From positions 1-40,412 of the forward strand of contig JAKBCO010000002.1 in the NCBI GenBank assembly GCA_021807785.1: a stretch of DNA of 40,412 nt. The letters run 5' to 3'. Positions within the stretch are counted from its first letter, which is position 1, and every line of letters starts with the position of its first letter. Origin of the DNA: Pseudomonadota bacterium. Lineage in GTDB: Bacteria; Pseudomonadota; Alphaproteobacteria; Acetobacterales; Acetobacteraceae. Below, piece after piece: positions 1 to 40,412 of the stretch. The position numbers and the translations under genes are program-made. Below the pieces are notes generated by a model, which made no database searches, was not told where the DNA came from, and saw only the letters and a program-made list of their open reading frames with translations.

Positions 1-87
1 GGGGCGGCGGGCGCGCAGCGCGGCGATGAGGCGGGCGCCGAGCGCGTCGCCCGAGGCTTCGCCGGCGATGAGGGTGAGGTGGGGCAC
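1..87 (-). CDS. lpxB: Lipid-A-disaccharide synthase LpxB, N-terminal fragment (truncated by window edge)
   Basis: Reverse complement of 87..1 reads GTG-start MPHLTLIAGEASGDALGARLIAALRARRP, matching the LpxB N-terminal signature (AGExSGDxLGAxLIxAL). Too short to appear in the ORF track. Confidence 0.75.
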   Translation of the reverse strand, partial: MPHLTLIAGEASGDALGARLIAALRARRP

Positions 88-286
88 GGGGCGAGTATAG
101 CGCGGGTCGGGCGGGGAGGGCGTGGATGCCGGGCAGGGCCGGGCTACGAAGGGCGTACGGCGCGGGCGGGCGGGTCCGGCGGGTTTCCGGGCATTCGGGG
201 GGCAAGGCGAGGGTGACCGTGGGGTGAGGCGTGGTGATGGACAAGCCACGACGGGACGTGAGAATAGGCAGGATCGGAGGTGGTGG

Positions 287-3200
287 ATGCGCCGGGTTGT
301 GTTCGTGGGCAACTGCCAAGTGGAGGCGTTGGGGCAACTGTACAGTCGGTTTGCCGGACGCGATGACGAGCGGGTGGATTATGTGCCCGGGTATGAGGAC
401 CTGACCCCGGAGCGGGCCGCGACGCTGGAAGCGGCCGACCTGATCGTGGAACAGCGGATGGACGTGGCGCCCAGGGCCGAACTGGACGGTATTCGGGCCG
501 AGGCGGAACGGCTGTTCGTGCCGCTGCTGGGCGGTGGGTTCGTGTGGCCATTCGCCGGGGCGCCGCATCCGCGGAACGAGTCGCTGTGGTTCCTGCACGG
601 CGGGCCGTATGACGGGGAGATCGGCGATAGCTGGCTCAACCGCGTGCTGGAGCGCGGGGAAGCGCCCGAGGACGCGGCGGCTGCCTATCTGGCGCTGGAC
701 GTGAACAGCGTGCGCAACCTGGATCGGCTGCGCGAGATTGTGATGGATCGGCAACGGGCGCGCGACGCGGCGTGTGGGTATCATCTGGCGGAGGTGATCG
801 AGGAGCATTTCCGTGACGAACCGGTGTTCCGTACGCCGCATCACCCCAATCTGCGGCTGACGCTGGCGTTTGCCGAGCAGGTGTTCGCGCGTATGGGGGC
901 GGAGCCCGGCGCAGTGCGACGGCTGCGGGAGCGGCTGCGGGTGACGCCGTTTCCGAAGAACGAGTTGCCGGTGCATCCCTCGGTTGCGGGACATTTCGGG
1001 CTGCGCTGGGCCGTACCGGACACGCGCTACCGATTTCATGACGAGGCCCCGCAGACATTCGCGGAATACGCGTTGCGGTATGCCCGCTATGAGTGGAACC
1101 GGGCGCTGGCCGAAGGGATCGCGCTGGCGGGCGAGCAGCCGGAGAAAGCGTTGCCCCTGCTGGCGGAGGGGCTGATCCGCTGTCCGGCCTCGGCCGGCGG
1201 GTGGTTCGGCTACGCGGAGGCCCTGCGCCGCTGCGGCCGGCCGCATGAGGCTGTCGCCGCGGGTCGGCGCGGGGTGGCGGCCGACCCGGCGGACGGGCGG
1301 CAGTTCTACGCCCTGGGTCATAGTCTAGCGGCGACAGAGCGCTACGCGGAAGCGGCGGAAGCGGCGGAACGGGCGGTGGAACTTGATCCGTTCGACGAAC
1401 ATTTCATCGGGCTTCGGGCGGCGATGGCAGTGAAGCTGGGGCGGCGCGATCAGGCCGAGGCTTGGCTTCGGGAGGCGCTGGCGCTGCTGCCCGACGCAGC
1501 GAGCCTGCACAACATGCTGGGCGCGGAACTGATGGCCTGGGGCCGGGTGGAGGAGGCGCTGGAGCCGCTACGGCGGGCAGCTGCGATCTCCCCCGCCGGA
1601 GGCTGGTTCCATATGGCTCTCAGCCACGGGTTGCTGCGTGCGGAGCGGTGGCAGGAGGCATTGCAAGCCGCGGAAATCGCAGCGTCGGCAGCGCCCGAAA
1701 ATTCGGAGATTGTCACTCATCTTGCGAACCTTCGCCAGCGCAAGGATCCCGAATTGGATATCGCAGCGTCATTGTGGGCAGCGATCATCGAGCGGCCGAA
1801 CGATCCGGCTCTACGTGAGCGGCTTGGGCATGTACTCATGGAGTCTGCCCGGCCAGAAGAGGCGGCCGAATGCTTTCGCGCCGCTGCGGCATTTGCCCCG
1901 GATGCGATGGGCCCGTTGGCCGGTCTCTCCCATGCTCTGACCCGGATGGGACAAATCCCAGCGGCGCTTGCCGCGGCGGAACAAGCAGCCATGCGGGATT
2001 CGAAGCCGGCACGGTTGCACGTGCATATTGGTAATTTGCTCCGGATTCTTGGTCGCCCACTAGAGGCGGCCGAAAAATATCGGCTGGCCCTAGTGCGCGA
2101 TCCAGAAAGCTTAGAGGCGCGGCAAAGACTCGACGAGGTTCTGGCGGAACAAAATACCGCGGGCGACGGACGGCCGCTCCCCATGCAGGCCGACGGCTAT
2201 GACGGGGCCGGTCCGCCTGCTGCCGAGGGGATCAAGCCAACGGTAGCCCCCGATGGCGTGCCGCCAAGCGATCCGGAGACCGTTCCAACAAAGGCACCGG
2301 ACGACGCTGCGCTTTATCAGCTGGATGAACGACGATTTATCGCCAATCGTCGAAGCGTGCCGTCCGTGCCGCCGTCGGAGGACTTTCCGAACGCGCATCC
2401 GCCAGGGGAGCCCACGGATTTCGCTCTACAGACTCAAAATGAGGGAGAATCGATCCCCTTGCTGACCCACACCACGACGGAACTGCGCTTCGGCGCCGCG
2501 GGCAATGCTGAGCCTTATCAGCTTCACGGCTGGTCTAGCGCAGAGGATGGTTTCACTTGGTCAATAGGGCACGAAAGTGCGCTGGTGCTGCCACCAGAGG
2601 CCGGAGCTCATGGCTTCTTTATCGAGCTGGCTCTGGCGCCCTTTATCGCACCGCCGCGGCTAGAACGACAACACCTCGAAATCCGTGCCAACGGCCAGTC
2701 AGCGGGACTGAGCGAGATCACGGAGGCCGGAACGTATGCGTGGTACATCCCAGGCCCGCCTCAGGAAGAGTCACACCTGGTCCTAACGTTTGCCCATGTG
2801 GACGCGCAGGCTCCCGCTGAAGTTACCAACAGCGGGGACACAAGAGTCCTGGGGTTTGCTTTCGAATCCGTCAGAATCCATGCACTTTCTGCAGCTGTTC
2901 CGGGAGGTACTGGACGGGTCTGCAACTTGCTGACCACCAGAAGTAGCAAAGACTTGGCCAGGCAAGTGGAGCGGCTCACTGGTCTGAACCAGCAGAGCCT
3001 TGCGCTTTTATTTGAAAGTCTCGGAGACAATTGCGAATTAGGGTTCTTCCAGCGGGTCTGCGGCGCGGAGCCGCTCGGATTGCTACGATTTTCGAGTGCC
3101 CGTCCCGAGGCAATGGTCCGGGGCCTGGACCAGAGATTTGCCGGATTGGGCGAAGCTGAGCACATAAAGCCACAAATCGAGAAGACTGAGTGGATGATTG

Positions 3201-3673
3201 CGGAAGATCGCTATGGGCTTCTGTACCATACCTTTGTGTTTGAGGGTGAAGCGACCGAGGAGCAGATGCGGTCACGTGAGGCCCGAAAGATAGCATTCCT
3301 CCGACGTAAATTTCTGGAAGACCTCGATTCCGGGGAGAAGATATTCGTCTGCAAAACGCATCGGCGGCGCGACTTGGCCGAGGTTATTCCTCTGTATCTG
3401 GCGTTCCGCCGACAATCGCGCGCACCGTTCCTGTGGCTGACCTATGCGGACTCGGCGCATCCCGCCGGCCTGGTAGAGGAACTGCATCCCGGTTTTCTTT
3501 GCGGCCGGATGGCGCGGTTTGCTCCCCCCGAGAATGTGCCAGAGATTCCGTTCGAAGCTTGGCTTTGTGTGTGCGCGAACGCGGCGATCCTCGCTGACCG
3601 CCTACCACCCCGTGCATGCCTCGCCATGCAAGATGACCTGGAGCCGCCCGCCGAGGCAGCGGAAGTCGCGTGA
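287..3673 (+). CDS. Modular protein: WcbI-like N-terminal domain, TPR repeats, beta-rich 'GWS' domain, C-terminal 'ESLGDNCE' domain
   Basis: ORF 122..3673. ATG at 287 is preceded by GGAGG (SD). N-terminus MRRVVFVGNCQVEALGQLY resembles WcbI (GNCQ motif). The middle has TPR-like A/E-rich repeats. C-terminus has FESLGDNCELGFFQRVCGAEPLGLLRF. Confidence 0.8.
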   Translation: MRRVVFVGNCQVEALGQLYSRFAGRDDERVDYVPGYEDLTPERAATLEAADLIVEQRMDVAPRAELDGIRAEAERLFVPLLGGGFVWPFAGAPHPRNESLWFLHGGPYDGEIGDSWLNRVLERGEAPEDAAAAYLALDVNSVRNLDRLREIVMDRQRARDAACGYHLAEVIEEHFRDEPVFRTPHHPNLRLTLAFAEQVFARMGAEPGAVRRLRERLRVTPFPKNELPVHPSVAGHFGLRWAVPDTRYRFHDEAPQTFAEYALRYARYEWNRALAEGIALAGEQPEKALPLLAEGLIRCPASAGGWFGYAEALRRCGRPHEAVAAGRRGVAADPADGRQFYALGHSLAATERYAEAAEAAERAVELDPFDEHFIGLRAAMAVKLGRRDQAEAWLREALALLPDAASLHNMLGAELMAWGRVEEALEPLRRAAAISPAGGWFHMALSHGLLRAERWQEALQAAEIAASAAPENSEIVTHLANLRQRKDPELDIAASLWAAIIERPNDPALRERLGHVLMESARPEEAAECFRAAAAFAPDAMGPLAGLSHALTRMGQIPAALAAAEQAAMRDSKPARLHVHIGNLLRILGRPLEAAEKYRLALVRDPESLEARQRLDEVLAEQNTAGDGRPLPMQADGYDGAGPPAAEGIKPTVAPDGVPPSDPETVPTKAPDDAALYQLDERRFIANRRSVPSVPPSEDFPNAHPPGEPTDFALQTQNEGESIPLLTHTTTELRFGAAGNAEPYQLHGWSSAEDGFTWSIGHESALVLPPEAGAHGFFIELALAPFIAPPRLERQHLEIRANGQSAGLSEITEAGTYAWYIPGPPQEESHLVLTFAHVDAQAPAEVTNSGDTRVLGFAFESVRIHALSAAVPGGTGRVCNLLTTRSSKDLARQVERLTGLNQQSLALLFESLGDNCELGFFQRVCGAEPLGLLRFSSARPEAMVRGLDQRFAGLGEAEHIKPQIEKTEWMIAEDRYGLLYHTFVFEGEATEEQMRSREARKIAFLRRKFLEDLDSGEKIFVCKTHRRRDLAEVIPLYLAFRRQSRAPFLWLTYADSAHPAGLVEELHPGFLCGRMARFAPPENVPEIPFEAWLCVCANAAILADRLPPRACLAMQDDLEPPAEAAEVA

Positions 3674-3725
3674 TGCGGGGCGGGCATGACCGCGGCAGCG
3701 AGCGTGACGGCCGGCTTGTCGGGGC

Positions 3726-4847
3726 ATGACCTGGCCGTTCGGCGACGGACCGATCGGCGTGTGGCTGGAACGTCGGCGGGCCATGGCGGCCCTCCGCCGC
3801 TCGGTTGCAGTAGAGCGGGACCTCCTTGCCCTGGACGAAGCCAACCCATTAAGCCAGGCGAAAGCGGCAGCCATGATCGGCGATAACGTGGGCGCTAGAC
3901 ATTATCTGGAACTCGCTCGGCGCCACATCCCGGCCTATGTGGAATCCAGTCCGGACACACTGGACACCCTGTTGACACTCGGCGACTTGAACGAGGCGGA
4001 GAGCCTGGCCGCGACTGGCAAGCGACGATACCCGCAACGGCCGGAATACGGCGAAGCGTATGCCACGGTGGCGGAGCGGCGGGGTGATTGGGCCGAAGCC
4101 GCGCGCCGTTGGACGATGGCGCGGAAGCGCTTCCCCCTCCGCCCCTTGCCTCGGGCGGCCGAGATTGCGTGCCTGCGTCGCCTCGGCCGGCTGGATCAAG
4201 CAGGCACGATGCTGCGGCGGGCGATGGGGGTTCTCCCAGAAGATGTATCGATTAAGCTGGAAAGCGGACGATTGGCTGAAGCGCACGGTGATTGGGCCAT
4301 TGCCCTCCAGCGCTGGTTGGAGCTGGCTGCCATCCATCCAGAAGGACCGATTGGAGCGGCCAACGCGCTGCACCAGTTGGGCCGGACGGGCGAGGCACTG
4401 ACGTGCCTTGCAGAGGCACGTTCGGCTTGGCCCCTGGAGCCTGCCATAGGGGTTGTAGCGGCCCGCATCGCCGCCAATGCCGGGCAAGTTGAGGAGGCAA
4501 TACGGGGCTGGGCCGATATACGTCGGCGGTTTCCCGGTGATCCGGGCGGCTATATTGAGGCTTTACGGCTGCTGCGGACCCTGAACCGCCTTGCGGAAGC
4601 GGAAGACGTGGCTGCCTTGGCCTGTGAGCAGTTCCCGGACGAATCCTGGCCTCTGGTGGAACATGCATTGGTGGCCCATTTGCGCCAGGACTGGCCCAAG
4701 GCGGCTGCGCGTTGGGAGGCAGTTCGTGCTGCGTTCCCTGACCGGGAGGACGGGTACCGGCACGGGATCGAGGCGCTTGAGAATGCCGGCGTGGCGGCTG
4801 ACGCAGAACGGTTACGGGAGGAATATCGTGCTCGCCATCGGGGATGA
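3726..4847 (+). CDS. Tetratricopeptide-repeat protein
   Basis: 373-aa ORF with recurring 'W..A..RW...R.RFP.....Y' helical-repeat pattern (e.g. GDWAEAARRWTMARKRFP, DWPKAAARWEAVRAAFPDREDGY). Confidence 0.75.
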   Translation: MTWPFGDGPIGVWLERRRAMAALRRSVAVERDLLALDEANPLSQAKAAAMIGDNVGARHYLELARRHIPAYVESSPDTLDTLLTLGDLNEAESLAATGKRRYPQRPEYGEAYATVAERRGDWAEAARRWTMARKRFPLRPLPRAAEIACLRRLGRLDQAGTMLRRAMGVLPEDVSIKLESGRLAEAHGDWAIALQRWLELAAIHPEGPIGAANALHQLGRTGEALTCLAEARSAWPLEPAIGVVAARIAANAGQVEEAIRGWADIRRRFPGDPGGYIEALRLLRTLNRLAEAEDVAALACEQFPDESWPLVEHALVAHLRQDWPKAAARWEAVRAAFPDREDGYRHGIEALENAGVAADAERLREEYRARHRG

Positions 4848-7800
4848 TATGGTTACAACGACAAAATCCCACGCGCTGACGCCCTGCGACTCTCGGGATC
4901 TGGATCTTGATTCGCTTGGGATCTTTGAGGGTACGGATAAATCCTCATTGGGAAACGATTACCTCCGAACCTACGAGGAGTTACTTCGGCCATATCAGAA
5001 CCTTCCGATCGACCTGATGGAAATCGGGATATTCGGTGGCGCCTCCCTTCGCATGTGGTCCGGTTGGCTTCCCCTGGCGCGCATCGTAGGCGTGGATATT
5101 TCCCCCCACTGCCGCGATCTTGCCGGAGACCGGGTCGTTATCGAGATCGGCTCACAAAGCGACGCGGCGTTCCTGGGAGAGTTGGCCCGCAAATACCGCC
5201 CCAGCGTCATCATCGACGACGGGTCCCACATCGCGTCCGATATCCAGGTGACGTTTCTGGCTCTGTTCCCTGTTCTGGAAGCCGGAGGCTTATACGTAAT
5301 CGAAGACACCTACATGCATTTCGGCCCAACCAGCGCCCATCATCAGGGATCGGCGGCGCTGTCGCTGTGGGACTATTTCTCCGCTCTTGCCCTCGGCAAG
5401 GCCCGGCAGTGGCTTGCTCCCGAAGCAGAAACCCCTGACCTCCGGAATTGTTTTGATCAGATCGACCGCGTTGCGTTTGCGAAAGGGATGATCGTTATCC
5501 ACAAGCGGGCCGCGGCCACGCAATCGGGCGCGGCTGCATCTGCGGCCGTGGAAATTGCGGCGGCACGCGGAACGGCCCAGAGCTGGTTCGGCGCGGCCGG
5601 TGTCCTGATGGCGCGTGACGGGGACGTCGCCGCCGCCGAAATGCTCGTGCGCCGTGCGATCAATGCCGACAGCCGCCAACCCGAATACCACAGACGCATG
5701 GCCGAGTTGCTCGCCCGCCAGGATCGTACTGCCGAGGCAGCAGCGGCGATGGGGCAAGCCGCATCGCTCGCGCCGAACGATCCTTATTACTGGGAACAGT
5801 CAGCCCGGCTACTCCGCGCAGTGGGTGATCTTCGGGGCGCGGCGGAAGCGGTCCGGCGTGGCCTCGCCCTGCATGACGCCAACCCGCACGCATATCGGTT
5901 ATTGGCCGAGATTCTCGAGGCGCTCGGTGATGCCGCGGGTGCGGCTGGCGCTTGGGAGCGCGCGTTGACGTTGGCTCACGGGCTGCCATATGCGAGGGAA
6001 TGGCAGGCTGCGGCCGAGGCGGCGGAGTCCGCTTTGCGCCCGTCCCCGCCCGACGCCCCCGCCAACCTGCCAGACATCGAACACGTATATACCTCGGAGG
6101 CACGAGTCCTCCGGGAAAGCGGCGACCATCCCGCCGCGGACGCCCTGCTGCTGCAAGCCATGGAGCGCTTCCCCGACAGCCGCAACCCGCTGACCGAATA
6201 TGCCTGGCGCGCGCAGGTCGCCCGCGACTGGCCGGAAGCCATCGCCCGGTGGGCCACGGTGCGCGCCCGCTTCCCCGACCACGCGGAAGCCTATGTCCAG
6301 CCCGCGCGCGCGCTTGCCGAACAATGGCGCTACCAGGACGCCGAAATCTTGCTCGCGGAAGGCATGGTCCGCCTGCCCCATGCGGCCGAGATCGCGATGG
6401 AGCATGGCTGGCTCGCCTACCGGCAGCGCAACTGGCCCGACGCGACGCTGCGGTTTTCGTTATTGCGCGACCGCTGGCCCGATCAGCCCGATGCCTGGCT
6501 TGGCGCGGCGCTGACCGCGCGCGACCAGTCCATGCAGCAGGAAGCGGACAGGATTCTCGCCCTCGGCATGGCGCGGCTGCCGGACCATCCCGGCCTCGCG
6601 CTGGATTACGCGCTGCTACCCGTCTTTCCGATCCGTGCAGAGGACAAGAACCGGCCGGAGGCGCTGGCGCGCATGGCCCGCGTGCGGGAGCGGTTTCCGG
6701 ATTATGAGCCGGGCTATCTGCACGGCATCCGCCTTCTGCGCGAAGCGGGCCAACCGCCGGCGGCCGAGGCGCTGGCCGGCGAAGGCGCCGCCGTCATGCC
6801 GGAAAGCCTCGCCCTGGCGCTGGCTTTCGCCGAGGCCGCGCTCGATCGCGATGACGCCGCCACCGCTGCCTCCCGTTATCAGGACGCCGCGGTTCGGTTT
6901 CCGCTGTCTCCCGACGTTGCCGCCGGACATGCGCGCGCGCTGGCCCGGGCGGGAGATGGCGCGGCGGCCGAGGCGGTGCTGGCAACGGCGATGGAACGCT
7001 TCCCCGATTCCGCCGCGCCATTGGCGGAGCGCGCCGACCTCGCGGCACGCCGGCAGGACTGGCCCGAGGCCGTGCGCCTCTGGGGCGAGGCGACCACGCG
7101 CTTCCCCGAGACGAAAGACTACAGCCATCGGCTTTATGAGGCACGTATCCGGTTGATGGAGACCGATCCGGCCGCGGAGTCGGCGCTCGTCGCGCAGTTC
7201 GCCCCCGCCCCGAAGCCCGATCCCGACAGTATCGACAGCGGCGTGCGCGATCTGGCGATGCAGTTCGAGAGTCTGGGCGGGCGCGCGCTGGGATGCGAAT
7301 TCGGCATTTTCCAGCGCGACTGCGGGGCCGAGCCGCTCGGCCTCCTGCGTTGGGCGGACATGCCCTATGACGGGCTTGTCCGGGTCCTGGAGAATCGTTT
7401 CGAGGGTGTCGGAGCCCCCGAAAACACCGAGCTTTTCCTGACTGCCGTGAGCGGCGGACGCGGCGAATATTGCACGCGTGATCGCCGCGGCGACATGATG
7501 TTCATGCGTGCCTTCATCTACGAGGACGAAATGGCGTTCGATGCCATGTACGCCTCTGCCTGCCGACGGCTCACGTTCCTGACCCGCAAGTTCGTCGAGG
7601 ATCTGGAGCGAGGCAGTAAGATTTTCGTCTATCGGCTGACCGATCGCGCGCTGAGCGCCGAAGAACTCGACCGGTTGCACCGCGCCATGCGGGCTTATGG
7701 TAAGAACACGCTGCTATACGTCCAACTCGCTGATGCGTCGCATCCGAATGGAACGGTGGAACAGGCCGCTCCGGGTCTGTTGATGGGCTATATGGATCGC

Positions 7801-7902
7801 TTCAAGATGTCGCCTTCTGGTCAGTTGTCCGCTGCGCCCGCCACGGCATCCTGGCTTGCGGTATGCAGGGCCGCGTACGCATTGTGGTCGGTCACCGTCT
7901 GA
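4828..7902 (+). CDS. Fusion: class I SAM-dependent (MycE-like sugar O-) methyltransferase, TPR repeats, C-terminal 'ESLG..CEFG' domain
   Basis: ORF 4591..7902. Likely start GTG 4828 (SD GGGAGGA just upstream) or ATG 4849, overlapping the previous stop. Motifs MEIGIFGGASLRMWSGW, IIDDGSHIASD and GGLYVIEDTYMHF resemble MycE-type methyltransferases. About 10 TPR-like units follow, then CEFGIFQRDCGAEPLGLLRW. Confidence 0.8.
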   Translation: MLAIGDDMVTTTKSHALTPCDSRDLDLDSLGIFEGTDKSSLGNDYLRTYEELLRPYQNLPIDLMEIGIFGGASLRMWSGWLPLARIVGVDISPHCRDLAGDRVVIEIGSQSDAAFLGELARKYRPSVIIDDGSHIASDIQVTFLALFPVLEAGGLYVIEDTYMHFGPTSAHHQGSAALSLWDYFSALALGKARQWLAPEAETPDLRNCFDQIDRVAFAKGMIVIHKRAAATQSGAAASAAVEIAAARGTAQSWFGAAGVLMARDGDVAAAEMLVRRAINADSRQPEYHRRMAELLARQDRTAEAAAAMGQAASLAPNDPYYWEQSARLLRAVGDLRGAAEAVRRGLALHDANPHAYRLLAEILEALGDAAGAAGAWERALTLAHGLPYAREWQAAAEAAESALRPSPPDAPANLPDIEHVYTSEARVLRESGDHPAADALLLQAMERFPDSRNPLTEYAWRAQVARDWPEAIARWATVRARFPDHAEAYVQPARALAEQWRYQDAEILLAEGMVRLPHAAEIAMEHGWLAYRQRNWPDATLRFSLLRDRWPDQPDAWLGAALTARDQSMQQEADRILALGMARLPDHPGLALDYALLPVFPIRAEDKNRPEALARMARVRERFPDYEPGYLHGIRLLREAGQPPAAEALAGEGAAVMPESLALALAFAEAALDRDDAATAASRYQDAAVRFPLSPDVAAGHARALARAGDGAAAEAVLATAMERFPDSAAPLAERADLAARRQDWPEAVRLWGEATTRFPETKDYSHRLYEARIRLMETDPAAESALVAQFAPAPKPDPDSIDSGVRDLAMQFESLGGRALGCEFGIFQRDCGAEPLGLLRWADMPYDGLVRVLENRFEGVGAPENTELFLTAVSGGRGEYCTRDRRGDMMFMRAFIYEDEMAFDAMYASACRRLTFLTRKFVEDLERGSKIFVYRLTDRALSAEELDRLHRAMRAYGKNTLLYVQLADASHPNGTVEQAAPGLLMGYMDRFKMSPSGQLSAAPATASWLAVCRAAYALWSVTV

Positions 7903-7908
7903 GGCGGG

Positions 7909-9111
7909 TCAGACGCTCCCTGTCCGTATCCGATGCAGCGCCACCCCCAGCGGTCGGCGCTCCGGCGTGGCCGGGTTCAACGCCACCGGGGTCCGCAAAT
8001 CGCGCGGCCGTAGTTCCACCGCCAGCTGCCCGCCCCCTTCCGCCAACATGGTCCGTGCCGGCACACGCACGGAACGAACCGCACGGTTCTCGGCCGCCGT
8101 AAATCGCCAGGTCGCAATGAGCTCGCCGCCGGCCAGTACGTCCACCTCTTGCGTGGTCCGCGCCCCCAGCAAGGAGGCATGGACATCGAGGCTCAGGCTC
8201 AGGTCTCGTTCCGGCTCCACAAGCACTGGGATCAGCAGCGTGTGCGCCGGGCCGATTCCCCATACGCCCCAGTCCTCGGCGGCACTCCACCCGGCACCCA
8301 GCCAGTCCGAAAGCCCGCCATGGGCGGCGGACTGCCACATGCCATAAACCGGCGCCTGCCCCGCCGGCTTGGCGCGGGCCTTGCGCGTGACCACGCTGCC
8401 GGCGCCATCGGTCAGGGGAATCAGGGATTCGGGCTTGTCGGCGAAGAACTCATCCACCGCGCGCTCCGCCCCGTCCCAATGCAGGCTGGAGTAGTCATGC
8501 ACGATGATGAAGCCGCCGGGGGACATGCGGGGGTAGAAATAGTCCAGCGCCGCCTTGATGGGCGCATAGAGGTCGCAATCGATATGCACCAGCGCATAGC
8601 GTGCGCCGGGCGGCAGGTTGGCGGCGGTGGCGGGAAAATACCCCTTCACGAACACGACACTTTCGCCGCCAACCAGACTCCGCACCGATTCCAGCGAGGT
8701 ATCGGCGAATTCCATTTGCTTGTCGGCGTCGATGCCGGCCAGATCGGCGGCGGCGAAGCCCTCGAACGTGTCCAGCACGTAAAGCGTCCGGCCCAGCTTG
8801 CGCGCCATGGTTGCCAGCACGGTGGCGGTGCCACCCTTGTAGGTGCCCAATTCCAGGAACTCGCCCGGCACGTCCTCCTTGGCAAGCTGGTCGAGAATGA
8901 GGCAGAAGAAATAGAATCGCGCCATATCGCCGGCATTGCCCGGCTCGGCGGCAAGAAATCCGGCGACGTCCTCATGCGGGCGGGCCAGACCGCCGCGCTC
9001 CAGGTAGCGCGCGAACATGCCGTCCTGGCGCTTCAGCCGCTGCGGCGGATCGGCGCGATAGGGCCAGTGGACGTCGCAGCCTTCGGGCGGCGGCTTGATT
9101 TCACCTGGCAT
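7909..9111 (-). CDS. TylF/MycF-like O-methyltransferase with C-terminal beta-rich 'GWS' domain
   Basis: ATG at 9111 (MPGEIKPPPEGC...). TylF-type motifs: FLELGTYKGGTATVLATMARKLGRTLYVLDTFEGF, ALVHIDCDLYAPIKAALDYFYPRMSPGGFIIVHDY. C-terminal GAGWSAAEDWGVWGIGPAHTLLIP module. Confidence 0.85.
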   Translation of the reverse strand: MPGEIKPPPEGCDVHWPYRADPPQRLKRQDGMFARYLERGGLARPHEDVAGFLAAEPGNAGDMARFYFFCLILDQLAKEDVPGEFLELGTYKGGTATVLATMARKLGRTLYVLDTFEGFAAADLAGIDADKQMEFADTSLESVRSLVGGESVVFVKGYFPATAANLPPGARYALVHIDCDLYAPIKAALDYFYPRMSPGGFIIVHDYSSLHWDGAERAVDEFFADKPESLIPLTDGAGSVVTRKARAKPAGQAPVYGMWQSAAHGGLSDWLGAGWSAAEDWGVWGIGPAHTLLIPVLVEPERDLSLSLDVHASLLGARTTQEVDVLAGGELIATWRFTAAENRAVRSVRVPARTMLAEGGGQLAVELRPRDLRTPVALNPATPERRPLGVALHRIRTGSV

Positions 9112-9125
9112 CCGTCCCCGCCCGA

Positions 9126-10376
9126 TCAAACCGAAGCGGGCAGGCCCGGGTAATGCCCGGTCGTGTGCAGGTGCCCGTTCCGCTCCCGCACCCCTAGATC
9201 CACCCCTTCCGCGAACAAAGGCGCCAGCCGCTTCGGGCAATAATGCGTGACCAGGCTCTTGCGCGTCACCTCGGCCGAGACCGGATTGCCGCCATGCACC
9301 AGGTCGGCGTGCCAGATCAGCGCATCGCCGCGCCGGGCCGCGAAGGGGCGCTTCTCCAGGCCCCATTCGGCGGCGCGCGCCTCCAGCCCCGCCACATGCA
9401 GGGAAACCGCGGCGCGCGGGTCGGCCAGCGCATCCATCCGCATCGCCTCATGCACGCTTTTGTAGGCGCCGGCATAGAGGTAATCCGGAAAGCGGTGGCT
9501 GCCGGGGTAATAGAACAATTCCCCCGCGCCCAGGGTCACGTCCTCCAGCGCGATCCAGGACGCGGCGAAGCAGCGGCCGATGGTATAGGGAACATAGGCG
9601 CTGTCCTGATGCCCCTCCTGCGCGGAGCCGCGCAGGAAGCCCAGCGTCTGGCTGGCGAAGGCGTGGCTCTCGAAGATCAGGCCCAGGAACTGGGTGACGG
9701 CGGGGCAGAACATCAACGCCCGGGTGGCGGGGGAGAAATGATGGATGTCCAGCGCCTTGGCCGGGTGCTGCGCCACCTCCGGCTGCCAGAAGATCCGCTG
9801 GGGGGAGATCGGATGACACTCGAACAACAGGTCCGGGAAGCCGCCGACATAGGCATGGTCGAGGTCGGCGGCGGCGGCGGCGACCTGCGCGTCCGATGCC
9901 GCGCCGCGCAGAATCACGTAGCCGTTGGCGCGCCAGAACCGCAGCAGCTCGGCGTCCCGTTCCGTGATGCGGCCGGTTTCCAGCTTGCCTTCGATCAGGT
10001 CCTCGGCGTTCGGCAGGTCGGGCCACAGGCCGCCGAAGCGCGGGGGGGCGGCGGGGTTGGCCGGGCGCGGGGCGGCGGGGTTGGGCAGAAAGCCGCGGGC
10101 GTGGCCCAGGCGGCGGTAATGGTCGAAGGCGTCGGCGGCGTGGCCGGCGGCGATCTCGGCGGCGGCCAGCGGGTAGGCGCGCAGGTAGAAGCCGGCGTCG
10201 AAATCATTCGGCAGGCGGCCCTCGGCGCGGCCGTGGCGGCGGTAATGGTCCCACGCGCTGAGCGCGTGGCCGCGGGCGATCGCCTCGCCGATGTCGGGGT
10301 AGAGGCGCAGATAGGCCGCCTCGTCGAAGGCGGCCAGGTCGGGATGTTCGGCAGCTGGGGGGTCCACCGCGTCCAT
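9126..10376 (-). CDS. Phytanoyl-CoA dioxygenase (PhyH) family protein with two N-terminal 'AYLRLYPD' repeats
   Basis: 416 aa. RANGYVILRGA...HQDSAYVPYTIGRCFAASWIALEDVTLGAGELFYYPGSHRFPDY is a PhyH-type Fe(II)/2OG core. The N-terminus has two ~40-aa tandem repeats (FDEAAYLRLYPDIGEAIARGHALSAWDHYRRHGRAEGRLPN / FDAGFYLRAYPLAAAEIAAGHAADAFDHYRRLGHARGFLPN). Confidence 0.85.
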   Translation of the reverse strand: MDAVDPPAAEHPDLAAFDEAAYLRLYPDIGEAIARGHALSAWDHYRRHGRAEGRLPNDFDAGFYLRAYPLAAAEIAAGHAADAFDHYRRLGHARGFLPNPAAPRPANPAAPPRFGGLWPDLPNAEDLIEGKLETGRITERDAELLRFWRANGYVILRGAASDAQVAAAAADLDHAYVGGFPDLLFECHPISPQRIFWQPEVAQHPAKALDIHHFSPATRALMFCPAVTQFLGLIFESHAFASQTLGFLRGSAQEGHQDSAYVPYTIGRCFAASWIALEDVTLGAGELFYYPGSHRFPDYLYAGAYKSVHEAMRMDALADPRAAVSLHVAGLEARAAEWGLEKRPFAARRGDALIWHADLVHGGNPVSAEVTRKSLVTHYCPKRLAPLFAEGVDLGVRERNGHLHTTGHYPGLPASV

Positions 10377-10402
10377 GGCGCGTCCTCCGCACGGGCAAGC
10401 GC

Positions 10403-10412
10403 GTTATATAAC
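10403..10412. promoter_or_regulatory. Candidate shared promoter element in divergent intergenic region (perfect palindrome GTTATATAAC)
   Basis: The most AT-rich stretch in the ~120-bp gap between divergent PhyH and FkbH genes. TATATAAC can read as a -10-like element on either strand. Confidence 0.3.
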
Positions 10413-10495
10413 CCCGCCGCGCCGCTTGTCATCCGTGCCTCGACACCGCCCATCGCGCCCGCCATGCTGCACCGCACTCCCCGGGACCCCGCCCC

Positions 10496-12349
10496 ATGCG
10501 CCACCTCCCGCCTCCCCCGCCCGAGTTCCGCGCCCGCCTCGCCGCCCTGCCGGAAGACCCGCGCGCGGCGTGGGACGCGCTCACCGCGCTCGCCACCCAC
10601 GCCCTCTCCCCGTTGCAGACCAACGCGCTGGACGCGGCCCTCACCGCCCGCTTCCCCACCCCGCCGGCCTTCGCGCCGGCCGCGCCGGTCCGCCTCGCCC
10701 TGCTCGGCTCGGCCACCACCGAGCATCTGGCGCCCGGCCTGCGCGTGGCGGCCCTGCGGCGCGGCATCCCGCTCGCGCTGTGGCAGCCCGATTACGGGCA
10801 GTATCAGGCGGCGCTGGAAGGGCCGGACCCGGCGCTGGCGGAGTTCGCGCCGCAGGTGGTGCTGCTGGCACTCGATGCGCATCACCTGGCGCGGGAGGCC
10901 GCTTCGGGCAGCGTGGACGTGCTGCTCGACCGGCTGGCGGGGCTGTGGGCGCGGGCCCGCGCGCTGGGCGCGGTGGTGATCCAGCAGGCGGCGCTGCCGG
11001 TGGCCCCGCCGCTGCTGGGCGCCAACGAACATCGGCTGGCCGATTCCCCCGCCGCCTTCCTCGCCGCCTTCAACGCGGCGCTGCGGGCGCGGGCCGATGC
11101 CGAGGGGGCGCATGTGCTGGCGCTGGATGCCGAGGCGGCGCAGGCGGGCCTGGGGGCGTGGTACAACCCGACCTACTGGCACCTCGCCAAGCAGGAGATC
11201 GCGCCGGCCGCGGCGCCCGCCTATGGGGAGCTGGTGGGGCGGCTGCTGGGGGCGATCCGCGGGCGCAGCGCGAAATGCCTGGTGCTCGATCTCGATAACA
11301 CGCTCTGGGGCGGGGTGATCGGGGATGACGGGATGGAGGGGATCGTGCTCGGCCAGGGGTCGGCCGCGGGGGAGGCGTATGTGGCGCTGCAACGCCACGC
11401 GCGCGGGCTGGCCGGGCGGGGGGTGATCCTGGCGGTCTGCTCCAAGAACGACGAGGCGGTGGCGCGCGAGCCGTTCGCCAGCCACCCCGACATGGTGCTG
11501 CGGGAGGCGGATATCGCCTGCTTCGTGGCGAACTGGGGGCCGAAGCCGGATAATCTGCGGCGGATCGCGCGGGAGCTGAATATCGGCCTCGATGCGCTGG
11601 TGTTTCTCGACGATAATCCGATGGAGCGGGACCTGGTGCGCCGGGAACTGCCGATGGTGGCGGTGCCGGAGACGTCGGACGACCCCGAGCAATCGATCGC
11701 CGCCCTGGTCGGGGGCGGGTATTTCGAAAGCCTGAGCATCACCGAGGAGGATCGGGAGCGGACCGCGCTCTACGGGGCGAACCGGGCGCGCGAGGCGCTG
11801 CGGGAGCAGACCACCGATCTGGCGGGGTATCTGCGCGGGCTCGAGATGCGGCTGATCTGGCGCGGGTTCGACGCGGTGGGGATGGCGCGGATCGTCCAGC
11901 TCATCAACAAATCGAACCAGTTCAACCTGACCACGCGGCGCTATACCGAGGAGGACGTGCGCGCGGTGATGGCCGATCCGGCCGCGTTCGGCGTGCAGCT
12001 GCGGCTGCTGGACCGGTTCGGCGACAACGGGGTGATCGCGATCGTGATCGGGCGGGTGGACGCCGAGGGGGATTGCGATATCGACACCTGGCTGATGTCC
12101 TGCCGGGTGCTGGGCCGGCAGGTGGAGCCGACCACGCTCAATCTGCTGGCGGCGCGCGCGGCGGCGCTGGGGGCGAAGCGGCTGGTGGGGCGCTATGTGC
12201 CGACGAAGAAGAACGGTATGGTGAAGGACCATTACGCGAAGCTGGGCTTCGCCCCGGTGGGGGAGACGCCGGACGGCGGTAGCCGGTCGGTGCTGGAACT
12301 GGCGGGTTTTCAGCCGGCCGAGACATTCATCGAAGTTGTGGAAGGATAG
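10496..12349 (+). CDS. FkbH-like HAD-IIIC family protein (glyceryl-transfer type) with N-terminal SGNH-like region
   Basis: KCLVLDLDNTLWGGVIGDDG, CSKNDEAVA, LDALVFLDDNPMERDLVRRELP, INKSNQFNLTTRRYT, DTWLMSCRVLGRQVE: hallmark FkbH motifs. Confidence 0.9.
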   Translation: MRHLPPPPPEFRARLAALPEDPRAAWDALTALATHALSPLQTNALDAALTARFPTPPAFAPAAPVRLALLGSATTEHLAPGLRVAALRRGIPLALWQPDYGQYQAALEGPDPALAEFAPQVVLLALDAHHLAREAASGSVDVLLDRLAGLWARARALGAVVIQQAALPVAPPLLGANEHRLADSPAAFLAAFNAALRARADAEGAHVLALDAEAAQAGLGAWYNPTYWHLAKQEIAPAAAPAYGELVGRLLGAIRGRSAKCLVLDLDNTLWGGVIGDDGMEGIVLGQGSAAGEAYVALQRHARGLAGRGVILAVCSKNDEAVAREPFASHPDMVLREADIACFVANWGPKPDNLRRIARELNIGLDALVFLDDNPMERDLVRRELPMVAVPETSDDPEQSIAALVGGGYFESLSITEEDRERTALYGANRAREALREQTTDLAGYLRGLEMRLIWRGFDAVGMARIVQLINKSNQFNLTTRRYTEEDVRAVMADPAAFGVQLRLLDRFGDNGVIAIVIGRVDAEGDCDIDTWLMSCRVLGRQVEPTTLNLLAARAAALGAKRLVGRYVPTKKNGMVKDHYAKLGFAPVGETPDGGSRSVLELAGFQPAETFIEVVEG

Positions 12350-12355
12350 CCCGCG

Positions 12356-12598
12356 ATGCCGACCGAGACCGAGATCACCGCCGGGCTGTCCGAGATTTTC
12401 GCCGAGGTCTTCGGCCGCGAGATCGCCCTCATTCCGGCGCTGACCGCCAAGGACGTGCCGGGGTGGGACAGTTTCAAGCAGATCGAGATCATCATGGCGA
12501 CCGAGGAGCGCTGGGGGATGCGCTTCACCACCCGCGATCTGGACGGGCTGCGCTGCGTGGGCGATCTGATCGCGGTGGTGGCGGCGAAGGGGAAGTAG
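12356..12598 (+). CDS. Acyl carrier protein
   Basis: 80 aa. VPGWDSFKQIEIIMATEERWGMRF contains the DSF/DSL-type phosphopantetheine serine. Starts 6 bp after the FkbH stop. Confidence 0.88.
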   Translation: MPTETEITAGLSEIFAEVFGREIALIPALTAKDVPGWDSFKQIEIIMATEERWGMRFTTRDLDGLRCVGDLIAVVAAKGK

Positions 12599-12602
12599 CG
12601 GC

Positions 12603-13742
12603 TCACCCGCCATCCGCCACCCGCGCGGCCTGGACGCAGAGCGCGAGCCAGGTTTCCAGCGCCACGTCGTGCGCCGAGGCGAGCGGGGCGAAGTGCTCGA
12701 TATACCCGCAGATCAGCCCCTCCGGCGTGACCCGGAGGGTACCCGGCGGATGGTCTGGCCCGGCCGGCAGCACGCCCAGCAGCCGGGCGCGCGGGTGGTG
12801 GCGGCGCAGCGCGGCCAGCACCGCCAGCAGTTCCGGCTCGGACAGGCCGTCATTGCGCTTGATGACGAAGATTTTGCGGCCCTCGGCCAGATCCTCGAGC
12901 AGCTTGCGGCGCAGGAAGCGCAGGCGGGTGGCCTGACGCGGGATCAGCTCCGGTTCCGCCACGTCGGTGGGGTTGAGGAAGGTGTGGAAGGTCAGCGCAT
13001 AGGCGCGATCGTGGATCAGGTATTCGGGATGGCCGCCGCCCTCGATACGGTAGGTCATGTTGGCGGGCTCGCCGATCCCCTGGAAGCCGGCATCGAGGCC
13101 CCGCACCAGCTCCGCCGCGGAAATGGCAGACCAGCGCAGCAGGCCGAGCGGCTCCGCCCCGCAGCGGCGCTGCACCAGGCCGAATTCGCAATTGTCCCCC
13201 AGGCTCTCGAACCGCAGCAGGAAACGTTCCGCCGGCAGGCCGGTCAGGTGGGCGAGATCCTCTGGCCGCACCGGCTCACCCGGCGGCAGGCGGGCCGGGG
13301 TGCCGAGGGCGGGCAGCGCCATCAGCCGCAGGCCGCGGAAGCAGAACCCCAGGCGGCGGGTATCGTCGGGGTGGCCGAAGCCGGTGGGCGGGGTGGCGTC
13401 CGGGTGGCGGAAGACCAGCCGCACCGGCCCCGGGGCGGACAGCACGGCGGCGGGGATGCGGAAGGCCAGGGTGCGGAGGTCGCCGAACGCGGCGCTGCCG
13501 ATCCGGTTGCCGCGCGCCAGCACCTCGAACCGCTGCGCCGCCAGCGCCGGCGGGTGGACATAGGGGTTGAGCGTGAGTTCGAGCCCCCAATCCGTGGCAT
13601 CGCCGGGGTTTTCCAGCCAGAACTCGCTTTCCGCGCCCTCGGCCCAGCGATAGCCGGCCTCGGGGCCGGACCAGCCGGGGCCGAGATGGGTTTGCTCGTT
13701 GCCGTCCTGGCCGAAGCGGATGTCGAGCCACGGCACGGTCAC
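12603..13742 (-). CDS. Two-module protein: beta-rich 'GWS' domain + 'ESLGDNCEFG' domain
   Basis: Within ORF 12603..16022. Plausible GTG start at 13742 (VTVPWLDIRFGQDGNEQTHLGPGWSGPEAGY...). C-terminal FESLGDNCEFGLVQRRCGAEPLGLLRW. Sequence upstream of 13742 in that ORF is antisense to the pseudokinase gene. Confidence 0.8.
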   Translation of the reverse strand: MTVPWLDIRFGQDGNEQTHLGPGWSGPEAGYRWAEGAESEFWLENPGDATDWGLELTLNPYVHPPALAAQRFEVLARGNRIGSAAFGDLRTLAFRIPAAVLSAPGPVRLVFRHPDATPPTGFGHPDDTRRLGFCFRGLRLMALPALGTPARLPPGEPVRPEDLAHLTGLPAERFLLRFESLGDNCEFGLVQRRCGAEPLGLLRWSAISAAELVRGLDAGFQGIGEPANMTYRIEGGGHPEYLIHDRAYALTFHTFLNPTDVAEPELIPRQATRLRFLRRKLLEDLAEGRKIFVIKRNDGLSEPELLAVLAALRRHHPRARLLGVLPAGPDHPPGTLRVTPEGLICGYIEHFAPLASAHDVALETWLALCVQAARVADGG

Positions 13743-13820
13743 GCCTGGGCCTCCTCTGCGGCCGGATCGGCGGCAGTTTAGCCGGTCCGGCGGAAAGCGG
13801 CAGGGGCGTCGCCTTCCGCC

Positions 13821-13837
13821 GTTGCCGTTTCGGCAAC
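13821..13837 (+). promoter_or_regulatory. Perfect stem-loop (GTTGCCG-TTT-CGGCAAC) followed by CTTTTCC in the leader of the pseudokinase gene
   Basis: 7-bp perfect inverted repeat with 3-nt loop, 23 bp before the ATG at 13860. Confidence 0.4.
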
Positions 13838-13859
13838 CTTTTCCCCCCATCCTCCCGCC

Positions 13860-15809
13860 ATGGCCGCCCTTCCCGACGCCATCGCCGTCGATCCCGCGCG
13901 CCCGCTCCCGGGCGCCGGCGGCGGCCTGCCCGCCTGTGCGGCCATCGACCGGCGCGCCACCGGCCCCGGGCTGATGGCGCTCGCGGTGCCGGCTGGCCTC
14001 TCCCCCCGCGCGCGCCCGCTCGCGGACCTGCCGGGCAAGCCGATCGAATCGCTGCTGCTGCCGCTGGGCCTCGCCACCGCGCCCGGCCCGGCGCCGGGGG
14101 CTCGGGGGCAATATGTCATCTGCCGCGCCCCGCCCGGCCCGGCACTGGCGGAAACCCCGGGCCCCTGGCCGGAGGCGGCGCTGCTGGACCAGGTGCTGCG
14201 CCCGGCCGCCGCCGCGCTCGCCGCGCTCGCCGCGCTGGGGCTGACCCATCGCGCCATCCGCCCCGACAACGTCTTCCGCCCCGCCCCCGGCCAGCCGGTC
14301 ACCCTGGGTGCCGCCTGGGCAGCGCCGCCGGCGATGCACCAGCCCGCCATCGCCGAACCCCCCTATGTCGCCATGTGCCTGGCCGAAGGCCGCGGCGACG
14401 GCCACCCGGCCGACGATGTCTATGCGCTCGGCGTGCTGCTGCTTTGTCTCGCCCTCGGCGAGGCGCCGCTGATCGGGCTGAGCCCGGACGCGATGATCCG
14501 CGCCAAGCTCGCCCATGGCAGTTTCGACGCGCTGACCGCCGGCCGCCGCCTGCCGGCGCTGCTGTCGGACCTGCTGCGCGGGATGCTGGCCGAGGACCCG
14601 GACCACCGCCCGCCCGCCGCGCTGCTGGCCGACCCGATGGCCGCGCGGGCCCGGCGCCTGGCCGCCCGCCCGCCGCGCCGCGCCGCCCATGGGTTGCGCG
14701 TGGGCGCCGAGCCGGTGGGCGATGCGCGCAGCCTGGCCTACGCCATCGCCACCGCGCCGGAGGCCGGGCTGCGCGCGCTGCGCTCCGGTGCCACCGATCT
14801 GTGGCTGCGGCGGGAGCTGGGCGACTCCGCGCTGGCGATGCGCCTCGAGGAACAGCTGCATCTGCGCGCCCTCCCGCCGGCCGAGGCGAGCTCGGCCGCC
14901 GAGGCGCTGCTGCTCGCCCGGGCGGTGGCGATTCTCGATCCGCTGGCCCCGCTCACCTGGCAGGGGATGGCGCTGTGGCCGGACGGGCTGGGCCCGGCGC
15001 TGGCTTCCGCCCCGCCCGATCGCCAGCGCGCGCTGGGGGCGATGGTGGCGGCCGAGACGGTGGCCGCCTGGGGCGAGGCGCGGGCGCAGCGGGCGGATCC
15101 GCTGCCGCGCCGGGCCGAGGCGCGGCTGTGGCGCGGCTACCTGACCCAGCCCGGCGCGGCGGGCGGAATGCGGCGGCTGATCTACGAGCTCAACCGGCTG
15201 CTGCCCTGCGCCAGCCCGGCGGTGGCGGGGCAGGCGGTGGCGCAGCTGGCCGCGCTGCCCGCCGCGCTGGAGGCCGCGGCCGCGGCGCCGTCCCGCTCGG
15301 CGGCGGGGCCGGTGGACCGCGAGATGCTGGCGTTCATCGCCGCCCGCCAGGAGCTGGGCGCGGCGCCGCCGCCGGAGACGCTGGGCGCCGATGGCGCGCC
15401 GACGCCGGAGACCCAGCTGGAATTGCTGGCCCGGTTGCAGGCGCGGCTGCACCCGGTGCCGCTGCCGGCGTTGGCCGGCTGGCTCGCCGCCCTCGCCGCC
15501 CCGCGCCCGTCCGAATGGCGCAATCCGGCGCGCCGGGTCGCGCTGGCCGCGCAGCTGGACCAGCTCGCAACCGCGGGAATGCTGGCGCCGATGCTGGCCG
15601 CGCTGCGCGACCCTAGCGCGCTGGCCGCGGATGCGACCGGCTATGCCGCCGCCAGCGCCGAATGCGCGCAGCTGGACGCGGCCCTGGCGGCGCTGGCCGA
15701 GGGCGGCGCCGGGCGTGCGGCCTCCGCCCGCCGGCTGGGGCAGGAGCTGGCGGTGGGGCTCGGCATCGCCGCGCTGACCACGGTGCTGGGGATGGCCCTG
15801 TTTGGCTAG
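13860..15809 (+). CDS. Degenerate Ser/Thr protein kinase-like protein (probable pseudokinase) with C-terminal membrane segment
   Basis: 649 aa. LGLTHRAIRPDNVF is in the catalytic-loop position (HRD changed to HRA). DDVYALGVLLLCLALGEAPL and LSDLLRGMLAEDPDHRPPAALLADP resemble the kinase C-lobe. C-terminus LAVGLGIAALTTVLGMALFG is hydrophobic. Confidence 0.7.
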   Translation: MAALPDAIAVDPARPLPGAGGGLPACAAIDRRATGPGLMALAVPAGLSPRARPLADLPGKPIESLLLPLGLATAPGPAPGARGQYVICRAPPGPALAETPGPWPEAALLDQVLRPAAAALAALAALGLTHRAIRPDNVFRPAPGQPVTLGAAWAAPPAMHQPAIAEPPYVAMCLAEGRGDGHPADDVYALGVLLLCLALGEAPLIGLSPDAMIRAKLAHGSFDALTAGRRLPALLSDLLRGMLAEDPDHRPPAALLADPMAARARRLAARPPRRAAHGLRVGAEPVGDARSLAYAIATAPEAGLRALRSGATDLWLRRELGDSALAMRLEEQLHLRALPPAEASSAAEALLLARAVAILDPLAPLTWQGMALWPDGLGPALASAPPDRQRALGAMVAAETVAAWGEARAQRADPLPRRAEARLWRGYLTQPGAAGGMRRLIYELNRLLPCASPAVAGQAVAQLAALPAALEAAAAAPSRSAAGPVDREMLAFIAARQELGAAPPPETLGADGAPTPETQLELLARLQARLHPVPLPALAGWLAALAAPRPSEWRNPARRVALAAQLDQLATAGMLAPMLAALRDPSALAADATGYAAASAECAQLDAALAALAEGGAGRAASARRLGQELAVGLGIAALTTVLGMALFG

Positions 15810-16272
15810 GAAAGCGAAACCCAAGGAGCGCCCGACGGCCCCGCGCACCGAGGCGCCGGGGCGGTCGCTGGCCTGGGTCCAGGGTTTGGCCTGCGGGGCG
15901 CTGGTGGCGATGGCGCCCGGCTTCGCGGTGCTGGGGGGGGTGCTGGGCGCGCCGTCCTGGGTGGCGCTGGCGCTGGATCGCGCCGCCGGGCGGCCGGTGC
16001 TGCGCAGCGTGGCGCTGTGCAACGCGGCTGCCTGCGTCGCCCCGGTGCGCGCCTTCTGGGCCGGCGGGCACGGGCTGGATGCCGCCTGGGCGGTGGTGGG
16101 GGGGCCGCTGGTGCTGGCGCTCGCCTGGGGCGCGGGGGCGGCGGGCTGGGCCCTGGCCGAGGTCTGCCCGTTAGGGGTGCGGCTGGTGCTGGAAGCCGCC
16201 GCCGCCGCGCGGGCGGTGCGGCTGCGGGCCCGGCGCGCGGCGGTGGCGAAGGAGTGGGCGCTTCAGGATTGA
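15802..16272 (+). CDS. Small predicted membrane protein, translationally overlapping the pseudokinase gene
   Basis: TTG start at 15802 overlaps the upstream stop by 8 bp. Hydrophobic segments LACGALVAMAPGFAVLGGVLGA and AAWAVVGGPLVLALAWGAGAAGWAL. Confidence 0.6.
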   Translation: MARKAKPKERPTAPRTEAPGRSLAWVQGLACGALVAMAPGFAVLGGVLGAPSWVALALDRAAGRPVLRSVALCNAAACVAPVRAFWAGGHGLDAAWAVVGGPLVLALAWGAGAAGWALAEVCPLGVRLVLEAAAAARAVRLRARRAAVAKEWALQD

Positions 16273-16301
16273 TACGGCCGGCCCCTTCGGCCGACCGTAT
16301 C
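16271..16301 (+). terminator. Strong GC-rich hairpin at the end of the pseudokinase/membrane-protein operon
   Basis: GATACGGCCGGCC-CCTT-CGGCCGACCGTATC: 7-bp perfect outer stem, one mismatch, 5-bp inner stem. No clear T-tract. Confidence 0.5.
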
Positions 16302-16384
16302 GCGCGCAGGGCTGGCGTGGCGGCGACGCGTCGTCCGCGCGACGGGGCATCGCTTCGCGCCGCCGGTATGAGGCGCCCTCCGGT

Positions 16385-16994
16385 GATGCTCTGACGTCAA
16401 TCACGCCTACGCGGATTTGGCTGGCTGGCCGATGCGCCGCCACCGGCTCCGCGACGATCAATGGGAGCGGATCAAGAACCTGCTTGCAGGGTGGGAGGGC
16501 AGGGCGGCGTGATCGTGGCGGACACCCGCCTGTTTATCGCGGCGGCGCGGTATCGCGACCGCGCCGGCATCCCGTGGCGCCGTCTGCCGGACCGCCTGGG
16601 CGAGTGGAACAACGTGCATCGGCGGTTCAGCCGCTGGGCCAAATCGGCGTCTGGCACCGCGTGTTCCGGGCCCTCGGGGCGGAGGCTGGCACCGAATCTG
16701 CGACGTTCGACAGCACCATCGAGCGCACATACCAGCATAGCGCCGGGAGCTAAATGAATCGGTGCTGACCGGACGATCGGCCGTTCGCGCGGTGGGTGTA
16801 TCGAGATCCATGCCCTTGTCGGTACTCTGGGCGATCCGACCGCCTGCTTCCCGAGCGGAGGCGAGGCCCATGATCTGAGCCAGCCCCGAGCAGTTCCGGG
16901 CCATCGCGACCCGCTACGACAAGACCGCCCGGAACTTCCTCGCCGGCATCGAACTCGCCGCAACCGCGATTGGGCTCGATTGACGGCAAGGCTC
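16385..16994 (+). mobile_element. Degenerate IS5-type insertion sequence remnant (transposase pseudogene with frameshifts and probable internal deletion)
   Basis: Transposase pieces in different frames: MRRHRLRDDQWERIKNLLAGWEG; DTRLFIAAARYRDRAGIPWRRLPDRLGEWNNVHRRFSRWAKS; GVWHRVFRALGAEAGTESATFDSTIERTYQHSAGS; SRGGCIEIHALVGTLGDPTACFPSGGEAHDLS; EQFRAIATRYDKTARNFLAGIELAATAIGLD*. Imperfect terminal inverted repeats: 16385 gatgctctgacgtcaatc / 16978 gattgacggcaaggctc. Confidence 0.8.
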
Positions 16995-17021
16995 ACTCTC
17001 GCAGCCCCCTCGCGTGATGGT

Positions 17022-17410
17022 TCATAGCGGACGGAACATCACCAGCGCATCGACGTCGCCCAGGCTCGGGTGATGGAAGGCGGCTGGCAGGCGGCCGACG
17101 GTGGCGAAGCCCATTGCCTGCCACAGCCGGACCGCGCGCGCGATGCTCGCCCCGGTGGCGCCGGTGGCGGGCATGTAGCCGCAGTCGCAGACATGGGCCC
17201 CGCCACCGGCCTGGTTCGTGCGCGGAGCGTAGGTGCCGAGGATCGGGCCCGCATCCGCGGCGACGGAGGATTCCTTGTCGTAGCCGAACCAGTCGCCGAG
17301 CGCCTCGGCCTTGGTCAGGTTGCGATCACGCGTGTAGGTTTCGCCGGCACGGATCACCGGCCGATAATCGTCCAGATCGCGGGGCGGTGGGCGGGGATTG
17401 GCGGATTCCG
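17022..17410 (-). pseudogene. GNAT-family N-acetyltransferase pseudogene
   Basis: ORF 17022..17357 retains ILGTYAPRTNQAGGGAHVCDCGYM and RAVRLWQAMGFATVGRLPAAFHHPSLGDVDALVMFRPL but lacks the intervening acetyl-CoA-binding segment. An N-terminal continuation (HRPAIWTIIG) sits upstream in another frame. Confidence 0.7.
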
Positions 17411-17490
17411 ACCGGGCTTGCCGTCAGCCAGGATCCTGGCGATGATCGTTTCAAACCATGGGCGCCGCCGCCGCCAACGAGGAGCCGATC

Positions 17491-18138
17491 ATGAGCACGA
17501 GCGCGCCGCGCAGCATCGACTACTATTTCTGGCTGCTCTCCGACTGGGCCTATCTCGGCGGCGTGCGGTTCGCGCAGCTGGCGGTTCGGCACGATCTTGC
17601 CGTCCACCATATCCCGCTGCGGCTGCCGGACGTGTATGCGAGGAGTGGCGGCCTGACGCTGCAGAACCGCGCGTGGCAGCGGCAGGCGTATCGCATCGCC
17701 GAGTTGAAGCGCTGGCGGACCAAGCTTGGTATCGCCGTCAATATCGAGCCCAGGTTCTTTCCCACCGACATCGATCTTGCCTCCTGCATGGTGATCGCCG
17801 CGCAGAACCGCGGCCTTGCCGTGGCCGGTTTGGTGAACGCGATGATGCGGGCGGTGTGGGCGGAGGACCGCGACCTCGCGCAACCCGGGACGCTGGCCGA
17901 GATCGCGTCGGCGCAGGGGCTCGGCGCGGCGGAACTGCTGGGGGAGGCGGGCCTGGAATCCGTGCGCGCGGCCTATCGCGCGAATACCGAGCGCGCGCTC
18001 GATGCCGGGGTGTTCGGCTCGCCTTTCTATCACTTCAACGGCGAACTGTTCTGGGGACAGGACCGGCTGGATATGCTGGAAGATGCGATCGTCGCCACGG
18101 GCAGCCGGGATCTTGGTCGGACGCCCCCGCCGGGATGA
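17491..18138 (+). CDS. DsbA-family / 2-hydroxychromene-2-carboxylate isomerase-like protein
   Basis: MSTSAPRSIDYYFWLLSDWAYLGGVRFAQLAVRHDLAVHHIPLRLPDVYARSGG ... GVFGSPFYHFNGELFWGQDRLDMLEDAI: typical HCCA isomerase N- and C-terminal motifs. Confidence 0.8.
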   Translation: MSTSAPRSIDYYFWLLSDWAYLGGVRFAQLAVRHDLAVHHIPLRLPDVYARSGGLTLQNRAWQRQAYRIAELKRWRTKLGIAVNIEPRFFPTDIDLASCMVIAAQNRGLAVAGLVNAMMRAVWAEDRDLAQPGTLAEIASAQGLGAAELLGEAGLESVRAAYRANTERALDAGVFGSPFYHFNGELFWGQDRLDMLEDAIVATGSRDLGRTPPPG

Positions 18139-18254
18139 GGCGGCCGAGCGTCCTGCGCCACCTGAGGCAACCGCGATCGCGAGCCAGGATGTCCAGTCAG
18201 CCGTGGCCCCAGGAAGCTGGGCAGAACAGCCGCCCGGTAGGTTGAACCGCGCGG

Positions 18255-18317
18255 AGCTTTCTGGCGGCCGTCAACCTCGCCGCAAGCGCGATCTGGCTCG
18301 ATTGACGACAGGGCCCG
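18255..18317 (+). mobile_element. 3'-end scar of a second IS5-type element
   Basis: SFLAAVNLAASAIWLD* followed by gattgacgacagggccc. Closely resembles 16936-16994 (NFLAGIELAATAIGLD* + gattgacggcaaggctc), same orientation. Confidence 0.65.
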
Positions 18318-18325
18318 GTTCGCCG

Positions 18326-19210
18326 TCAGCCCGCCGCGGCGGCCGCCAGCTCCCGCAACCGCGCCGCACCGGCGGCCCCTTTCAGCGCGTCGCGCCAGGC
18401 GCTTTCGGCGACCCGCTGATGGGCGCTCACCGCGTCATCGGCGCTGGTCACCATCGCCACCCCGGTGGGCGCGCCCGGCGTGGTTTCCGGGCGGAACGGG
18501 TTGATCGCCAGGGTCACTTTCTCGCGTCCGCGCAGCAGGGTGAAGCGGGTGGTGGGTTCGGCGCCGGCGAGCAGGCCGAATTGCAGCCCCATCGGCTCGG
18601 CCTCCATCAGCGCGGCCATGTTCTCGATCTCGGTGGCCGCCACCTGCCGGCCGATCCGCCGCACCCGGTCGGAGACCGCCATGCCGCCGGTGATGCCCTG
18701 TTCGAGCAGCCGGCGCACGTCGGTGATGCTCACCATGCAGATGATGTTCGGCCGGCGCAGCTGATAGAGCCGCTTGCGCGCGGCCAGCACGCCCAGCACC
18801 TGTTCGCCCTGGCTGTGCATGGCGGCGCGCTCGGCGCCCGCGCGCTCGGCCAACTCGTCGAACGCCTCGGCCAGCGCCAGATCCACCGCCTCGGAGGTGG
18901 TGAGGTAGTTGAGCGGCCCCAGGATCTCCAGGATCTGGTCGGTGGCTTCCTCGAGCTGGCGCAGCCGCTCGAAATAGCCCACCGCGCGACTATAGTACTC
19001 GATGCCGATGCCCAGCAGCGACAGCGGCGAGATTTTCAGCAGCTCGGCCAGGCGCTTGATGGTGTCGAGCTTGATGACATCGCCTTTTTCGTAGCGATAG
19101 AGCGCGGCGCGGGAGACGCCGAGTCGAGCCGCGATTTCCTCCGCGCGCATCCCGGATTCCAGCCGGAAGGCACGCAGCTGCTGGCCGATTTCATTGAAGC
19201 GCATCGACAT
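18326..19210 (-). CDS. XRE-family transcriptional regulator with C-terminal ligand-type domain
   Basis: MSMRFNEIGQQLRAFRLESGMRAEEIAARLGVSRAALYRYEKGDVIKLDTIKRLAELLKISPLSLL is a classic Cro/CI HTH. Confidence 0.88.
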   Translation of the reverse strand: MSMRFNEIGQQLRAFRLESGMRAEEIAARLGVSRAALYRYEKGDVIKLDTIKRLAELLKISPLSLLGIGIEYYSRAVGYFERLRQLEEATDQILEILGPLNYLTTSEAVDLALAEAFDELAERAGAERAAMHSQGEQVLGVLAARKRLYQLRRPNIICMVSITDVRRLLEQGITGGMAVSDRVRRIGRQVAATEIENMAALMEAEPMGLQFGLLAGAEPTTRFTLLRGREKVTLAINPFRPETTPGAPTGVAMVTSADDAVSAHQRVAESAWRDALKGAAGAARLRELAAAAAG

Positions 19211-19359
19211 CGCCGAGCCCTGTCCCGATGGTTGTAGCGACGCCCGGCGTGACCGCCGGGCCATGGCCCGCCACCTTAACCATCCGCAGGCGCGCTGGCA
19301 ATGGACAATCGCACCCGGTGCGACCCGTCTCTCCCGGCGGCGCCGCGCTCAGAACCCGG

Positions 19360-20244
19360 TTATTTGCCGTCCCGGATCGAGAAATGACCCAGCCGTTCGA
19401 TCGCCTTGATCAGCGCCGAATGGTCCTGCTCGCCCTCGCCATGCGCCGCGCAGGAGGACATCAGCTGCTGGGCGATCGCGGTGTTGGGCAGCGACAGGTT
19501 GAGCGCCCGGGCCGAGGCCAGCGCCAGATTCAAATCCTTCTGGTGCAGCCGGATACGGAACCCCGGATCGAACGTGCCCTGGATCATGCGCTCGGCGTGC
19601 AGCTCCAGGATGCGCGAGGCGGCGAACCCGCCCGAGATCGCCTGGCGCACCTTGGCCGGGTCGGCGCCGGCGCGGGCGGCGAAGACCAGCGCCTCCGATA
19701 CCGCCTGGATGTTCAGCGCGACGATGATCTGGTTGGCGACCTTGCAGGTCTGCCCCGCCCCCACCGGGCCGACATGGGTGATGTTCTTGCCCATCACCTC
19801 GAACAGCGGCTTCGCGCGGGCGAAGCCGGCCTCGGTCCCGCCGGCCATGATGGTCAGCGCCGCGTTCTTCGCCCCCACCTCGCCGCCGGAGACCGGGGCA
19901 TCGACATACTCGCAGCCGAGCGCGGCGATCTTCTCCGCGAACGCCTTGGTCTCGATCGGGCTGATCGAGGACATGTCGATCACCAGCGAGCCGGGCTTCA
20001 GGCCGGCCGCGGCCCCGCCGGCGCCGAACAGCGCCGCCTCGACGTCCTGGGTATCGGGCACCATCAGGATCACCACCTCGGAGGCGGCGGCGACCGCCTC
20101 GGAGCTGGGCAGCACGGTGGCGGCGGCGCGGAGCTCCGCGGTCAGGCTGGCCCGCTCGGGCACCGCGAGCGTGTGGCCGGCGGCCTTCAGGTTGAGCGCC
20201 ATGGGGCGGCCCATGATGCCGAGGCCGATGAAACCGATCTTCAT
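19360..20244 (-). CDS. glxR: 2-hydroxy-3-oxopropionate (tartronate semialdehyde) reductase
   Basis: MKIGFIGLGIMGRPMALNLKAAGH, VDAPVSGGEVGAKNAALTIMAGG, GAGQTCKVANQIIVALNIQAVSEAL: beta-hydroxyacid dehydrogenase motifs. Adjacent to hyi. Confidence 0.88.
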   Translation of the reverse strand: MKIGFIGLGIMGRPMALNLKAAGHTLAVPERASLTAELRAAATVLPSSEAVAAASEVVILMVPDTQDVEAALFGAGGAAAGLKPGSLVIDMSSISPIETKAFAEKIAALGCEYVDAPVSGGEVGAKNAALTIMAGGTEAGFARAKPLFEVMGKNITHVGPVGAGQTCKVANQIIVALNIQAVSEALVFAARAGADPAKVRQAISGGFAASRILELHAERMIQGTFDPGFRIRLHQKDLNLALASARALNLSLPNTAIAQQLMSSCAAHGEGEQDHSALIKAIERLGHFSIRDGK

Positions 20245-20275
20245 GCGCGGATATCTCCTGTTCGGGACGAAACGG

Positions 20276-21055
20276 TCAGGCGGCGAAGCGCTTGATCCAG
20301 GAAAGCCCGGCCACGGTGTCCCCGGCCGGACGGTATTCGCAGCCGACCCAGCCCGCGTAGCCCAGCGCGTCCATCCGCGCGAACACGTAGTCCCAGGCGA
20401 TCTCGCCGGTCCCGGGCTCGTTTCGGGCCGGCACGTCGGCGATCTGCGTATGCACGATCAGCGGCAGATGGAGCTCCATCCGCTTGGTGATGTCGCCCTC
20501 GGTCACCTGGACATGGTAGAGGTCGAATTGCAGCCCGATGCGATCGCGCCCGATCGCCTCCACCACCGCCGCGCCCTGCGCCTGGGTGTTGAGGAAATAG
20601 CCCGGCATGTCGCGGTGGTTGATCGGCTCGATCGCGAGCTTCACCCCCGCCGCGGCGGCCTGCTCGGCGGCCCAGGCGAGGTTGGCGGCGTAGCAGGCGG
20701 CGGCGGTGACCGGGGCGGTGCCGGCGGGCGGGATGCCGGCCATGCAATGCACCAGCCGCCCGCCCAGCGCCGCGGCATAGTCCAGGGCGCGGGCGACGCC
20801 GTCGCGGAACTCGGACTGCCGCCCGGGCAGGGAGGCGAGGCCGCGCTCGCCCTTGGCCCAGTCGCCGGGGGGCATGTTGAACAGCGCCAGGGTCAGCCCG
20901 TTGGCGTCCAGGCGGCGGCGGATCTCGACCGCCGGGTGGTCATAGGGGAACAGGAACTCCACGCCCTTGAACCCGGCCCGGGCGGCGGCGTCGAACCGGT
21001 CGAGGAACGGCACCTCGTTGAACATCATGGACAGGTTGGCGGCGAAGCGTGGCAT
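20276..21055 (-). CDS. hyi: Hydroxypyruvate isomerase
   Basis: MPRFAANLSMMFNEVPFLDRFDAAARAGFKGVEFLFPYDH ... FNMPPGDWAKGERGLASLPGR: Hyi signatures. Confidence 0.9.
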   Translation of the reverse strand: MPRFAANLSMMFNEVPFLDRFDAAARAGFKGVEFLFPYDHPAVEIRRRLDANGLTLALFNMPPGDWAKGERGLASLPGRQSEFRDGVARALDYAAALGGRLVHCMAGIPPAGTAPVTAAACYAANLAWAAEQAAAAGVKLAIEPINHRDMPGYFLNTQAQGAAVVEAIGRDRIGLQFDLYHVQVTEGDITKRMELHLPLIVHTQIADVPARNEPGTGEIAWDYVFARMDALGYAGWVGCEYRPAGDTVAGLSWIKRFAA

Positions 21056-21114
21056 CGGTTCCTCCCGGCGCGGGAGCCTTCCCCGGCGCGGTGCGGGGCG
21101 GCTACGATGCGGCG

Positions 21115-22197
21115 GTGCTTACGCCCACCCCGCCGGTCTGCAAAGACTCCCCCAGCCTGGAACGCGCCCTGCTCTGGCTGCTGCTGGGCGCGCTCGGTGC
21201 CGGCTGCGCGCTGGTGCTGCTGCCGTTCCTGTCCGCCCTGCTGTGGGCCGGCATCCTGGTGTTCACCACCTGGCCGGTGTTCGCCGCGCTGCGCCGGGTA
21301 ATCGGTGGCCCCGCCGCGGGGCTGGCGATGGTGGCGCTGGCCGCGGTGGTGATCGTGGTTCCGATCGTGCTCGCCGCGCCGGCGGGAGAGGCCAGCGCGG
21401 CCCAGCTGCGCGCCGCCGCGCTGGCGGGCTTGGCCGCCGGCCTGCCGCCGGCGCCGGACTGGGTGCGCGCGCTGCCGGTGCTGGGCGGCGCGCTGTCGGA
21501 TGCGTGGAACCGCTGGGCGGTGGATATCTCGGCGGCGCTGGCGGCGCTGCAACCCTATTTCGGGCTGGCGCTGGAGGCGGCGCTGCGGCTCCTGCTCAGC
21601 ATCGCCGGCGGGGTGCTGATGTTCGGCTTCGCCCTGTTCGTGGCGTTCTTCTTCTATTTGCACGGCGAGGCGCTGGCGGCCGGCCTGGTGCGACTCGGCG
21701 CGCGCATCGGCGGGCCAGGGGCGGCCCGGCTGCTGGCGCTGACCGGCGCCACGGTGCGGGGCGTGGTGCTGGGGCTGATCGGAACCGCGCTGATCCAGGG
21801 GCTGCTGATGGCGGCCGGCCTGGCGCTGGCCGGGGTGCCACGCCCGATGCTGCTCGGGGTGGTCACCGGCCTGCTCGCGCTGCTGCCTGTGGGCGCGCCG
21901 CTGGTCTGGATTCCGGCCGCACTCTGGCTGCTGGCCCGCGGCGCGCCCGGCCATGCCGCGTTCCTGGCGCTGTGGGGCCTGGTCGCGGTGGGCGGCGCCG
22001 ATCAGGTGATCCGCCCCTGGTTCATTGCCCGCGGCGCCGCCCTGCCGTATCTGCTGAGCGTGCTCGGCGTGCTGGGGGGTGCGCTCGGGTTCGGCCTGCT
22101 TGGCATCTTCCTGGGGCCGGTCCTGCTGGGCGTGGGTTACACGCTGGTGCTGGACTGGAGCCGGGGGGCCGGGTTCACCGCGTCCGAGGTTCGATGA
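21115..22197 (+). CDS. AI-2E family transporter (PerM-like membrane protein)
   Basis: GTG start at 21115. Multiple TM segments; LLALTGATVRGVVLGLIGTALIQGLLMAAGLALAGVPRPMLLGVVTGLLALLPVGAPLVW is typical of the family. Confidence 0.82.
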   Translation: MLTPTPPVCKDSPSLERALLWLLLGALGAGCALVLLPFLSALLWAGILVFTTWPVFAALRRVIGGPAAGLAMVALAAVVIVVPIVLAAPAGEASAAQLRAAALAGLAAGLPPAPDWVRALPVLGGALSDAWNRWAVDISAALAALQPYFGLALEAALRLLLSIAGGVLMFGFALFVAFFFYLHGEALAAGLVRLGARIGGPGAARLLALTGATVRGVVLGLIGTALIQGLLMAAGLALAGVPRPMLLGVVTGLLALLPVGAPLVWIPAALWLLARGAPGHAAFLALWGLVAVGGADQVIRPWFIARGAALPYLLSVLGVLGGALGFGLLGIFLGPVLLGVGYTLVLDWSRGAGFTASEVR

Positions 22198-23177
22198 TCG
22201 TCTTCATCCTCGCCCGCCTCTTGCAGGCGATCCCGGTCCTGATCGCGGTCGGCGTGATCGCGTTCGCCATGTTCCGCTACGTGGGCGACCCGATCGGGGC
22301 GATGCTGGGGCAGGATTATTCCGATGCCCACCGCGCCGAGCTGATGCACAAGCTGGGGCTGGACCAGCCCGCCTATGTGCAGTTCTTCCGCTTCCTCTGG
22401 AACGCCCTGCACGGCAATTTCGGCATCAGCTACCGGGTGGGCGAGCCGGTGGCCACGCTGTTCGCCCAGCGCCTGCCGGCCACCCTGGAACTCGCGATCA
22501 CCGCCACCGTGCTGGCGGTGCTGGTGGCGATCCCGGCCGGCGTCTATGCCGGCATCTGGCCGCGATCATGGGTCTCGCGCGCGTTGATGGTGGGCAGCCT
22601 GCTCGGCGTGTCGCTGCCCACCTTCCTGATCGGCGTGCTGCTGATCCTCGCCTTCTCGGTGCAGCTGGGCTGGCTACCCAGTTTCGGGCGCGGCCATGTG
22701 GTGCATCTGGGGTTCTGGACCACCGGGTTTCTCACCCTCTCCGGGCTGCGCGCGCTGGTGCTGCCGGCGATCACGCTCGGGATGTTCGAGCTCACCCTCA
22801 TCATGCGGCTGGTGCGCGCCGAGATGCTGGAAGTGCTGCGCTCGGACTACATCAAGTTCGCCCGCGCGCGCGGGCTGCGGGCCCGGACCATCTATTTCGG
22901 CCATGCGCTGAAGAACACGCTGGTGCCGGTCATCACCATCATCGGGCTGCAACTCGGCGGGGTGGTGGCCTATTCGGTGGTGACCGAAACGGTCTTCCAA
23001 TGGCCCGGGGTGGGGCTGCTGTTCATCCAGTCGGTGGCGGCGGCCGATATCCCGGTGATGGCGGCCTATTTGTTGCTTGTCGGCGTGGTGTTCGTAACCA
23101 TCAACCTGGTGGTGGACTTGTTATATTACGCGGTCGATCCCCGCCTGCGAGTGGAACGCCCGGGGCACGGGCGATGA
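22194..23177 (+). CDS. Dpp/Opp-type ABC transporter permease (DppB-like)
   Basis: MIVFILARLLQAIPVLIAVGVIAFAMFRYVGDP...YIKFARARGLRARTIYFGHALKNTLVPVITIIGLQLGGVVAYSVVTETVFQWPGVG. ATGA overlap with upstream stop. Confidence 0.92.
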   Translation: MIVFILARLLQAIPVLIAVGVIAFAMFRYVGDPIGAMLGQDYSDAHRAELMHKLGLDQPAYVQFFRFLWNALHGNFGISYRVGEPVATLFAQRLPATLELAITATVLAVLVAIPAGVYAGIWPRSWVSRALMVGSLLGVSLPTFLIGVLLILAFSVQLGWLPSFGRGHVVHLGFWTTGFLTLSGLRALVLPAITLGMFELTLIMRLVRAEMLEVLRSDYIKFARARGLRARTIYFGHALKNTLVPVITIIGLQLGGVVAYSVVTETVFQWPGVGLLFIQSVAAADIPVMAAYLLLVGVVFVTINLVVDLLYYAVDPRLRVERPGHGR

Positions 23178-24091
23178 GCGCCACCGCGATGAGCGCCACC
23201 CTGGCCCGCTGGCGTGACAGCGATCTCTGGCACAGCTTCACCCATTCCCCGGTGGCGCTCGGCGCGACCCTGCTCGCGGCGGTGTTCTTCGTCGGCGCCT
23301 TCGGCGCGCCCTGGATCGCGCCGCATGATCCGTTCAACATCGCCTCCCTCAGCCTGCTCAACAGCTTCCGCCACCCGTTCGCCTCCTGGACCTACCCGCT
23401 CGGTACCGACGAACAGGGGCGCGACATGCTGTCGGCGATCATGTTCGGCACCAGGGTCAGCCTGCTGGTCGGCGCCGCCGCGGTGATCTTCGCGCTGGTC
23501 GCCGGGGTCGGCATCGGCCTCGTCGCCGGCTACGCGGGCGGCTGGCTGGACGGGCTGCTGATGCGCATCGCCGACATTCAGCTCACCTTTCCCGCCATCC
23601 TGATGGCGCTGCTCATCGACGGCGTGTTCAGCGCCCTGGTCCCGCGCGACCGCCACGATTCGGTGCAGATCTACGTGATCGTGCTGGCGATCGGCATCTC
23701 CCGCTGGCCGCAGTTCGCGCGCGTGGTGCGCGGCTCCACCCTGGTGGAGCGCGGCAAGGATTACGTCGCCGCGGCGCGGGTGATCGGCATCGGCCGCGGG
23801 CGCATCCTGCTCGGCCATATCCTGCCCAACGTGCTGGGGCCGGTGCTGGTGATCGGCACCCTGACGCTCGGGCTGGCCATCCTCGACGAGGCGACCTTGT
23901 CCTTCCTCGGCGTCGGGCTGCCGCAGACGCAGCCCTCGCTGGGGACGCTGATCCGCATCGGCGATGATTTCCTGTTCTCCGGGCAGTGGTGGGTGACGGT
24001 CTTTCCCGGCGTCGCGCTGATGCTGCTGGTGCTGGCGATCAACCTGTTGGGCGACTGGCTGCGCGATGCGCTGAACCCGAGGCTCCGATGA
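23174..24091 (+). CDS. Dpp/Opp-type ABC transporter permease (DppC-like)
   Basis: YPLGTDEQGRDMLSAIMFGTRVSLLVGAAAV...DYVAAARVIGIGRGRILLGHILPNVLGPVLVIGTLTLGLAILDEATLSFLGVGLPQTQPSLGTLI. Confidence 0.92.
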   Translation: MSATAMSATLARWRDSDLWHSFTHSPVALGATLLAAVFFVGAFGAPWIAPHDPFNIASLSLLNSFRHPFASWTYPLGTDEQGRDMLSAIMFGTRVSLLVGAAAVIFALVAGVGIGLVAGYAGGWLDGLLMRIADIQLTFPAILMALLIDGVFSALVPRDRHDSVQIYVIVLAIGISRWPQFARVVRGSTLVERGKDYVAAARVIGIGRGRILLGHILPNVLGPVLVIGTLTLGLAILDEATLSFLGVGLPQTQPSLGTLIRIGDDFLFSGQWWVTVFPGVALMLLVLAINLLGDWLRDALNPRLR

Positions 24092-25053
24092 GCGCCCCGC
24101 TGCTGGGGGTGGCCGACCTGACCGTGGAGTTCCCCACCCGCCGCGGCATCTTGCGGGCGCTGGACGCGGTCTCCTTCGCCATCGCGCCAGGCGAGATCCT
24201 GGGCATGGTCGGCGAGAGCGGGGCCGGCAAGTCGCTGACCGGGGCGGCGATCATCGGCCTGCTCGCACCCCCCGGACGCATTGCCGGCGGCGAGGTGCGG
24301 CTGGAAGGGGCGCGCATCGACCACCTGCCCGCCGAGGCGATGCGGCGCATCCGCGGCCGGCGCATCGGCGCGATCTTCCAGGACCCGCTCACCACCCTCA
24401 ACCCGCTCTACACCATCGGCCGGCAGCTGACCGAGACCATCCGCACCCATCTGCCGATGTCGGCCGCCGAAGCCCGCACGCGCGCGATCCGCTGGCTGGA
24501 CGAGGTGGGGATTCCCGCCGCCGCCCGCCGGATCGATGCCTATCCGCACGAATTTTCCGGCGGGCAGCGCCAGCGGGTGGTGATCGCGCTGGCGCTGTGC
24601 GCCGAGCCGCGGCTGGTGATCGCCGACGAACCCACCACCGCGCTCGATGTCTCGATCCAGGCGCAGATCATCGCCCTGCTGAAGCGGCTGGCGCGCGAGC
24701 ACGGCACGGCGGTCCTGCTGATCACCCACGATATGGGCGTGATCGCCGAGACCGCGGATCGCGTCGCGGTGATGTATGCCGGGCGGATCGCCGAGATCGG
24801 CCCGGTGGCCGAGGTGATCCGCGCGCCCGCCCACCCCTATACCGAAGGGCTGATGGCCTCGATCCCGCCGCTCGAACATCGGCTGGAACGGCTGGCGCAG
24901 ATCGAGGGCGCGATGCCGCGGTTGAACGCCATCCCCGATGGCTGCGCCTTCCACCCGCGCTGCCCGCGCGCCATCGACCGCTGCCGGGGCGAACGCCCCG
25001 CACTCACCCCGGCCGGCGCCACGATGGCCGCCTGTCTGCTCGCCCATGCCTGA
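24088..25053 (+). CDS. Dpp/Opp-type ABC transporter ATP-binding protein (DppD-like)
   Basis: Walker A GESGAGKS, signature FSGGQRQRVVIALALCAEPRLVIADEPTTALDV, C-terminal oligopeptide motif CAFHPRCPRA. ATGA overlap. Confidence 0.93.
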   Translation: MSAPLLGVADLTVEFPTRRGILRALDAVSFAIAPGEILGMVGESGAGKSLTGAAIIGLLAPPGRIAGGEVRLEGARIDHLPAEAMRRIRGRRIGAIFQDPLTTLNPLYTIGRQLTETIRTHLPMSAAEARTRAIRWLDEVGIPAAARRIDAYPHEFSGGQRQRVVIALALCAEPRLVIADEPTTALDVSIQAQIIALLKRLAREHGTAVLLITHDMGVIAETADRVAVMYAGRIAEIGPVAEVIRAPAHPYTEGLMASIPPLEHRLERLAQIEGAMPRLNAIPDGCAFHPRCPRAIDRCRGERPALTPAGATMAACLLAHA

Positions 25054-26023
25054 GCCGCTGCTTCGCCTCGCCGGCGTCACCCGCCGCTTCGATGTCTCGC
25101 GCCCCACCCTGCAACGCTGGCTGGCGCGCGAAAGGCGCCAGTTCCTGCGCGCGGTCGATGACGTGTCCTTCGCCATTCCCGCCGGCACCACCCTGTCGCT
25201 GGTGGGTGAATCGGGCTGCGGCAAATCCACCGTGGCGCGGCTGGCGGTGGGGCTGCTGGCGCCGTCGGCGGGCGAGATCCAGTTCGATGGCCAGCCGCTT
25301 GCGGCGGCCCGCGCCGATCCGGGCCAGCGGCGGCGGATGAACATGATCTTCCAGGACCCTTATGCCTCGCTCAACCCGCGCTGGCGGGTGCGCGACATCA
25401 TCGCCGAGCCGCTGCGCGCCTTCGGCATCGGTGCCGATGTGCCGGGCCGGGTGGCCGAGCTGCTGGGCCAGGTGGGGCTCGCCGGGGCAGACGGCGAACG
25501 CTTCCCGCACGAGTTCTCGGGCGGACAGCGCCAGCGCATCTCGATCGCCCGGGCGCTGGCCGCGGCGCCATCCCTGCTGGTCTGCGACGAGCCGACCAGT
25601 GCGCTGGATGTTTCGGTGCAGGCGCAGATCCTCAACCTGATGCGCGATCTCCAGCAGCTGCTGGGGCTGACCTATCTTTTCATCAGCCACAACCTGGCGG
25701 TGGTACGGCATATGTCGGACCGGCTGGGGGTGATGTATCTCGGCCGGGTGGTGGAGCTGGGGCCGGCCGATGAGGTCTTCGCCGCGCCACGCCATCCCTA
25801 CACCCGGCTGCTGCTGGAGGCCGTTCCGGACCTCGAACGGGTCGGCAGCGCCCGCACCCCGGTCGGCGGCGAGGTGCCGAGCCCGATCGACCCGCCGCCC
25901 GGCTGCTCATTCCATCCGCGCTGCCCGCTTGCGGTGGACCGCTGCCGGGTGGAACAGCCGCCGGTGCGCAAGCTCGGCGCGGTGGAGGTGGCCTGCCATC
26001 TCGCGGAGGCGGGCGCCGATTGA
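25046..26023 (+). CDS. Dpp/Opp-type ABC transporter ATP-binding protein (DppF-like)
   Basis: Walker A GESGCGKS, signature [44 protein letters not shown]-terminal CSFHPRCPLA. Confidence 0.93.
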   Translation: MPEPLLRLAGVTRRFDVSRPTLQRWLARERRQFLRAVDDVSFAIPAGTTLSLVGESGCGKSTVARLAVGLLAPSAGEIQFDGQPLAAARADPGQRRRMNMIFQDPYASLNPRWRVRDIIAEPLRAFGIGADVPGRVAELLGQVGLAGADGERFPHEFSGGQRQRISIARALAAAPSLLVCDEPTSALDVSVQAQILNLMRDLQQLLGLTYLFISHNLAVVRHMSDRLGVMYLGRVVELGPADEVFAAPRHPYTRLLLEAVPDLERVGSARTPVGGEVPSPIDPPPGCSFHPRCPLAVDRCRVEQPPVRKLGAVEVACHLAEAGAD

Positions 26024-26075
26024 CCGCGCCCCGCGCCCGCCGCAGCCTTCCCCCACAGCAACAGGACCGCGCAGC

Positions 26076-27728
26076 ATGGCCAGCGACTACACCGTCGGCG
26101 ACCTCGTCGCCGAGTTCCTCGACGCCATCGGCGTCGCCACCGCCTTCGGCATCGCTTCCGTCCACAACATCCCGATGCTGGACGCGATCGGCCGGCGCAA
26201 CCGCATCCGCTTCGTGATGGCGCGCGGCGAGCTCGGGGGCGCGCATATGGCCGACGGCTATGCCCGCGCCACCGGCGGGCTCGGCGTGATCTTCTCCTCC
26301 ACCGGCCCCGGCGCGGCGAATGCGATCGGCGGGCTGATCGAGGCCCGCTTCGCCTCCTCCCCGGTGCTGCATATCACCGGGCAGACCGCCACCCGATTCG
26401 TCGATCGCGGCCTGGCAACGGTGCATGACGCCAACGATCAGCTGGGCATGATGGCTTCGGTCTCCAAGGCCGCCTACCGGGTGCGCGCGGCGGCGCAGGC
26501 GCTCGGCGTGCTGACCCGTGCCGCCACCGAGGCGCTGACCCCGCCGATGGGGCCGGTCAGCGTCGAAATCCCGATCGACCTCCAGCGGGTGGCGATCCCC
26601 CGCCCGGAAGTGCTGGACGGATTCACCCTGCCGATCCCGGCCCCGGCCGCACCGGCGGCGGCGGCGCTTGACGAGCTCGCGGCCCGGGTGGCGCGGGCGC
26701 GGCGGCCGATGCTGTGGGTCGGCGCCGGCGCGCGCAAGGCCGGCCCCGAAATCCGCCGTCTGCTCGATCTCGGCTTCACCATGGTCAACAGCCTGGAAGG
26801 CCGTGGCATGGTGCCCGAGTCCGACCCGCGCTCGCTCGGCGGGCTGCATGGCGGCGGGCTGCCGATGGTGACCGATTTCTACGCCACGGTGGACCTGATG
26901 GTGGTGGTGGGCGCGCGCCTGCGCGGTCACGAGACCAACGATCTGAGCCTGAAACTTCCGGGCAACCTGATCCAGATCGATGTCGATCCGCTGGCCAACG
27001 GGCGCACCTATCCGAACACCTACTTCGTCTGCGGCGACGCGGCGCTCACCCTGCGCGGCCTCGCCGCGCGGCTGGAGGGGCGCTTCGCCCCGGAGCCGGG
27101 CTATCAGGGCGAATTCGCGGCCATGAAGGCGCGCGCCCGGGCGGCGTTCCTCGACAGTCTCGGCGCCTATGGCGGCTTCGCCGACCAGCTGGCCGCGGTG
27201 CTGCCGCCGGACGCCGTCTTCGCCCGCGACGTGACCCAGAACAACACCACCTGGGGCAACCGGGTGTTCCCGCTGCATGACCCGAGGCAGAACGTCTATC
27301 CGGTCGGCGCCGGCATCGGGCAGGGGCTCGCGCTCGGCATCGGCGCCGCGGTCGGCGCCGGCGACCGTCGCAGCCTGGTGATGACCGGCGATGGCGGATT
27401 TTTCCTCAATGTCGGCGAACTCTGGACCGCGGTGCAGGAGCGGCTCGACCTCGTCGTGGTGGTGATGAACGACCGCGGCTACGGCGTCATCAAGCGCATC
27501 CAGGATGCGACGGCCGAGGGGCGGCGCTTCTTCGCCGACTTGCAGGGGCCGGATCTGGCCGGCCTCGCGCAGCTGGCGGGGATCCCGTTCCATCGCGTCG
27601 AAACCGCCGAGGCCTTCGGCCCCACCATCGCCCGCGCGCTGGAACATCGCGGGTTGTCGCTGGTGGAGGTGGACATGACCAAGGTGGGCGAGTTCCCGGC
27701 CTACTACCCGTTCAACATCCGCCGCTGA
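26076..27728 (+). CDS. Thiamine pyrophosphate-dependent enzyme (acetolactate synthase-like)
   Basis: MASDYTVGDLVAEFLDAIGVATAFGIASVHNIPML...GELGGAHMADGYARATGGLGVIFSSTGPGAANAIGGLIEA; C-terminal TPP motif MTGDGGFFLNVGELWTAVQERLDLVVVVMNDRGYG. Confidence 0.88.
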   Translation: MASDYTVGDLVAEFLDAIGVATAFGIASVHNIPMLDAIGRRNRIRFVMARGELGGAHMADGYARATGGLGVIFSSTGPGAANAIGGLIEARFASSPVLHITGQTATRFVDRGLATVHDANDQLGMMASVSKAAYRVRAAAQALGVLTRAATEALTPPMGPVSVEIPIDLQRVAIPRPEVLDGFTLPIPAPAAPAAAALDELAARVARARRPMLWVGAGARKAGPEIRRLLDLGFTMVNSLEGRGMVPESDPRSLGGLHGGGLPMVTDFYATVDLMVVVGARLRGHETNDLSLKLPGNLIQIDVDPLANGRTYPNTYFVCGDAALTLRGLAARLEGRFAPEPGYQGEFAAMKARARAAFLDSLGAYGGFADQLAAVLPPDAVFARDVTQNNTTWGNRVFPLHDPRQNVYPVGAGIGQGLALGIGAAVGAGDRRSLVMTGDGGFFLNVGELWTAVQERLDLVVVVMNDRGYGVIKRIQDATAEGRRFFADLQGPDLAGLAQLAGIPFHRVETAEAFGPTIARALEHRGLSLVEVDMTKVGEFPAYYPFNIRR

Positions 27729-28969
27729 TGGGGCACGCGCTGGCGGGGGAGGCGGGGCTGCTCGGCCTCGCCTTCCTGGTCTCCGAAGACCGCCGCGCCA
27801 TCCCCTGGCGCACGGTGGCCGCGGGGGTGGCGCTGCAATGGGCGCTGGCGCTGCTGCTGACCCGCCTGCCGCCGGCGATCGCGGCGGTGCTGCTGGTCAA
27901 CCGCGCCGCCGACGCGGTGCAGGCGGCCACCCTTCGCGGCACCGGCTTCGTGTTCGGCTACCTGGGCGGCGGGCGGTTGCCGTTCCAGCCAACCGCCCCG
28001 GGGGCGGGGTTCATCCTGGCGTTCCAGGCCCTGCCGCTGGTGATCGTCATCAGCGCGCTGGCCGCCCTGCTGTTCCACTGGGGGGTGTTGCAACGCATCA
28101 CCGCCGGGTTCGCCTTCGTCCTGCGCCGGACGATGGGGCTCTCGGGCGCGCTGGCGCTGGGGGCGGCGGTGCATGTCTTCGTCGGCATGATCGAGGCGCC
28201 GCTGCTGGTCCGGCCGTACCTGGCGCGGATGGCGCGCGGGGAGTTGTTCGCGCTGATGAGCTGCGGCATGGCCGGCGTCGCCGGCACGGTGATGGTGATC
28301 TACGCCGATTTCCTGCACGGCTTGGTGGGGCATCCGCTGGGGCAGATCCTGACCGCCTCCGTCATCAGCACCCCGGCTGCGGTGGCGGTGGCGGCGGTGA
28401 TGGTGCCGTTCGCTCCTGGGGCCGATGCCGCGACGGCGCAGCTGGGCGAAGCGCGTGCGGGCAGCGCGCTGGATGCGCTGGTGCGCGGCACGCTGGCCGG
28501 CATCCCGATCCTGGTGGGCATCGTCGCGGTGCTGATCGTGGCGGTGGCGCTGGTGGCGCTGGCCAACCACGCCCTCGCGCTGGCCGGCGCCTGGGGGGGC
28601 GGGCCGATCACCCTCCAGCGCCTGTTCGCCTATCCGTTCCGCCCGCTGCTGTGGCTGATCGGCGTGCCGTGGCGGGAAACCGAAGCCGCCGCCGGGCTGA
28701 TGGCGACCAAGACGGTGCTCAACGAGTTCGTCGCCTACCGGGCGCTGGCCGGCATGGGCGGGGTGTTCGATCCGCGCACGCGGGTGATCCTGACCTATTC
28801 GCTCTGCGGTTTCGCCAATTTCGGCAGCCTGGGGATCATGCTGGGCGGGCTCGGGGCGATGGTGCCGGAGCGGCGCGACGAGGTGGTGGCGCTGGGGCTG
28901 CGCGCGATCCTGTCCGGCACGCTCGCCACGTGCATGAGCGGGGCGGTGGCGGGGTGGGTGGTGCGATAG
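27728..28969 (+). CDS. Nucleoside transporter, CNT/NupC-like membrane protein
   Basis: GFVFGYLGGG, LVIVISALAALLFHWGVLQRITAGFAFVLRRTMGLSGALALGAAVHVFVGMIEAPLLVRPYL, TKTVLNEFVAYRALA, LCGFANFGSLGIMLGGLGAM. TGATG overlap with upstream stop. Confidence 0.85.
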   Translation: MGHALAGEAGLLGLAFLVSEDRRAIPWRTVAAGVALQWALALLLTRLPPAIAAVLLVNRAADAVQAATLRGTGFVFGYLGGGRLPFQPTAPGAGFILAFQALPLVIVISALAALLFHWGVLQRITAGFAFVLRRTMGLSGALALGAAVHVFVGMIEAPLLVRPYLARMARGELFALMSCGMAGVAGTVMVIYADFLHGLVGHPLGQILTASVISTPAAVAVAAVMVPFAPGADAATAQLGEARAGSALDALVRGTLAGIPILVGIVAVLIVAVALVALANHALALAGAWGGGPITLQRLFAYPFRPLLWLIGVPWRETEAAAGLMATKTVLNEFVAYRALAGMGGVFDPRTRVILTYSLCGFANFGSLGIMLGGLGAMVPERRDEVVALGLRAILSGTLATCMSGAVAGWVVR

Positions 28970-29021
28970 GCGCCGGGCGCGGCGGGTGGTACGCTGCCCC
29001 GGCTTTCCGGGAGGTAATGAG

Positions 29022-30704
29022 ATGTCCGTCCAGGCCTTCAAGGCGGCCCGCGACCTGCTGCTGGCCCATCGCGCCGACTACGAGGCGGCGTACCGAACCT
29101 TCCGCTGGCCCGACCTCACCCATTTCAACTGGGCGCTCGACTGGTTCGACGGCGAACTCGCCGCCGGGCCGCGCGCCGACGCGCCGGCACTCATCATCAC
29201 CGGCGAGGGCGCGGCGCGGGTCAGCTTCGCCGACCTCGCCGCCCGATCGAGCCGGGTCGCGAACGGGCTGCGCCGGCTCGGCCTCGGCCGGGGCGATCGC
29301 ATCCTGCTGATGCTCGGCAACGTGGTGCCGCTGTGGGAGGTGATGCTGGCGGCGATGAAGCTGGGCGCGGTGGTGATCCCGGCCACCACCCTGCTGACGC
29401 CGGATGACCTCGCCGACCGGTTCGGCCGCGGGCGGGCCCGCTGCGTGGTGGCGGCCAGCGCCGAGGCCGCCAAGTTCGCCGGTCTCGCCGAAGGGGTCAC
29501 CCGCATCGCCGTCGGCGCCGCGGTGCCGGGCTGGCAGGCGTATGAGGCGCTGCACGAAGCGCCCGCGCGCTTCGTCCCCGACCAGCCCACCCTGGCCACC
29601 GATCCGCTGCTCCTCTATTTCACCTCCGGAACCACGGCGCGGCCCAAGCTGGTGCTGCATTCGCAGACCAGCTATCCGGTCGGACATCTCTCGACGATGT
29701 ATGTGCTGGGGCTGCGGGAAGGGGATGTGCATCTCAACATCTCCTCGCCCGGCTGGGCCAAGCACGCCTGGTCCTGCGTGTTCGCGCCCTGGAACGCGGG
29801 GGCGAGCGTCTTCATCGCCAACCAGCCGCGATTCTCCGCCCCCGGCGTATTGGCGGCGATCGCCGAGCACGGGGTCACCACCCTCTGTGCCCCGCCCACC
29901 GTCTGGCGGATCTTCGTGCAGGAGGACCTGCGGGCGATCCGCACCTCGCTGCGCGAGGTCGCCTCGGCCGGCGAGCCGCTGAACCCGGAGGTGATCGAGC
30001 AGGTGCGCGCCGCCTGGGGCCTGACGGTGCGGGATTTCTACGGCCAGACCGAGACCACCGCGCAGATCGGCAACCCGCCGGGGATGGCGATGAAGCCGGG
30101 CTCGGTGGGCCGGCCGCTGCCGGGCTACACCATCCGCCTGCTCGACCCCGACGGCGCCGAGACCGCCGATGGCGAGATCGCGATCGGCCTCGATCCGCCG
30201 CCGGCCGGGCTGATGGCGGGCTACCAGGAGGATGACGGCAGCGTCGCCCCGCGCGGGGAGGGGGCCTATCGCACCGGCGACGTCGCCTCCCGCGATGCCG
30301 ACGGCTACATCACTTACGTCGGCCGCGCCGATGACGTCTTCAAGGCGGCCGACTACCGGATCAGCCCGTTCGAGCTCGAGAGCCTGCTGATCGAGCACGC
30401 GGCGGTGGCGGAGGCGGCGGTGGTGCCGGCGCCGGATCCGGTGCGCACCGCGGTGCCCAAGGCGTTCGTGGCGCTGGCCCCGGGCTGGCCGGCGGACCGG
30501 CAGACCGCGCTTGCCATCCTGCGCCATGTCCGCGCGCGGGCCGCGCCCTACAAGCGCATCCGCCGGATCGCCTTCGCCGAGCTGCCGAAGACGATCTCCG
30601 GCAAGATCCGCCGGGTGGCGCTGCGCCGGGCCGAGCAGGCCGGCGACGCCCCGGGGATCGAGTTCCGCGAAGAGGGGTTCACCCCGGAGGAGCTGGCGGG
30701 CTGA
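29022..30704 (+). CDS. AMP-dependent acyl-CoA synthetase/ligase
   Basis: [90 protein letters not shown]. Confidence 0.9.
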
Positions 30705-31398
30705 CGAGCGCGCCGTTCCGTGTCTCCGACGGCAGGCACAGCGCCACCAGCTGCGGGGCGACCGCCTCGGGCTTCGGCAGATGGTCCTGGGTCTCGCCCG
30801 GATAAGCATCGTGGCGCAGCCGTGTCGCCATCGGGCCGGGGTCGAAGAGGTTGATGCGGAGTGGCGAGGTCGCGGCCTCGTCGGCCCAGGTCAGTGCCAG
30901 ATGCTCCATCCCCGCCTTGGTGGCGCCGTAGAGGCCCCAATAGGCTTTCGGCGCCCGCGCCCGCGCGGTGGTGACGAACACCGCGCGTCCGGAAGGGGCG
31001 GCGCGCAGCAGCCGGTCGCAGCTGCGCGCCAGCCGCCAGACCGCGGCGAGGTTCACCGTCACCGCATCGTCCCACTCGCGCGGCAGGATATGCGGCAGCG
31101 GGGTCAGCCGCCCCAGCGTGCCGGCGGCGTGGACCAGGATGTCGAGCCGGCCGAAGCGGGTGAAGATGGAGGGACCCAGCGCATCGACGCTGTCGGCCTC
31201 GGCGAGATCGAGCGGCAGCAGGCTGGCGGTGCCGCCGGCGGCGGCGACGGCATCGTCGGTCTCCTCGAGACCGCCCTGGGTGCGCGCGGTCAGCACCACA
31301 TGCGCGCCCAGCCGGGCGAGGGCGACCGCGGTGGCGGCACCAAGGCCGCGGCTGGCGCCGGTCACCAGCGCCACGCTGCCGGAGAGCGGGCGGTCCAT
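30679..31398 (-). CDS. Short-chain dehydrogenase/reductase (SDR) family protein
   Basis: [40 protein letters not shown]; ...[22 protein letters not shown] (YxxxK). 26-bp convergent overlap with the AMP-ligase gene. Confidence 0.88.
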
Positions 31399-32861
31399 CA
31401 CCGGTCTTCCGCCAGCAGGCTCAGCTGACGGTCGGTGTTGTCGCCCTCGTCCGGGCGCGGGATGGGGTAGTCTCCGGTGAAACAGGCATCGCAATAGCGG
31501 GGTTCGGCGGCAGTGCGCCCGGGCTTGCCGAGAGCGCGATACATCCCGTCGATGGAGACGAAGGCCAGGCTGTCGGCGCCGATCTGGCCGGCCATCTCGT
31601 CCGGGGTGAAGCGCGCGGCCAGGAGCTTGCTCCGCTCGGGGGTGTCGATGCCGTAGAAGCAGGAATGGGTGGTGGGCGGCGAGGAGATGCGCATGTGGAC
31701 TTCGCGCGCCCCGGCGGCGCGCACCATCTCCACGATCTTGCGGCTGGTGGTGCCGCGGACGATCGAATCATCGACCAGCACCACCCGCTGGCCGGCCAGC
31801 ATGGCGCGGTTGGCGGAATGTTTGAGCTTCACGCCGAGGTTGCGGATATGGTCGGTCGGCTCGATGAAAGTGCGGCCGACATAGTGGTTGCGGATGATGC
31901 CGAGCTCGAACGGAATGCCGCTTTCGGCGGCAAAGCCCATCGCCGCCGGCACCCCGGAATCCGGCACCGGCACCACCACGTCGGCGGGAACGGAGGACTC
32001 GCGCGCCAGCTCGGCGCCGATCCGCTTGCGCGCGGTATAGACCGGCGTGCCCTCCATGATGGAATCGGGGCGGGCGAAATAGATGTATTCGAACACGCAG
32101 AACCGTTCCGGGGCGCGGGAGAACGGCTTGATGCTGCGCACCCCCTGGGCGTCGATCACCACGATCTCCCCGGGTTCGACGTCGCGGACGAACTCGGCGC
32201 CGACGATATCAAGGGCGCAGGTCTCGGAGGCCAGCACCCAGCCCGCGCCCGTCTCGGCGCCGGTGATGCGGCCCAGGATCAACGGGCGCACCCCCATCGG
32301 ATCGCGCACGCCCATCAGCGCCTCGTTCGACAGCGCCACCAGCGAATAGGCGCCGACCACCTGCTTCAGCGCGTCGATCAGCCGGTCCACCACGGTGGAA
32401 TAGAGGCTGATCGCGATCAGGTGGACGAAGACTTCCGAATCGGTGGTGGACTGGAACAGGCAGCCGCGGCGCACCAGCGCGCGGTGCAGCAGATGCGCGT
32501 TGGTCAGGTTGCCGTTATGCGCCACCGCGAACCCGCCGAACTCGAAATCGGCATAGAGCGGCTGGACGTTGCGCAGGATGGTCTCGCCGGTGGTGGCGTA
32601 GCGGTTGTGGCCGATGCCGATGCGCCCGGGCAGCGAGGCGATGACGCGGGCGTTGGAGAAATTGTCGCCCACCAGCCCGAGCCCGCGATGGGAATGGAAG
32701 CGGGCGCCGTCATAGGTGACGATCCCGGTCGCCTCCTGGCCGCGATGCTGCAAGGCGTGCAGGCCGAGTGCCGTGACGGCGGCTGCGTCGGGGACGTTCC
32801 AGACGCCGAACACGCCACATTCCTCATGCGGATGATCGGCATCGTCGATGGCACGGATCAT
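31398..32861 (-). CDS. purF: Amidophosphoribosyltransferase
   Basis: [52 protein letters not shown]...[48 protein letters not shown]. Confidence 0.97.
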
Positions 32862-33445
32862 TGCGTGACGTTCTCCAGCTGGGCATGCGGGCGCGGCACG
32901 GATGGCAGCATCAGCCCCGCCGGCAACCCCGCCGGCGGCTTGCCCGAGGGCGCGAGCAGGCGCGGACGCTCCGCCGGCGGTAGCAGGTCCACCGCCCAGC
33001 GCGCGAGGTCATAGACCAGCGGCAGGCTGCGCGACTGCCGCACCGCCGGCGGCCAGTTCTGCACCGGGATCAGCATCTGCGCCAGCATATAGGCGACCGC
33101 CACCACCGCCGCACCCCGGGCGAGACCGAATACCAGCCCCAACAGCCGGTCGAGCCCGCCGAGGCCGACCCGGTGGACGCCGCGGCTGATGAGATGGGTC
33201 AGCACCAGCAGCACGGTCAGCGCCACCACGAAGGCGAGCGCATAGGCCAGCGGATCGGCCAGCGCCGAATGCGGCCCGAGTTGCGGCGCGAGCCAGGCCA
33301 TCACCGGCCGATGCGCCCAGACCGCGATGATCCCCGCCCCCACCCAGCCGGCGATGCCCAGCACCTCGCGCACGAAGCCGCGCAGCAGCCCGATCAGCCC
33401 GGAGACCGCGAGCCCGGCCAGCACCGCGACATCCACCCAGGTCAT
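32858..33445 (-). CDS. cvpA: CvpA family protein
   Basis: MTWVDVAVLAGLAVSGLIGLLRGFVREVLGIAGWVGAGIIAVW...GGLDRLLGLVFGLARGAAVVAVAYML. Upstream of and overlapping purF. Confidence 0.9.
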   Translation of the reverse strand: MTWVDVAVLAGLAVSGLIGLLRGFVREVLGIAGWVGAGIIAVWAHRPVMAWLAPQLGPHSALADPLAYALAFVVALTVLLVLTHLISRGVHRVGLGGLDRLLGLVFGLARGAAVVAVAYMLAQMLIPVQNWPPAVRQSRSLPLVYDLARWAVDLLPPAERPRLLAPSGKPPAGLPAGLMLPSVPRPHAQLENVTQ

Positions 33446-34827
33446 GCGGCGCCCGCCTTGGCCGCGAAGCGCGCCACCAGGTCCGAGAGATGCCCGATCT
33501 CGTCGAGCCGCAGCCCGGACGGGGCGGCGAGCGCCCGTGCCCCGCGCGCCACCCGTCGCGGCAAGCAGGCGGCATCGAAGCCCAGCTTCGCCGCTTCCTT
33601 CAGCCGTGCCTCCGCCTGCGCCACCTGCCGCACCTCGCCCGACAGCCCCACTTCGCCGAAATACACCATTCCGGGCGAGGTGGGCTGGTCGGTGACCGCC
33701 GAGACCAGCGCCGCCGCCACCGCCAGGTCGGCCGCCGGCTCGCCCACCCGCAGCCCGCCGGCGACGTTGAGATAGACGTCGCTGGCGCCGAGGCGCAGGC
33801 CGCAGCGGGTTTCCAGCACCGCGAGCAGCATCGACAGCCGCCCGCCGTCCCAGCCGATGACCGACCGCCGCGGCGCGCCGCCCGGGTTGGGCGCCAGCAG
33901 CGCCTGCACCTCCAGCAGGACCGGGCGGGTGCCCTCGAGCCCGGCGAACACCGCGCTGCCGGCGATGTTGCCGCGCCGCTCGGCCAGGAACAGCGCCGAG
34001 GGGTTGGCCACCTCGGCCAGGCCGCGATCGGTCATCTCGAACACGCCGATCTCGTCGGTGGCGCCGAAGCGGTTCTTGACCCCGCGCAGGATGCGGAACT
34101 GGTGGCCGCGATCGCCCTCGAAATAGAGCACCGCATCGACCATGTGCTCCACCACCCGCGGCCCGGCCAGCGCGCCTTCCTTGGTGACGTGCCCCACCAG
34201 GACCAGGGCGAAGCCGCGCGACTTGGCGAGGCGGATGAGTTCGAACGAGGCGGCGCGGACCTGGGTGACGGTGCCCGGCGCGCTGTCGATGCTGTCGAGC
34301 CACATGGTCTGGATGGAATCGATCACCACCAGCGCGGCCGGGGTGGTCTCCAGCGCCGCGGCGATGTCGCGCAGGTTGACCGCGGCGGCCAGCCGCAGCG
34401 GCGCCGCCGGCACCCCCAGCCGGGCCGCGCGCAAGCGGATCTGGTCGATCGATTCCTCGCCCGAGATGTAGAGCACCTCCTGCCCGGCCTCGGCCATGGC
34501 GGCGGCCACCTGCAACAGCAGGGTGGATTTGCCGATCCCCGGATCGCCGCCCACCAGCACCGCCGAGGCGGCCACCAGCCCGCCGCCCAGGACCCGGTCC
34601 AGCTCGGCGATGCCGGTTCGGATGCGCGGGGGCGGCGCGGCGCTGCCGGCCAGCGGCACGAAGCCCACGGCGCGGCCGGGGGTGGCCTTGGCGGCGGGGC
34701 CGGGGCGGAGTTCCACCGGATCCTCGGCGATGCTGTTCCACTCGCCGCAGGCTTCGCAGCGGCCGGACCATTTGGCGAAGCTGGCGCCGCAGGCGGCGCA
34801 GAGGTAGCGGGGCGTGGATTTGGCCAA
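33442..34827 (-). CDS. radA: DNA repair protein RadA
   Basis: Zn finger YLCAACGASFAKWSGRCEACGEWNS; RecA-like LVGGDPGIGKSTLLLQVAAAMA; KNRFG motif (RGVKNRFGATDEIGVFEM); C-terminal Lon-like domain. Confidence 0.96.
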   Translation of the reverse strand: MAKSTPRYLCAACGASFAKWSGRCEACGEWNSIAEDPVELRPGPAAKATPGRAVGFVPLAGSAAPPPRIRTGIAELDRVLGGGLVAASAVLVGGDPGIGKSTLLLQVAAAMAEAGQEVLYISGEESIDQIRLRAARLGVPAAPLRLAAAVNLRDIAAALETTPAALVVIDSIQTMWLDSIDSAPGTVTQVRAASFELIRLAKSRGFALVLVGHVTKEGALAGPRVVEHMVDAVLYFEGDRGHQFRILRGVKNRFGATDEIGVFEMTDRGLAEVANPSALFLAERRGNIAGSAVFAGLEGTRPVLLEVQALLAPNPGGAPRRSVIGWDGGRLSMLLAVLETRCGLRLGASDVYLNVAGGLRVGEPAADLAVAAALVSAVTDQPTSPGMVYFGEVGLSGEVRQVAQAEARLKEAAKLGFDAACLPRRVARGARALAAPSGLRLDEIGHLSDLVARFAAKAGAA

Positions 34828-34964
34828 TTCGGTCCCGGGGCGCGGTGGGGAGGCTTCGCCCTAGCGCAGGCCGGCGCCCGGCGCCAGCCGCCGGCACTCC
34901 AAGGGGCTTCCCTCAACGGCGGGACCGTGCGACGCACGGCCAAAGCAAACCGGAGGGTCCCCCG

Positions 34965-35750
34965 ATGTCCGCGGTTCACAACCAGGCCCGTGCCGCGCTG
35001 CAGGCCGGGCGGCTCTCGCTCGGCTTCACCGTGCGCATGGTGCGCAGCGTGGAGATCGCGCCGGCCACCGCCGCCGCCGGCTATGACTGGCTGTTCCTCG
35101 ATTGCGAGCACGGCACGCTCGGCCTCGATGCCGCGGCACAGATCGCGGTGGCCGGCCTCGCCGCCGGCATCGCCCCGATCGTGCGGGTGCCGAACGGCGA
35201 ATACGCGATGGCGACGCGGATGCTGGACGCCGGCGCGCTCGGCATCGTGATGCCGCATGTCGATACCGCCGAGGAAGCGCGGGAGGTGGTGGAGAAGCTG
35301 AAATACCCCCCGCTCGGGCATCGCTCCATGGGCGGGATCGGTCCGCACTACGGTCTGCGCGGCGCCTCGGTCGGAGATGCCGCGATGGCGCTCAACGCCG
35401 CCTGCCTGACGGTGGTGATGCTCGAGACGCCGCGCGCGATCGAGAACGCAGCGGCGATCGCGGCGGTGCCGGGGATCGACGTGCTGCTGATCGGCTCCAA
35501 CGACCTCTGCGCCGAGATGGGCATCCCGGGGCAGTTCACCCACCCGCGGCTGGAAGACGCCTATCGCCGCACCGTGGCCGCCTGCCTCGCGGCCGGGAAA
35601 TACCCAGGGATGGGCGGGATCTATGCCGAGCCAATCATGGCGACCTATGTCGGCCTCGGCGCGCGCTTCATCCTGGCCGGGCAGGACAGCGCCTTCATGC
35701 TGGCCGGCGCGACTGCCCGGGCCGGGGCCCTGCGGGCGATGCCGGTCTGA
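34965..35750 (+). CDS. HpcH/HpaI aldolase family protein
   Basis: LSLGFTVRMVRSVEIAPATAAAGYDWLFLDCEHGTLGLDAA...IVRVPNGEYAMATRMLDAGALGIVMPHVDTAEEAREVVEKLKYPPLGHRSMGG. Confidence 0.9.
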   Translation: MSAVHNQARAALQAGRLSLGFTVRMVRSVEIAPATAAAGYDWLFLDCEHGTLGLDAAAQIAVAGLAAGIAPIVRVPNGEYAMATRMLDAGALGIVMPHVDTAEEAREVVEKLKYPPLGHRSMGGIGPHYGLRGASVGDAAMALNAACLTVVMLETPRAIENAAAIAAVPGIDVLLIGSNDLCAEMGIPGQFTHPRLEDAYRRTVAACLAAGKYPGMGGIYAEPIMATYVGLGARFILAGQDSAFMLAGATARAGALRAMPV

Positions 35751-35753
35751 TCT

Positions 35754-35782
35754 CTGTCATCGAAGTGTCATGGAACTGCAAC
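35754..35782 (+). promoter_or_regulatory. Pho box-like operator: three 7-bp direct repeats with 4-bp spacers
   Basis: CTGTCAT-CGAA-GTGTCAT-GGAA-CTGCAAC matches the 11-bp-period Pho box architecture (CTGTCAT-N4-CTGTCAT). It lies in the 66-bp gap immediately upstream of pstB-phoU-phoB. Confidence 0.75.
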
Positions 35783-35816
35783 ACGGAAGTCGCGGCCGGC
35801 GCCTAGAAGCCGGCCG

Positions 35817-36653
35817 ATGGAAGACGAGCCTCGAGGTGCGGCGATGACGGTGGCAAGCGGGGCCGCGCCTCCGGATGCGGTGGCGTCCGTGGCGCCGCCG
35901 CCGCCGCGCATCGCCATCCGCGGGCTCGATTTCTTCTACGGCGCCACCCAGGCGCTGCGCGGCATCACCCTCGACCTGCCCGACCGGCAGGTCACGGGCA
36001 TGATCGGCCCCTCCGGCTGCGGGAAATCCACCCTGCTGCGGGTGCTGAACCGGATGTACGACCTCTATCCGGGCCAGCGCGCCACCGGCGAGGTGCTGCT
36101 GGACGGGCAGAACATCATCGGCCCCGAGATCGATGCCATCGCGCTGCGCGCGCGCATCGGCATGGTCTTCCAGAAGCCGACGCCGTTTCCGATGTCGATC
36201 CACGAGAACATCGCCTTCGGCGTGCGGCTGCACGAGAAACTCTCGAAATCCGCGATGGACGAGCGGGTGGAGCAGGCGCTGACCCGAGCGGCGTTGTGGG
36301 GGGAAGTGAAGGATCGGCTCGGCGCCTCGGCGCTGGGCCTGTCGGGCGGGCAGCAGCAGCGGCTGGTGATCGCGCGCACCATCGCCATCCACCCCGAGGT
36401 GATCCTGTTCGACGAGCCGACCAGCGCGCTCGATCCCATCAGCACGGTGAAGATCGAGGAGCTGATCGAGGAGCTCAAAAGCGAGTTCACCATCGCCCTG
36501 GTGACCCACAACATGCAGCAGGCGGCGCGCATCGCCGACCAGGTGGCGTTCTTCTACCTGGGCGAGCTGGTGGAAGCCGCCCCGGCTGCCCAGATGTTCA
36601 CCGCCCCGCGCGAGAAGCGCACCCAGGACTACATCACCGGCCGATTTGGCTGA
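35817..36653 (+). CDS. pstB: Phosphate ABC transporter ATP-binding protein PstB
   Basis: [67 protein letters not shown]...[36 protein letters not shown]. Confidence 0.96.
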
Positions 36654-36663
36654 GGGAGCCGCC

Positions 36664-37389
36664 ATGGCATCCGAATCCCCCCACGCGCTGCGCAGCTTCG
36701 ACCAGGAGCTCGACCGGCTGCGCGACCTGCTGGCCGAGATGGGCGGCGCGGTGGAGGCCGAGGTGGCCGGCGCGGCGCAGGCGATCCTGGAGCACGATAC
36801 GGCTGCCGCGGCCCGGGTGGTGGAGCAGGACAAGCAGGTCGATGCGCTGGAGCGCGAGATCGAGCAGTTCGTCATCCGCACCCTCGCGCTGCGCCAGCCG
36901 GTGGCGGGCGATCTGCGCCGGGTGGTCGGCGCGCTCAAGATCACCGGCGATCTCGAACGCATCGGCGACTACGCCGCCAACGTCGCCAAGCGCGCGGTGG
37001 TGCTGGCGCAGCTGCCGCAGGTGTTCTCGCTGGCCGGGATCGGGCACATGGCCCGGCTGGTGCAGGAGAATCTGAAAACGGTGATCGATGCGGTGGGCGA
37101 ATCCGACACCGAAAAGGCGGTGCGGGTCTGGCGCTCCGACCTCGCGATCGACGACATCTATAACGGACTCTTCCGCGAGCTCATCACCTACATGATGGAA
37201 GACCCGCGCAACATCACCCCCTGCACGCATCTGCTGTTCATCGCCAAGAACCTGGAACGGATCGGCGATCACGCGACCAATGTCGCCGAGACGCTCTATT
37301 ACGCCGTCACCGGCGAGACGCTGACCGACGCCCGCCCCAAGGGCGACACCTCGGCCTATGCCGTGGTGCGCCCGCGCGAACAGGACTGA
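36664..37389 (+). CDS. phoU: Phosphate signaling complex protein PhoU
   Basis: HALRSFDQELDRLRDLLAEMGGAVEAEV...LRQPVAGDLRRVVGALKITGDLERIGDYAANVAKRA...LLFIAKNLERIGDHATNVAE. Confidence 0.96.
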   Translation: MASESPHALRSFDQELDRLRDLLAEMGGAVEAEVAGAAQAILEHDTAAAARVVEQDKQVDALEREIEQFVIRTLALRQPVAGDLRRVVGALKITGDLERIGDYAANVAKRAVVLAQLPQVFSLAGIGHMARLVQENLKTVIDAVGESDTEKAVRVWRSDLAIDDIYNGLFRELITYMMEDPRNITPCTHLLFIAKNLERIGDHATNVAETLYYAVTGETLTDARPKGDTSAYAVVRPREQD

Positions 37390-37393
37390 GACC

Positions 37394-38104
<711 letters not shown>

Positions 38105-38159
38105 CCGCGCGCGGCGCGGCTGCTACACCGCCGGCCCCGCTCCGCAAGGATTGCCGCTC

Positions 38160-38882
38160 ATGCGCCCCTCCGGTCGCGCCGCCGACGTGCTGCGCCCTGT
38201 CTCCCTCACCCCCGGCTTCGCCCGCCACGCCGAAGGCTCTTGCCTGATCCGCATGGGCCAGACCGAGGTTCTCTGCGCGGCCAGCGTCGAAGGCCGGGTG
38301 CCCGGCTTCCTGCGCGGCTCCGGCCTGGGCTGGGTCACCGCCGAATACGGCATGTTGCCGCGCGCCACCCACACCCGCGGCGACCGCGAGGCCGCGCGCG
38401 GCAAGCAATCCGGCCGCACCCAGGAAATCCAGCGCCTGATCGGGCGGTCGTTGCGTGCGGTGATCGACCGCAAGGCGCTGGGGGAGATGACCATCACGCT
38501 GGATTGCGACGTGCTGAACGCCGATGGCGGCACCCGCTGCGCTGCTATCACCGGGGCCTGGGTGGCGCTGGCGCTGGCGCTGCGGCATCTGCGCCGGATG
38601 AACGTCCTGGCCAAGGACCCGCTGTTGGGCCAGGTGGCCGCGGTCTCGTGCGGCATCGTCGGCGGGGAGGCGGTCTGCGACCTGGATTATGCCGAGGATT
38701 CCGGGGCCGAGGCGGATGCCAATTTCGTGCTGACCGATGCCGGCGGCATCGTCGAGATCCAGGGCACCGCCGAGCAGGCGCCGTTCTCCGAGGCGCAGTT
38801 CCTGGCGCTGCTGGGGCTGGCGCGCGCGGGCACGACGGCTCTCTTCGCGGCCCAGCGCGCGGTGCTGGACCCGGCCGCGTGA
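38160..38882 (+). CDS. rph: Ribonuclease PH
   Basis: [101 protein letters not shown]. Confidence 0.97.
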
Positions 38883-39478
38883 TCCGCCTGCAACGCGGCG
38901 CGCGGCTGGTGCTGGCCAGCCACAACCCGGGCAAGCTGATCGAGATCGCCGCCCTGCTGGCCCCGTTCGGGATCGCGCCGGTGTCCGCCGCCGCGCTGGG
39001 ACTCGCGGAGCCCGAGGAAACCGGCGCCGATTTCGCGGCCAATGCGCGGATCAAGGCGCGGGCGGCGGCGCGCGCGGCGGGCACGGTGGCGCTCGCCGAT
39101 GATTCCGGGTTCGCGGTGGCGGCGCTGGGCGGCGCGCCCGGGGTGGTCTCGGCGCGCTGGGCGGGGCCTGGTAAGGATTTCGGCGCGGCGATGGCGCGCG
39201 TCGCGCGCGAGGTCGGCGATCATCCCGACCGTCGCGCCTGGTTCACCGCCGCCCTTTGCCTCGCCTGGCCCGATGGCGGGACGGCGTGCTTCCAGGGCCG
39301 GGTGGACGGGACCCTGGCCTGGCCGCCGCGCGGGACGCACGGGTTCGGCTATGACCCGATCTTCCTGCCCGATGGCCATGCCGAGACCTTCGGCGAAATG
39401 ACCCCGGCGGTGAAGGAGGCGATCAGCCACCGCGCCCGGGCATTCGCGGCCCTTCGCGCGGCCTGCCTGCCGGCCTGA
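38879..39478 (+). CDS. rdgB: RdgB/HAM1 non-canonical purine NTP pyrophosphatase
   Basis: GTG start overlapping the rph stop. [70 protein letters not shown]. Confidence 0.95.
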
Positions 39479-39493
39479 CCGCAGGCGCCGCCG

Positions 39494-40412
39494 TTACCCC
39501 ACCGCCCGGCGGATCGCCGCGATCGCCAGCGCCACCCCGTCCGCATCCACATCCAGATGCGTGCAGGCGCGGGCGCGATACCGCCCCATGGTGGAGATCT
39601 GCACGCCCTCGGCGCGGATGCGGGTGGCGAGCTCGGCGGCGCTGACGCCGGCGGCGGAGGTATCGAAGAAGACCAGATTGGTCTCGGGTGTTTCCACCGC
39701 GAGCCCCGGGATCTGCGCCAGCCCGCGGGCGAGGGCGGCGGCGTTGGCGTGATCCTCGGCCAGCCGATCGACATGATGGTCCAGCGCATAAAGGCAGGCG
39801 GCGGCGCAGATGCCGCCCTGGCGCAGCGCGCCGCCCATGCGCTGCTTCCAGAGCCAGGCCTGGTCGATGAACGCCGCGCTGCCGCAGAGCACCGCGCCCA
39901 GCGGCGCGCCGAGCCCCTTGGTGAAATCCAGCCAGACCGAATCGCAGCCGGCCGCCATCTCCACCGCCGGCACGCCGGATGCGACCACCGCGTTCATCAG
40001 CCGTGCCCCGTCCATATGCACCGCCATGCCCGCCTCGTGGGCGACGTCGCACACCGCGCGCAGCGTCTCGAGCGGCCAGACCGAGCCGCCGCCGAGATTG
40101 GCGGTCTGCTCGATCTCCACCAGCGTCTGCGGCGGGGCGTGGCGGCGGCGCTCGCGCAGCGCCGCGCGCAGGGTGGCGGCGTCGAACTGCCCCAGCGCGC
40201 CTTGCAGCCCCAGCACCGAGACGCCGGCGAGCGCCGCCGGCGCGCCGCCCTCCGCGGCCTGGATATGCGCGGTATGATGCGCGATCACCTCGTCGCCGCG
40301 GCGGCAATGCACCAGGATGGCGATCTCGTTGCACATGGTGCCGGAGGGCAGGAACAGCGCCGCCTCCTTGCCCAGGAGGGCGGCCATGCGGTCGTTCAGG
40401 GCGTGGATGGTG
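39494..40412 (-). CDS. Threonine aldolase / beta-eliminating lyase family protein (N-terminus beyond window)
   Basis: MAALLGKEAALFLPSGTMCNEIAILVHCRRGDEVIAHHTAHIQAAEGG...VHMDGARLMNAVVASG...CDSVWLDFTKGLGAPLGAVLCG (PLP lysine region). The reading frame stays open to the right edge. Confidence 0.9.
   Translation of the reverse strand, partial: TIHALNDRMAALLGKEAALFLPSGTMCNEIAILVHCRRGDEVIAHHTAHIQAAEGGAPAALAGVSVLGLQGALGQFDAATLRAALRERRRHAPPQTLVEIEQTANLGGGSVWPLETLRAVCDVAHEAGMAVHMDGARLMNAVVASGVPAVEMAAGCDSVWLDFTKGLGAPLGAVLCGSAAFIDQAWLWKQRMGGALRQGGICAAACLYALDHHVDRLAEDHANAAALARGLAQIPGLAVETPETNLVFFDTSAAGVSAAELATRIRAEGVQISTMGRYRARACTHLDVDADGVALAIAAIRRAVG

Follow-up and report, generated by a model that had tools for sequence, protein, structure and literature searches.

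The nearest biological precedent for the locus described here is the flagellin glycan locus of Campylobacter jejuni, in which a gene with an FkbH domain accompanies a methylated glyceric acid on a sugar. The flagellar glycans of this species bear dimethylglyceric acid and the glycosylation locus (cj1295/cj1302) holds an FkbH gene, so methylated glyceric acid does exist on a bacterial glycan in the setting of such a gene (PMC7099621). The correlation between gene and phenotype is weak: in one strain without dimethylglyceric acid the FkbH gene is a pseudogene, but a second strain without the acid has not lost the gene (PMC7099621). Pairs of FkbH and an acyl carrier protein (ACP) have an established role in supplying extender or starter units in polyketide clusters (PMC7489565). 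WcbI of Burkholderia pseudomallei binds CoA tightly, forming an adduct via Cys14; alone the protein is inactive, with no acetyltransferase activity in vitro, and a requirement for a partner has been suggested (PMC4104973). Alike in outline is BtrH, an ACP:aminoglycoside acyltransferase, whose acyl donor is an ACP and whose acceptor is a sugar compound (PMC10318531).

Our locus is likened to that of C. jejuni by its FkbH gene; PMC7099621 mentions no WcbI and neither of the modules that we name ESLG and GWS. It shares its loader family and a stand-alone ACP with methoxymalonyl and tetronate systems, but unlike these it has no polyketide synthase (PKS), FkbI/FkbK dehydrogenases or FabH-like tetronate enzyme. 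Its WcbI domain belongs to the same Pfam family as the B. pseudomallei capsule protein and has the cysteine in its N-terminal GNCQ motif; it is, however, fused to TPR-GWS-ESLG and linked to an ACP and FkbH, whereas the B. pseudomallei protein, the only one for which CoA binding is reported, has been proposed to use acetyl-CoA. In the Dlt system, a dedicated loader (DltA) and carrier (DltC) serve envelope decoration together with the MBOAT enzyme DltB; our locus has no MBOAT gene and its loader is FkbH, and it is FkbH-ACP-MBOAT loci elsewhere that resemble Dlt. Two such Dlt-like ACP-FkbH-MBOAT sets, with FkbH as the loader, lie near polysaccharide or glycan genes on Sinorhizobium meliloti pSymB (L156) and on a Rhodobacteraceae plasmid (L159).

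Gene content and modules of the locus

The window, the whole stretch of DNA analysed (40,412 nucleotides), is one contig (C321) from a 3.2 Mb draft assembly with 88% completeness. At positions 287-13742 we found eight tightly packed genes, A to H, arranged in four blocks (A-B-C forward, E-D reverse, F-G forward, H reverse) with intergenic gaps of 1-120 bp (Table 1). An earlier note had described a modular eight-gene locus on both strands here, and all the parts that it named were confirmed as open frames with the expected domains. Genes were called with a simple codon-usage script. Neither Rfam nor a tRNA search gave a match in the window. All eight proteins lack strongly hydrophobic segments and so look cytoplasmic.

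Table 1. Genes of the locus, with window coordinates of their domains and the evidence for each.
Gene	Length and type	Position	Strand	Domains	Evidence
A	1128 aa	287..3673	+	WcbI 299-907; TPR repeats; GWS 2486-2893; ESLG 2993-3589	Pfam WcbI and TPR; module HMMs
B	373 aa, TPR protein	3726..4847	+		Pfam TPR
C	1017 aa	4849..7902	+	MycE-like O-methyltransferase 4849-5553; TPRs; altered ESLG 7246-7887	PDB 3ssm; TPR; ESLG HMM
D	400 aa	7909..9111	-	TylF/MycF-type O-methyltransferase 8356-9111; GWS 7918-8334	Pfam TylF; MycF 4x7u; module HMM
E	416 aa	9126..10376	-	Two YLRxYP repeats 10080-10334; PhyH Fe(II)/2-oxoglutarate dioxygenase	Pfam PhyH; EvdO2
F	617 aa, FkbH-type ACP-loading enzyme	10496..12349	+		TIGR01686; PDB 3slr; motifs
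G	80 aa, acyl carrier protein	12356..12598	+	GWDSF phosphopantetheine site	PP-binding and ACP NCBIfam matches
H	379 aa, GTG start	12603..13742	-	GWS 13308-13721; ESLG 12618-13226	Confident model; relative in L036

The left end of the contig truncates the neighbourhood of the locus. A minus-strand frame at this edge (window 1-112), upstream of gene A, is what we take to be an LpxB-like N-terminus. The lpxB gene is usually preceded by lpxA or lpxI, neither of which lies on the upstream side of this frame. The adjoining lpxB had been offered as a link to the envelope; the putative LpxB-like frame, of which the first ~37 codons are present, is weak evidence because the loci of relatives sit elsewhere. 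On the other side, the kinase-like gene I (13860-15809) was excluded from the system, being kept only in the close relative L036 among the loci searched; it adjoins H there too, and matches the defence kinase MAD6 weakly (E 2e-13, far below the cut-off).

The product of gene F scored 313.9 bits against TIGR01686 (cut-off 146.65, E 1e-93), matched 3slr in a PDB sequence search (E 8e-60) and has intact HAD motifs (LDLDNTLWGG, VCSKN and FLDDNPMER). The PP-binding score of gene G (18.9 bits) is slightly below the 20.8 cut-off, but the protein matches ACP models of NCBIfam and its GWDSF site is intact. Judged by its family, the FkbH of gene F would most likely load a glyceryl unit from 1,3-bisphosphoglycerate onto this adjacent stand-alone ACP. 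The genes examined include no PKS, NRPS or FkbI/FkbK, in agreement with the earlier note, and Pfam found neither the FkbI and FkbK dehydrogenases nor FkbG of the methoxymalonyl-ACP cassette among the locus genes. At a distance of 6 kb (19363-21055), a HIBADH-type dehydrogenase, of a different family from FkbI/FkbK, stands beside a xylose-isomerase-like TIM barrel (both by Pfam); the two presumably resemble the GlxR-Hyi pair making D-glycerate and are probably separate from the locus.

Genes C, D and E encode candidate modifying enzymes. Gene C had been called MycE-like, which holds for the catalytic half, matched by MycE 3ssm at E 7.4e-24 (MycE residues 173-331); the N-terminal auxiliary half is missing, as the gene begins at the catalytic half. 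Gene D matched TylF (PF05711) at 84.4 bits (cut-off 23), with an intact HIDCDLY motif, and MycF 4x7u at E 9e-12, while gene E matched PhyH at 57.6 bits (cut-off 22), with its HxD/H iron motif present as GHQD and WHAD, and EvdO2 at E 3e-5 (both PDB matches by sequence search). The MycE, TylF and PhyH genes vary from locus to locus in other genomes and are optional accessories outside the conserved core.

Two unnamed modules, ESLG and GWS, occur in three copies each (ESLG in A, C and H; GWS in A, D and H), bearing out the recurrent unexplained domains of the earlier note. ESLG, a name coined here, spans ~210 aa with the motif FESLGxNCEFGxxQR and has a near-invariant Cys-Glu pair, the Cys being present in 106 of 108 alignment rows; the copy in gene C is altered (ESLGGRALGCEFG): its motif contains an insertion, and Arg stands where most copies carry His. 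The module was found nowhere else in this assembly. Gene H, which has no Pfam or NCBIfam match, is 85% identical to a relative in L036 that adjoins ACP-FkbH, and a search with it placed the closest named relatives in Acetobacteraceae. Profile comparison suggests remote homology between ESLG and DUF1796 (PF08795), a family for which a search of one literature library found no paper: hhalign against five DUF1796 proteins gave 92% (E 7e-7; 91% with a longer alignment), and DUF1796 was the best Pfam match among 63 ESLG relatives (E 0.0094), with none of the three window copies reaching its Pfam cut-off.

Structure prediction, proposed in the earlier note as a check, gave confident AlphaFold models for gene H (pLDDT 94.3) and for ESLG alone (pLDDT 95.8, pTM 0.91) but brought no known fold for the latter, which had no PDB match at E ≤ 0.001 (best 2g6t, E 0.018) and whose 50 best matches included no papain fold; the ESLG sequence profile had no PDB match either. 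Both BtrH and the name that Pfam gives to DUF1796 had pointed to a papain-type acyltransferase identity, and the best match in a viral library fold search was a giant-virus protein named papain-like cysteine peptidase, a name also used for DUF1796. We rejected this identity because the confident model has no papain match in the PDB, and as BtrH is papain-like, we keep it as a functional analogy only and not as a homologue. BtrH_N (PF14399) had no match in the locus proteins or their own genome, and one such gene was found across 96 genomes. The GWS half of the gene H model (GWS, also our name, is ~140 aa) matched CBM36, EclA sugar-binding and cellulose synthase BcsB domains, and GWS is predicted to be a CBM-like sandwich. 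The WcbI domain of gene A (PF18588) scored 52.1 bits (cut-off 29.2) with VGNCQ at residues 7-11, and its sequence search of the PDB returned a spurious lectin match only. Because an ACP bears the same pantetheine arm as CoA, acyl-ACP is a natural guess for the WcbI donor.

Linkage of ESLG, FkbH, ACP and WcbI across genomes

In many genomes, the linkage of ESLG, FkbH, ACP and WcbI greatly exceeds what chance would give. Among 200 genomes of the family (mean genome size assumed to be 4.3 Mb), ESLG and FkbH lay within 3 kb of each other 21 times against 0.17 expected, WcbI and FkbH 7 times against 0.10, and WcbI and ESLG were paired 8 times against 0.23. As a control, TylF lay within 3 kb of FkbH twice and within 10 kb five times, of ~145 (tables read by hand); this weak linkage indicates that glycan-gene status alone does not account for the associations above. 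A second control, CTP_transf_3, was near no FkbH gene among the matches listed. At the genome level, FkbH was present in 31 of 46 genomes with ESLG against 27 of 154 without (hand counts, Fisher test). These linkage tests ignore the relatedness of the genomes; even so, well-supported branches of the ESLG tree force at least 9 changes of the FkbH-linked label, and parsimony gives 17. The earlier note had named a lack of conserved co-occurrence as one refutation of its reading; conserved co-occurrence was found, so the reading was not refuted on this count. Literature searches that combined FkbH with polysaccharide or with WcbI turned up no account of the linkage.

We also fetched 80 ESLG loci by similarity to gene H, some of them on short contigs. 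An ACP gene lay within 4 kb of ESLG in 30 of these: 16 with FkbH, 9 with an AMP-binding ligase (three confirmed as PF00501) and 5 with neither in range. Matches to the ACP model, which was trained on ACPs adjoining FkbH, numbered 30 in the 597 kb near ESLG and none in the 637 kb farther out (14 against none in loci without FkbH), and 13 ACP genes lay within 100 bp of ESLG. Since the loader is FkbH in some loci and a ligase in others, ESLG follows the ACP with its loader rather than FkbH alone. Among loci chosen by FkbH, 17 of 40 had ESLG within 9 kb, in 16 of them within 2 kb. WcbI and the DUF1796-like family thus travel with a carrier protein and a loading enzyme.

Several observations count against the explanation that we favour below. 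The other 50 ESLG loci, some on short contigs and many in Methylobacterium, have no nearby ACP or loader, nor do most WcbI loci (2 of 20 in the remainder sample); FkbH-ACP without ESLG or WcbI also occurs, even in draft genomes of the same genus; and some other loci have an obvious acyltransferase in the form of an MBOAT enzyme. In the Methylobacterium loci (e.g., L062, L064 and L071), ESLG is a stand-alone gene and neither an ACP nor a loader lies within 10 kb.

Two one-strand layouts recur among the loci chosen by FkbH: TPR-ESLG, FkbH, ACP and GWS-ESLG, FkbH, ACP. WcbI joins such sets in several arrangements: FkbH-ACP-WcbI are consecutive in Niveispirillum; GWS-WcbI, WcbI, ACP, GWS-ESLG and FkbH lie within 5.5 kb in L172; a WcbI-ESLG fusion like that of gene A adjoins an ACP in L180; and L210 has AMP ligase-ACP-WcbI. 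In L177, FkbH-ACP-WcbI-WcbI is accompanied by two true DUF1796 genes (13264-15980), which connects canonical DUF1796 with this neighbourhood as well. Elsewhere, GT61, GT9-TylF, sulfotransferase or GSCFA domains occur fused to GWS or ESLG, plasmid-borne ESLG relatives adjoin glycosyltransferases, sulfotransferases and UDP-galactopyranose mutase, and some other FkbH-ACP pairs adjoin polysaccharide export genes. The earlier note had seen no glycosyltransferase, which is true of the scanned flanking genes in the window, but the loci of relatives carry them. In L123 and L127, the genes that come after FkbH-ACP encode a GT2-GT9 protein of 1530 aa and a small protein with YLRxYP repeats; the L123 set adjoins what we take to be an rpsB-like gene.

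Candidate function and alternatives

This recurrent modular system is real, and its general purpose has reasonable support. Its best reading is a glyceryl-type decoration of a glycan, because the linkage is conserved and the neighbours and fusion partners are glycan enzymes. The small glyceryl- or methyl-type decoration first proposed is thus partly supported; the methyltransferases and PhyH fall outside the conserved core.

As a fuller scheme, to which we give slightly better than even chances, the locus would encode a cytoplasmic glycan-decoration system. Going by its family, FkbH (F) would charge the ACP (G) with a three-carbon unit, for which D-glyceryl from 1,3-bisphosphoglycerate is the likeliest candidate. 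The linkage suggests that the WcbI and ESLG modules of A, C and H, carried on TPR and CBM-like GWS scaffolds, pass the acyl group from the ACP to a sugar. The MycE-like (C) and TylF-type (D) enzymes may add O-methyl groups and PhyH (E) may oxidise the sugar or the acyl group, judging by their families, so tailoring a glycan precursor in the cytoplasm, and the finished unit would enter an exported or protein-linked glycan, the final target and the order of steps being conjectural. More tentatively, it is possible that ESLG/DUF1796-like proteins and WcbI are two cysteine-dependent families of acyl-ACP:glycan acyltransferases in a modular system that swaps its loader (FkbH in some loci, an AMP ligase in others), its carrier and its transferase to change the acyl group on surface sugars.

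The strongest competitor, which we regard as unlikely, keeps FkbH-ACP as the supplier of an acyl group to a glycan but makes WcbI and ESLG substrate-binding scaffolds or hydrolases, leaving the transfer to an unlinked acyltransferase such as an MBOAT enzyme. MBOAT genes do adjoin FkbH-ACP in S. meliloti, the Rhodobacteraceae plasmid and L175/L188, ESLG and WcbI often occur without an ACP, and WcbI was inactive as an acetyltransferase in vitro (PMC4104973); Pfam, however, found no MBOAT gene among the locus genes in the window, ESLG tracks the ACP even where the loader changes, and it has a near-invariant Cys-Glu pair.

The same chemistry could instead act on a protein-linked glycan, of flagellin or a surface-layer protein, in which case the TPR parts would recognise the acceptor protein. 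We find this quite doubtful: TPR-ESLG fusions do recur beside FkbH-ACP and flagellin bears the glycan that is the nearest precedent (PMC7099621), but a casual inspection of the loci noticed no flagellar gene, and the plasmid ESLG relatives keep company with the glycosyltransferases, sulfotransferases and mutase noted above. It is very improbable that FkbH-ACP makes a methoxymalonyl- or glyceryl-ACP extender or starter unit for a small molecule, the established role in polyketide clusters (PMC7489565), given that the genes examined include no PKS, NRPS or FkbI/FkbK dehydrogenase pair and that the neighbours across genomes are glycan genes. Just as improbable, and already disfavoured, is chance adjacency of unrelated genes in a variable glycan island: the accessory MycE, TylF and PhyH genes differ between loci, but linkage reaches 10 to 120 times expectation at distances often below 100 bp, domain fusions exist and the TylF control is much more weakly linked.

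WcbI, a solved structure without an assigned partner or activity, and DUF1796 are offered a concrete, testable substrate by their repeated linkage to an ACP and its loader. This linkage suggests that bacteria commonly vary their surface sugars through carrier-protein chemistry other than that of fatty-acid and polyketide synthesis.
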